DNA from: Dicyema japonicum | Taxonomy: Eukaryota; Dicyemida; Rhombozoa; Dicyemidae | NCBI GenBank assembly: GCA_011109175.1 | Contig: RDEW01000007.1 | Coordinates: forward strand, 619,712-683,711 | Reading direction: 5' to 3' | DNA: 64,000 nucleotides | Shown here: positions 1 through 64,000 of the stretch, piece by piece | Position numbering within the stretch: position 1 is the first letter of the stretch | Layout of the letters: every line of letters starts with the position of its first letter | Translations under genes and position numbers: made by a program | Notes under the pieces: generated by a model | What the model saw: the letters and a program-made list of their open reading frames with translations, nothing else | Told to the model about the DNA's origin: nothing | The model's database searches: none

Positions 1-1342
1 TAGTGATGACTGCGTCCGGAACATGTTTTTTTGGTACTTTCCTGCGATTGTAAAATCAAATATCATCAAAGAATGGAAATACTTCTGCCCCTCTTTTGGT
101 TTGGCTACAGGGAGGTCCCGGTACCTCTTCGATCTACGCCCTCTTTGTAGAAAACGGTCCCTACTATCTCGACCCAGATAATAATGAGTGTAACCACGTG
201 TTTTTTACCATTCCTAGTGAAAATCAGACCTATTGCGTGGACGAATGAGTTCAACGTTATTTATATTGACAATCCTGTAATGAATCGACTTATTCAAGGT
301 TGGATCGGGGTTCAGCTTTTCAACCTCTCCCGGTGGGTGCTATTTGAGTGACGAAGACACGGTTGGCTTTTACCTGTCGAGGTAAGCTCGTTTTGTCATA
401 CTAGGACCATGGAACAGTTTTATCAGATGTTCCCGACTTTGAGGCCCAACGAATTGTTCATCACTGGGGAGTCCTATGCTGGAAAATATATCCCAGCCAT
501 GGTGAACGCTATCGACCAATATAACAGAAATAACCCAACCCCAATGAATTTGGTGGGGATGGCCATTGGGGACGGTCTGTGTGACACGTATAATGTAAGT
601 TTTGAGAGATTTCATGGAAGATGATGAATTTGGGGACATATTTGAATAAAATAGGACTTATTTTCGATAATCAGATAGCCCGTTTCGACGAATTTAACAG
701 GTTAGGCCGGGAAAGCATCGAAGCTGGTGATTTCTACAAAGGAAGTTATGTATCACCGTTATATTACGTTTATAAGTATTTTGACCAAATATTTGAGCTC
801 TTTCAGAACCTCACGGGATTGACCGACGTGTATGACTACTATGCGGACAGAGTAGGGCAATTATGATTTTTAGGAACTTCCTTATGTGAATTACATTGAA
901 TTCGTCCAGAATAACTCCCAGAGGCTCAATGCGGGGAATCTCCCATTTTATGACTATTCTCCTCCGGCAAATTTGGCTCTTTATGCTGATATCGCCAAAT
1001 CAGTATCTCCCATCATTCAAAGACTTATCAATGCCGGATATAAGGTGAAAATGCTTAAATCAGATTTAGACCCTCTTCTTCTCCGGACAATTCGATGTGA
1101 TTGTTCCTTATCCTGCCACAACTGAATTTTTACGGAACCTCGATTGGAACGGAAAAGAAGACTTTGCGAATGCTCCCCAACAAATTTGGTACTCAACGAT
1201 TGGTCCTAAAAGAGTGAATGGATATTATAAATCTGCTGGAAACGTCATGCAATTAATCGTAAGGAATGCCGGTCACATGGTCCCCATGGATCAGCCTCAA
1301 GCCTCTCTTGACATGCTGAACCTATTTATCTACGGCTTTTAA
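1..1342 (+). CDS. serine carboxypeptidase (S10 family, CPVL-like), 3' part
   Basis: A lysosomal or secreted serine exopeptidase that removes C-terminal residues. The gene enters the window already in frame (codons from base 2) and ends at TAA 1340-1342. The S10 landmarks appear in order: oxyanion segment LQGGPG near 107-125, IYIDNPVGSGFSF, the nucleophile motif GESYAG (Ser codon 472-474), the catalytic Asp in GQFDVIV (1094-1096) and the catalytic His in GHMVP (1274-1276). Seven introns have to be removed: 50-71, 190-217, 277-298, 382-404, 595-620, 852-873 and 1045-1069, each 22-28 bp and each GT...AG. After removal the frame is continuous and aligns end to end with the CPVL/vitellogenic carboxypeptidase family. 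The N-terminus and signal peptide lie outside the window. The catalytic triad is intact and I see no disabling change. Family assignment is firm; the closest subfamily is inferred. Confidence 0.93.
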
Positions 1343-1944
1343 ACTAACACGGACATTCTTTTTTTTCTAACCCAAATAAAGTGATTTCCTAGGAAAATAC
1401 GAGTCCCCAGCAATGGGTCATAGATGATTCGAACCGATGATCCCTTTTTACGAAAGTTCGCGTATCCGACGTTTTCTGAGTCCATTACGAAAAGTGACGA
1501 AAGGTTATATCCGTTTTGGGAGATGAGGACATAAAGTGTACTAGAGCTATACTCCACAAGAGCTTGTTAGCTTCCTGTCCTTCAACCAATTAACCATGGG
1601 CATTTCATCAGATTGGTAAATAAATTTTATCAAAAATTCCAATGATTACGAATTTTAATTATCAATGAAATATCACAAATATTTGTAGATTGCATCATCA
1701 AATATTTTTATGTCGGGATCACAGCAAAAACATCTCGGCCCTTTAGAGGTCTACCAGGATAACTTAATTAGATTACTTAGTTCAATTTTCGACGTGGTTC
1801 ACCTTCACGTGGTGAAAATTGGATGCCAACTAAAAGAACCACAGTTATCACCTGTCAATCTCACCGATCTCAGGACAGTCGGACCGGTCACAAAGCTTCG
1901 CAATGACGGTTATTGAGCGGTCACAAAGCTTTCGCTCCTAAAGA
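1343..1944. other. intergenic, with a degenerate tRNA-like stretch
   Basis: No gene is recognised here. On the minus strand at about 1395-1490 there is a B-box-like GGTTCGAATC and, upstream of it, a weak A-box-like TGGACTCAG. The T-stem does not pair properly, so this is at best a tRNA relic or a SINE head. The 68-codon ORF at 1710-1916 shows no family resemblance. It lies just upstream of the LINE fragment that starts near 1945 and could be its 5' leader. Confidence 0.3.
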
Positions 1945-2750
1945 GAGGGTTGACTACTCCTAATCCTCGCTGTGGAAATTGAACAGAACCCCGGGCCCAC
2001 AAAATGGAAATTCCTCAACGTCATTCAATTTAACATGAACGGCCTTGCACACAAATCCACTGAACTTTTTGCCTTTCTCACCACCAAAAAATCGATATTG
2101 CCCTTTTACATGAACCGAAACTATCCAGAAAATCAAATCTTCCTTATTTCAAAGACTATTCAATTTTCAGTTGTGACAGACCTAATTCAACATGGGAGGC
2201 GGTATATTCACATTTAAACAAAATTCCATTCCATTCTGTGATACTTCTACTCGGACACACAAACTGATTGAAGGTAACGATCAATTGGACTTACTTCCAT
2301 TTTTGTCAAAATAAAAATATTCACATTCACCACTCAGTCATGTATGGAATAAAATTACCATAAACTGGCTAAATTGCAAACAATTAAAAATGTCATATTC
2401 TGTGGAGACCTAAGCGGAAGAGATCCACTTTTACTAACTGATCGAAGGGTAATGAGAGGGGGTTTCAAATCCTATCTCAACTTGAACAGCTAGTCATCCT
2501 CAATGCCAAAAAATCCCACATTCGACAGCTTCCAGAGCTGGACACTCAAATACTTTTCCAGACCTCTTTTTATGTTCGATATCCTGGAAAGTTATTCAGA
2601 TTCTTCATTCTCGCTTTTTCATTACGACGATTTAAGATTTTTTTATTGGACGTCTCCAGCGGGTTCTGTCCATGGCATGCTACTAGTCTTCTAGGTCGTC
2701 TGTACATTCAAATTTCTTTACAATCCTATAAAAATTTTTGTTGAGAGATC
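1945..2750 (+). pseudogene. LINE-B retrotransposon, 5' part (2A-like leader + apurinic endonuclease)
   Basis: This is the start of a non-LTR retrotransposon ORF. A hydrophobic stretch and a 2A-like NPGP motif (1954-1998) are followed by the endonuclease opening VIQFNMNGL, which matches the LQLNxNGL start of APE-type endonucleases. Further on, in shifting frames, are a DRPNSTWxGG segment (about 2170-2200) and FCGDLSGRDP (about 2398-2435), the counterpart of the GDFNxH motif. At least three frameshifts and several stops break it, and no reverse transcriptase follows. It is a dead, 3'-truncated copy. The family resembles the 47.4-50.1 kb copy, whose opening (RQLNINGI) is similar. Assignment to the Jockey/CR1 side of the LINEs rests on the related copies' RT domains. 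Confidence 0.75.
1954..1998 (+). other. 2A-like ribosome-skipping motif
   Basis: The codons read a hydrophobic run (LLLILA) followed by VEIEQNPGP. The family consensus is D(V/I)ExNPGP preceded by a hydrophobic or helical segment, with skipping between the last G and P. Here Asp is replaced by Glu, but ExNPGP is exact. In-frame stops lie 5' of the run (TGA at 1951), so any longer upstream peptide has been lost. 2A-like peptides at the N-terminus of LINE ORFs are known from some animals and trypanosomes. Activity is inferred only. Confidence 0.7.
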
Positions 2751-2977
2751 AATTTCTCACTTTTGACCATTGAATGTTATCAGACTGCGATTCCCGTAAA
2801 AAAAGTCTCCGACATTTTTTTGTGTTGAGAGAGGGTGTTGTCTACTTCCCATAATTTTGAAGATCTGCTAAAGAGGAGACATATGGGTAGCTCTTACTCT
2901 TACTAAAGAATCCCAAAAATAGAGCGGTAAACTTTCACCGAGGTCAAGTGTCACATTAACATAAAAATTACTAATTA

Positions 2978-3414
2978 CCGTATTTGCCGGTGTTTTTCCA
3001 TCAAAAATCGACCCAAAAAATTGACCTCGATTTATACACCGAGTCATGAAATTCAACTTCGTATTCATTGCTTCAAATGTGATGGTAATTACTACACTCT
3101 TCACAAAAAGTTATTAGCCAGTAACGACCTTATCTGGGAAGAGGAGGAAAATGAGGGTAAAGAAGACCAAGAAGATGCCCTTTATGACGACAGACTAAGC
3201 GAAAATGAACGGAACGAGCTTTTTGGAAATAGTGACGATGAAGACGGATTTTGAACTCAGTAAGGACTTTATAATTCTAATTTATTGCTAATGTTTTGTC
3301 CATATCATTTTTAATAAAAAAAAATCAAATTAAAAAAAGTTTAAGATAATGAAACATCATAAAATCGTAAATTCGTCGAATTTTAGGGGTCGACTTATAA
3401 ACGGGCAAATACGG
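2978..3414 (+). mobile_element. pogo/Tigger-like non-autonomous DNA transposon with TA target duplication
   Basis: A 437-bp element is bounded by inverted termini beginning CCGTATTTGCC on both strands, followed by a TCGACCC segment on each side. It is flanked by the dinucleotide TA (2976-2977 and 3415-3416). The only coding remnant (3021-3254) ends in an acidic tail with EDALYDDRLSENERNE, like the acidic C-termini of pogo-superfamily transposases. The DDE core is missing, so this is an internal-deletion derivative. Termini and TA duplication are seen directly; the superfamily call is inferred from the terminus and acidic tail. Confidence 0.72.
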
Positions 3415-3417
3415 TAT

Positions 3418-3843
3418 CAATTTTTTGGCTGTGACGTGTCTCATTGCACAAATGTCTAATAAGCGTTTGAGACTTCAAAAGGAACTAACCCTTCTTACCT
3501 TCAACACCAGAGGAGTTAAAGATTTGACGAAGAGACGCACTGAATCGAGACGCACTTATGTTTGTGCATTCAAAATATGGCTAATCGGTATGCTGCCTCC
3601 AGGAAACTAAGATGCAGATGGATCGAACGAGGAGCATGGAAAAATGTGTTAATGTTGCCTCCTTCGGATTTGAGACACTATGGTCAGGATTTGCAATACA
3701 CAAGGATATTATCCCATGTTTGTAAAGGTACTGGAAAGTTAACAACAGGATCTGTGTATTGGATTTAAAAATGGATCTCAATAAAGAGTTGAGGAGACTT
3801 AGTATGATCATAAATATGTATGATCATACTAAGTCTCCTCAAC
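3418..3843 (+). pseudogene. RTE-like retrotransposon, 5' fragment
   Basis: The 5' leader (GACGTG-CTC-ATTGCACAAATGTC) matches the start of the better copy at 21826. It is followed by LLTFNTRGVKDLTKRR, the endonuclease opening, and in another frame by GFAIHKDI and NRICVLDLKMD, which match GFAIQKEL and DRICVLQLKYG of that copy. Several frameshifts are present. The fragment ends in a perfect fold-back palindrome at 3788-3843. Confidence 0.75.
3788..3843. repeat. perfect 25-bp inverted repeat with 6-bp loop
   Basis: Arms at 3788-3812 and 3819-3843 are perfectly complementary and are separated by AATATG. The left arm continues the endonuclease coding sequence of the RTE-like fragment; the right arm is its exact reverse copy. 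This looks like a snap-back duplication at the truncation point, not a terminator. Confidence 0.9.
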
Positions 3844-3852
3844 CCACACAGT

Positions 3853-4095
3853 AGGGTGATTTTTGTCAAAGTCAAAATTTTACATGCTTTTTAAAATTGT
3901 TTAAAACTTAACAAAATGTAGTTTTTAGTCAAAAATATTATATTAATCAAAAGTTATAAAGTCAAGAGAGTCAAAATTTGGGTAATGTCAAAAGGTCAAA
4001 ATTTTTATTGATTTTTATTTTTTATTTTTCGAGTTTTGAAATAAAAGTGAAATACTAGCGTGGGAGCAATTATCATCATTCATTATGTTGCCGCG
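3853..4095 (+). repeat. GTCAAA-rich repeat family, copy 1
   Basis: An AT-rich sequence begins TAGGGTGATTTTTGTC and contains many GTCAAAA words. It matches, in reverse orientation, the segment 15460-15652, and shares its end with copies at 6555-6912 and 8600-9295. TAGGG at the end resembles hAT-type termini. No coding content. Confidence 0.6.
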
Positions 4096-4380
4096 TTCAA
4101 TCAATAATGACATGAAAAGATTTACTCAGTTATGTGCTTTAACTAACTATAATAATAATAACAGCCTTTTTCACGGAGCCGTGGAATTAGCTCCGCATAG
4201 GCAGGACACACACTTTATTTAAGTAAAGAACAGTTAATTTTAACTAATCGTAGAACCAAGGAATGATCTTCACTTCTATTTTCTTTTTCTTGTGTGGGTC
4301 CTTTCTAGACAATCCAGTTGTAACTGAAAAAAGCAATTTTTATTGAATCACGTAGATCGTCTGAGAAGCATATCAAATTA
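4096..4380. other. no recognisable feature
   Basis: AT-rich spacer with short simple runs (AATAATAATAA near 4150). I see no gene, repeat copy or RNA here. Confidence 0.5.
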
Positions 4381-4381
4381 C

Positions 4382-4560
4382 ACTCAATTCCCTTAAATGT
4401 TGACCCAATTCCAAAATGTGACCCAATTCCCATAATGTTGACCCAATTTCATTAATGTGACCCAATTCCCATAAAAGTTGACCCAATTCCATTAATGTTG
4501 ACCCAATTCCCATTAATGTTGACCCAATTTCATAAATGTTGACCCAATTCCCATAAATGA
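4382..4560 (+). repeat. tandem array of about 20-bp units related to the Tc1-like terminal repeat
   Basis: About eight or nine units of the form TTGACCCAATTCCCATAAATG lie head to tail, with small variations (TTCCC or TTTC, loss of TT). The last unit is part of the left terminal inverted repeat of the adjacent Tc1-like element, so the array seems to have grown out of the transposon end. Confidence 0.85.
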
Positions 4561-5698
4561 TGTCCAAGTTATATATATAATACACGAATAAATCTATATT
4601 TTAATTTCCCCTATTATGGTATCAACTAATACAGATATGAGAAGTCGCAAGGTTTTTATGAACGAAAGTCTATTTAATTAAATTAAAAGACTTTACAAAG
4701 TTAAAACAAAAAAAGAGTTGATTGAGATCACCTCGATCAGCAAAAAGAGTTTGAACAGGTGTATTCAAAAAATCGAAAGCTGTGAACTCGAGGATCCTAC
4801 TTTCCGGTGATCTTTACAAGAAAGTAGGCCGAAAAAAGAAAAATAAAGAAATGTTGAATGTCGAAATGAGATCTATTTTTGGAAATGACAACTCGCTGAC
4901 ACAAGTTGGTCTTCAAGAAAAACTTTCAGTGAATCTTTCTAAGTCTCAAATTTCAAGGAATTTAAAGGAGGCCTGCATCACAAGAAAAAGACTCAAGAAA
5001 AGGTCCGAAGTTAGATTGAGTACAGAAAATTTGGCAGAAAGGGGAGTATTTTCATCAAGAATGTTAGGGTTTAGAAATCGGCCGTTATTATTTTTGGATG
5101 AAACCGGGTTTAATTTGCATACATCAATTAATTATGGGTATTCTCCAATTAATACTGAAGCAGTTTTATACCAGCCTAAGTCCAAAGGGAGAAACATCTC
5201 AATGTGTTCGGTTATTTCCATAAATGGAAATGAGCATAATATGATATTCGAGGGGTCTTTTAATCGGGAATCATTTTTAACCTTTCTAAATCAATGTGAT
5301 GAAAAGGGGATATTTACAAATTCTCCTGTTGTTGTGATGGATAATGTTAGATTTCATCATTGTGATGAAATTAAAGACTTCTTTATTAGGAAAAGTGTTA
5401 CAAATGTTATTTACTCCTTATTCACCTGACCTAAACCCAATTGAAAACTTTTTTTCTTGTGTGAAATCTCGCCTAAATGTAATTAGACCAAAAGCAACTG
5501 TAAGAGGAGAATTGCTAAAAATATCGATTTGTTATGAGTGTTCTCGAAACCGAGAATTTGTCCTCATTTTATAACAGATTTTGGGAAAAAGTAATTGGAA
5601 TTAATAACAGATTAATTGAATAAAATACTTTTTTCCTAAATTATTTTCTTAGTATATAACTTGGACATCACATATGGGAATTGGGTCATCATTTATGG
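4541..5698 (+). mobile_element. Tc1/IS630-like DNA transposon
   Basis: The terminal inverted repeats are about 37 bp: left 4541-4577 and right 5652-5698 (reverse strand). They share GACCCAATTCCCATA and TGATGTCCAAGTTATATA. A transposase with the DDE order lies between them. The base after the right end is the TA of an RTE-like RT motif (GTACTCCTCAAGG), which also occurs uninterrupted at 7956, so the right end sits inside an older RTE-like copy. I could not match the left flank to that copy, so the insertion is not a simple one. Confidence 0.8.
4782..5573 (+). pseudogene. Tc1-like transposase (frameshifted)
   Basis: A long frame (215 codons from a GTG) covers the helix-turn-helix region and most of the catalytic domain. 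It includes LFLDETGFNLH (first Asp), YGYSP, and VVVMDNVRFHH (second Asp). A second frame then carries TPYSPDLNPIENFFSCVKSRL (third acidic residue, Glu). The two overlap near 5400, so one frameshift separates the second Asp from the Glu. Upstream of 4782 another frame holds a HTH-like SISKKSLNRCIQKIE. All three catalytic acidic residues are still encoded, but the gene is broken as it stands. Confidence 0.82.
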
Positions 5699-6142
5699 TA
5701 CTCCTCAAGGGGACTAACTCTCACCCTTGATCTTTGTCATATATTTGGATACCGTTCTACGTGATTTTCGAAAATTTAATGAACTTAAACATAGAAGGAT
5801 CCAGTTATGCTGATGACGTCTTCAATCGAAAGATGGATCAGCCCTTATAGCCTATTGGAAGTAGCTCACAATGAACTCAAAAATGGTACCTAACCATGAA
5901 TGTCCGCAAAACGGAAACAGTAAACATCAGAATAGAAAGAAGATCGGCTGAACAATGGAGAAAAACCAATAAGTTTAGATCCTCAACTGAGGACAATGTT
6001 CGATTAGCCAAGGAAGCCAAGGAAAATAAGCAGGAAAGCTTTATATAATGTCTACGGCACTGGTCCTCTGAGTCTCGAAATCACTAATTTGAGATGGAGG
6101 CTATTCGGACATATGCTGAGATTGAAATGGATATCCTATTAG
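5699..6142 (+). pseudogene. RTE-like retrotransposon, RT to C-terminus (copy repeated at 7957-8400)
   Basis: Begins inside the RT motif GTPQGD, with FVIYL following. It continues through YADDV (a GCTGATGACG core near 5808) and ends at LRWRLFGHMLRLKW (about 6090-6130). The same about 445 bp recur in direct orientation at 7957-8400 with scattered substitutions. Both share identical internal frameshifts, so one was probably copied from the other or from the same dead master. Confidence 0.78.
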
Positions 6143-6912
6143 TTCTGATATATTATTTTTTTAAATATATTTATTTATTATAATGAAAAACCAAAAATTA
6201 AAAAAATTATTTAATCACTACCCTTTAATTTTGGCGTGAGCTAATTCCAGAGGATTGACACCTTTTTTGGATACAATTTTTGATTTGCTGGGCTCAGCTA
6301 TTCGTGTAGTTCTGACTTTTATTAAAGCGGATAAATGTTCATCAGTGAGTCTTATTCTTTGAGCAGTTTTTGTCAATTTCNCAGAAAATATTTTTAGTAT
6401 CTTGTTGTCATTGTCTTCTGCGGCTAACTCTTCGATTACCTGTCAGATAATTGACGATGTTCTAAGGAATTTTGCGAGACGCGGTAGAACACATTCAGAA
6501 ATTTCATTTCGGGGACAATTTATGTGAAATCGGGAAGTACTGAAATCGAGATTGTCTGTCAATCAAGTACATTTTATTACAAAAATGGAAAAACAACATA
6601 TTTCTCCATTTGTATACAACTATCTGAGAAAGTGTCCTTCAACATAATTATTTATTGAGAAAAATTTTTCTTTATTGGAAAAATTACTATCTAAAGACCG
6701 AAATTTTAAAACCGAAAAAGTTTTGAATTACATTATTCTGTATTTTAATAAAGATTTTGATTAGTTTTTTATATTAAAAAAATTTTTTTGTAGATAAATT
6801 TATCATAAAGTCAAAAAAGGTCAACATTTGGAAATTTTAACGTCTTAAAGTCAATTTTTAAGTCAAAATTTCCGATTTATAAAGTCAAAATAAAATTCGC
6901 CCTAGTTATAAG
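6143..6912 (-). mobile_element. hAT-like remnant of the GTCAAA family, with an RTE 3' tail
   Basis: On the minus strand, 6440 to 6222 encodes RIRLTDEHLSALIKVRTT and ends at TAG. The RLTDExLxALxxxxTT pattern is typical of the hAT dimerisation tail. Upstream in this orientation the sequence becomes GTCAAA-rich and ends at 6912 in TAGGGCGAATTTT, a hAT-like terminus shared with other copies. The part 6143-6221 matches the 3' end of the RTE-like copy at 9950-10040. One unresolved N lies at 6381. The N-terminal and catalytic part of the transposase is missing. The hAT call is tentative. Confidence 0.4.
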
Positions 6913-6914
6913 TA

Positions 6915-8535
6915 ATCCGGGAGAACTTGATCAGTTCTACGATGAATTGGAGAGGACAATAACGGAACTTCAAAATTCACATCAACTTCTCATTGCTAGA
7001 GACTGGAATGCGAAGGTAGGAGTCAGAAAAGAAGACAAGGCCTTTATCGGTCTGCATGGAAAAGGAATCAACCACTTCCCTGTATCGATATTGGCCAATT
7101 TCTGCTGCATTTAGTCTTCTTTTATGCAACACTTGCTTTCAACACCACGTTCGTCATAAAATACGTGGATTGGAAGAAGAACTTGTTCCGCGGGCAAAAT
7201 AATCAACATCTTTAATCAAATGGACTATATGCCGCTCAGAAACAAACGACTTCTATTATCTTGGAGGAGCGGAGACTAACAGTGACTACAAGATAGTCTC
7301 CGCTCGCTTTCTTATGAAAACTCCAAAACTGAACAGCTATGCGCATTTGCACAGAAAAGGGAAATTATCAAATTTCCATTTAGACCATCGAAAACATTGA
7401 TAAAGAAGTCCACCTTGAGGGATTTGGAGTGCCATTAAAGATGGAATCTTCTGACGTGATGTCAGTGAGTCAAGCACTACACAAAGACAAAACTTGCCAC
7501 GATGTATCAAAACTAATAAAAAAACAGAGTTGAGACTACTCTTAGAAGACACACTGGATAACGAGAATGCCTGACTAATAAAGTCCAAACGGGCGTCTCT
7601 TCAGAACAGAATAAAGAGACTCAACAGGAAATACGACATAAACCGTGGAAAACAAAAATTGCTAAACTAGAAAAATCGAAAAGCCCTACTAGAATGTACA
7701 ATGGAATACATAGCGGCCTACTTTGAAAACCTCATAATTCTCACGGAGAAACATACGATTATGTACATGGACACTCCACTCAATCAGAAAAATCGATTAT
7801 CTTTGAGGAAGTTGTGAGGTAATGGCTCACAGTGTGTCTACTAGTGATAACCATCGAAGGATTTCTCTGAATCTGTGAAATGATGAGTTCTCCTATCAAA
7901 CACGAAGTTAAGAGTTCAAATTGGCAAAACTACGTCAAGAGAATTCCGGCATAATGTGGGTACTCCTCAAGGGGACTAACTCTCACCCTTGATCTTTGTC
8001 ATATATTTGGAAACGGTTCTTCGAAGATTTTATGAACTTAAACATAGAAGGATCCATTTATGCTGATGACGACTTCAATCGAAAGATGGATCATCCCTTA
8101 TAGCCTATTGGAAGTAGCTCCCAATGAACTCAAAAATGATACCTAACCATGAATGTCCGCAAAACGGAAATAGTGAACATCAGAATGGAAAGAAGATCGG
8201 CTGAACAATAGAGAAAGACCAATAAGTTTGGATCCTCAGCTGAGGACAATGCTCGGTTAGCCAAGGAAGCCAAGGAAAATAAACAGGAACGTCTTATATA
8301 ATGTCTACGCCACTGGTCCTTTGAGTCTCGAGATCACTGATTTGAGATGGAGGCTATTCGGACATATACTGAGATTGAAATGGATATCCTAGCTAATATA
8401 GCGATCATAGTTCTGTGGAAGCCCGCGAATCACACTTCCTGGGGTACTAGATTTGATCTCAAGTATGCCAAAAGGGCAATAGAATTTGGAGAACATATGG
8501 ACGACTTGAGAGAGGTTGCGCATGACAGCTGAACG
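6915..8535 (+). pseudogene. RTE-like retrotransposon, internally deleted
   Basis: The endonuclease part encodes LIARDWNAKVG and GLHGKGIN (about 6995-7070), then a DxYYLGGAETNSDYKIVSA segment (about 7245-7300), the GGSDHxLV-like end of the endonuclease. The RT fingers are missing. At 7950 the sequence jumps to NVGTPQGD and continues through the YADD region to LRWRLFGH and the C-terminal tail. It ends at MDDLREVAHDS (TGA 8530-8532). Many stops are present. Confidence 0.78.
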
Positions 8536-8599
8536 TGGACTTAATTAGTTAGTTTGATAGTTTCTATTTCGCATGTGTGAAGCTACAACAGTTATAGTT

Positions 8600-9295
8600 T
8601 TACGCAAGTTGCTCCAATAATAGTCAAAAAAGTTAAAATTCTGGGCAATGTCAAAATTTGTCAAAATTAAATTATCTGACAGATAATTGACGACGTGCTA
8701 AGGGATTCTGCTATAGATCGCTGTTATTTTCTACAAGATACGAAGAGAAAATTTTGTTGAATTCGGGTATCCACCAGAAGTTATTCTGACAAAAGGGGGA
8801 AGTTGGATAGAAACTGCGTTACTAGCTACTATTTATGCCAGTCTCATCCATGATCCCCTTTTTTTCTCAAGTTCTCTTAGTTTATCGAGATCGTCGGCCG
8901 TTTTTAGTTTTTTTAAGTAATTCACAATAGAGGATGCTGTTGAACACATAGGAAACTGTATTTAGGTGACGTTTGTGGGAAATAGAAGAAGTATCTGGAG
9001 TCGAGATTTATCAATAAGGTTCTTTCTATCACAAAAATAGAAAAACAACATTTTTTCACAGATAGCTCTGAAAAAGTGCCTACTACACCATTGCCTGTTT
9101 TAGAGAAGTTTTTCTTATTGGGAATCTCTCTAAAGACAAATTTTAACCCGAAAACATTTTGAATTACATTATTCTATATTTTAATAAAGATTTTGATTAG
9201 TTTTTATAGTAAAATTTTTTTTGTAGATAAATTCGTCATAAAGTCAAAATAGGTCAGAATTTTGGATTTATAAAGTCAAAAAATTGCTCTAATTA
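8600..9295 (-). repeat. GTCAAA-rich repeat family, copy 3, with an RTE C-terminal fragment inside
   Basis: The outer parts (8605-8670 and 9000-9295) match the copies at 3853, 6555 and 14912. They share the words AAAACAACAT, AAAGTGCC and TTTGAATTACATTATTCT. Inside, on the minus strand at about 8940-8840, is KTADDLDKLRELEKKRGSW, the C-terminal tail of the RTE-like element (compare GDDLDTLRIIASNRGAW at 21.4 kb). So a short RTE end is nested in this repeat. Confidence 0.6.
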
Positions 9296-9891
9296 TGGCA
9301 TTGTTGCTGATAGTGCGATAAATTATTGACAGGGAAAAATTTTTTCATGGTGGTAATACAAAAAAAGTCGAGGAACACTTATTAGAAAATCACTAAATTT
9401 ACCAAAACCAAAGAGTTGTGATTAGTCGATGAAGAATAGGCTGAATAAGCTAGAAGAACGGTTGAAGCTAGTAAAGACTATCAGGAATTAGACAGGGAAG
9501 TAGAAATTTGCTGAAAAACATTGAATACTCGTTGTTCATGTGGATTTAAAATGGGGATCAAGGAAGAGCTTTAGAAATAAAGTAAAGTTTTTTTACAGAA
9601 ATGCTATGGGGATCAAAAATGTGATTAAAATTTCACATGGAAAAAGTGGACAAGTAAAAAAAACTTGGAGAAAATGAAAGTAGCTTCTCATTGAATAGGA
9701 GTGTGAAGGGATCAGAGAACCCATACACCGATTTTAGCAAATCCATTCTTGACAATCTTAAAAGTCTCTAAGGCAAGTGGGTGTAAAAACATATGTGGTG
9801 ACTCTATTGGATATTAAGAGATGTTAACAATTGCAATCAATGTATCAACCAACAGAATCCCCACTGGTTGAGGGACAGCATAGCCTTAAAC
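9296..9891. other. no gene; short motif shared with 35.7 kb
   Basis: I recognise no coding sequence. GATAAATTATTGACAGGG at 9322 is repeated at 35717, followed in both by an AT-rich TTTTTTCATG segment, which suggests the end of another small repeat. The 8 bp CCTTAAAC at 9884-9891 is the left target duplication of the hAT element that follows. Confidence 0.5.
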
Positions 9892-9949
9892 CAGGGGTGT
9901 CAAACTCATTTCGCTTCGCATTTATAATAATTTTTCATAAAGGGAAGAT

Positions 9950-10250
9950 TAGTTCAGATATATTATTTTTTTAAAAAATATATTTATTTATTATAATGAA
10001 AAACCAAAAATAAAAAAAATTATTTAATCACCTCATGAGCCAATTTTCTCCACTCTCCCCGATCCGTCGCAAATTCGAGTAGCCTCGATATAGGCATTCC
10101 CGTGACGTCTTCTACCGTGGATAGCCGCCGAGTCCTCGGTCGACCAGGTCTTTTCTTCCCAGTAATAATGCTTAGCATAATGGCTCTTTCTAGGGAATCA
10201 GAGCGGACAATATCCCCTAGAACGCCAATCTGTGTTTTACGATTCTTCAT
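9950..10250 (-). pseudogene. RTE-like retrotransposon 3' end nested in the hAT element
   Basis: The minus strand encodes KKRPGRPRTRRLSTVEDV, then DRGEWRKLAHEV and a TAA. This GRPRTRxxxxVxxD...RxxW tail is the usual C-terminus of RTE-type ORFs. It is followed by an AT-rich 3' region with AATAAATAAATA. Only the last about 76 codons are present, as expected of a 5'-truncated insertion. Confidence 0.75.
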
Positions 10251-10500
10251 TCTAGCGAAATGTCCGTCTCCACCCGTTTAAGTACATCGAACCAAACAGC
10301 AATGATTTTTGTAATCTGTTCGGTGACAGTGTTTCTGGTTAATGAAATATCTTTAAACAGGTGGGCGTTGTATGGACAAATATTTTTTGCTGTTTTTACG
10401 AGGCATTGTTTGGTGAAATCACCATCGAAATATGATTTTCCATTCATTGCAAGCATTCTGCTGGTTTCATACCTTGCAGTACTTCGATTATGATTTTTGT
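10247..10500 (-). pseudogene. hAT transposase N-terminal fragment
   Basis: The minus strand encodes FDGDFTKQCLVKTAKNICP followed by LFKDISLTRNTVTEQI. This matches the F-xDGEFxxxC...(I/L)SLSxxTVxxR segment that follows the BED finger in transposases of this hAT lineage (the group that gave rise to GTF2IRD2-like genes). The rest of the transposase is gone, replaced by the RTE end. Confidence 0.75.
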
Positions 10501-10723
10501 GAAATGCGTCTGTAATTGGACATAGCGATAAACTGGTTGCATATCAAACAATGTATTTTTCCATCAACCATTGTCCAAAAATAGACAAGTTCTCAATTAT
10601 TTTGAAACACTCTCCGTTCATTGTTCAAACACCGTCCCTTAGTTCCAGAAGAGGCACGTGACATTGACAAATAAGATTTACAAATACTGAAAAAAAATTA
10701 ATTAAATTTAAAAAATAACAAAA

Positions 10724-10965
10724 TGATTTTTTTGTGTTTTATAACAATTAAATCTTATCCTTGTAAAGGTCCGCATGCGTGTTTGACACTCCTGCCTTAA
10801 ACAATCCAAATGGAGTACTTTTTCAAACATTTGCTATATTCTTGATTTTTTTGTGTTTTATAACAATTAAATCTTATTCTTGTAAAAGTCCGCATGCGTG
10901 TTTGACACTCCTGCCTTAAACAATCCAAATGGAGTACTTTTTCAAACATTTGCTATATTCTAACA
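10724..10965 (+). repeat. tandem duplication spanning the hAT right end
   Basis: A unit of about 120 bp occurs twice in a row (about 10724-10843 and 10844-10965). It runs from GATTTTTTTGTGTTTTATAA through the hAT right terminus and target duplication to CATTTGCTATATTC. The two differ at only a few positions. The duplication must postdate the hAT insertion because it includes the target-site copy. Confidence 0.9.
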
Positions 10966-11040
10966 CATTTTACTAAAAAACCACGTGACCTACTCAGCAA
11001 ACTAATTGAAGGAAAACAAATAAAAAGAAGTATTTAAAAG

Positions 11041-11520
11041 TCAGAATGCCAATTTCTTGATAAGCATATAAACTTTCAGGTCATTGTGGAAGTAATGAAG
11101 GCTGTTATCGTCAGCAGATATTCTCATTAAGAGTCCTCCGAAAGAGATGTAGACAGAACTGCATAAAACAGATTTATACAGTTTGGGGGAAGCGGATTTC
11201 TCTTGCATTTCAATGCGGTACACTCTCCCATACATCACGTATTCGTAGGCATCAGCACGTGAGTTAGCAGGCAACGAACTGTAATCAGCTTTATGTGGAA
11301 GTCCATCCTCTCTGAGGGTGGATGCAAGCAGGAGTCGAAATTTGTTGCCGAGTTCTAGGGGGTACAGCTGAGAGTTGATGTCCACAAGTAAGTCTGACTT
11401 GAAGGACTCACTCTCACACCTATACCGAGTTACTGAGATTATAAAATAGTAATTACCGTTGTCAAACTTCTTTGGGTGTACTTCTGTAATGTCGAAAATA
11501 TCTTCGTACAACGACCCCAT
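11041..11520 (-). CDS. POLR2H: RNA polymerase subunit RPB8 (shared by Pol I, II, III)
   Basis: A small OB-fold subunit common to all three nuclear RNA polymerases. Recognisable blocks are LYEDIFDI near the start, CESESFKSDLLVDIN, YPLELGNKFRLLLASTL, RADAYEYVMYGRVYRIE, SFGGLLMRI and the nearly invariant C-terminus VYMLIKKLAF. Two introns are needed: 11433-11456 (24 bp, phase 1, giving KKFDNVTRYRC) and 11159-11179 (21 bp, giving PKLSVYISFGG). Both are multiples of three and contain no stop, so the unspliced frame also stays open. The spliced product is 144 residues, close to the family's usual 146-150. Nothing is missing. The upstream spacer is only about 70 bp before an RTE-like copy starts, so the promoter must be compact. 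Confidence 0.96.
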   Translation of the reverse strand: MGSLYEDIFDITEVHPKKFDNGNYYFIISVTRYRCESESFKSDLLVDINSQLYPLELGNKFRLLLASTLREDGLPHKADYSSLPANSRADAYEYVMYGRVYRIEMQEKSASPKLYKSVLCSSVYISFGGLLMRISADDNSLHYFHNDLKVYMLIKKLAF

Positions 11521-11589
11521 CAGAACGAGTTTTGTTATTTAAATATCCTATTACTTATTTAATAAAAAATAATATTTTTATATATAATT

Positions 11590-14165
11590 ATTAAATCTCT
11601 CTGGTTGAGCTGGTGACGTGGCTCTTGAACTCAATGTCTGGAAAACACAGCATCAAGCCATTGGACTTCTCACGTTTAACGTCAGGGGACTCTCTAGCGT
11701 TTGGAAACGGAAGGAACTGGTCGAGGATCTTTCAGAGTACAAGATTTCAATCGCCTGCCTTCAAGAGACTAAACTAATCAACGGGAAGAACAATATGGGA
11801 ACTTTTTACTAATTTTTCTTCCAGGTGGAAACAAGCACTATGGGCTAGGATTTGCCGTTAGGAATGATCTATCCAAGAGAGTCTGCCGCTATTACAGCGT
11901 GAATAGTAGAATCGGGGTGTTGCAATTGAAACTGGATGACCTCATCCCGTCAAAGAAATATCTAACTATAATAAACGTTTACGCTTCTCACAGTGGATGG
12001 CTTAATAAAAACCCTGAGGAGATTGATGACTTTTACACCAGTCTTTCAGTCGTCTTCTCCAAGTATGCTCTCTCAACATTAGTAATGATCGTAGGAGACC
12101 TAAATGCGAAAGCTGGCACCCAAGTTACAACCGATGAGACATTCATGGGAAGACACGGTAGGGGGAAAAGAAATCTCCCGGGAACCCTACTAGCTAATTT
12201 CTGTCAAACAAACTATACTTCAGCATAACAGAAATAGAGCACTGGACCAGATAAAGAATATAGAATCTCTCAAGGACAACGCTAAATTCTACGAGGCTGT
12301 TAAACAGATAAAAGGAAAAAGACCCCATCAACCGATAATGATAAGAGATGACAAAGGAACGCAGATTTCGGACCAAAGGGAATTGGCGGAAATTATCGCT
12401 GCCCACTTTGGAAAATTTTTCAATCTAAGGAACGACACTATCATCCTAGAACGAGGAAAATTGGACGAAGAAATCACACCATATGAAGTTGAACTTGCGA
12501 GTTCCAAGTTGAAAAACAACAGGATTCCTGGTTCCGACGGATTTTTTGGTGAATTCTTCAAATATGGAACCCAAAAGCTGTATGAATACATCGCTAGGAT
12601 CATGAATGAAATGTACTATTATGGTCACACGCTGACCCTGGGAGAGGATATCATGATACCTGTACAGAAGGCGAATAAACCAAGAGCTAAGGTGTAGAAC
12701 CTCCGTCCAGTCATATTAATGAATTCACTTAGGAAAATTCTAGCAAACATAACATTTCAAAGGATGGAAGGACCCTAGATACTTTTCTGTCGCTATACCA
12801 CAGCGGATTCTGAAAAGGAAGATCTACTTCCGATGTTTTGTGGTCCCACAAGTGGAGATCTGCGGCCGTTCAAAAGTTCAAAATGTTTACAAACATCCTC
12901 GGAATCGACATTTCGATGGCCTTCGACTCTGGAGGCTAATACTGGTTTTGGGGAGTTTCCTAGACGCTTCCACTGTCAGAATGACCACCACCCTCCTAGC
13001 TGATACTTGGCTCGCTGTTAGAGTCCGGGGAGCCTTGTCTCGTCGATTTGAGACGACTGTTAGCACTCTACAGGGAGACCCCTAATCACCTATTCTTTTT
13101 GTCATATACCTTGAAGCTGTTCTGCAGGAATCAAAACCGATAATGGGTGAAAAGACAAACATTATTGCGTATGCTTACGTCGTAGACTTTATTTCAAATG
13201 ACAAAACATCGCTCAACCCCTTGTTGGAAGAAGTGCCTGGAAGACTAGCCGAATGGTTCCTAACAGTAAATCCGGACAAGACTGAGGTAACTGAACTCAA
13301 GAGGGAAGAAACAAGGACGGAGGAGCACTGGCGCAGTGCAAAAAGCTTAGCTCCCTCCTAGGAGACCATGAAGACATTACANTGCTGACGACGTAGACTT
13401 TCAAACGACAAAATACCGCTCACCCGATTTATGTAAGAAGTGCATGGAAAACTAGCCGAATGGATCATAGCAGTAAATCCTGACAAGACTAAGGTAAATG
13501 AACTCAAGAGGGAAGAAACAAGGACGGAGGAGCTGGCGCAAGTGCAAAAAGCTTGGCTCCTTCCTAGGAAACCATGACGAAATTACAAGGAAAACCCTAG
13601 CACAAACTGCCCTCTCCAGATTAAAGAACATCTGGCTCCACAAAAAGGGCTTTGACATTATAACAAAAACTCGATTATACAACTCGCTAGTGAAACCCAT
13701 GCTACTGTATAACGCTGGTACCTGGGCCTCCTCAAGAAATGAACTGAAGAGGCTTAATGCGTTTCGTAGAGACCAACTACGGCATATGATGTTCGAAAGA
13801 AGTGATACGAGGATTTCATTCAATCTTCTTTATAAAAAGATGAAGACCTCAGAAATTTCTAATGAGATTCTGGATATACGATGGAGGCTTTTCTGCTACA
13901 TTCTGCAACTGGACCTAGATGCCCCCGCGAACGTAGCTATGGAGGATTACTTCATGTTGGAGGCCCCCGTTTCCGTGGTCGCCCAAGGACGACACTGGCA
14001 GTCGTTCTCGACGAGGACCACAAAGAAATGGGACGACATCTTGGAAGTGGAGAGGATCTTGACTGGTTGCGCACTGCGGCTTTGAATAGGAGGAAGTGGA
14101 AGAAACTAACCAGTGATTTGCTAACTCGTGTTGCACATGATTTGTCAAGTCCTATGACATAGCTA
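11590..14165 (+). pseudogene. RTE-like retrotransposon, near full-length but decayed
   Basis: It starts with the conserved leader TTGAGCTGGTGACGTGGCTC (about 11606) seen again at 21833. The endonuclease is covered by LLTFNVRGLSSVWKRKEL, IACLQETKL, INVYASHSGW and VGDLNAKAG. RT follows from IPGSDGFFGEFFKYG through a GDP block (about 13075) to AYAYVVDF, where the catalytic YADD has decayed. The tail (LFCYILQLD, then VAMEDYF and RFRGRPRTTL) ends near 14160. A block of about 190 bp around the active site is present twice (about 13185-13375 and 13385-13580), and the second copy keeps the intact ADDVDF codons. A single N lies at 13382, right at the duplication joint. Numerous stops and a deletion between endonuclease and RT show the copy is dead. 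Confidence 0.85.
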
Positions 14166-14403
14166 TAAGTGCTAATAATAATAATAGCATTTATAAGTCA
14201 TAAAATATTAAAAATTAAAAGTTAGGAGCTTGAATGGCCGTACTGTTTTCTCTGACGATAGCTACCGACTAACGATAAAGTCTCACGTGGATCCTTGGTG
14301 ATCGATTGGATCATTGAGTCGATTCGAAAAACCTCAATACTTTAAAGTTAAATTTCAACTCATTTTAAAAATAAACGAAAAAATCTGAATAATTAAATTA
14401 AAA

Positions 14404-14640
14404 TGTTTTATCGTATTCTCAGTCTACTCTCCCCCGTTTACAACCTTCAATGCCAGAGTACAATCTTCGAACACTAAACAGGAAACCTTCCGCGATCCAG
14501 GAAACTGTAAAAAAGTCATTGGTCGCAACATTATTCCGCCAACTGGAAGCAGTTTTGATTGGACGACAACAGAAGTTGGCGATGACACTTATTCTACCTA
14601 GCAGCCCCTCTATGAAGCCATGAACAAATACTTTAATTAG
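14404..14640 (+). CDS. possible small two-exon gene, function unknown
   Basis: A frame open from 14389 reads FTTFNARVQSSNTKQETFRD, then KVIGRNIIPPTGSSFDW and TTTE. A candidate 27-bp intron (14575-14601, GTTGGC...CTAG) joins it to QPLYEAMNKYF and a TAG at 14638-14640. AATAAATAAATAAT follows at about 14680, possibly a polyadenylation region. No ATG lies in this frame at the start; an ATG at 14403 is in a different frame, so either an unplaced short intron or an indel is needed. I do not recognise the protein. It looks coding because of its even composition and the intron-sized gap, but this is inference. Confidence 0.35.
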
Positions 14641-14911
14641 TGTTTTTTAACATCTCTCTTGATGATCTTGGGATTCTCAAATAAATAAATAATAAAGTTG
14701 ACTTAAAAATTTTGTATTGTGAGTACCGGACAACATTTATAAACTTTCTGGTTAAATGTCCATGCATCTATAATTTTTCCTGGTTTGACTAGAGACGCCG
14801 TTATCACTGATACCTGACTATTGAACCGGATCGTCTTCAGGGACTCGCACGCAGTCGAACAGAAAAAAGTTAAGAATCTTGGCCCCTTCCCTACGATTAA
14901 TTATCATAACT
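14641..14911. other. no recognisable feature
   Basis: Non-coding spacer. I see only short AT-rich runs and nothing matching the repeat families of this window. Confidence 0.45.
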
Positions 14912-15652
14912 AGGGCGATTTTTTGACTATAAATACAAAATTTTGACCTTTTTTGACTTAATGAAAAATTTATAGAAAAAAATTTTTAGTATGAAAAAAA
15001 CTGATCTAAACGTTATTAAAATTTAGAATAATGTAAATAAAAACGTTTTCATGTTAAAAATATCGGTCTTTAGATAATAATTTTGTCAATAATAAAAATC
15101 TTTTACTGAATAGAATGTGGATAAGAATTTTTTTGCAATTATCCGTATACGGAGAAATATGTTTTTCCATTTTTAATAAAAAAAAAAACTTATTAACAGA
15201 AAATCTAGATTTTTAATTCTCCATAAATTGTTTGCTGAAATACAATTTTTGATTATGGTACGGTGAAGTAAGTCTTCTACGGTGAAGTAAGTTTTCCCTG
15301 TCATCTTTATCAATTTATAAACCAATATTGACATAATATGGCTAATAAATTGCTCCGTAGTTCAAAATTTTACAAAGTTTCCATACTTGGCTTCAATAAA
15401 CCGAAACTTCAGGATATTTTCTAATAACAGTCTTTACATTTTCAATGACCATCCTGATTTGAATGCGACATAAAAGTTAATGACACGTTAGCATTTATTA
15501 TTCAAAACTCTAAAAATTTAATAAATAAAAATAAAAATCAATAAAAATTTTGATTTTATTGACCTAAAAATTTTAAATTTTTTTGACTTTTTTGACATTA
15601 CGATTTTAAAGAACATATGAACTTTTGACTTTATTCATAAAAATCAGCCATA
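14912..15652 (-). repeat. GTCAAA-rich repeat family, most complete copy
   Basis: About 740 bp run from TAGGGCGATTTTTTGAC at the left to the reverse of ATGGCTGATTTTTA at the right, so both ends are imperfect inverted repeats. The interior shares long stretches with the copies at 3853-4095, 6555-6912 and 8600-9295. It has no coding capacity. It behaves like a non-autonomous DNA transposon (MITE), possibly hAT-related from its TAGGG ends. I could not fix a target duplication. Confidence 0.6.
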
Positions 15653-15904
15653 ACCGTAATTTCTTTCCTAAAATACTGTAATTTCCTGCCTAAGAGTTCA
15701 AGTAGTGGAAACATTACTCCTCTTTTACGAAATGGTTGTTATTAATAATTTTCTAAACTCAATTTTCAAGTTTTTTAGCTAGTAAAATTGCTTTTTAAGA
15801 TTTTACCTGAAATTAATTATTTTAGATCATATTTTCATCTCCAACCTTGGATTTTGTGGGAATTAAAGCATAAACAACATAAACGTGACAAATTAAAGAA
15901 CTAA

Positions 15905-18389
15905 TCAATTTAAATATTTTTCAATTTCCCCTTTTGCGGTTTGCTGTTCTTCTAAAAGTAGTCGTTCGGCCAGTTTGAAAAAATCGTGTTTGATCGCCAA
16001 GTCATAAGCGGTGTCTCCGTTTGTGTTTTCTATTTTTGGGTCACCCCGTTTCTTAGAATTATAACAAGTCATCCTTACGCCAACAACTTTTCCAACATGT
16101 CGATTTTGTCATCTCCCCCGTAGATCACATAATGCAAGGCAGTATTCCCTATTCTATTAAAATCACAATTTTTATGCACGGCGGCCATTTTTTGTTTACT
16201 TTTGCTCCAGCGTCTATGAGGAGTTTAATAAAGTCGGGCTTTTGCTTCCGAATACATAAAAATAGAACAGGGACCCCTTCTTGCCTCTTACAGGAGGAAC
16301 TAGCACCCTCATCAAGAAATCTCGAAATTTGCGAAGGATCTTTCCCAGGACGACTTATTTCTCTCAAAAGCTGAGAATTTAGCGAAAGGATGGGTTTCTA
16401 TGATTAATACTTTAACGACCTTCGACGTCTTCTTGATCGATTCCTTCTTTGGTAGAAAAAGTCGAAGGACCTTTGGGGTATCTTCAAAGATCGTAGTTTG
16501 GTAACTTATCGTTGATTCAACTGTAAATTCAGTAAATTAGCTCACAGTCATCATCAGTAAGAAGAGAATCAAAGTCAACATTGGAAAGGTATCTGTTGTT
16601 ATAAACTCCACATTTTGTTGCGAATTTTATCGTCAATATCAACTCATCGTTAACTCCCTCCCCCACTTTTGCTTCGAGTAGCTAAAATTATATGTAAATT
16701 AACCTTTCCCATTTGAGCATAGGAAATTTCTTCTTCGAATCGCCTTCTCCTGTTGCAGAAATGTCTAAAAGACCGAATATATGGTCTAACTGCTGTCTCC
16801 AAAAATCTTGGAATGAGAAAATCCATACCCTTTCCGGGACTGAAGGGAGAAAAAATCGGTCTTTTGGATGTAACACAGCTGGGAGGTCCCCTCGATTTAG
16901 TTTCTGCCTGTTCGAGTTCCTTTTGTGAAGGGTAGTACAACCCGACTGTTTGAGTCCCAACACTGGCCTTAGGGATTTCGACCATGATTTCTTCCAAAGA
17001 GGATTCAAGCTGTAACATTTCATAAATCGAATACTTTAACTTGGGGTTCCAATCGTTTCCTATAACCACGTGACCGAAAAGATTACCAGGGGATAGACAT
17101 CTGGGAGGACATAACATGTACTTGCAAATAGCACAGAAAGAGGCGGTTCCTATGTTGGCACATCCACAATGAGTGCAGCACAGGCTTTCGTTGCACATGG
17201 GGAGCTAAATTGGAAACAAGATTATACAATATTCCCACACCAGTCGCAGAAACGAGAGTCCCCCATGCAGGTTCGTGTGCATTTGCCACAGATTTTGATT
17301 TTGTCAAAGAGTTTGGAAGACTTCAAAGCATCCGTGCTTGAGGCCTGAACCTGGTAAGCCTAGAGGTTGTAGAATAGCACGAACACCCACAAATCCCTTA
17401 TTGAGGTCGTAATTACATTCCATGCAGACATTTTCCTCTTCCGGGTTGTTTTGTCCACAGTTTAGACAAATTTTTCCATTCCAAGATTCAAGTGGGGGAG
17501 GTTTGCTAAAATTTCTGACCAATGGTTTATCACAAATGAGGCAACAACTCAGATTCTGAAGGACAAACGACTTGCAGCTCAAACAATGGGCCATCTACAT
17601 TACATTTCCTTTAAAACCTTAGTAAAGTCTGGTTGCCGTGAGACCTGGACGAAGGTTTTGACTCTTGCATCACAATTTAGGCAGAACGCGGCCCCGTCGT
17701 TGAATTTTCTTGGGTACATGCATTCAGAGCATCTAAATGACTCAAGTCTCTACTTTATCTGGTTTGTGATTTCTTTTCCGTCGACATAATTCGTGTCGAT
17801 ATATTCGTCGGTGATTGTATCACCATTCTCCCCAATTTGGGTAAACTGATCTCTTTGGACGTCATCGGAATTAGGTTTCTTTTTTCCGTGTTTCAAGTCT
17901 AAAGTCACGTGGGATTTTACCATAGATTCTATCCTTATTTTTCTTAATTTCCTCGAAAGCGTTCCGTCCCTTTAGAGCACTCATAATTAGTCGGTCCGCT
18001 TCGTAGGTCTCCGATTCTTTCGATTTCAAGGGAATCCTTTTCTTATTTTCTTTATTGGGACTCCGTTCTACATTGAACGTCTTTGTGGTCACTCCACTGA
18101 ACCGATCTCTGCAAAATGTGGAGACTTTACTAACCCTTCGACTGCGATAGCTTTAACCGTGGTTTTCCCAGGTTTTAGTGAGAAAGGTTTGGTGAAAAAC
18201 AACGAGTCTCCTCTTTTGTAGGGATTAGGGACCTGCCCGTTGACTGTGTAATAAAACGAGGAATTTTTATTGTCTAAATTAACAACTGTGAGTACTGTTG
18301 AATATTTCTATTTTTGTCTCCTCGGTGATGACAAATTTTGAGTCTGTGGGCAGTCTGAGAGGTACAATTGAGGGAGACGACAATGCCAT
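15905..18389 (-). CDS. DZANK1: DZANK1 homologue (double zinc ribbon and ankyrin repeat protein)
   Basis: In vertebrates DZANK1 acts at ciliary basal bodies and in dynein-linked transport. Domains in order: an N-terminal chitobiase/Fn3-associated-like domain (SSFYYTVNGQVPNPYKRG, then PGKTTVKAIAVEG); several zinc ribbons of CxxC pairs (CSEC...CLNC, CLSC...CLIC, CLNC...CMEC, CGKC...CDWC, CTHC...CAIC); the hallmark SVGTQTVGLYYPSQKELE; DFWRQQLDHI (human GYWRKQLDHI); MGKLLEAKVGEG; and C-terminal ankyrin repeats (SRFLDEGASSSC, LIDAGAKVNKKWPP, IGNTALHYV, NGDTAYDLAI). About 14 introns of 21-27 bp are needed, for example 18274-18295 and 18109-18134. One base is missing near 16775, inside the QLDHI-MGK exon, and the last intron may use a GC donor. 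Everything else is in frame. Start is the ATG at 18389; stop is TGA at 15905-15907. Confidence 0.92.
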
Positions 18390-18589
18390 TGTGAAGATCT
18401 CCTGGCAACAAAATTATTAGTTAATTGGTGTTATTGACTGTTGCTTAGAAATTTATTTGGCCTGTTTTCAAAACTTATAAAATTTATAAAATTTATTTGT
18501 GTGTGGTCGAGCCTCAGCTAGAGCTTTCTGGGACCACGTGGTTATTTAGTTTGTGTAATCGTGGTCTCTGGTGTTATTATTATATGATT

Positions 18590-19130
18590 ATTGCTGGTGC
18601 GGTGGTACCGTCGACTGTTATGGACATCATGCCCTTCTTGTCGAAGAAGTGCAGGACGATTCCCAAGACATAAGGCGATCAAAGGAATTTTTAAGCGATC
18701 CCTGGAGTCTGCTAGATACCACTCCATACATGAACCTGTTGGCCTGGATAGAGGAGACGGAAAACGGCTAGAAAGAATTACAATCTTTCCATTCTAGGAG
18801 GGGAAGCTTTTGGTATGAGATGCCACGTGCATAGACTCCCTTTGTCCACCCAACATTGTCGAGAGCGCGATAGACAACTGTATGCCGTGGAAAAAGCAAT
18901 GAAAGCAAAGGAGAAAAAATATGAAGCGCTGCACGATCGGTTCGCGTTTGCCCCATCGTAATTGAGACAACAGGAGAAATAGCGGGAAATCGCTTCGTTT
19001 CTTAAACAAATTGGAACGCCTAACTACACTAAAAAGTCACGACGCACATGAGACTCGGGCTTCTTCAGTTGATCTCTGTTGCGATCGTGAGAGGCAACGC
19101 AACGCCTGGGATCACGTGATTAGAGATAAT
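18590..19130 (+). pseudogene. RLE retroelement, C-terminal fragment
   Basis: In shifting frames it encodes CRRSAGRFPRHKAI, HEPVGLDRGDGKR and ITIFPF, matching CKRSAGRSPKHKAL, LEPVGLCRSDEKR and MTIFSF of the long copy at 31.2-31.4 kb. It then gives VIETTGEIAGN and LQLISVAIVRGN, the conserved end of the family. The RPD motif has become RLE. It lies between DZANK1 and the innexin gene. Confidence 0.8.
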
Positions 19131-19296
19131 TTTTGATTGATTTTTATTTTTGTGATAAATAAAAAAACAAGAGTATTAAAATAAAGTCCCAGAAAGTTTG
19201 AATTAATATTTATGTGCTCTCTAAAGAGGAAGAACACTTGCTTCCTAAATAGGAAGTTCCTCAAATGAAAAACAAAAACTACGTAAAATAAGTCAA

Positions 19297-20478
19297 ATGG
19301 ATTTGGTAGCTGCTTTGAAGAATCGTGTTAAATCTTACAAAAACGACGATTTTTACGGAAAGTTTAACCACTATTATGGGGTCACACTGCTGGTCTTAAT
19401 ATCCGTGATCATCTCCACAAAAAACTTAGTGGGGGACCCAATCCACTGCTGGTGCCCAACACACTTTACGAGTAATCAAATTTTATTCATTTTAGGCGAT
19501 ATGGTGAGATATGCAGAACAGTCTTGTTTTACCGGGGGAAGGTTCTACTTCAACTCGCCTGTAAAGGAGGACAAATTGGAATTCGTTATATCGGGGGAGT
19601 TTTTCCACTGGATGATTGTGATTACAATGCTTCTTGCCTTAATGTATCGACTGCCGTATATTCTTTGGTGTCGCACGTGTTCAGTTAGCGACATTAACGT
19701 TAACCAGATTATTGAACTGTCAATCAAATGTGGAAATGTTGACTCTGAAGAGAATAAATCGAAGGAATTCAGCACTTTATTGGAGTATTTCGACAAATAT
19801 AGAAACTCGAGAATGCAGATGGATTGCGAGGGACTTCCAAAAAATAAAATTTTAAAATTTATTCATTTCCACACAAAAAAATTGCAGTCCATTTCATCAA
19901 TGTATATTTTGGTCAAATTCATGTACTTGGTGATCACGTGGTCTCAGATTGCCATTATAGAATATTCTGTTATATGGAAGACAAGGAGGAGTTTCAGCGA
20001 AATTATGTTTTGGGATTTCATTAAAGTCTTCAAGAGCGTAGAAACAACGTTGTTTCCGCGATCTGTTCTGTGTAAATTTGACTCCAAGGAATTGGGTCAC
20101 ATTGAGACTCCCCGAACGCACACAGTTGAGTGCATTCTCCCCATAAATCAATATGCACATATTCTCTTTGCTGTGTATTGGCTTTATCTCCTCTTTGGGG
20201 GTATAATCAACTTTATTGGGATTCTGAAGTGGATTTGGTACCTCTGGTTCAGATTTGTCCACCAGGGGTACATGATTTCACTTCTGGGAGGGAAAGAACT
20301 CAATTCTCATAAGAAATTTTTTATTAACTCATATTTGTGTTATGACGGCATTTTTGTAATTCGATTGGTGGCGGACAACACAAGTGATCTTGTTGTGAAG
20401 AAACTGGTCTCCAAATTGTTCCATAAATATACGATGACCCATTCGGAGTTCCCCAAGCCTTATGACTTTGATATTTGA
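19297..20478 (+). CDS. innexin (gap-junction protein)
   Basis: A four-pass membrane protein that forms invertebrate gap junctions and hemichannels. The 393-residue ORF is intact and has no introns, unlike every other intact multi-domain gene here. Landmarks: first membrane segment in GVTLLVLISVIIS (about 29-41) followed by DPIHCWCPTHF with loop-1 cysteines; second segment around FHWMIVITMLLALMYRLPYI (position YYQW occupied by FFHW); FPRSVLCKF and ECILPINQYAHILF in loop 2 (family FPRVTxCDF and QCxLPINxFNEKIF); and DGIFVIRLVADNTSDLV (family DGxFxLRxIxxNAGDLV) in the cytoplasmic tail. Length is normal for the family (350-450). No signal peptide is expected. It is oriented away from DZANK1; an RLE fragment lies between them and another follows immediately. 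Confidence 0.96.
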   Translation: MDLVAALKNRVKSYKNDDFYGKFNHYYGVTLLVLISVIISTKNLVGDPIHCWCPTHFTSNQILFILGDMVRYAEQSCFTGGRFYFNSPVKEDKLEFVISGEFFHWMIVITMLLALMYRLPYILWCRTCSVSDINVNQIIELSIKCGNVDSEENKSKEFSTLLEYFDKYRNSRMQMDCEGLPKNKILKFIHFHTKKLQSISSMYILVKFMYLVITWSQIAIIEYSVIWKTRRSFSEIMFWDFIKVFKSVETTLFPRSVLCKFDSKELGHIETPRTHTVECILPINQYAHILFAVYWLYLLFGGIINFIGILKWIWYLWFRFVHQGYMISLLGGKELNSHKKFFINSYLCYDGIFVIRLVADNTSDLVVKKLVSKLFHKYTMTHSEFPKPYDFDI

Positions 20479-20479
20479 G

Positions 20480-21240
20480 TTTTCTTGATTTAACAATGTC
20501 TTTTTCAATTAGGTGGACTTCATCATTAATCAGAGACTTAAACATATTAGGCGGATAGTATCGACACTCAATAAAATTGAATTTAAGACTGATCCCTTCA
20601 ATATCAGGGATTATTTGACGAATTGAAGAAAATGATATTATAGGGATCATCGTCCGTACGCTCGGAATTCTGACTCCCAAATCAATTAAGAAATTCCATT
20701 GTTCGATGGTCTTATGGCATCTGAAGTCTTCACAGCGAGAAGAATAAACTGCATTGCATCGGGTAAGTCAGCATATTTTTTCGAACTTTGGCTTTTATAG
20801 CGGTCGAGCGGGCTCTATAGGCACTCTGAAGTAGGCTGATAGGAGCGAAGGTCGGTGTAGGAGGCGTCCCAGACAAGAGGTTTCCCGGCTTTAAAGGGGA
20901 GGATGGTCATCCCATCAGGTCTTCTTCCGTCATGTCTGCAAAGGCCGAATTATTCGAGCATAGAAGGGAGTCAGGCATCCAAAGTTCGTTTAACGACTTT
21001 GTTCACGACCACGTGTCTCTTCCTGCAGGAGAGTGGATGCGAGATAAAGCAGTCAATCTAGTTCTCGCATCGGCATGGATGACACACAGACATTCAAACG
21101 AGTCATGGTGAGATGACTTTCGGCAGGTTTTTATGGCTCTAGGCTTCACGTGCGCGACCGAAATCCTGGTCAGTAGAGAATTCGAGGAGGGAGTGTGGAA
21201 TCCTTTTAACAAGGGTATCAAAGTCAATCATTGACAAGAG
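20480..21240 (-). pseudogene. RLE retroelement, C-terminal half
   Basis: The minus strand carries, in order, LVKRIPHSLLEFSTDQD, a CHPCRC block, GLCRHDGRRPDGMTILPF, KAGKPLVWDASYTD, LPDAMQFILLAVKTS and FLIDLGVRIPSV. These match the long copy at 30.8-31.6 kb one for one. The RPD...D endonuclease signature is intact in this copy, but stops and frameshifts interrupt it. It abuts the stop codon of the innexin tail to tail. Confidence 0.82.
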
Positions 21241-21339
21241 ATATACAGGGGGATAAATGTCTATAAAGATAGGAATTCCAAACCCGCCAAACCAATGGCG
21301 TCAATGATTTGTAGGAGCATAGGCACGCAGTCCCGGAAT

Positions 21340-21825
21340 CTCCAAAATGGGTATTTTTCTTGTGCCGTATTTTTCTTCAGGTTATTCTTTCTCCCACAAT
21401 TCTTTTAACTAACTTCCTCCATGCTCCACGGTTACTGGCAATTATTCTGAGCGTATCCAGATCATCTCCTGTTTTTAGCTTTCGTCCTACATTGGTCAGG
21501 TCCTTGTGTAGAACCTTTGGCAAAGTTATGCGAGATCTTCCACGGAACGAGGAATTCACTTCTGGGCAGAAATAGTTCTCCAGTGCTATTTTAGCAGGCG
21601 TCATCTGGCTCATCCGAAGGATGTGACCAAACAGACGACATCTTGATTCAAAGATATCCAGACTCAATGGTCTTGTATTACATACTTTGTATAGATTCTT
21701 GTTTGTAATTTTTTTGGCCAGTTGATGCCAAGCAACAGTCGGAGTTGTTTACGATGGAAGGCATCTAGTTTGTCCATTACCATTTGTGAGACTCCCCAGG
21801 TTGCAGCGTTGTACATTAGGACCGG
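21340..21825 (-). pseudogene. RTE-like retrotransposon, 3' segment of an inverted pair
   Basis: The minus strand reads PKPVLMYNAATWGVSQMVMD (end of RT), CRLFGHILRMSQMTPAKIAL, FRGRSRITLPKVL and GDDLDTLRIIASNRGAWRKL, and ends with AATACGGCACAAG. The same terminus is found in the 40.1 kb copy. It starts exactly where the adjoining plus-strand segment stops in element coordinates, so the two are halves of one insertion. Confidence 0.85.
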
Positions 21826-24430
21826 TTTGGGTTGAGCTGGTGACGTGGCTCTATTGCACACATGTCTTTTTCGTGCTTTTCTTATGGATCTTTCACTATT
21901 AGCTCGTTCAATGTAAGAGGATTAAAGTCGGATACTAAAAGAAGAAATTTATGCGTTGATCTTGAATCGTACAAGGTAACCGTGGCGTGCTTAAAGGAAA
22001 CGAAAGTAAAAGGCGGACTAGATGAAATCAACAGTGATTTCCGACTAATTCGGCACCCTTCGAATTGCCTACACTACGGCATGGGATTTGCAATACAAAA
22101 AGAACTGAACAATCGAATCCACAAGACGTGGAGGGTGAGCGATAGAATATGTGTTTTACAATTAAAATACGGTGAAAGGAACAATTCCATAATCTCCATT
22201 ATTAATGTATATGCACCAACTTCGGTGAGAGTATCAATCAATGGAGACTAACTAGACGACTTCTATTCCTCCCTGTCGCAACTATATGCATCTTTGAAGA
22301 CATCGTTCATGACATACATTGCTGGAGATTGGAACGCAAAGGCAGGACGTGGGAGTAGTCACGAAGAATTCATGGGAAGCCATGGAAGAGGGATCAGGAA
22401 CCAGTCAGATAATCGCTTACTAGAATTTTGCAATACATTCAAACTATTTCTATGCAATACTGCTTTCAGGCACTCAGCAAGACATAAGACGACATGGAGC
22501 TGCTACTGAAAGGACAAATCTGGGACTATCAAGCCTATATATAACCAAATAGATTACATTATCTGAAAACACAAGGCACTGCTATCAGATTCTCGGAGCT
22601 ACAGTGGGACACTAGTAGATAGTGATTCGTTGTGGCACGTTTCTTTTTCAAACGATATTTTGGGGTTTCCAAAGCGGCTGGCATGAGGATATCTGAGGGG
22701 AGGTTCGCAGTAGAGCAACTCTGCATGGTGGGACCGACTCGGGAAAGCTATCAAAATACATTGAGAGAAAAGATCAGACAGTGGAATAAAGAAAAAATGC
22801 CTGGGGAGCTGTGGCAAGACACCATCGATGCAATAAAGTGCGCGGCCCATTCAACAGTCGGAGTAAAACCGAAGCATTTCAAAGACACTATGACCACGAG
22901 CGTGAAGAACTATCCAAATTGCAGAGGAGCCTACGTTTACATGTCGAAACCTGTCAGGACCAGGCAAAGGAACACATTCTAAGAGTCATGCGGACCAAAC
23001 GAGAAAATAAAGGAAAATAAACTTGTTGGAATGGCTAAAGAAATAGAAAGGCTCAAAAACGGAGCGCAGATGTTCAAGGCTGTTAACCTACTACATAGAG
23101 ACACGCAGTCATCAAAAATCACAATACATGATCAGTTTGGAAAGACTATTATTATTAAGGCACTTTCACGAAAGCTATAATGATTATAGCCCCGCATGTG
23201 CAACACTCAAAGAAACAATATTTATAGTTAGTCTTTTCCATCTTCCTCTGTCGAATGCGAGTCTTAAAGACTATGTTAAACAAAAATCAAATTTTATCGG
23301 CCATATCCAGCCATTATCAGCAGACCTTCAATCAAAACCACGGGGAAAACATCAAACAATTCGATGGTGAAGCACGAGAACTAAATATTCCGATAACGAT
23401 TTGGAAACAAATAAAGCCCTGGACAAACTGAACAACAATAGAGCTGCTGGCCCTGACAACATAAATGCAGAACTTCTCAAATATGCACTAACCGAGATCT
23501 CTGAACTATTAACTAAGATATACAACAAAACATTCAAATACAACTCACCCCTGGATGTGGGTAATGGCACACTAATTGCACTACAAAAACCAGGCAAAGC
23601 TAAGGGCCCTTAACGAATTTAAGACCCATCGTACTATTGACGACTCTACGCAAGACACTATCACTTATAGTGCTGAACAGGATTGGACCTGACATCGAAA
23701 ACTTTCTCTCTCACGGTCAAACCGGATTCAGGTCAGGGAGATCTACAGCTGATGTGGTCTGGGGACATCGATGGCTTTGTGCAACACATCAAAAGTACAA
23801 GGGGGCTACTGGCATCCTTGGCATGGACATGTCCAAAGCCTTTGACTCTATACACAGAGGGAGATTTTTGGATATCTTGGAGACGTTGGTTGACGAGGAC
23901 AGTGTCAGAATGATCCGTCTATTACTTAACAACTCAGCTAAGTGTACGTTTTGGAAATTTGGAGTCTGTCCCATTCGAGACAACGTTCGGGGTACCGCAG
24001 GGAGATTCCATGTCACCGGTACTTTTTGTGACATATCTGGAGGCGGCATTCAGAGACTTCAGACTATTAATTGTCGATTTACCTCAAACTGAAGTGATTT
24101 ATACAGATGATATCGACTATATATCCAGCGACGAGAAAACATCAAACTATATACGGACAAGGATGCCAGTTGTGCTAGAAAAATGGTTCATCAAAATCAA
24201 TACGGAAAAGACGGAGACAACTACCATACGCCGTGAATTAACCCGAACTGATGAAAATGGAGATACTGTAAAAATTTGGGGTCGTTGCTCGGAGACTCTG
24301 AGGATATCACTAACATGAAGATGTTGGCCGTCGCGGCCTTAGAAAAATGGGAGTAGTCTGGAATCATCGTAAAAAATTAGCACACAATTACGTGTAAGAC
24401 TATACAACAACTTTATTAGCAATCTTAAAT
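21826..24430 (+). pseudogene. RTE-like retrotransposon, inverted 5' segment
   Basis: Begins with the family's 5' leader (TTGAGCTGGTGACGTGGCTC, 21833). The endonuclease is the best preserved in the window: SSFNVRGLKSDTKRRNL, ACLKETKV, HYGMGFAIQKEL, VYAPTS, YIAGDWNAKAG and GSHGRGIRN. RT motifs follow: NNNRAAGPDNINAELLKY, GQTGFRSGRSTADV, GMDMSKAFDSI, GVPQGDSMSPVLF and YTDDIDYISS (YADD with Ala to Thr). It stops near 24425 at RLYNNFISN, where the opposite-strand segment takes over. Several stops and frameshifts make it non-functional. Confidence 0.88.
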
Positions 24431-24492
24431 AACGAAATAAAGACAAATTTGTTATAATTTTCGGCCACATCAAAGTACATTATGTTTAATAT

Positions 24493-25059
24493 TCAGTGGA
24501 CCAGTCTGGACTTGGAGAAACGAGCAGCCTTGAAGATATTATCAGAGTTGAATTTCTCTAGCACGTGCTGAAACCCCAAAACAGCCTTGGCCGACCGGTC
24601 TCGATATTTGTCCACCATAAATTTGATGATGGGTCCAGTAAGAGTCCTCAATTTGGGGATACCATCAACTTCTTGTCAACCCACGTTTTATCCTCGTCCT
24701 CTCTGTAACAGGAGCATTCCTCGACTTTGGCTATCTTTGCGAGCGTCCCGACGTTGAAGGTCTCCGTTTTCAGCGTCCTGGAGCCAGGTCCAGCGTGGAG
24801 CGCTCAAGGACATACGTATGGAGAGAACTACCCATCCAGAAGGAGATCCAACGAGGAAGATGTCCAACTTTGTTATAAGTTTAGTCACAAGTAGCTTTCC
24901 GTCCTCGATTTTATGTTGAATTGTGTCTTCCGTTAGCACGTGGGTACTGTAATGACATAGGGAGGCATACCTGTAGGGGTTGGGGTACCTGTTGTAGAAA
25001 CAGCATGCTACGTCATCCCATTTGTAGTGGAATAACGAAGTTGTAGTGTAAGACTTCAT
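24493..25059 (-). CDS. PRELI/MSF1-domain protein (PRELID-like), with apparent frameshifts
   Basis: PRELI proteins carry phospholipids across the mitochondrial intermembrane space. The start KSYTTTSLFHYKWDDV, then CFYNRYPNPY, STHVLTEDTIQHKIEDGKL, LPRW, YVLERSTLD, TLKTETFNVGTLAKIAKVEE and CSCYREDED match PRELID1/3 in order. The C-terminal helix is KYRDRSAKAVLGFQHVLEKF. One canonical intron (24947-24970, 24 bp) joins PNPY to STHVL. Three further frame changes (near 24868, 24783 and 24665) have no possible GT-AG intron and behave as 1- or 2-base indels. Either this is a recent pseudogene or the assembly has errors; I favour errors because every domain block is conserved. Start is the ATG at 25059; an in-frame ATG at 25086 is an alternative. 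Stop 24493-24495. Confidence 0.8.
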
Positions 25060-25086
25060 GTTCGAAACAAAAATCGAGGAAAACAA

Positions 25087-26689
25087 AAATTATTCAAATT
25101 AAAAATTATTAAAATTATTTTATTATTTAATCATTTTCTATTTATTCTTAGTAATTATGAGCCATGGATTGTTTTTCTGCATCTTTGTGGTCACGTGGGT
25201 ATCTTGTAAATATTTTTATGGTATTATCACGGAATCTTTAGTATATATGGACTTTATCAACCTTAACTGTTTTATGATTGAGATAATGACGTAACCATAT
25301 ACCTATATCTCCCTATGACTGATTTGACGACTCGTTATTCTTATGTGGATGGACTAGTGACAAACTAATGAGGTGTTGTGTAGGTCACATATTTGAATCC
25401 CATGTGACTAAATCATCTATGCTGGGAATATAGGGCGTACTTGAAGGACTCAGGTGTTGGTCTATGTACCTTTAGGTCACCGGATTCAAAAACCCAGATA
25501 TCACTCAACAAATTCTTCTAACAAGAACCTCCCACTCCAACAAATTCTTCTAAAGGTGGAGCTTAGGAGGTGAATGAAGAAAACAGAACCCTTATAGAAA
25601 CATTTCACGATCTAATGAAAGATAATTTAGTGACATAAAGTAGTCTATCACATTTCTACGGTCAGATCCATCTCTATTGACTTTTTGGGGTTCTTGTATG
25701 ATATTCGAAAATGGTTTCAAACAGACAGTGCAACATTATAACCACTCATTTGGAAGATTTTCAATTTCCCTCGATTTTGCTCTAAATTCAATTGTATTGA
25801 GGTTAAAAGTGAATTTAATAGATTACATATGCATAACAGCCCACGTAGTTGGTTCAGACATACTTATTCAAGGAATCAGTCCATAGGTGGCTTCCAGAGT
25901 CTATTAGTGGTCTCTCCTGATCACACTGAATTTGTGATTTAATTTGTGACGAATTAAATTTGAAAGAAACCTGCGCGGGCCATAATGGAGCCCTTTGACT
26001 TTCATTGGGAATTTAGTCTCATTATAATATTCCCGACACAAGATCCAATCTTAATTATTTTCGGGTTCCGTCGCTAGTTATTTAATTCGCATAGTTGAAA
26101 GATACCATTTCCACGAGTTGGTTCGAAGCAGATATGAAATATCCTAACCTCGTGCTTATGCTCAGCCACCATAAAGTTTTTTTTCAAGACTACTGATTGG
26201 ATGTAAGAATATATAAGAGATCACTGTCACATTTACTTTGGTCAAATAAAATATTCGAGTTTCAATTAAAAGTCCGTCAGATTAGAAGGATCCACTATTA
26301 TTATGGTTGATGATTTACTTGGGATTTGAGTTACGCTAAAACTCCTCCTAACCGCCAAATTTTACTGAAAATCACCAAATCATATGGCAAACTCTTCCTA
26401 ACAGCCAGTTTTTTAATCGCCAACTTTTAAAAAAATAGTTCATTAAAATTTATTTTAAAATATCGAGGTAATGTATTTACATTCAGATGTAACAAGTTTA
26501 TTGCTATTCTTTGGCAAAGGTATAATGGTTAAAACAGTTTACCAGCGTAAAACTTGACCAAATTTGAAGCATACAAATCTGAGCATTAAAGACGATATGA
26601 TATATTTTAGCTTTGCTTGGAAAGAAATCTTCCCAATCACCATTTGTTTTAATGTGCACTTTTCACTTCAGACCGTCCTTCAAAAAAAG
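25087..26689. other. intergenic, with two tRNA-like stretches and a CCTAACCGCCA repeat
   Basis: No gene is recognised. At about 25345-25425 and 25445-25495 (+) two segments share GGACT...TAGGTCAC...ATT..AA.CCC, the spacing of a tRNA A-box and B-box. They look like a dimeric tRNA-derived SINE head. Around 26335-26435 the sequence CTCCTAACCGCCA and CTAACAGCCAGTTTTTT occurs; related words recur at 27500-27560. The 69-codon ORF at 25677 has no family resemblance. Confidence 0.4.
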
Positions 26690-27260
26690 ATCCAAGAATT
26701 TTCATTGGTCCTGTCCAAATACCGGTGACAAAATCTCCTTCAATTCTTGGGTTAATATTTGACAGACTGAGTTTTAACTCACATGCAGAGAAAGTCTCAC
26801 TAAAGGCTTACAGAAGTTGAATGTTGTACGCGCGCTTGTCTGGAAGACTTTTTTGAATTTGGATGCTTCCGTAGAGAAAACTCTACCAGCAAACCATCGC
26901 CCCAGCTGTGGAATATGCCTCTGTTGCATGGAGATCTGCGTTATCAGCGACTACGCTCCACAGAATAATTCAATATACCGGAAAACTATATTTATGATGG
27001 ACCCTCACTCTGGATCAACGTTAATCCCTACTCACGGAAGCTGCGATCCGTAGTCGCGGAACCGGATTCCTTCAGGTCTGTAAGGAGGACGGAAACCCGC
27101 TTATCCTGTCCTTTTCCAAAGCAAAAGGTTAGGAAGTTCTCCTTCCCTATCGGATTCCTCTGCAGGGATGAGAGAAGGCTCTTTCGCACGGTAGTGGGAA
27201 CAATGGAAGACCACAGACGTTGGATGGCTTGTTTGATTAGGGGAACTGGGATTACCTAAC
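26690..27260 (+). pseudogene. LINE-B retrotransposon, RT end and C-terminus
   Basis: Translates in pieces to LIFDRLSFNSHAEKVSLKAY, LSGRLF, TIAPAVEYASVAWRSALSAT and finally EDHRRWMACLIRGTGIT with a stop. These correspond to the ILGVTFD, LxxLSG, KxYIExxxSYACASW and EHRERMxxLxxxxGIT blocks of the better LINE-B copies at 44.3-47.1 kb. Several frameshifts. Confidence 0.72.
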
Positions 27261-27849
27261 TGTCTGACGTTTTTCTGTCTTTTTTATCGATGATCCCGGG
27301 GTTCTAAATAAATAATTCTTTAAATCTTGTAGGTTGAAGAGACAGACAATATTAATGTGGTAAATAAGAATGTTATTCGGCTCTTCAAGCATTGAAAATT
27401 TAAACAGTCTGAATTATTTGATTTAAATGGAATGGAGTGGTTAAATCAAATTTCAAAAGCGTTGAAGAAAGAAAATGTAGTTTATCAAAAAATAAATTAT
27501 TCCTTATTACTCCTTCTAACCACCAGCTCTTGTTAACCGCCAGTTTTTTTCGAATTCCCAAAATTGGCGGAGTCTAATTTTACTGATTTCGGTTACAAGG
27601 AGTTACAAGGAGTCTTAATTTTAATGTCACTGATTTCCCTATTTTGACATGATTCGTTCGGAACTGGCAGTACCTAATTATTATTTCCTTCATTCTTGGT
27701 GGATCCTGGAGTTACTATACTTTTCATGTTAAAAAATGGACATATACTATTTTGGATTGTTAGACAAAAAACCTGATGGGATGACGATCTTCCTGTTTCA
27801 CAAAGGCGACATCATGTGTAGGGCAACCGAAAGTCAATAAAGTCGACTT
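27261..27849. other. no recognisable gene
   Basis: AT-rich. CTTCTAACCACC and TTAACCGCCAGTTTTTT at 27507-27555 resemble the repeat near 26340, so a small repeat element may flank the LINE-B fragment on both sides. A short direct repeat, GTTACAAGGA, lies at 27592-27612. Confidence 0.4.
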
Positions 27850-28140
27850 GTGTTAAATTAAATGCCAAATTATTGATGATGAATCCGTCCCTGGTAGATA
27901 CTGTGGATGTGCTTCAGAACTAAATTTCCAGAATTTTCGCAGTACATAATATTGGCATGTTTGATTAAACGAGGTCATTCCAGGCTTTAGGATCGGTAGT
28001 ATATCCGCCATTGTCCAGACTGTCGTAATAACGTTATGTTGATGCCACAGATTCATAATTTTATCTTTGGTATTCTCCCTGGACCGGAAGAATAAGTTTA
28101 CTCCATAAATCATTTCTTAAACAACTTTCGTTATGGTTTA
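27850..28140 (-). pseudogene. LINE-B-like reverse transcriptase N-terminal fragment
   Basis: The minus strand encodes LWHQHNVITTVWTMADILPI and then LKPGMTS, matching the PxxWKxAxIxPILKPGxxxxDPxSYRPVSL opening of the RT domain. FWKFSSEAHP follows in the position of SKILEK. It ends after about 90 codons with no RT core. Confidence 0.6.
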
Positions 28141-28769
28141 TTCGAAGAGAGGGGACCACATAGGTTTTCTTACGGCATGAAACCGTTGCTGAGTCAGTAT
28201 CTCATAATCTTGTTGAGTTCATTTAGGTTTTCTAGACCGTCACACGTCACCAGCTTATCTGAATTGGTATAAGAGAGAGTCTTCCACAGCAGTGAGAAAG
28301 TACCTTGTAAGTCTGCCGAGAATTTTCCTCTTTTACATAAAAAACTATTGGTTTTCCTAATTTCTCATACTCCTCCAAGACCGTTGCGACTGAGAGGATT
28401 AAGGATGCACCAACAACTGAAAATTGGACCAGAAACTAAAGGAATTGGGAATTAAGTAAATTTAATAAATAATATCCTCATTATAGAAGATTTGTCAAAA
28501 CTCATGAATCTGGAATTAATTTCCAAGTGTCTTACGTCTTAAAATCTTATGGCTCTTCCTGAACTGAAAATCAATGCTCCGGGCCTTCTTGGCTCAACAT
28601 AACGTCCGGTGACATCGGATATGACAGTCGAGGGTTCGAATCCGAAAAATGGACTTTTCCGCGAAAGTAAATTTTCTTCAAACAGATCCCACCTGTGAGG
28701 TGACGAGTCCTTCTGGCTCAACACATTTTTTGAAAGAGATCTGCCTACCTTTCTCCCTGGGCAACTTTA
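28141..28769. other. no gene; tRNA-like stretch
   Basis: At about 28585-28650 (+) TTGGCTCAACATAACG, 30 bases and GGGTTCGAATCC follow the A-box/B-box layout of a tRNA, but neither the anticodon stem nor the T-stem closes properly. A second GGCTCAACA is at 28710. Probably a tRNA relic or SINE. Nothing else recognised. Confidence 0.35.
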
Positions 28770-28980
28770 CTGGTGAAGATTACTATTAGCAAAACTCTTC
28801 CGCCGAAAAATAAAGTGATGTCCGCGATGGTAGGACATGTCAATCTTCTCCGCCTCTCTTCGGAAGTCTGTAATGGACTATTGGAGGATGGATTTGGTCT
28901 ACACAAGCTGAGTTCCTTCCTTAGATTGATTAATTGTGACTTTGTGCTAAGCTTACCAAAGATTAAGGTAAATAAATGAA
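28770..28980 (+). pseudogene. repeat-family coding fragment (also at 52.3-52.5 kb)
   Basis: A 68-codon ORF (KNKVMSAMVGHVNLLRLSSE, then CNGLLEDGFGLHKLSSFL) has a decayed, reverse-oriented relative at about 52340-52500 that shares AATAAAGTGATGTCCGCG and GTAATGGACTA-TGGAGGATGGA. Since both lie close to RLE-element fragments, it may be the N-terminal region of that element. That is a guess from proximity. Confidence 0.45.
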
Positions 28981-29772
28981 TAAATAGTGCCTTCTATCAT
29001 TGAGGCACAACTGAGGAAGCTACTGGAGATAATTATTGTGACAGTAAGGTCCGAGGGTTGATATAACACTAATTTATTTGAATTCCTCCGTCAATTAATG
29101 CAACCCAAACTTGTGAAAATACCCAATAGTTGGAAAAATTGTCATAGTTGGGATGATAGCTAAACGGAAAAAATCGGAGGATCCTCAAAGCTATATACTG
29201 ATCTAAAAGATTATTGACCAAACTGTCATCTGAAAATCTAAACCTTGGTAGAAGAGAAACGTTTCTTAAGATAACACAAATTTCGCTTCCATCTGGTCGA
29301 TCCTGTGGCCATTGTTTGCTCCACCTCAGTTTTGAAACAACCAGGGCAAGAAACTCAAAGTGCTTTCTAATTGTCATATTTCAGGACATTTCGGAGGCTT
29401 CCGATATCGTGGAACATCAAGCTCAGTCTTCCAGTCATTCGGATGGGGATCCCACTAGAGTTGGTGAAATGGAGAATTCCTGCGCGGAAAAAACTACTAC
29501 TTGAATCATGAACGTTTTGAATGTGGTAGAGCTTAAGAGAGGAGTCCAATAAAAAAGAAGAGCCCTTTTTATGCGATTTTAGATCTCAGGAGATGCATAA
29601 AAAATATAATTAATATATTCAGTTCCCATAGCCAGAGTGAGACGGATCCTTTCCAAGCATCATATCCCCGATTGTGGAAACCCTCAAGTGAAATAGAGAT
29701 ATCCATTTTGTGTGCCGACTAAGCAAAACTATTAAATCAAAAACATTCAATTAATAAAAAAACAAATCGAAG
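28981..29772. other. no recognised gene
   Basis: The longest frame (29069-29377, minus, 102 codons) contains PQDRPDGSEICVILRN and LLDQYIALRILRF but matches no family I know. The plus-strand frame over the same stretch is equally unrecognised. The region leads into the RLE element. Confidence 0.35.
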
Positions 29773-31700
29773 TTGCTTGAAGGAGGAACCCGATCCGCAT
29801 TGAAGGCCCTCTCAAGCAATCCAACCGCTGATACTTACAAAATTCTATTGGAGAAGCATCCACCCTCTCCGAATGACCTACGCCACTGTTCACCCCCATC
29901 AAAAGTGACCTCATTGTCCACGTCGCCTGAGAATGTCATCACGCCGTTATGGAACTTTGCACCAAGCAGCAGTGGAGGTTTTGATGGCTTAAGGCCCGGC
30001 CATCTTAAAGACCTTATTTTACCGACTATTGGAGACTAAGCATGTCGTCTCTCCTTCTCACTCACTTCTTTTATGAACAGGATATTATCTGGACATTTGC
30101 CTGATTTGATACGACATATCTTATTTTCGGCGGGGATTTCATGGTTCCATCGTTCTCGGGTGTTCAACAGGGCGACCCCCTCGGACCACTGCTATTCTCC
30201 CTCGGAATTGAGAGGACTACGAAGCTCTCTTGATGCCCAATCAACATCTGGTACCTCGATGACGCTGTCTTAGGAGGTCCTCCGGAGATAGTCCTCCAGG
30301 AGTTGGAAGTACTCATCCCCGCGTTTTCCAAGGTGGGTCTTGAATTGAATACAACGAAATGTGAAATAACAAACTGTGGTTTTGCTGATGATGACTTCTC
30401 TTCAATTGTTGCAAATTTTTACTCCTTTTTTCCTGGTGGGATTTCGACCCCTGAAAAAGAATTGATTTTTCTTGGATCCCCGATAACTAGGAATGCGATA
30501 AGGATGTCTTCTTGACAAAAAACAACTCCTATGCGAATCGCTGGACAGATTACAGTTTCTTGACTCACACTCATCATATTCCTCATGAAAAAAGTCTTAA
30601 CATTCAGAGAATCGCCTATTTACTCAGGACAGCCCCGACTATTCCCAACTGGAGCAGCTTGAGCACTTTGATTTGTCTTTCCTAAGCTCGACGGAGCAAA
30701 TATTCCATGTCAAATTCGACGATGCTACATGGAAGCAAGCTACACTCCCAGTTAGATTTGGGGGTCTTGGAATCCGTCGTACTTTGGACGTCTCACTTCC
30801 TGCATATCTGTCTCACTCACGGCCTGCGAACCTTTGGTCAGGAGGATTCTACACTCCCTACACGAATTCTCAATTGACCAAGATATAATCCACGCACGAG
30901 AAGCCTGGAATGCCACCAACCTCTTCCTGCCTCCTTTACAAGACTGCCAGCGAAACCTGGACAATTTATTGTGCTGAAAATCATTTGGACTCCTACTGGA
31001 ATCGGCCAATCAGCACCGACGCGCTTGTTTGCTTTCAGGGGCTTCCCATGAGAGCGAGGCTTGGCTAAACGCCATCCCAAATGGAGCTCTGGGCACCTTT
31101 CTGGATAATGAATGCGTTAGAAGTGGTATCTCTCTAAGGCTGGGACTGAAAGTATGTGTACCTCACCCGTGCCGATGCGGCGTCCTGATAGACTGCTATG
31201 GCCTGCACCCTCTCGCCTGCAAGAGGAGCGCTGGCAGATCTCCAAAGCACAAGGCTCTGATTGTCAAGCGGGCTATGGATGCTGCTGGATACTCGGCCAT
31301 TCTTGAACCGGTCGGGTTATGCAGAAGTGACGAGAAACGACCGGACAGGATGACCATATTTTCCTTTGAGGCCGGGAAACCACTTGTTTGGGACGTGACA
31401 TGTACAGACACGTTCTCCCCGAACAATCTTCACGAGAGCGCTTCAAGGGCCTGCTCTGCAGCCGTCAAGGCGAAGGCCAAACTCGAAAAATACGGGGACC
31501 TTCCCGATGATGTCCAATTTGTTCCCCTTGCTATCGAGACTTCCGGATCCTATTCCCTCTCTACACTAGAGTTTTTCAGACGTCTTGGAATCCGGATCAC
31601 CTCATGCACTGGAGATCTCCGATAACGCCGCTGGCTGTTTGAGCGAATTTCGCTCACAATTCTGAGAAGAAACAGCCATGCAGTGAGGGGGAAGCTAACT
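29773..31700 (+). mobile_element. RLE retroelement, longest copy (RT with YLDD + CCHC/RPD endonuclease)
   Basis: A non-LTR-type reverse transcriptase: SSSGGFDGLRPGHLKDLI, GVQQGDPLGPLLFSL (palm), WYLDDAVLGG (catalytic YLDD) and GLELNTTKCEI. Near its C-terminus comes CRCG (31171-31182), HPLAC, GRSPKHK, RPDRMTIFSF and VWDVTCTD. This CCHC finger followed by RPDx(14)D is the layout of restriction-like endonucleases of the R2/R4 type. The end (RRLGIRITSCTGDLR, stop, RWLFERISLTILRRN) is conserved in at least seven other fragments in the window, where the TAA found here at 31623 is a sense codon. Frameshifts near 30040, 30230 and 30890 break the ORF. The C-terminal 198 codons (31029-31622) are uninterrupted. 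Confidence 0.85.
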
Positions 31701-31769
31701 AATGTTTTGTCCTTATCATTTTTAATAAATAAACTACTCTAAAAAAACAAATAATTAAAAATATAAAAA

Positions 31770-33083
31770 TCACAAAGAATAATAAATACATCCATTATTG
31801 GAGAATATACATAATTTAGGAAGACATCTGACATTCCCAATAACATTACGAAAATGAACAGACATCCAGGAGTCGACAGATGGGGGAGGCAACACAAATA
31901 TAGAACTTCCCCCACAACCATTCCACATTCTGACAAACCCAAATTCATCAACTATTAATTACATCAAATAACACCAGCACAGACAGCATCAAATAAGCTA
32001 TTATACTCAAACACTGTCCCCTTTCCTATAGAACTCCCATGTCCCTCAAATGTGGACAATATCCTCGACTGATTCCTTGTGTCATACAACACCAATTGTG
32101 AGTGACATCCACACATGACCAAATGATCTCCAACTTTCTCCAATTGGTAGTGGAGGGATGAAGTTAACCCTTTCAGCTTACTGCAACTCCACTTTGAGAC
32201 CCTCACATCATACAGCACAGCGGACCTATCCTTTGACCTCACTCCACAAATAACATTGTCATCCTTCCATCACAACCATAACTACCTTAAAACACACTCC
32301 ATTCGCTCCAAACCTGAATTTTACTCCCAAATCGCTAGCGCTATTTATAATCTGGACATAATCAGAGTATGCCAAAACATATTTGTTCATCCACGACATT
32401 GAGTGGGCAGAACTTGGGAAAGTAATGACATTAAAGTCAACAATCCTCAGATTATCAGTGTCCAATTGGAGGACGACCCAATCAGCCCTCAACAGAATGG
32501 CAACAGTGTATAAGGGTCCCTCGACGAAACAGACATCAGCAATGTAATTCCCCAAATATCTAAAGTCCAGAGGAGTGAATGGAGTAAGTCCTAAGTTCTC
32601 GTTCACAACATAAAAAATAAGGTGGTAGTTATCGAAGTGCATCAACAAATCCCCAAGTGGGGACATAAAAGTTTGGAAGACCGGTCTAGTTGTTCGAATT
32701 CCAGAAATAGTCTAAATGATAAACAAAGTGGAACTTGCTTTTTGAAGGATTTTGTGTATTTGAGAAGGTAATTAAGAGGAATCTCTGGGTTAAGTCCGTA
32801 TTCACATTTTGTTATAAAGTCGTGAAGGTTAGGCTTTAATACACACGTGTTTTGTAGAACATTGGTTAGATCAGCGGCTTTTACATTCATTATGTGTTCA
32901 TTTGTTATGAGATCCGTATTAATTTTAAAGAATCTATCCTGAGAGGAATTATAGAAGTATCCAGGTAATTCTAGTGGTTATGTTTGTGTACTAACTTCTG
33001 TCGTAGTCGTAGTGAGAATCAGCCACAGAATATGTAGATTTTGATAATAAATTCGAGTACAATTGTTCTTGTTCAGGAAGCAT
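31770..33083 (-). CDS. DCAF4: DCAF4-like WD-repeat protein
   Basis: DCAF proteins are substrate receptors of CUL4-DDB1 ubiquitin ligases. Start is the ATG at 33083. Four introns are removed: 32969-32993, 32712-32734, 32264-32285 and 31952-31974 (22-25 bp). The frame is then continuous to TGA at 31770-31772. The N-terminal block KLPGYFYNSSQDRFFKI matches the ELPGxYYDxxxxRYFxI signature at the start of DCAF4. WD-like strands follow: DRSAVLYDVRVSKWSC, CGCHSQLVLYDTRNQSR and CAGVDEFGFVRMWN, the last corresponding to the VxAVGQDCYTRIWS block. The middle (HFDNYHLIFYVVNENLG, then LRADWVVLQLDTDNLRIVDF) is divergent. The WD call is solid; DCAF4 orthology is likely but not certain. Confidence 0.75.
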
Positions 33084-33717
33084 CACATCGAATCAGTCGA
33101 TTTTAAATTCAATAAAAATTCAATAAATTTTTTTGATTAATATTTATTTTGTTTATAAACTCAGCTTTACCAACGAGAGAGTTAATATCTAAAAATCAAC
33201 AATAATAAAAACTTTCCACGTTTGCTTGTTCGCCAGCCTCCTCAGGCAGGTTCGATTCTGGTTGCTGAAATTGATTATTATTAACTTAAAATTTCCATAC
33301 TCTTAGGTATTTCTGATTAAACGTGGCGTCACGAAATTCATCATTTTAATAATGGAAAAAATTTGGCGACTATTATATGTCACCTCTACATAAAAGATTG
33401 AGCTGGTGACTCTAATATTACTAAAACACGGTCTTCTTCAATTCCTCTCCACACCAGACTGATCTCTAAAAGCGTCAGCTTTTGGCTGTTAATTCCAGTC
33501 AGCTACTGGTTTCCTTCTTTTAAATAGAAAAGGGTAATTGAACAAAAAATAAAAAGAGAGAATTAATAATATCAGCAATAATCATCAAGATCCTTCAAAG
33601 TTCCCCCAGTTTTAGTTTACCAAATTCCGTACTTCCTACCTGTTCAAAAAATTAGCGCCAAAATTTTCGTATAAATTTAAATTTTGACTGACGTGGAGGT
33701 CATCCAACTAAATAAAA
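33084..33717. other. intergenic; possible terminal exon on minus strand
   Basis: On the minus strand, 33325 to 33195 could encode DATFNQKYLR, a 36-bp intron, then QPESNLPEEAGEQANVESF and a stop. No upstream exons can be placed, so I do not call a gene. TTGAGCTGGTGAC at 33399 matches the first bases of the RTE-like leader, without the rest of that element. Confidence 0.3.
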
Positions 33718-34294
33718 TGGACCCTGAAACTGCAAAATCGTCCGCAATAAGCCAATATATCTACAAACTAAGCGGGAGGACACTAAAGTGTACTACTATT
33801 CCTCCATTCGTGGTTTAAAGAAACGGAAACGCAGAAATATTAGTAGTTACGTTGTTCTTACAAACTCTAGGCTCCAATGACGAGATTGCTGGAGCTATTG
33901 AGAACAATGAGGATGTAAGGGACTTGATGATGAACTGGAAGCTTACAGACATCAGGAATGAACTTAGAAACAGAAATTTGAATCTTTACGGAAATAAAAT
34001 TGAATTAGCTAAGAGACTTTCAGCCCATCAAGGAAGAAATTCAGAAAAATCTCTCTTATGAGCAGAATATCAACCTGATCTCCTGTTTTCCTGATGAAGG
34101 ATATTTTCCTAACAACCCTAACTATTGCCATATTTTGAAGAATACTATGAGCCAAATCCTTATATTCCTTACACTTCTACCCCCAGAGAGCCTTATCCTT
34201 ATATAGAGGAACAAGGAGTGGACTGTTATAATATGCATTATTACCCCGATCCTGACTTTTCCTCCCAGTTTTATGATTATAATAAATTCTATTA
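33718..34294 (+). CDS. SAP-domain protein with tyrosine-rich tail (frame broken in places)
   Basis: SAP domains bind AT-rich DNA or RNA in nuclear proteins. The coding pieces are MDPETAKSSAISQY at the ATG 33718; VYYYSSIRGLKKRKRRNIS (basic, possibly nuclear targeting); a 25-bp intron at about 33846-33870; then SNDEIAGAIENNEDVRDLMM and the SAP helix pair WKLTDIRNELRNRNLNLYG with KIELAKRL. After the SAP domain the frame changes twice without possible introns, giving SYEQNINLISCF and a tail rich in Tyr and Pro (YFEEYYEPNPYIPY, FSSQFYDYNKFY, TAA 34292-34294). The exon order and composition suggest a real gene. The frame changes may be indels in the assembly or true decay. I cannot name an orthologue. 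Confidence 0.55.
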
Positions 34295-35084
34295 ACTTTA
34301 ACATTCCATACTTCCCGAATGGTTTATTCCTCTTAGTAATAAAGTTAACCACGTGGGATTGTTCCTTAAGGAATATTGTGATTGGGGAAGAATCCTCTGA
34401 TAACAAGATCTGTGTGACAAATAGGAGGAATTCGCCTATTTTGACGTGGGTATTAGCTTGTCTTTATCGAACCTTGATGAATAAAAGGAACAAAGAACAT
34501 TGCTTAATGGTAGATAGAAATTCCATGTGTGTGGGCACAATGACTGACTCGGGAACTTCACAAACTCAAAGTTTTGAACTTAGAAACATCGGATACTTCA
34601 AGGCTCTAACGTCAAAAAAACATTGACGGTGATTAACAGACGAAAAAAACACGTGACAGTTTTTAGTATGATTGCTGCTACCAATAAAGTAATATTTTAA
34701 AATTGAACGACTTTGAATGACTCCGAGTATCCTCGAGAATATATTCACTTGGTTTTTAATTTTTAAAGAATTTACCTTTTCTATGGAATAGAGAATTAAG
34801 GTTATTAGGCGGAAGTTCTATGTTTCCTTGGAAATTTAATAGGAAGTTCATTTTAACCTGAAGAACTGGTCTTTGAGTTTAAAACAACTTCAATCTGGAA
34901 GATAGTACAGTGGTTTACTCCATCGACCATTAACTTAGTGGAAATTTGAATTGCTTATCTTAATTTCCTCCTGATTGACGTTTTGGCAGTCCTGAGTCGC
35001 ACAGAAATTTACACTCCCGAATTTTCTTCTGACTGAAAGTCGCCATTCATATGAGATCTAGAATCGCCTGTATTTGTATCTCCT
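34295..35084. other. no recognised gene
   Basis: A plus-strand frame to 34626 (117 codons, with GEESSDNKICVTNRRNSP) is open but matches nothing I know and has no clear splice sites. The rest to 35084 is AT-rich and featureless to me. Confidence 0.35.
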
Positions 35085-35590
35085 CACATTTCCAGACCAC
35101 CAGCGGACCCTGGACAATGTTTTTCTACAAAAGAAATTGTAAAAGGATTCTTGGGTCTTCCATCCAACACCGACTGCTTGTCCGCTGTCAGGACCTCTGA
35201 AAATCTGTGTGCAACACTAGTACAGCTGGGATTAGCAGACTCTCACTTACTAAAGGAGTACTACCAACCCCATAAAACATTAATCGAGGTCGTTCGATGG
35301 GCTTTATGAAGACAAAATGGAAAACGATTGAATAAACATCTTACAATTTTTTGTGGGAAAATCACGAGTTTGGGACTTTACGTGCCACTTTCGTTTAAAA
35401 TAACATCTTTCAGGGTAAGACCCACTTTAAACCTAAAATGGTATAGAATATACAGTTGTCCTCGAGAACATGTTGAATGAGCATAGATATGGAGTCCCCA
35501 CTATCAAGGAAGATTTAGTACAGCGACCGATAACCTAGTGGAATTAGCAAATTAGTTCGATGACGTGCCAGGCAACCCGGGTGAAGAGGA
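35085..35590 (+). pseudogene. RLE retroelement, heavily decayed
   Basis: Fragments align in order with 30.9-31.45 kb of the long copy: LDNVFLQKK (LDNLL), QHRLLVRCQD (QHRRACLLSG), then at about 35330 KRLNKHLTIF, GK and WDFTCHF, matching KRPDRMTIF, GKPL and WDVTCTD. Nearly every block is in a different frame. Confidence 0.65.
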
Positions 35591-36129
35591 AACGGATGGG
35601 TTTTAGGTAAACGACTCCTAAAAAAAGAAAGGTCTAGTAGCGATTAGTAATATTATTTAATTGTGTTTTCCGTAAAAATAAAACTGTTTTTTACAGTTAT
35701 TATGGTGGAGGGAGAGATAAATTATTGACAGGGCGAATTTTTTTTCATGAGGGCAATATGGAAAAAAGGTTTTTTTTATTCGATTCAAAATGTTGTTAAA
35801 TTTCTTTACTTGGCCCGGAGACTGTTTTTATTATTATGGACTATCGCTATGCCATTGTCATGACAAAGCATCTGCAACTTGAGAATCTAATACCAAGGTC
35901 ATTTCCCTCCACTTGCCCTGTCATAAACAGCTACAGTAGTCCATCCAGTTCGTCTCTTTGAGTCGTCTCCCAAACTTTTAGAGGTCCCCTTTGAAGACTA
36001 TTTAGAGAGTGGTCTTTGGTTGTTCACGGAATCGGTGAGTGTCAGATCACGTTAGTTGGGAATTCCACGTTAGCTTGGACTTCCACGTTAGCCAGTGTAT
36101 GTTTTAGAGAATAAATTTTTTGCGAGACG
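35591..36129. other. no gene; short repeat motif
   Basis: GATAAATTATTGACAGGG at 35717 recurs from 9322. Near 36050-36100 there are two tandem-like TTCCACGTTAGC words. No coding sequence recognised. Confidence 0.4.
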
Positions 36130-36580
36130 TTAAAATCTTTGCATGGAGAATTTATTATATCATTTTGAACTCATTCATTATCGAAATGTGATATTTGAAA
36201 TGGTCAGTCAGTTGCTGTCGCTGAGAGGTTGGAGGGAAAGAGGCTATCGACACAGGTGGCGTCTCAGGCAAGATATTTACCAGTCTCCCATAGGAAAGAG
36301 TGGTTCCATCCGGTCTTCGGTTGGTTTGAGACAGCAATTGACCCAGGCTCAGCTTCAGAGAAGGCTGAGACCCTAAAGATAAAAAATACTCATGTCTTGG
36401 AGGACAATTCATCTTCGAACCAGTGGCAGTCGAAACGACAGGAATAATTGGAAGCAGGTCACTGACTGCTAAACAGGATCGACTCGCTCATCGCGAAGTA
36501 GAAAACGATAGGAGAGAAAGGAGCTGGCGCATAAAGCGGATTTCCTTGAAAATCGTATGGGAAATGCTTTTGTGTTATAA
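36130..36580 (+). pseudogene. RLE retroelement, C-terminal fragment
   Basis: Reads EKAETLKIK, FIFEPVAVETTGIIGSRS and ERSWRIKRISLKIVWEM, matching VKAKAKLEK, FVPLAIETSGSYSL and RRWLFERISLTILRR of the long copy. It probably continues the decayed copy at 35.1-35.6 kb after an insertion or an unalignable stretch. Confidence 0.7.
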
Positions 36581-36689
36581 TAAATTGTTTTTAATAAAAA
36601 AAGCAAAAACAACTATTTGGATATTCTACGGCGAAGGAATGAGCATATTATTATTATGAACCAAAAACCACCGTTTATAACCAAAATAA

Positions 36690-36970
36690 ACAAAATTCAG
36701 GTGATCCCGGCCTCCCTCAACAGTCTTCGCATCTTTTCTCCATGTTCCAACTGCGTTCCTTCGCATTTCCGATATGGACGGGGTCCGCATACTCGAGTCC
36801 TTCGCAGGGCACTGGTCTAGTCGCCTCTACCATATTTTCCAGGTTTCTGGGCAGGATTTCCCCACGGGACGATTTCATTAGTAGGTTTACTGCCTTCAAT
36901 TGCATGTTGCAGATCTTGTCCAAATTCTTTTCCTTTTTTATAATATTGTTGAAAAATATTAAAAACATGA
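36690..36970 (-). pseudogene. LINE-B retrotransposon C-terminal fragment
   Basis: The minus strand gives KILPRNLENMVEATR, YADPVHIGNAK and EHGEKMRRLLREAGIT with a stop in the GGGATCACCTGA context. The 45.8 kb copy ends in the same way (GTGATCCCGGCATCTCTCAA on the plus strand). Truncated at its 5' side. Confidence 0.72.
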
Positions 36971-39590
36971 CAAGAACGAAGAAGGATGCTAAGTTTTTAC
37001 TTGGCCTTGTGGCTCTTTAAAGAAGAGAGGACAGTCACCAAATAAATCAGATATAACCAGGATTACTCTGGTTAATGCCCGCTCTCTTAGGAAGCAAGCT
37101 GCGGAGCTGATAGCCTTACCACGCTGTTGATGGATGCATTAATTATTAATGAAACGAAGATGAAAAAACCTGGAATTATTAATATCCCGGGTTATAATTT
37201 GATTGATATTCCATGGCGTCCCGATGCCATAGCTAGTACAGGAACCTCTATTTTCTACAAAAAGAGAATTAAATCGCGATTGCCAATAATTATAGAAGAG
37301 AATGTCTGCGAATTATTATGCATTGATTTGTACACTTCTATTGGTTGGATAACAATTGGTGGACTCTACTCCAAAAGATTAAGGAATTATTCAAGGATTA
37401 TAAAAGATTTTTTCGCTAATAATGAAACCCAATCCTTGTGGGAGATTGTAATGCAAAAAATATTGCATATGGTTGTGTGAAAACTAATTATGACGGCAAA
37501 TGTTTATTGGAAATGAATCAGAATCAGAAAACTTAAAAGCTCTTACGTCTAAAGAACTTAATCATTTCCAACAACGGAGTGCTGATAGATTGGGTATTTT
37601 CGTTATGCAAGAAAACCTCGCTTTATTGAGCGGTCTATGTCGAAAATGATATAGGGAGTGATCACTTACCTCAAACTTTGGAGTTGTGAACTGGACCCGT
37701 TATTGAAGAAGAAATATTTCTTAGATATAATATCAACAGAATTGATTGGGCTCATTTTAATTCTTATATTTCTATGAAGTTGGATAATATTAAAGAACTG
37801 AAAATTTTAAATCATGTGGATATCGATAGTTTGGATGTAAAATTAAGAAATGTTATATTAAACTATCTTGATTATTATGGAGGAGGAGATTTCTTTCTCC
37901 GCATAGAAATAAATTAATGAATGGGGAGCAATTTCGTTTGCTTCGTGAAATGAGAAATTTGGCAGGAAAATTGAGACAATGTTGGATCCACAAGATTCTT
38001 ACCGTCTTAAAGAGAGGATCAAGTCTATAAAGAGAGTATAGATGGAAGTGTCAAAAAGTATTGAAGAAGATAGATTGAGGTGAGAATGCTCTAGATTCTA
38101 TCGTAATAATCCTAAATTTTGGAAACTTTTTTCGAAAATGAATTCTTGGATAGGGAAGGTGAAGAGATAAATCTCAAGTCTCGTGACGGCTTCGGATCTC
38201 GAAAGAAAAAGTTCCAGATGTCTTAAGACAACAGCTCGCAGAGGTACAATAATTGGATCCTCTGTTAATTATTCCACGAGGCATACAAACTAGTTTTCTT
38301 GAAGAGGAGCCATCCTAACTTGTGTAGGGGCTTTTATGTGGAACGATTACTATGGAGGAGATAATTCTTGCTATTAATGGATGCAAAAATAAAGCTCCGG
38401 GATGGGATTTTACCCTGACTGTCTTCAAAAATGCTGGAATGCCATTATTGAAAACGTTATGGGCTTTATTTAATTTTCGTGGTTTCTGGACATGTTCCTT
38501 CTACGTGGAAGAAGTCTTTTGTACGGATACTGAAGAAGGGAAAATCTAGTTCAAATCCAGAGAACTATAGGCCAATAAGCCTAATATGCAGTATATCGAA
38601 AATTATGAAAAAAATCATTTTCAACAGATGATCAAAATACGTTGAAGACAACAATTTTCTTCTCGATGATCAGTGGGGTTTTCGCCCACTAGAAGGACTG
38701 GAGATTGTTTCTCAATATTATCAAATTTTATATGTGTTGCTAAGAAGAATAGAGAATGTCTTAGGCCGCATGTCTAGACATCAAAGGCTTTTGATAGCGT
38801 TTGGCATGCTGGGTTGTTGAAGACTATCAAATTTTAATGGTGGGAGCAAGGCACTAGTGTGGACGAAGGATTTTCTTTCTGGTAAAGAATCTTTTATAAG
38901 TGTTGGAAATCACATATTGAAGAAAATTTTGTTAAAAAGAGGGGCACCACAAGTGTCTGTCCCCTCCTATTCAATTGTTTTATGTGTGACATTCCGAAGA
39001 TTGAACACTTAAATTCAACAATGCTTATTTATGCTGATGATATTCTTCTGCTTGATCTTAGTATTAATAAATCGATTTCCTGGAAACGTGTTTCAACACA
39101 CATGAAAAAATAAATGTTGGTGCCTAGATAAAGGTTTATCCCTATCTCTTGAAAAGTTACTGCTTCATGGATTGTGAATAACAAAAATAAGTCAAAAATT
39201 TGTTTTAATATTGGAGCAATCAAATGCGTGGAACAGTTGCAATATTTTGGTGTTTGTGTTAACTCAAAGGGTTTTTTTATAAATTACATCAAGAAAAAAA
39301 GGAAAAAGCTACAGCGATGTTGAAATCACTTCTACGTCTTCAATTGATTCCGGAAGCATTTATCCATGCTTATACAGCTTGTATGGAACCATTCCTGATT
39401 TATGGCTTCAAAGATGGTTTGAAAGTGATGAGAAAAGTATTCTTGTAGAGCTTCTCGATAGATCAAGTCCATATGGTATTAAACTAGCATATGGACTTGA
39501 TTTAAAATCTAAATTACCGCCTAGTTATGAAATACGTGCGAGATCTATTGAAAAAATATTGCATCACATGAAAAAATAATTCTTGTTTAG
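36968..39590 (+). pseudogene. LINE-C retrotransposon, near full-length, decayed
   Basis: Endonuclease: ITRITLVNARSLRKQAAELI, LIINETKMKKPGIINIPGYN, GTSIFYKKRI and, about 37430, GDCNAKNIA. RT: NGCKNKAPGWD (38373), SNPENYRPISLICSISKIM (38550), DDQWGFRP (38660), a GAPQxSxPS block (38945) and IYADDILL (39028). It then runs through a long thumb region to RSIEKILHHMKK near 39575. At least ten frameshifts or stops interrupt it. The family differs from RTE-like and LINE-B by its endonuclease opening (LVNARSL) and its C-terminus. Confidence 0.82.
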
Positions 39591-40084
39591 TGCAAGGGTA
39601 AATAATTCGAAGAGGAGACATGGTGTCTCGTTATACCAGACCCCATCAACTAGGACATACTTATTGGCTTCTCCATGTTTAATTAGTTTTTAATTAGTAA
39701 CGAGTTTGTCATGTAAATAAAATCTATCTAGGAATGTCTAACTCAAAAGGCTCCAGGGCTATGAGTATACAAGCGGGCAACACTAACAAATCTGAAAAAC
39801 ACCGTAATCTTATTGAAGTGTAATAATTTTCAAGTCTACTATAACGAATATATTACGATGCGCTCCACAACACCAAATATATCAATTGCATACAAACATT
39901 CAAGATTATCAAATCATTTTCACTCTTTAGTCTTCGTTTTGTCACGAGGTGCCTCTTTTTGATGACGTACGAAAGTACTGTATTTCACATTTTTTCGTAA
40001 AATACCAGTCACCTTCAAGTTTCCAATTCTTCTTAGCTAAAAATACCACTCTAAATGGGGGCAGTTTATTATTATTATTAAAAG
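39591..40084. other. no recognisable gene
   Basis: Mixed sequence with no open frame longer than about 70 codons and no similarity to the other families in the window. TTATTATTATTA near 40070 is a simple run next to the RTE-like end. Confidence 0.4.
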
Positions 40085-40500
40085 CACTTCCGAGAAAACA
40101 TAAATTAGTTATGTTTCCCTTGTGCCGTATTCCTAATCATCCTCTCCGTCAACCTCGACCATGATCCTCTGTTTCGCGCTAGTTCTCTTAGGTAGTTCAT
40201 ATCGTCCGCCGATAGGTCTTCGTTCAAGATAGTCGGAAGTGTCGTTCTTGGTCTTCCGCGAAATCCGGCTCCTGTGTGTGCGAAGTAGTTGACCATTGCG
40301 AAATTTGAGGGGATCTGGTCATTTAGACGTCTTGATTTGAAATATCATCTGACAGCACGTTGTATTTGCATTTATTATAAGGGTTTGCATCAGAGATCTT
40401 CATAGGCCAGTTGATCTTGATTACCGATTTGAGCTGAGTTCTGTGGAAAGAGTCAAAACGTCCATTTCCCGTTTAGAGATTCCCCAAACCCAGAGTTATA
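40085..40500 (-). pseudogene. RTE-like retrotransposon C-terminal fragment
   Basis: The minus strand gives VWGISKREMDVL, INWPMKISD, AGFRGRPRTTLPTILNED and SADDMNYLRELARNRGSWSRL, then the terminal AATACGGCACAAG shared with the 21.3 kb copy. It is 5'-truncated at the end of RT. Confidence 0.78.
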
Positions 40501-40629
40501 GAGTGAACGGAGAAGTCGGTAAAGAATACGAATAAACATAGTGCAATAAAGATGTCGTCACCACCTCAACCAAAAAATGGGGTCAGTTTGCCAATGCTTT
40601 AAAGACATTATACTAACCGCCACGATTCA

Positions 40630-41140
40630 CAAGATAAAATGTATTATTATATTAAAATTCGTTAAATTATCGCCAATAAATGAAATAATTTCAGTATCGT
40701 AAGCGCCCAGAACTCCGCCAGACACGTGGAAGCACGCGCCGGGATCTTGCTCAAACCGAGGTCTGACTGTATTGATGGATTCTCTCAAGGTTTCCCAGAC
40801 GCAGAGGGTCTAGACAGAAGGAAGACCCTTTACAGCAGATTAAATGTTCAATTGTCTCTTAAGTAGAGTTGCACATTTGACAAATTGGGTCTTTTGTAAA
40901 CCAAATATTATACGAGTATGAACAAAGGTTCTGGTGATGTCCGCATCTTGCAAGATAAACTCGTACATGAGCGGGAGTTTTGATTCAGGATCAATTATTT
41001 TCGGAGGTAACTTGTTATCTAGGTTATTCACTTCGATGGCGTTGATGGATCTGGTGGCAATTTTCTTATGGATAAGATCCATCAATTGTTCATTAGAGGG
41101 TACTTTCGGGGCACCGCGATATTCTTGTTTGAAGGCGGTT
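40630..41140 (-). CDS. unrecognised gene, probably two or more exons
   Basis: The minus strand has an open segment from about 41140 to 40838 containing VPSNEQLMDLIHKKIATRS, KLPPKIIDPESKLPLMYEF and TRTFVHTRIIFGLQK. Just downstream is a segment with RESINTVRPRFEQDPGACFH and SGGVLGAYDTEIISFI, ending at TGA near 40637. A perfect 24-bp GTAAAG...CTAG gap separates them (about 40811-40834), as in the other introns here, but the two frames do not join without a 1-base change because a TAA lies five codons before the donor. Codon content looks genuine and unlike the mobile elements. I do not recognise the family. It lies head to head with VPS16, with about 160 bp between. Confidence 0.45.
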
Positions 41141-41299
41141 GAATAATTAGTTTATCGCTGAAAAATTTTATCGTCAAACATTTTTTATCGCTGAAAAATT
41201 TTGAAATGAAAAAATTAAAACTATACTTTTTAATAATAAATATAGTATTTAAAAAATTTAAAAGATTAAAAATTAATAACAATTTGTGGTCGTCCTATA

Positions 41300-44217
41300 A
41301 TGGCAGATTTATTAGACGGAGCTACTGATGACTGGTATCGTATTGGAAGTGAAAAATTTTACCAGTAATTATATATATCTCAATACATAGAAAGATTCGC
41401 AAATATTCTTTCAATTGGAGCTACAATTGTCCTTTCACGAGAAATTTTGTAATTCCGTCGTGCTACGGAGGACCAATTGCAATTGCAGTCCCAATCAAAG
41501 GAACTGAGGGAGGTCTCACTGTTCATTTTGTAAATAACTCTGGAGTTTCCTACAGAGTTAAGAAAAGAGTTTCTTAGCTGTTAATACATAGATAGACCTC
41601 CAAAAAACAGTTAAAATGGGGTGGACCGTAAACTATGAGTTTGTCTCCGTCTCTGCTGACGGGGAAGTTAAAATATTCAACATAATAAGTTCTAAGTGTG
41701 CTGTTAATTCCTCCCTATCAGTTTGACTTGCAGTTGACGTAGGCTGTTATTGATAAGAAAAAAGAGAAAATAATGGATGCCCTAATTTTTAGGAGACACA
41801 ACAGACATACTGGTATTGTGCTCCTCTCAAGCTCTTCTAACCTTTATTTAATCCACAATATACATTCAACACGTCTGGACAAACTCCCAAAAGTCCCTGG
41901 TATATATATTTATGAATCTGAGACATGAAAATACCCCCTTGCTGGACAGTCGGGGAGGAAAAGGACTTAAATGTGCTTATTGCTTCAAATATGGGACTAT
42001 ATTCTCCATATCCTCTCAGTGAGAAGATTGTATGTTTTCTTATTGATATTAGTCAATTGGAAGTGAGTCTTCTGTTACCAAGAACATAGTTTTGGCAGCC
42101 TCTTCTTTCACGGGGAATCGGATTGCCTTGTACAACTCTGATGGAATTTTATGGATTGGGACTGCCAATATGAAAAAGACGATACTTCAGTTGACCGCAT
42201 CACTGCCGTGTTCCCCCTCAGAACTTGCTTGGTACACATGGTTTGGTTATTCTAGGTGTGGTAACCATGTGGTTGCCATATTATGTGGTTCTGTCCTGTA
42301 TCTGTACGCGGTTGACGGAGAATTCACTCAGTTTTAGATTCCGTTATTTTGTAGGTTTTTTGTGGATCCAAAGACAATATTGGTGAGTGAGATTGACTCT
42401 CTCAGATTACTAATGCCAAACAGACAGGAAATCATAGTTGAGTTGGATGGTATGTCCCTTGGTTACTTGAAGCTCAGGTTGTGGAGACACTCAGGATTGG
42501 TTCTACTGCTCCCTCCATTTATTTACTGCGTTCTAGACTGTCTTCAGATGACCAGGAATCTGTCACAAATATGCTCATGATTAAAGACCAATTAAGCACA
42601 GCTGCCCACGAGTGCTCAAAGGCTTCATTGCACGTGCAAAACACACAATTACAGAGATGGCTACTACTTGTACTTGTTTGTATACAAACAGGCGGCTACC
42701 ATTGGTAAATCTTCATGCAACGACGTGACTGACCCTGATGAGATTAAACGGTGTGTTTACAGTATTAGACTGATCAACACAGTAAATCAGGACTACATTG
42801 GCATTCCCATCACATATAAACAGTAATAAAGTGATAATATCACAGATTGGAGGACATTACTATTGAACAGTTCATAAATATGCTCACTAATTTGCACTTG
42901 TTTCAATTGGCTGTGGAAATATCTAGATTCTTTAAATTGCCTTTTGATAAGTTTGAATTGAACATACTAATGGTGTGGGCCAGTGATAAAGTTTGGGGAT
43001 ATTTTACTGTTAGGTGGTCGAGCCAAGTCCTGACAAAGTTATTTCCGCGGCAATCCGTAACCGCCTCTTCAACGTTCCCGACATGCCGTATGCCACTATT
43101 GCTGCAAAGGCTCTCAAATGTGGACGAAGTAAACTGGCATTGGATGTTTGTTTGGTTTTATTTCAGTTGGTGGATTATGACAAATCCCCCTCCAGACAGG
43201 CCCTTCTCTTACTAAAAATGGATAAACACGTGGAAGCTTTGAGAAAGACTAAAGATTGTTATGACTACGAGTTGAGTAGATGTGTTGTGTCAGAAGATAG
43301 TGTACAAGATTGTTATAAAGAATATGAAGCACAAGTTAAACAAGGAAATGTTTTTCAAAGACCTGTCTCAATTCCCAGAAGCTGTGAACTACTATCTCCG
43401 CGTTTAGGGAGTCATAATTTGTAGTACTGCCAAAGTATGGGAGATTACAAGAGTATGTTATACGTGTATGAAATGCAGGACAACCATAAAGAGATTGCTT
43501 ATTGGAAGATAAGACTGTGCAGTACTGTGATTATTACGGTAATTTGTAGGACAAAGATCAGGTCAGAAAACTACTGGAAGAGGCAGCAGATTCCTTTGGT
43601 AGAATTGGAAGGGACTTTGAGAAAAATGTATGCTGTAAAAATATCAATATAGGAAGTGAAAATGCAGCAGATATTAATGAGGGAATCAAAGCAATTGTAT
43701 TCTGATGATGTCAACTCTGTTAATGACCTGTTTCGTTCCCTATTTGAGAAGAACAATGTCCAGGCAGCTGAAAAAATGAGAAATGTGTTTAAACTAAGCA
43801 ATAAACGGTATACTTTGTTTTAAGTTAGGTGGTTTATTTTTATGATTGATTATTTATCGAGAATGATGAAGTGGACAGAACTTACCAATCTTGTAAAGAG
43901 TAAGAGAACTCCACCTTGTGGTTATATGGTACAACTGTCTGTTTAAGGTTAGCCCTTTGCACGTGCCTTCATGAAAGGGGGACAAATTGTAGTAGCTCAG
44001 CAAATAATAAGCAAAGCGACGGTGGGAGAGAAAGTAAAATTCTATTTGGAATTTGAGTATGGTGTTGTAATGTTTTAGAATGTACGATAATGCGGCTGAG
44101 TGTGCTTTCAAGTCTGATGGGGATAAGGATTACGTTGAATTGGTGTATGACCAATGCAGGAGGAATAACAAAATTCTTGTTTTTGAGGAATTAAAGGCTA
44201 AATACGGAAACAATTAA
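41300..44217 (+). CDS. VPS16: VPS16 (HOPS/CORVET tethering complex core subunit)
   Basis: VPS16 binds VPS33 and is a core part of the complexes that tether endosomes and lysosomes before fusion. The ATG is at 41300 and TAA at 44215-44217. Eighteen introns of 21-26 bp, all GT-AG, are removed to give one unbroken frame. Blocks that fix the identity: KYSFNWSYN and CYGGPIAIAVP at the start; DALIFRRHNRHTGIVLL; GILWIGTANMKKTI; VSEIDSLRLL; RIGSTAPSIYLL; AATIGKSS; NQDYIGIPITYKQ (human VRDYHIGIPLTYSQ); AVEISRFFKLP; MPYATIAAKALKCGRSKLAL; SRQALLLLKMDKH; EMQDNHKEIAYWKIR; and MDYLS-like WFIFMIDYLSRMMKW before the final helices. No residue block is missing. A LINE-B copy begins only about 70 bp after the stop. 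I found no frameshift in more than 2.9 kb. Confidence 0.96.
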
Positions 44218-44284
44218 TATTTTACTTTTTATTTTAATTATGGTGTCGACTAGGTTTTTATTTCTTAAAATCAAATCAATTTAA

Positions 44285-45510
44285 TGTAATACCGTTGTTA
44301 TGGAAGCAAGCCAACATCCGACCTATACTGAAACCTGGAAACCTAAGGAAGATCCAGCATCATTTAGACCTGTGTCATTGTTATGTTCCATATCGAAAAT
44401 CCTGGAAAGGCTTGTGCTTGGGAGAATCAAGGCTTTCTTACCAGAAAAGGATTTTCAACACGGATTCAAGAGCGATTGTTCTACATCAACGTACCTACAG
44501 AAATTAACCAACTTCATTAGAGATGGTTTTTCAAACAAACCAAGGCATTTGAAACAGTCTTATGTTCCATTGATATTAACAAGGCCTTTGATTCTATTTC
44601 GAGAAAAATATTATCAAAGAAAATTTTCCAGTCCGAGATCCCGGGGAAGCTTAAACTTTGGATAACAAATTTCTTAAGTGGACGAAGGGACGTGTATGCC
44701 TCGGAGGACTGAAATCAGTCTCACGTCTTCTCCCAAACGGTGTCCCCAAGGATCTCCTTTATCCCCGCCTTATTCAATTTATACCTGGCAGACCTCCCGA
44801 CACCGGAATCCAATAACGATGTTCTACTCATATGCGGACGACATTGTTTTGGCCTCGCGTGATCGGGATATCCAAAATGCTACAGAAAGATTACAAATAA
44901 ACCTGGACCGACTCAACGCCTGGGTAATGAAGAACCGACTCACGATAAATTCCAGAAAGTCGGTCACGTCTATGTTTACTTCGGACAAAAGGTTGGGGAA
45001 GATGACTGCCAAGTTAAAATTGGACAACATTGAAATCCCCTTCACCAAATGTCAGAAGATCCTGGGCGTGACACTGGATACACACCTATGTTTGTCACCA
45101 CACGTGGCAAACATTGTTCTGAAGTGCGAGAAGAGGATCAATGTATTAAAATGTTTATCTGGAATATGGAAGACAGGTACCCACCCAGTCTTGATGAACA
45201 TTTACAAGCAATACATCGAACCATGCTTCTCGTACGCGTGTGCTTCGTGGGGACCTTCATTATCATGGACGAACACTAAGAAGATTGAGGACGTTCAAAA
45301 GAAGGCTTTCAGAATGACGGAGCGGTGGTCTTGTGGGAGACATAAGAACCGGACCGACTACTCTGGAGGCCCTCATTAAACAAAACTCCGGCATGCGGGA
45401 AGGTGGCCCTGCAAATACAGTCAGCCGCCCTGTACGAGCTTGTGTGGGTACGAGGGAGGAGCACCGGGAAAGAATGAGGATTTTGGCGGAGCGCATCGGG
45501 ATCACGTGAT
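44285..45510 (+). pseudogene. LINE-B retrotransposon, RT to C-terminus
   Basis: Begins at IPLLWKQANIRPILKPGN, the RT opening. It continues with DPASFRPVSLLCSISKILER, FQHGFKSDCSTSTYL, LPNGVPQGSPLSPPYS (44725), FYSYADDIVLASR (44824), KCQKILGVTLDTHL and YIEPCFSYACASWGPS. It ends at EEHRERMRILAERIGIT, TGA about 45508. Only a few frameshifts. The endonuclease is absent, so the copy is 5'-truncated. Confidence 0.85.
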
Positions 45511-45779
45511 AGTTAGTTTTGGTTTTACCGTGGATTTGGATGTTAAATAAATAAAAATCAAATTATAGAATTAATATGTTGCTGTGGTTCTCCTCAAGGT
45601 GTCAGGTGGATGTGTTTGTGCCTTATACAACACTCAGAAAAAAATTAATTAATGTCACAGTCCATACATGCAAGACGACGTACATGCGAGATTTATCACA
45701 AAATACAAAAAAAATTTCTTAGTAAAACTTTCATTGAAAAAATTATTAATAATATTATTATTATTATTTAAGCCAAAGA

Positions 45780-47056
45780 AACACCGTCTTAACCAATAAC
45801 TAATATTCAGGTGATCCCGGCATCTCTCAATAATCGGGCCATTTTTTCTCGATGCTCCGACTGTGATCCCACGCATTTTCTATACGGACGGGGGTCTTTT
45901 TCCTTTTCTCTTCTGAAATTGCCTCCAGTTGCCTCTATGATAGACTCGAGTGCTCTGGGGGCAATTTCTTTATCTGTATATTTTTCTAGTAACTTTTTGC
46001 TTTGACTGGATATCTTGAATTTTTGTTAGGTTCGTTGCCGACAGGTTAGATCCCATGCAGCACATGCATAGCCTATTGTTGGCTCGACATACTGTTTGTA
46101 GAGGGTCCCGATACCTGGCGGATAAATTCCTCCACAGTTCCAAAGGAAGGCCTTTACAAAATTGATCTTTCCTTTGCACAGGTTGAAATATGATAGATTC
46201 CACATGGGCTGAGAAGCAGGGAAAGTATCAAAAGTTACTCCCAGTACTTTGCGATTTCTTTTGTGGTATAGGTACTCCATTTAACGTGACATCAAGTTGT
46301 TTGCGTTCCCATCTTTCTATTCTTAGTAAATAGAGTGACTGCTGACTTTTCGGAACATGCATTTAATCGATTCTCGCACAACCATCCAAATATGTTATTT
46401 AGTATTCCTTGTAGTCTTTCCTTAGCATGTTCGACGTTTACGTCTCTAGATGCGACAACTATGTCATCGGCATAGGAAGTAGTATGTCATTATTATTCAT
46501 AGGTACGGGGAGATCACTCAAAAACAAATTAAAAAGGATTGGTGACAGAGGAGATCCTTGGGGTACACCATTGGGTAATAATCCCGATCTGGAACTCTTG
46601 TTTCCGACGATACTTTCCCTCGGCGTCCACTTACGAAATTTGCTAACCATAACTTTAATGGTGCATCAATTTTTGTCAAAATATTTTTCGTATGAGGATC
46701 TTCCTTGGGACAGAGTCGAAAGCTTTTTGAATATCGATCGTACATATGACCGATTTTTCCTGTTTTGGCTTGTTCTTGTGTCCTTCAGTTATGAACTTCA
46801 TTAATGTTGTTAGGAAAGAGGTTGTTGATAATCCTTCCTTGAAGCCATGTTGGAATGTACTTTGTGGGAGAAAAGGGCGAATAATTTTAGGACCAGTTTT
46901 CTCCAGGATCCTCGACAAAACACATATAAGGGAAACTGGTCTGTAAGAGCCGGGATCGTTCTTCGGTCTTCCCGGCTTCAATATTGGTCGAATTTTTGAT
47001 AGTTTCCACAAAGTCGGTATGGTATTTCTAAACCAAGAAAATAATGAATATAACAC
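45780..47056 (-). pseudogene. LINE-B retrotransposon, inverted partner copy
   Basis: The minus strand starts at NTIPTLWKLSKIRPILKPGR, almost the same element position as the plus copy at 44285. It continues with GSYRPVSLICVLSRILEK, FQHGFKEGLSTTSF, CTIDIQKAFDSVPRK, LLPNGVPQGSPLSPILFN and ADDIVV. The tail (VLGVTFDT, GCIYPPGIGTLYKQYVEP, YACAAWD) ends in the REAGIT-type C-terminus. Frameshifts at several points. Confidence 0.85.
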
Positions 47057-47424
47057 AGTTCATATTATTCAAGCTAAAAAATTGTGACCTTTGAAATTTT
47101 TAAGATGTGTGTTTTTTAAATTGGATCACTTTTATGATTACTAACATTACCTGAGTTAAGGTTAGGGTTGATTTAAATAAATAAAAATAATACATAATTG
47201 ATTAGAATTTGTTGTCATGTTGATTTTCAAGTAATTCCTATAATCACAACTAAGGGTATAAAACTTATAAATTTCAGATATTTAATTAAAGAATTCCAAA
47301 AATGTGATTTTTATTGAAAATTATGAATCTCACATGTACGGCGTCTCGCATGTATGGACGTGACAATTAATTATCCTATCGTTCTCAGAGGCGATCGTCT
47401 AGCAGACACAGAGACTTCGCTCCA
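47057..47424. other. no recognisable feature
   Basis: AT-rich spacer between two LINE-B copies. I see nothing coding. Confidence 0.45.
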
Positions 47425-50135
47425 ATGAGATCCTCCTGACGTCGAGAGATATCCAGTCAAACTCCGTATTGAAAAAAATTAGAATCCGACAACTGAACAT
47501 CAATGGGATCACGCTGAACTCACAGACCATTTGGCGAGACACAAAATTTATATTGTTTTTCTGCGAGAGTCCAGACTATCCATCACCTCACGAACATCAA
47601 GATTTACAGACTATTCAGTACTCCGCTCAGAACGGGAAAATTGGTTCCATGGTGGTGGACTGGTCACCCTCATACATTCTTCCATTTTTCACTGAAACTA
47701 CCCAGAACACGGTCATGCAAGCCTCGAATAACCGCATCGAAGAAATTACCATTAACATAATGTTCACTCCTTACACTCTCATTAATATTTGCATCCCGGC
47801 AACATCACGCTGTCATAATAGCTACCGTCCCAGCCTGGAATTATACTCAACTGCGGTGTCCTATGTGCTAAGGACCCACTATGGTATTTGACTCAGTTAT
47901 CAGACGCCAAATGAGAACAAATCACCTTTGAACTCGAACACTGTCATATTGAACAACCGCAACCAACACACGAGATGTGAAACTCGTCTAGGGGATCCAA
48001 AGACATCCCCGGACCTTTCGATGTGATCACTTTCGATCCCATCGCTGATTAGCTGGAATGTCAGTCTGATCACAACCGATCATAATTGAGTCTATCTCAC
48101 CACCCACAACGATCAGGCGGACCTTCGCAAACTACAGGAAACGAATTGGAATAATTCTAAGGCAAAAATAGAAAGGTCATTGGAAGACTTTATTATGTAA
48201 AAATTTACGTCTCCAGATAAAGCCGTGGCCTAATAACAAGGAGTCTTGTCGACTGACAAGAAATCAACCCCAAAGGCTTCATCAGAGACTACAGACCTTA
48301 TTTAATGGTGAATTCCTTCATCTCATTCGTGAAAGGAGACGCTTAAAGAGATCGAGGATCAGTCATCAGAGAACTATCCTCGCTGAATAAGCAAATAACC
48401 ATGTTGGTTTTTAAAATCAAGAATAAAAATGGACTAAACTTATTTCCCATCTTACCTCAAAATATAAACCGACAAAATTCTGGAGATTCATCAAGGATGT
48501 TCAGGACAGTCAAACTAATTCCGGTTCCTGTCATGATGTGATCCTTGATAAAAACAACCGAACTAAAGACTTTCACCGTCAGGCAAACTATTTGATGACC
48601 CATTATTGCGAGACCAGTCACGTTCCAAAAATACTCGACCTAAGAGAGTCAACCACCACGAGGTATGAGGGGTCATATGCAAGGTCCCGTAACGCTACTC
48701 ATGACTTGATCTAAAATGTGCGCAACTCTCCTGCCAAAGGCCTTGATGGTCTGTGTATCCTCCACTTGCAACACCTCAGACCTACCGGACTATGCTCTCA
48801 AGGTCATTTATTAATTCCCAATCAACTCATGTTCTATGTTATGGAAGAAATTGATAATTATCCCCGTACTCAAAAGCAACAAGGATTCATCCTCTCCTTC
48901 CTCCTACAGACCTGCTTCTCTTACCTCAGTTGTATCGAAGATTTTGGAAAGAATAGTCTTGAACGAGATTTCTGATCATCTTAACCTTTCCAAATCACAA
49001 CATGGCTTTCGTCCCCTTTACTCGACAACCTCCCATCTATCCACGGTCACACAGTTTATTGCCGACGGTTTTAGTAATTCGAAATCTCCTGAAAGAAATG
49101 TTCTGGTCTCAATCGACCTGACAAAAGCGCCTTATAGCATTTATCGTTAGGTTCTCTCAAACAAGATCACTTCCTATCGGGAAAACTGCGTCAAACATAT
49201 TTTCCTTCTCATATGTCCCGATTCAGCTACTCCCAAATGGTGTCCCTAAGGGATCCATTCTCTCACCATCACTTTTAACCTATACCTCAGCGACTTCAGA
49301 AACGATCCTCCTTATCATACGCCGATGATCTTGTTATTGCTTCAAAGGACATTGGCCTATTGTAATGTCCAAATACACTTGACTTTGTTCTCTGACTGTA
49401 TGGGGGCAAACTGGATGTCTCCATCCACGTCGAAATCCGCAGTATCAATTTTTACAACTGACCTGAGACAATTTAACCACAGACCCAATATATACCTCAA
49501 TAACTTCTTTTAGTGGTTAAATATCCAAAATCCTCAGAGTCACGTTTGACTTGTCACTCAGTTATAACAAACACGAAGTACTTTACATCAGAGAAAACGA
49601 AAATTAAACATCCTTGATAGAAGTTGGCCAGTAGAACGGCCAGCAAAAGGAATGCCTTACCTAATTGTATAATCAATTCTGAATGACGACGGTAAACTAT
49701 ACCTTCCTAAACTAGGTCCTTGCATAGCGCTCTCCTTCATAAAAAAGTTGCTCAGGACCAAAACTCAGCATTGAGAGCTGCAACGGAGTGTTTTGAAATC
49801 ATCTACCGTCTGACAATTACACTGGAAGTCGAAGATCCTGCCTCTGGGTGATCACCTTGCATGAAGAAGCTAGAATTTCTCCGAGAATCACTTGACCATC
49901 CAACTTTCACATTGATTTAATCCACAAATTTAGACACATACGGAGAACATTCACTGATCTCCAAAGAACACTGACGAAAATCTCGCCAAACCTGCACAAA
50001 AAGGTATACATGACTTTTTATCTACACGTGGGATACGAACCCTCGAAGAGAGCAAGATACTATAGCGCATAGCTCATGTGATTAGCGATTCAGAACTGCT
50101 TCTTCTGAAGGCTGTCATGACAAACCGGTTATAAT
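47425..50135 (+). pseudogene. LINE-B retrotransposon, near full-length, decayed
   Basis: Opens with NEILLTSRDIQSNSV, a decayed counterpart of the 2A-like leader, then IRIRQLNINGI. The endonuclease continues with KIGSMVVDWSPSYILPFF, IEEITINIMFTPYTLINICI and a weak SDHN block. The linker SPAKGLDGLCILHLQHL precedes RT: SPSSYRPASLTSVVSKILER (48900), SQHGFRPLYSTTSHLSTV, LVSIDLTKA, LLPNGVPKGSILSPS (49230) and SYADDLVIA (49317). The C-terminal region ends with RGIRTLEESKIL and AHVISDSELLLLKAVM near 50120. Many indels. Confidence 0.8.
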
Positions 50136-50174
50136 TAAAATTTAAAATTTTGATTTTTTAAAGAACTTCAATTT

Positions 50175-50490
50175 ATAAAGGAAAGAAAGTGAAGAAAGTA
50201 AGCAATAGACTGCTGGCTATTCCCTGTCAGGATGACGAGCGAGATTCGCTCAAATAACCAGCAGCGCTCACGGGGGTCTCCTAATCATGTAGAAATTGGA
50301 TTCCCTAGACGACTCAAGAATTCAGCGTCGCAGGCCCAGGGAAATTTTGATCCTTCAATAATAAACCAAACAGTTAGACGGATCAAGTTTTTGCAATTAA
50401 CACTGTCAATATTTTATGCTGTCATTCATCATACCCACCGGTACCCGGAACACTTGAATTAACAGGAAATCGATTTGGGATGAGAATTCT
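50175..50490 (-). pseudogene. RLE retroelement 3' end
   Basis: The minus strand encodes FLSRLGNPIST, GDPRERCWLFERISLVILTG and NSQQS, the conserved C-terminal tail of the element. Immediately after the tail the sequence becomes AT-rich 3' UTR. Confidence 0.75.
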
Positions 50491-50727
50491 GGGCCAGCCG
50501 ACTTTCCATTGCCGAGACAAAGATATGCGGATAGGGTTTCCTCTTCTTCACAAAAGCAGGATCGTAGCTTCATTGAGATCCACAAATCTGTTTGCCTATC
50601 ATGTGAGAAGGATGAGTTGACTCAATGGAGTATTGATTCTGATAGCCTGAATCTCCGTGCGGTAGAAGGACAGACCACAGCCGATGCTATGGTCTGTCGA
50701 TAAAGTTTAGAGATGGATTCGTCAACA

Positions 50728-51070
50728 TTAAAATGAGTTATCTTGACGATTCACTTGGGATTGGCCGTGAACTTCATCAGTCTGTGTCGTTGTTACTTTC
50801 CAGAATCGTAAAATAGCTTGTTTACGGGTACTAACCAAAGAGCCAATGAAGATTCTTTTTTTATATTGTCGGTCCGAAGTAATGGTGTCCACATTGATTT
50901 GTTGCTTATACTGAGAGGCGACACACATTCTTTAAGCATCAGTTGAAGGATATTGATGACGCGGAATGGTTTTTGGTGGGAGATTAAAGTCATCTGTATG
51001 GAATAACAGCAGGGAGTCTTGTCATCAAGTGTTGGAATGACATGTAGAAACAGAAACAAAGCTAGAGATA
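50728..51070 (-). pseudogene. LINE reverse transcriptase remnant (family uncertain)
   Basis: A minus-strand frame of 88 codons contains VIPTLDDKTPCCYSIQM; in another frame a DD pair with TTLLLFHTDDF follows at the place where YADD and its downstream strand would be. The rest cannot be aligned with confidence to any family here. Confidence 0.35.
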
Positions 51071-51109
51071 GGGTTTCCCGACCATTAGCATCACTTTCAA
51101 TGATAAAAA

Positions 51110-51340
51110 AATTTTAAGCGTAAAAAACAACCTTTTTAAATTTTTCTCATTTTTAGCCCTTCATCTGGAACGTAGTTTTTCCATGTGCTAAAATTCTCAA
51201 TTTGAGTGAGAAATGGTGAGTAAGGGGGTAAATATGGAACATGGAGGTTTGTATTTTAATAAATTCTTTATCGGTTCTTCGATTCCCTTTTCATAACAAA
51301 AAATTTTTAGGGATTCCAAAAAATTAGTCATTGATGCAGT
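51110..51340 (-). pseudogene. Tc1/IS630-like transposase C-terminal fragment
   Basis: The minus strand reads YLPPYSPFLTQIENFSTWKNY, the LPPYSPxLNPIExxWxxxK block that carries the last catalytic Glu of Tc1/IS630 transposases. NFLESLKIFCYEKGIEEPIK lies just upstream. Only about 70 codons survive. It is not the same subfamily as the 4.5 kb element (TPYSPDLNPIENFF). Confidence 0.65.
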
Positions 51341-51399
51341 TTCTGGTTCTAATGGCCTCTACAGGAATATAAGCTGAAGATCCTGATCTTCCACGTCTT

Positions 51400-51680
51400 A
51401 ATCTTTAGAGTATTGAAACTAATGTTAATGATTGCAGAGTTACGCTATTGATCAGGAATGTTACGCTATTGCCCAAAAGTGACGGTAATGGTCGGGAAAC
51501 CCTAAAATAGGGAGGCTGGGGGAATTGGTTTGGTATTAAACGGGTTCTTGATCTGTGGTGGCTGCAACAAAACCTTCCATGTCGTCCTGAGAGAAAGTTG
51601 GCAAACCAGAAAAGGAATATTGAACGACTTATAAAAACGACAGTCACCAAAAACTCCGGAAACCTTAACTCGTCAAGGAT
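51400..51680 (-). pseudogene. LINE-B RT fragment
   Basis: FWFANFLSGRHGRF and SRTRLIPNQFPQ on the minus strand match WLANFVSGRRGKV and the segment leading to LPNGVPQG of the 46.5 kb copy. About 80 codons. Confidence 0.6.
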
Positions 51681-51899
51681 ACCTAGATCATATGTTATCT
51701 AGACACGTCTTAGCAGAGCTCTCAACCTGGTTCTGTGTTTCTGAGACATACAAGCACGTGCTGTCTTTGGAATAATAATTTAATCGAAATGTCATGATAT
51801 ATCAATAATTTGACAATATCCTTGAATATATCAATCAATTTAAATAACCAAAAATCAATTTATTAAGCAAAAAAGTGAGCAAATGGTCATGTAGCGTCC

Positions 51900-51966
51900 C
51901 CTGCTGCGTGGCTATTCCCTCTCAGAATGGCGAGCGAGATTCGATCAAGTAACCAGCAGCGCTAAT
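51900..51966 (-). pseudogene. RLE retroelement, 67-bp 3' stub
   Basis: A very short piece whose minus strand reads CWLLDRISLAILRGNSH in near-consensus form. It begins at the same AGCGCTGCTGG position that follows the GDPRE codons in other copies, so it is an extreme 5' truncation. Confidence 0.65.
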
Positions 51967-52003
51967 AAATTTAAATATAAACGGAAAATAACGTTAATAA
52001 AAA

Positions 52004-52207
52004 ATGGGTCGCGGGGTACGACAGTACGCATATGGAAAAGAAATAATCGAGATTCCCATGGCGGAAGAATACAACAATGATTGGCTGAGGACCCCCGAAT
52101 GCACATGGTTAGATAGTGCGAAAGCTGAGTACTATGATGATTTTAGAATTATCAACTGCAGAAAAGACGGCTACAACTATCACATTAAGGATTATAAAGA
52201 CTTTTGA
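52004..52207 (+). CDS. small intact ORF, hypothetical 67-residue protein
   Basis: MGRGVRQYAYGKEIIEIPMA begins the ORF, which continues with NNDWLRTPECTWLDSAKAEY and a Tyr/Asp/Lys-rich end. It is compact, hydrophilic and uninterrupted, unlike the debris around it, with AATAAAA before the ATG and an AT-rich 3' flank. No signal peptide or membrane segment. Not recognised. It could be a complete small gene or the last exon of one; no intron boundary is evident. Confidence 0.5.
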   Translation: MGRGVRQYAYGKEIIEIPMAEEYNNDWLRTPECTWLDSAKAEYYDDFRIINCRKDGYNYHIKDYKDF

Positions 52208-52339
52208 TTGTTCCCTGTAATTTTCGTTTGTTTTTTTTGATTAAATTTATGATTGATGACTAATTCGCATTGAACTAAGCTTATGAGTAAAATCAAACTT
52301 TAATCGATGGTTAAGTGAGTTTTTAATTGTCCAAAGGGA

Positions 52340-52500
52340 GAACATTTACTTCCATCCTCCAGTAGTCCATTACAGGCTTTCGCTTCGAAAGAGAAGTAGG
52401 TTTGCCCTCTTCCATTTAAGTCACACGTCCTACCGCCGCGGACATCACTTTATTCTTGGGCGAAAAGAGAAATGGGGGAGAAGCGGTAATGCTAGCAAGA
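52340..52500 (-). pseudogene. repeat-family fragment (relative of 28.77-28.98 kb)
   Basis: The minus strand shares AATAAAGTGATGTCCGCG and GTAATGGACTACTGGAGGATGGA-type words with 28.79-28.88 kb, in a decayed frame. Probably part of the RLE element's upstream region. Confidence 0.5.
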
Positions 52501-52639
52501 GAATCGCAAAAGATGGACTGGTCGGAGAGTCCGTTTAGTTCTTAATTAATTAGATGACTAGAATATTTTGGAATTTTTAATAAAATTTGTTTAGAAATAA
52601 TGCTTGATTTGGGATTGGGCTTGTACCGACACCTTTCTT

Positions 52640-52920
52640 AGTCGAGGCTTTCAGGTTCCGCGTTGAAAGCTGAGGAGGCTGCTCGGACTTTATAGAATTT
52701 CAGGATAAAAAATACGACAGTCTCTCTACAAGATTCCATGTTCAGTCCATTGTTGTCGAGACAAGTGGAATCTTCGGGCCCAAGACGGTCTCTTTTCTAA
52801 GATCGTTTGGGTCAATGATCTCTAGAGTCAGCAACGAGCGTCTGGAAACCGAATGGTTGTTCCAAAGAATTTCTCTGGCAGTCGTCAGGAGGAACAGCCA
52901 TTCCATTATTTCAGCTGGAT
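52640..52920 (+). pseudogene. RLE retroelement C-terminal fragment
   Basis: Reads VETSGIFGPKTVSFLRSFG, then ETEWLFQRISLAVVRRNSHS, matching IETSGSYSLSTLEFFRRLG and RRWLFERISLTILRRNSHA of the long copy. Confidence 0.78.
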
Positions 52921-53039
52921 TATTTTGATTGTCTTGTTTTCGTAATAATTTTGGAAAAAAATTATAATTAAAATATTTATTAATGACAATTATGTTTCTA
53001 CGATAGTTGCCTATAATAATATTAATGACAAAAAAGTGA

Positions 53040-53190
53040 ACAAATGGTGATACAGTCGCCTGTGTCGCCTCTCGGGATGGCGAGCGACATTTGTCCAAAT
53101 AACTAGCAACGCTCACGAGGATCTTCTGTTCGTGTAGAATCCGATTCCCAAGACAACTCAAGAATTCCAGTGTCGCAATCTCAAGGGAAT
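53040..53190 (-). pseudogene. RLE retroelement C-terminal fragment
   Basis: On the minus strand RLRHWNS, LGIGFYTNRRSS and an ALLVIW frame correspond to LEFLSRLGNPIST and RCWLFERIS of the 50.3 kb copy with frameshifts; nucleotide similarity to that copy is clear from GACAACTCAAGAATTC onward. Confidence 0.65.
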
Positions 53191-53639
53191 TAGACGTCTC
53201 AATAGCGAGTGAACAAACAAAAAATCCTTTGGTAGGATCACACTACTTCCCGTTTCAACCTCTCGCCCTTCTCAGCGGAAGACTTCCACCATGAGAAAAC
53301 GTGGAATGTAGGGAAAGCCTGGTAGGTACTTGTATTGAATTAGATTATCAAGCTCACTTGTATGAAATAAAATTATCCGATTTAAATCAATTTACTGATA
53401 TTCTTTGATATTCACAAAGAGAATATTTGATACAGATAATCATGAAGTTATAACTAACCTAATAAGCGAAAGACGAGTGGTCTTCGATAACATGAAATCG
53501 AAGTCCCTCAAGGTTCATCATTTTCACCAATACCATTCAACCTCTCATTTTTATTAACCTCCACTTGTTGGTCTTGGATCACTTAGAGGCTAAAAGTATT
53601 GCCTATCCTATTTTATCTAGGCTCGGAGATCCTTGGGAG
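53191..53639. other. no recognisable gene
   Basis: A stretch near 53500-53545 (CTCAAGGTTCATCATTTTCACC) resembles the PQGxxxSP RT motif in a decayed LINE, but nothing else can be aligned. Confidence 0.35.
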
Positions 53640-53860
53640 CGACGTTTTTCCGTGAACGTCTCGGGACCGCAATCGTTCGTGAAAATGCCTCTGTCTAGTG
53701 AGGCGAATGTGTGATCAGTTTAATAATTTTGTGAAATTAAAAAATAAGACTGGGAAATATCACATCAGTCAAGTTAGAGGATCTGAAGGCTGTTGGCTAT
53801 TCGAACAGATTTTCCTCGCAGTCCAGAGAGGAAATAACCATGTAGTCATGATGCGACCTT
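53640..53860 (+). pseudogene. RLE retroelement C-terminal fragment
   Basis: Encodes GCWLFEQIFLAVQRGNNH inside a 62-codon ORF (53698-53886), matching WLFERISLAxxRGNSH of the family. Confidence 0.72.
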
Positions 53861-53886
53861 CTAACTTTATTTTTTTGTTTTTGTAG

Positions 53887-54189
53887 TTCATAAAACGTTA
53901 TTTTTCAATAAAGATTTCTAGGTCATTTGCCCATTTCATCTTAAATTAATTTGGTAACAAGATTTTGTTTCAAATGATTTTAGAAATTTCGCGTGAAAAT
54001 TGGACGCTATTGCCTACAAATTTACGTAATCTTTGGACTCCATGTTTCATATATATAAACAATTAGAAGGAACACAAGACAACGTGATAACAATTTAACT
54101 TTTCTATTTTTTAATTAAAAAATTTCGGCGTGGATTATCTTCCGCAGCGAAAATTTGACGTTATCTTTACACAACGACAAAAGATCACA
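53887..54189. other. no recognisable feature
   Basis: AT-rich, no open frame of note and no match to the other repeats. Confidence 0.4.
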
Positions 54190-54500
54190 ATTTCCTCCCC
54201 ATAAAGATATTCTCCTCAACTGGATCCTTTGCTGTTCTCAAGGGGCATTCAGCCTTTCCACCAGTGCCCTCTCCGGTGACGTCGAACCAACCCAGGCCCA
54301 TAGAAATACCTAACCAAGAGATACTCTTCCATCCACATGGACCATTCTACAGAATTGGGGAGGTGTTATCACACTTGTGCGTGACTGTATCCCTTTCACT
54401 AACTCAACCGACTCAGCACGCTCCACATTTTTACATGATGCACATTTGGAGGTCATCTCTGCTGATAACTATGGCTATTTTTTGACCAACCCTAGAAGTT
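54190..54500 (+). pseudogene. LINE-B retrotransposon, leader and endonuclease fragment with 2A-like motif
   Basis: The frame reads FSLSTSALSGDVE and then, shifted by one base, NPGP (54278-54300), a canonical 2A-like motif broken by one nucleotide. The endonuclease part follows with GGVITLVRDCIPF (54340-54395), HLEVISADNYGYFLTN and a stop. It is truncated after that. Confidence 0.7.
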
Positions 54501-54554
54501 ATTCGACATGTGGCCGATCCTGATGCCGAGGGGCCATAGGATTTCCAATTTCTT

Positions 54555-55620
54555 ACAGAATCATGTCCCTCCTCTGTCAGTCGTCTCAATCTTAAAGAAA
54601 TTAATCCTCGACATGACCTGTCTGGAGATGATATGTCGTGTCGGATAGTTCCAAATCAGTCTTAAAACTCCAACTAAACGACATGCCACAGGGACCCTCT
54701 TAGGAATCTGAATATTAAATCTGTTCTTACACGACCTACCAACCAATTCTAAAGACAACACATTAATATTGAATTTAGTTTATTGAGTTTGGGGGAGAAA
54801 TTAAAATCTCTACCCTGGACAGGCATATTCAATTGTTGGAGCAATGACCTGCCTATACAATCTGAAATGGGAACTTCTTTGTAAATGCCTTCAATACATT
54901 AAGCTTCCCCAGTTTCTAGGTCAAGACTTCTTCAGCGTGATGGGAGAAGGTCATTAAGGAGATTAAGTAACCTTGAGAATCTTCGGTTTCTTGGAATAGG
55001 GATGTCCCCAAAGCACACCAAGTCTTCACATTTGGACTTCTTACCCAAGGTAAATATTATGAATGTGTTTTTTGCAACCGACACCGAAAGAGAATTAATA
55101 CCGAGTCAGCGATGAACCTTGTCGAGGTGTGACTGAACACCGCCATAGCCACTGAAGGAGAATTATCCCATGCGGCAGTAATTAGGTCGTCCGCGTAGGA
55201 TAAAAACATAGTGTCCTGATCTTTAAGTAGTAGGTAAGCCGTGTAGAAATAAGTTAAACGGGAGAGGAGATAAAGGGGATCTCTTGGACCCTATTTGAGA
55301 GTAGTCTTAATTTTGAAGTAGTTTAACTGATCTGTACTTTCCACGTCGGCCATTAGGAAATTTTCTAGTCAAAGCATGATTTGGATGTAAATTTAAATTA
55401 AAGATTTTTTTCATTAGGAGTGTTCTCGAAGGCCTTCTGTATATCGATACCAAACCCATCCATAAATGTGTTTCATGTTGAAGCAGTCTGTATGAACTGG
55501 GAGACAGATCCAAAATGAGTTGTTGCAGAACGTCTGCTTTGAAGCCATGCTGAAATTTTTATTGATGGACTTTTATGCTGGAATGACTTGTCTCTAGGCA
55601 ACGGCGAGAATACACTTGAT
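54555..55620 (-). pseudogene. LINE-B retrotransposon, RT to C-terminus, decayed
   Basis: On the minus strand: FQHGFKADVLQQ at the start, GIDIQKAFENTP, a PRGSPLSPL-like block near 55285, SYADDLIT (about 55200) and finally RLRRLTEEGHDS, the counterpart of the EHRExMRRLLREAGIT end. Many stops. Confidence 0.72.
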
Positions 55621-57093
55621 TAGCTGTTAACTGTTTTCTCTTATTTAGGTCAAATTAGAGAAAATAGCTCAAACAAAAGTATGACTTATCTGTGAATAGT
55701 AAAAACAGAATTAATTTTGTACAACGACGTGACACGTTTCTTGATTAGGAAATACTCGATGGAAATATATAGAAAGCAGAATATACACGGGGATGAATCC
55801 CGTCTGAAGTTCCTCTCATTAGATGTATATCAAAGGAAGGGGAAGAGGAGGAACAGACAAAACAAGTAGAAAATTTAAACCAATTAGCCACTTAGAACCA
55901 CATGATGCCACGTGGCGCAAATACGCTGACAGCTTTTCATAAAAAGTAAGGCAGTAGAGTCCATGGAAAAGATAACTATTAATAAAAAGTTTTTTGATTT
56001 CCTTGGTGATGTAACATATGCTATTTTTGATATGGAAAACTCTGGATTTCTAGTCCCACGTTTCTTACAAAAAACTCGGAAACCTAAGGCTGAGAGCCTG
56101 CTCAGGGAACCATCGTGAGTGATACTAGTCATTCGGAATAGATTTTCCCTGCAATCCTGAAGGGAAATAGCAATGTAATACGAGGGAGGATGCTGCCTTC
56201 CAACTCAGTATTTGTTCAACTATAATGTGGCATCAATAGCCTCTGAAAGATGATGCCCACCTTACGCATTATGGAGAAACAAATTAACCATAAAGGCATA
56301 TTTTGTGGCCAATAGAATTATATAAAAATAATTAGAGAAATTAAAAAAAGTATGGTTAAATCGAGGTTCGATTGCAAATAATTCACCGATTCCCCAAAGT
56401 GTGACAATCAGTTCTTAAGTTAACCAAAATTCAAATAAAAAACAATTTCGTAGATAATTTGATTATAGATACAAGTCATAAGTACTTGGGTGAATAATTT
56501 GATAAAATAAAAATTAATGAAAGAAAATTAAAATCAAAGGAAAATAAAAAATTTAATTAGAAATCGATTAAAAAACAAAAAAAATCACACAAATGAAGTT
56601 ATTTGGTAAACCACAATAATTTAAAAAATTCAAATTAAAAGTAAAAAAAAAGTGACAAAAACGAAATTATATTAATAAATGATAGGATTATGGCAATTGA
56701 AGCTTTTTAAGAAGTGATTTTTTAACTCTGTCAAATAAGAAAATAAAAATATCAATGAAAATAAATAATAATTAGGTAAAATAAAAAGTAGCAAAAAACG
56801 AGATGAAAAAAGATTATACAATTTTTTTAAGTGACAAAAAGAAGATATTAATTCAACATAAGGGAATTTGACATCAATAGAATAAATTCTGATTAAAAAA
56901 CTAAATAAAAATAAAAAATGATGATTTAATATATAAATAATAATAATAAAAAATAGAAAATAGAAAGCAAGATAAAAATTGCAGAAAATTAGAAAAAAAA
57001 TGAAACCAAGAAATAGATTTAAATTAAAAAACCACAAATTACAAAACAATAAGCGGAAAACGAAGAACATAAAAAGGGATAGAATAAGGAAAA
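55621..57093. other. RLE debris, then a very AT-rich block upstream of the mucin-like gene
   Basis: At 56000-56210 (+) a decayed RLE end is present (FRNRFSLQS in the place of LFERISLAI). From about 56280 to 57090 the sequence is extremely AT-rich with runs of AAAATTAAAA; the 159-codon minus-strand ORF there (56672-57151) consists almost only of F, L, I, Y and S and is a composition artefact. The block could hold the promoter of the following gene, but I see no defined element. Confidence 0.45.
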
Positions 57094-60000
57094 ATGATGT
57101 GGATCGTAGTGATATGTAAGAAAATAAATTAATCAAATAGTAAGTATACAAATAACAATATTAACGAATGAAATAAAACTACAGATCCAACAAGTTCATT
57201 GACAGGTTTGAGTTTTGATAACAGTGAGCATATAATACAGGGACAACCACGAATAACCAAACTACAACAACATCTAATACAAGCTCGACTTCAATAAACA
57301 GAGTACAAATAAACCAACTACTTCTTTCCATGGTTTTGTATTTGATGACAAAAAGCATCGAATAATGGTACTACATCTAATAAGCAGACAACAATAGCAA
57401 CAAATAAAAGCACAACGTCAGATAACCAAGACTACAAATTCACAAACTACTTCTTATTTTGGTTTTGTTTTTGATGACAAATAGCATTGTATAATGGGAC
57501 TACATCTAATAACCAGATAACAACGTCAACTAACACAGGCACACCTTAAATAACCAGACAACATCGACAACTAAAACAGACACACAACGACCAACAACCA
57601 GAGTACAACTGCAACAAACAAAGGAATAACGACCAATAACATAACTACGACAGCCAATAATACAAGCACTACCTGGAAGAACAATGCAACAACAGCAACT
57701 AACACAGGCTCTACGTCAAATAACCAGACTACAACTTCAACTAACACAGGCACCACGTCGAATAACCAGACTACACCAGTAATTTCTACAAGAACAACCT
57801 TCAATAATCAGACTACAAATAAACCAACCAATTCTTCTTCAGGTTTGCTTTTTGATAACAAATAGCACATAATAATGGCACTACATCTAATAACCCGACT
57901 ACAACTTCAGATAACACAGGCACCACGTCGAATAACCAGACTACATTAGTAATAACTACAAGCTCAACCACCAATAATCAGACTACAAATAAACAAACTA
58001 CTTCTTCTTCAGGTTTACTTTTTGATAACATATAGCATATAATAATGGCACTACCTCGAATAACCAGACAACAACTGCTAATAACACAGGCACAAGCTTA
58101 AATAACAGACAACAACAGCAACGAACACAGGCAGTACGACCATTAACCAGACTACAATAGGAACTAATACAAGAACCACGTCTAATAAACAGATTACAAC
58201 AGCAACAAACACAGTCTATACGTCAAATAACCCGACTACAAATTCAACTAACATAGGCAACACCTCCAAAAACCAGACTACACCAGTAATTACTACAAGC
58301 ACAACCTCCAATTATCACACTACAAAAATACCTATTACTTCTTCTTTAGGTATGATTTTTGATAACAAATAGCATCGTATAATGGGACTACATCTAATAA
58401 GCAGACAACAACGTCAACTAACACAGGCACTACCGCGAATAATCAGACAACACCAGCATCAAATCCAAGCACTACCCTCAATAACCAGACAACAACATCA
58501 ACAAATACAGACACTACATCAAATAACCAAACAACAACTGCATCTAACACAGGCACAAAATCCAATAACCAGACAACAACAGCAACTAGCACTAGCACAA
58601 CCTCTAATAACCAGATAACAACGTCAACCTACACAGGCACTACCGCGAATAATCAGACAACAACAGCATCAAATCCAAGCACTACCTCCAATAACCAGAC
58701 AACAACATCAACAAATACAGACACTACATCGAATAACCAAACAACAACTGCATCTAACACAGGAACAAATCAATAACAATACAACAAGAGCAATTAACAC
58801 AGGCTCTACGTCAAATAACCAGACAACAACTGCTAATAACACAGGCACAAGCTTTAATACCCAGTCAACATCAGCAACTAACACATACACAACGACCAAT
58901 AACCAGAGAACAACTGCAACAAACAAAGGAATAACTACCAATAACAAAACTACGACTGCCAATAATACAAGCACTACCTCGAAGAACAATGCAACAACAG
59001 CGACTAACACAGGCTCTACGTCAAATAACCCGACTACTACTTTAACTAACACAGGCACCATGTCGAATAACCAGACTACACCAGTATTTACTACAAGCAA
59101 ACCTCCAATAATCACACTACAAAATTATCCAACAACTTCTTCAGGTTTGCTTTTTGATAACAAATAGCATATAATAATGGCACTACATCGAATAACCAGA
59201 CAACTATAGCAACTAACACAGGCACAACGACCAATAACCAGAGTACAACTGCAACAAACAATGGAATAACAACTAATAACAAAACTACTATAGCCAATAA
59301 TACAAGCACTACCTCGAATAACAATACAACAACAGCAACTAACACAGGGACAACGACCAATAACCAGAGTACAACTGCAACAAATAATGGAATTACGACC
59401 AATAACAAAACTACTACATCCAATAATACAAGCACTACATCGAATAACCAGACAATAACTGCAACTAATACAGGCACTATCTCGAATAACCAGACAACAA
59501 CTGCTAATAACAGGCACAACCTTAAATAACCAGACAACATCGACAACTAAAACAGACACAACGACCAACAACCAGAGTACAACTGCAACAAACAAAGGAA
59601 TAACGACCAATAACATAACTACGACAGCCAATAATACAAGCACTACCTGGAAGAACAATGCAACAACAGCAACTAACACAGGCTCTACGTCAAATAACCA
59701 GACTACAACTTCAACTAACACAGGCACCACGTCGAATAACCAGACTACACCAGTAATTTCTACAAGAACAACCTTCAATAATCAGACTACAAATAAACCA
59801 ACCAATTCTTCTTCAGGTTTGCTTTTTGATAACAAATAGCACATATAATGGCACTACATCTAATACCGACTACAACTTCAGATAACACAGGCACCACGTC
59901 GAATAACCAGACTACATTAGTAATATAATACAAGCTCAACCACCAATAATCAGACTACAAATAAACAAACTACTTCTTCTTCAGGTTTACTTTTTTGATA

Positions 60001-63000
60001 ACATATAGCATATAATAATGGCACTACTCGAATAACCAGACAACAACTGCTAATAACACAGGCACAAGCTTAAATAACCAGACAACAACAGCAACGAACA
60101 CAGGCAGTACGACCATTAACCAGACTAACAATAGGAACTAATACAAGAACCACGTCTAATAAACAGATTACAACAGCAACAAACACAGTCTATACGTCAA
60201 ATAACCCGACTACAAATTCAACTAACATAGGCAACACCTCCAAAAACCAGACTACACCAGTAATTACTACAGCAAAACCTCCAATTATCACACTACAAAA
60301 ATACCTATTACTTCTTCTTTAGGTATGATTTTTGATAACAAATAGCATCGTATAATGGGACTACATCTAATAAGCAGACAACAACGTCAACTAACACAGG
60401 CACTACCGCGAATAATCAGACAACACCAGCATCAAATCCAAGCACTACCTCCAATAACCAGACAACAACATCAACAAATACAGACACTACATCAAATAAC
60501 CAAACAACAACTGCATCTAACACAGGCACAAAATCCAATAACCAGACAACAACAGCAACTAGCACTAGCACAACCTCTAATAACCAGATAACAACGTCAA
60601 CCTACACAGGCACTACGCGAATAATCAGACAACAACAGCATCAAATCCAAGCACTACCTCCAATAACCAGACAACAACATCAACAAATACAGACACTACA
60701 TCGAATAACCAAACAACAACTGCATCTAACACAGGAACAAATCCAATAACAATACAACAAGAGCAATTAACACAGGCTCTACGTCAAATAACCAGACAAA
60801 CAACTGCTAATAACACAGGCACAAGCTTTAATACCCAGTCAACATCAGCAACTAACACATACACAACGACCAATAACCAGAGAACAACTGCAACAAACAA
60901 AGGAATAACTACCAATAACAAACTACGACTGCCAATAATACAAGCACTACCTCGAAGAACAATGCAACAACAGCGACTAACACAGGCTCTACGTCAAATA
61001 ACCCGACTACTACTTTAACTAACACAGGCACCATGTCGAATAACCAGACTACACCAGTATTTACTACAAGCACAACCTCCAATAATCACACTACAAATTA
61101 TCCAACAACTTCTTCAGGTTTGCTTTTTGATAACAAATAGCATATAATAATGGCACTACATCGAATAACCAGACAACTATAGCAACTAACACAGGCACAA
61201 CGACCAATAACCAGAGTACAACTGCAACAAACAATGGAATAACAACTAATAACAAAACTACTATAGCCAATAATACAAGCACTACCTCGAATAACAATAC
61301 AACAACAGCAACTAACACAGGGACAACGACCAATAACCAGAGTACAACTGCAACAAATAATGGAATTACGACCAATAACAAAACTACTACATCCAATAAT
61401 ACAAGCACTACATCGAATAACCAGACAATAACTGCAACTAATACAGGCACTATCTCGAATAACCAGACAACAACTGCTAATAACACAGGCACAACCTTAA
61501 ATAACCAGACAACATCGACAACTAAAACAGACACAACGACCAACAACCAGAGTACAACTGCAACAAACAAAGGAATAACGACCAATAACATAACTACGAC
61601 AGCCAATAATACAAGCACTACCTGGAAGAACAATGCAACAACAGCAACTAACACAGGCTCTACGTCAAATAACCAGACTACAACTTCAACTAACACAGGC
61701 ACCACGTCGAATAACCAGACTACACCAGTAATTTCTACAAGAACAACCTTCAATAATCAGACTACAAATAAACCAACCAATTCTTCTTCAGGTTTGCTTT
61801 TTGATAACAAATAGCACATAATAATGGCACTACATCTAATAACCCGACTACAACTTCAGATAACACAGGCACCACGTCGAATAACCAGACTACATTAGTA
61901 ATAACTACAAGCTCAACCACCAATAATCAGACTACAAATAAACAAACTACTTCTTCTTCAGGTTTACTTTTTGATAACATATAGCATATAATAATGGCAC
62001 TACCTCGAATAACCAGACAACAACTGCTAATAACACAGGCACAAGCTTAAATAACCAGACAACAACAGCAACGAACACAGGCAGTACGACCATTAACCAG
62101 ACTACAATAGGAACTAATACAAGAACCACGTCTAATAAACAGATTACAACAGCAACAAACACAGTCTATACGTCAAATAACCCGACTACAAATTCAACTA
62201 ACATAGGCAACACCTCCAAAAACCAGACTACACCAGTAATTACTACAAGCACAACCTCCAATTATCACACTACAAAAATACCTATTACTTCTTCTTTAGG
62301 TATGATTTTTGATAACAAATAGCATCGTATAATGGGACTACATCTAATAAGCAGACAACAACGTCAACTAACACAGGCACTACCGCGAATAATCAGACAA
62401 CACCAGCATCAAATCCAAGCACTACCTCCAATAACCAGACAACAACATCAACAAATACAGACACTACATCAAATAACCAAACAACAACTGCATCTAACAC
62501 AGGCACAAAATCCAATAACCAGACAACAACAGCAACTAGCACTAGCACAACCTCTAATAACCAGATAACAACGTCAACCTACACAGGCACTACCGCGAAT
62601 AATCAGACAACAACAGCATCAAATCCAAGCACTACCTCCAATAACCAGACAACAACATCAACAAATACAGACACTACATCGAATAACCAAACAACAACTG
62701 CATCTAACACAGGAACAAAATCCAATAACAATACAACAAGAGCAATTAACACAGGCTCTACGTCAAATAACCAGACAACAACTGCTAATAACACAGGCAC
62801 AAGCTTTAATACCCAGTCAACATCAGCAACTAACACATACACAGACCAATAACCAGAGAACAACTGCAACAAACAAAGGAATAACTACCAATAACAAAAC
62901 TACGACTGCCAATAATACAAGCACTACCTCGAAGAACAATGCAACAACAGCGACTAACACAGGCTCTACGTCAAATAACCGACTACTACTTTAACTAACA

Positions 63001-64000
63001 CAGGCACCATGTCGAATAACCAGACTACACCAGTATTTACTACAAGCACAACCTCCAATAATCACACTACAAATTATCCAACAACTTCTTCAGGTTTGCT
63101 TTTTGATAACAAATAGCATATAATAATGGCACTACATCGAATAACCAGACAACTATAGCAACTAACACAGGCACAACGACCAATAACCAGAGTACAACTG
63201 CAACAAACAATGGAATAACAACTAATAACAAAACTACTATAGCCAATAATACAAGCACTACCTCGAATAACAATACAACAACAGCAACTAACACAGGGAC
63301 AACGACCAATAACCAGAGTACAACTGCAACAAATAATGGAATTACGACCAATAACAAAACTACTACATCCAATAATACAAGCACTACATCGAATAACCAG
63401 ACAATAACTGCAACTAATACAGGCACTATCTCGAATAACCAGACAACAACTGCTAATAACACAGGCACAACCTTAAATAACCAGACAACATCGACAACTA
63501 AAACAGACACAACGACCAACAACCAGAGTACAACTGCAACAAACAAAGGAATAACGACCAATAACATAACTACGACAGCCAATAATACAAGCACTACCTG
63601 GAAGAACAATGCAACAACAGCAACTAACACAGGCTCTACGTCAAATAACCAGACTACAACTTCAACTAACACAGGCACCACGTCGAATAACCAGACTACA
63701 CCAGTAATTTCTACAAGAACAACCTTCAATAATCAGACTACAAATAAACCAACCAATTCTTCTTCAGGTTTGCTTTTTGATAACAAATAGCACATAATAA
63801 TGGCACTACATCTAATAACCCGACTACAACTTCAGATAACACAGGCACCACGTCGAATAACCAGACTACATTAGTAATAACTACAAGCTCAACCACAATA
63901 ATCAGACTACAAATAAACAAACTACTTCTTCTTCAGGTTTACTTTTTGATAACATATAGCATATAATAATGGCACTACCTCGAATAACCAGACAACAACT
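57094..64000 (+). CDS. mucin-like Thr/Asn/Ser-rich repeat protein, many 23-bp introns (3' end outside window)
   Basis: The inferred product is a giant extracellular or surface glycoprotein. A possible start at 57094 reads MMWIVVI, then a 25-bp intron (57116-57140) and LSIQITIL, which resembles a signal peptide; one base must be missing before 57205 to stay in frame. From 57170 on, every exon reads in the same style: TTSNNQTTTATNTGT and variants, a 15-residue unit rich in Thr with an NxT sequon (NNQT, NNKT) in nearly every copy. So heavy O- and N-glycosylation is plausible. Introns with GT...AG ends and a shared TTTTTGATAACA-type core split it at 57206, 57333, 57462, 57843, 58013, 58350, 59145, 59817, 59985, 60323, 61118, 61792, 61962, 62300, 63094, 63768 and 63937, each 23 bp (59985: 24). 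All split the codon after its first base (G|CA or similar). Single-base indels disturb several exon copies. Confidence 0.7.
57171..57865 (+). repeat. proximal, more divergent part of the exon-intron array
   Basis: Three shorter exons (57229-57332, 57356-57461 and 57485-57842) precede the regular array. Their introns (57333 and 57462 sites) have GATGACAAA where later ones have GATAACAAA, and the first exon pair is about 105 bp. They look like older, unhomogenised relatives at the edge of the array. Confidence 0.75.
57866..59839 (+). repeat. higher-order repeat, unit 1
   Basis: A unit of 1974 bp: four exons of 147, 314, 772 and 649 bp, each followed by a 23-bp intron. Compared with unit 3 it has a few single-base losses, for example in the ACAGGAACAAA-ATCC stretch near 58770 and one AACACAGG near 59510. 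Confidence 0.92.
59840..61814 (+). repeat. higher-order repeat, unit 2
   Basis: 1975 bp. Same order of four exons (145, 314, 772, 651 bp) and introns; the first intron has one extra T (24 bp, 59985-60008). By eye nearly identical to units 1 and 3 apart from indels. Confidence 0.92.
61815..63790 (+). repeat. higher-order repeat, unit 3
   Basis: 1976 bp. Exons of 147, 315, 771 and 651 bp, all multiples of three, though the third exon has two small compensating losses (near 62843 and 62980). Confidence 0.92.
63791..64000 (+). repeat. higher-order repeat, unit 4 (cut by window end)
   Basis: Starts with the 146-bp first exon and its intron (63937-63959), then the beginning of the second exon. 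The array therefore continues beyond the window. Confidence 0.9.

Follow-up and report, generated by a model that had tools for sequence, protein, structure and literature searches.

Organisation of the array

The window analysed here is a stretch of 64,000 nucleotides of the Dicyema japonicum genome (C159:619712-683711, C159 being contig RDEW01000007.1 in an assembly of 64,672,829 bases and 191 contigs). Its distal end holds the start of a putative gene, gene A, in which a tandem array of repeats is interrupted by very short intron-like elements. A sequence-only reading of the window had placed the start at position 57094, the ATG of a putative exon that is identical in gene A and a paralogue, gene B. 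The features are as follows, with splice scores taken from the model described below.

57094..57115, forward strand: putative exon 1 of gene A (ATG; MMWIVVI...), the putative start of a signal-peptide-like N-terminus, within a 159-nt run identical to B
57116..57140, forward strand: putative intron 1, 25 nt, GT-AG; identical in B; splice score 2.4, inside the training range
57206..57228, forward strand: divergent 23-nt intron A1 at the 5' edge; counterpart in B; splice score -2.3, below every training intron
57333..57355, forward strand: divergent 23-nt intron A2; counterpart in B; splice score 1.1
57462..57484, forward strand: divergent 23-nt intron A3; counterpart in B; splice score 4.7
57843..59816, forward strand: cassette copy 1, introns at 57843, 58013, 58350 and 59145
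59817..61791, forward strand: cassette copy 2, introns at 59817, 59985 (24 nt), 60323 and 61118
61792..63767, forward strand: cassette copy 3, introns at 61792, 61962, 62300 and 63094; exons of 147, 315, 771 and 651 nt
63768..64000, forward strand: start of cassette copy 4, introns at 63768 and 63937; the array runs on past the window

A pattern search returned 17 intron-like GT...AG elements between 57206 and 63937, of which a narrower pattern recovered 16, together with one unrelated 27-nt match at 39949. At least 17 nearly identical 23-bp introns had been claimed here. The count stands, but the sameness holds only in part: 16 elements are of 23 bp and one (59985-60008) of 24 bp, and three of the 17 (57206, 57333 and 57462) are divergent and, compared over 30 bases, differ by 5-7 edits from the main types.

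Beyond the window, array A was read from C159:674001-734000 and found to continue for a further ~29 kb, to about C159:712.6 kb, up to which point the pattern search yielded 70 elements. An edit-distance scan of C159:676.8-713.5 kb gave 74 matches at ≤9 edits; the one at 713196 (9 edits) looks like a chance match and, once it is set aside, 73 intron-like elements remain in ~36 kb. Of these, 70 lie within two edits of one of three types (a, b and c), 66 of them within one, and the three at the 5' edge are 5-7 edits off. In the main array, the pattern requiring both GT and AG found 67 elements (53 of 23 nt, seven of 24, six of 22 and one of 21), while the edit-distance scan, which has no such requirement, added three further ones to make the 70 within two edits of a type. 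Three exact 23-mers account for 51 of 70 array elements. A 30-base pattern of intron plus flank (≤3 mismatches) matched 52 times in the whole 64.67-Mb assembly, always within C159:677549-712634 and on a single strand, against 0 matches for the reversed pattern as control; the array elements are thus not the product of chance.

Structure and frame of the cassette

The proposal that a four-exon, four-intron cassette is the unit of amplification was confirmed, the introns following the order a-b-c-a with spacings of about 170, 338, 797 and 675 bp. The cassette starts given for the window (57843, 59817, 61792 and 63768) are exact, as are their spacings of 1974, 1975 and 1976 bp; the consensus unit, however, measures 1979 bp, since the copies in the window carry small deletions. 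The protein repeat, described earlier as one of 15 codons, has 14 (42 bp).

The consensus exons of 147, 315, 774 and 651 nt, built from 57 of the 66 main-array exons (nine of other lengths being excluded), are each a multiple of three with 0 stops in the phase-1 frame, and all consensus introns of the cassette are in phase 1. Among the 69 individual exons as assembled, 32 are a multiple of three in length. The phase-1 frame is fully open in 21 of these, which are the only fully open exons of the 69, whereas neither other frame is open in any of the 32. It had also been noted that removal of the introns turns an in-frame TAG into open sequence, and this was seen throughout the array: left unspliced, 51 of 70 elements yield GLLFDNK, GLLFDNI or GMIFDNK followed by a stop, and read-through stays open over the next 60 nt in only one of the 70 (57206).

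The conservation of GT and AG ends, length and phase, remarked upon in the same reading, holds for phase 1 in the consensus. As a sign of selection, the constancy of the introns across cassettes was considered and rejected, because the cassettes are copies of one another that agree in 99.7% of aligned bases.

Rearranged cassettes occur at C159:689.6-690.3, 702.9-703.5 and 710.4-710.8 kb. Judged by eye from the spacing, the first two each lack one a and one b intron together with exon sequence, and inspection of array A in the same manner revealed no case of an intron lost alone.

Comparison with introns of the same genome

The splice model was trained on HSP70 and protein-kinase genes, in which 27 exon joins were examined. 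We took 21 of these as introns of 20-26 nt, one as an intron of 54 nt, which was excluded from the model, and five as lacking a clean join; where a join was ambiguous, the option best continuing the known protein was chosen, which is a matter of judgement. The consensus cassette contains 12 GT-AG candidates 19-30 nt long, among which its four array introns rank 1-4, with scores of 2.8 to 4.5 compared to at most -2.4 for the other candidates and -1.0 to 8.1 for the training introns. The array elements combine GT and AG ends with a length typical of the introns sampled from this genome (20-26 nt, one of 54).

Further evidence comes from gene B, which keeps GT, AG and 23 nt in its three 5' introns despite differing at 12 of 69 bases (counted by hand). 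On these grounds, the reading of the 23-nt segments as introns is likely to be right, and the splice model and the paralogue together support the earlier claim that the tandem array is coding, that its exons and 23-bp introns have been amplified together and that splicing would be needed in every unit. According to two published accounts, introns of Dicyema sp. have a median of 27 nt, with about two thirds below 30 nt, and dicyemid genes contain about 5-6 introns each (PMC6543705, PMC6736024). The introns of array A resemble these in their very small size; arrays of copied introns go unmentioned in the text consulted.

The predicted protein

The consensus unit encodes 629 residues (T 39.3%, N 21.6%, S 11.8%) built of 14-residue repeats. 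Support for a coding role comes from the distribution of differences among repeats: among the 42-bp units of array A (n=32), single-base codon differences divide into 1498 synonymous and 1109 nonsynonymous in the predicted frame, as opposed to 512:2422 and 327:2619 in the shifted frames, that is, 57% synonymous versus 17% and 11%. The 81 distinct units of array B give 7497:7365 versus 2515:13640 and 1510:15453 (50% versus 16% and 9%). Selection of the units relied on a three-residue motif read in the tested frame, which slightly favours that frame.

Gene A would encode a long Ser/Thr-rich tandem-repeat ectodomain, as expected of transmembrane mucins. Its ends fit a membrane mucin as well: the predicted start resembles a signal peptide, and beyond the Thr/Asn/Ser-rich ectodomain lies a hydrophobic stretch that would span the membrane. 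By hydropathy, the N-terminus, read from the letters of B, holds a 12-residue hydrophobic stretch (mean 2.79), while the putative transmembrane stretch near the C-terminus, LLAIILPIVFIILFSIILF, has a mean of 3.29. Enrichment in N-glycosylation sites was tried as a further indication and rejected, N-x-S/T sites being fewer than in shuffled sequences (54 versus 68); the mucin label therefore rests on composition and on the ends.

We assign gene A to no mucin family. Neither a SEA nor another mucin domain was detected, as 245 residues of the unit and 90 residues of the C-terminus matched nothing in Pfam at E ≤ 0.001. A protein search with 425 residues of the unit likewise gave no match at E ≤ 0.001 among the best 7980 candidates by shared words, which, given this ceiling on candidates and the repeat composition, is weak evidence of absence. 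Rfam had no match at gathering scores within the window. The frame of the C-terminal tail hangs on homopolymer (T) runs of unequal length in A and B, so that any reading of the cytoplasmic tail would be provisional. A candidate third intron of 26 nt lies in the last exon, where A and B again differ in homopolymer length.

An intron-poor paralogue

Gene B starts at C159:821279, ~108 kb beyond the end of A, and apparently extends to about 826.7 kb. At the 5' end it matches A at 87% over 1337 columns, and the last exons are common to both genes. Within this likeness, 159 consecutive bases are identical (window 57011-57169, in B at C159:821.2 kb), a stretch that takes in the putative first exon and the intron after it; identity of this length amid ~87% likeness points to either recent gene conversion or strong constraint. 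Once the introns are removed, the reading of B opens with MMWIVVILSIQITILTNNIKTADPTGSST; the exons measure 22, 66, 105 and 104 nt, and the join of exons 1 and 2 is open in its letters. Its third array intron is not in phase 1 as assembled, the 104-nt exon being one base off a multiple of three.

The three 5' intron-like elements of B pair with the three divergent ones of A. In the remaining ~4.6 kb of its array, no element resembling types a, b or c (≤9 edits) was found; one more match lies outside the gene. As the search was confined to such elements, and as the array of B shifts frame at several points, we describe B as intron-poor rather than proven intron-free. Its best ungapped self-matches fall at 42, 84 and 126 bp (65%, 61% and 60%), with no long cassette. 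Homogenisation in long cassettes is thus seen in the intron-bearing array but not in the intron-poor one, a correlation observed in one pair of genes.

Frame breaks and alternative explanations

Ten complete cassettes of array A were compared, defined as the ten of 15 b-intron spacings that fall within 1950-2010 bp. They agree in 99.7% of aligned bases and have a mean of 12 gap columns per pair. Against their consensus they show 25 substitutions and 64 indel columns, and five of them have zero substitutions. At the level of exons, 174 substitutions and 100 indels were counted when gaps were penalised stiffly, whereas a minimal-edit recount of 57 exons gave 116 substitutions and 139 indel bases; the argument for noise leans on the alignment method, since the stiff penalty reversed the balance. 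In the recount, 98 of the 116 substitutions sit in the three most divergent exons, and the other 54 exons carry 18 substitutions and 126 indels. One exon of the 315-nt group, at C159:712294, contributes 64 substitutions and is apparently a different, terminal exon sorted in by length. A surplus of indels over substitutions is what errors of long-read consensus produce, so we infer from the letters that most frame breaks are assembly errors of this kind. Departures from consensus are commoner in introns (13 of 920 bases) than in exons (52 of 18870), which T runs inside the introns may explain.

The same data could be read differently, with A as a decayed and untranslated copy, once spliced and now drifting like a satellite, and B as the working gene. 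The small number of intact exons as assembled (21 of 69) would agree with decay, as would the weak 5' intron A1 and exon 2 of A, which in alignment is one base shorter than that of B and hence shifts the frame. Yet most departures are scattered indels with few substitutions, the consensus exons are open throughout, the array of B carries frame breaks too, and the four A/B differences in the transmembrane exon (18 codons before the unequal T run) are all synonymous; decay thus appears unlikely. Somewhat less probable still is an inflation of cassette number during the assembly of near-identical repeats. Cassettes that are error-rich and 99.7% identical in aligned bases would invite such an artefact, but it would touch copy number only. 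A real array is favoured by the a-b-c-a order, in which several cassettes are rearranged in different ways, by ends that are free of repeats and by the paralogue.

The segments might also be DNA removed during somatic development rather than introns. Dicyemids eliminate repeat DNA, and the frame does stay open only if the message lacks the segments. One genomic study, moreover, discusses circular DNA of Dicyema (PMC6543705). Against this, the GT-AG ends, length and composition of the segments match introns of unrelated genes in the same assembly, and we regard somatic excision as highly improbable.

Proposed explanation

We consider gene A to be, with good probability, the gene of a giant mucin-like, probably type I transmembrane glycoprotein in which a cassette with copied mini-introns has been multiplied and homogenised. 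Tiny phase-1 spliceosomal introns would have been present three times at the 5' end before A and B split, and would have been carried along in the tandem duplication of segments. A four-exon, four-intron segment of ~1979 bp would then have been multiplied and homogenised, most likely through unequal crossing-over or gene conversion. In the consensus every intron is in phase 1 and every exon a multiple of three, so that gain or loss of a cassette would keep the frame, provided that the introns are spliced; unspliced, translation would stop at the TAG of the first retained main-type intron. The transcription, splicing, glycosylation and surface location of A, as well as the mechanism of recombination, are inferred here from its sequence.

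A more speculative extension, which we advance as doubtful, is that the copied introns themselves shape the gene. Their regular spacing might hold recombination in register, such that A is homogenised as 1979-bp cassettes and B is not. With splice sites that are alike, and with phase-1 introns and exons divisible by three in the consensus, skipped blocks would stay in frame, and a ladder of mucin lengths might result.

Relation to known systems

The sequence-only reading had supposed an array carrying miniature introns in its unit to be undescribed. This was not borne out, as published accounts report introns within repeat units for Argiope MaSp2, Cryptococcus CNN00420 and MUC16. In Argiope MaSp2, near-identical small introns lie between similar exons and are homogenised within a gene (97.6% on average), and in some of these genes two exons and two introns form a repeated core unit, in alternation (PMC9779670). 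That study also reports MaSp2 genes without repetitive introns to be less regular; its authors propose that repetitive introns promote the homogenisation of coding repeats, and knew of no further gene in which two types of homogenised intron alternate (PMC9779670). Gene A shares with MaSp2 the repetition of near-identical introns together with exons. MaSp2 is, however, a spider silk protein, whereas A would encode a mucin-like membrane protein and has 23-nt introns, four of three types per unit. In the flagelliform spidroin gene, an exon plus an intron reportedly forms the repeated unit, with far longer introns. The Argiope study names its introns as repetitive and homogenised (PMC9779670). 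Gene A differs from it in protein class and phylum.

Longer introns also characterise MUC16/CA125, to which A is likened by introns inside the repeated unit. MUC16 is described as a giant membrane mucin with 156-residue repeats of five exons each (PMC3431878); unlike A, it is a vertebrate protein with SEA domains, and homology is not claimed. Cryptococcus CNN00420 is reported to have gained identical introns via the expansion of an intron-containing repeat (PMC2395259), in a gene of six introns compared to the 73 array introns of A. A literature search, with subscription papers mostly outside its reach, found no account of this gene or of any dicyemid mucin. The kind of structure is known and the variant new; its value lies in the sister pair of intron-rich and intron-poor genes and in the very small introns.

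The pair offers, within one genome and outside spiders, a contrast similar to that of Argiope: two genes with shared ends, ~108 kb apart, A with introns throughout its repeats and B in which the search located introns of this sort at the 5' end only. This constitutes a natural test of the effect of copied introns. Gene A suggests that mere duplication of segments may bring the introns of one gene to over 70, and it sets a demanding test for the splicing of 23-nt introns.

Other features of the window

Elsewhere in the window, frames resembling LINE-type reverse transcriptases were recognised by eye in translations at about 11773-24318 and 44285-49150. A DDE_3 transposase-like open frame (PF13358) at 4755-5429 lies near a 20/41-bp repeat array at 4385-4559, and a 119-bp unit occurs in two tandem copies at 10724-10961 (98% matches). 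An uninterrupted innexin frame of 409 aa (Pfam PF00876) spans 19249-20478; as its seven matches are only 23-27% identical, the best named one being from Chaetopterus (27%), we term it a divergent animal innexin.
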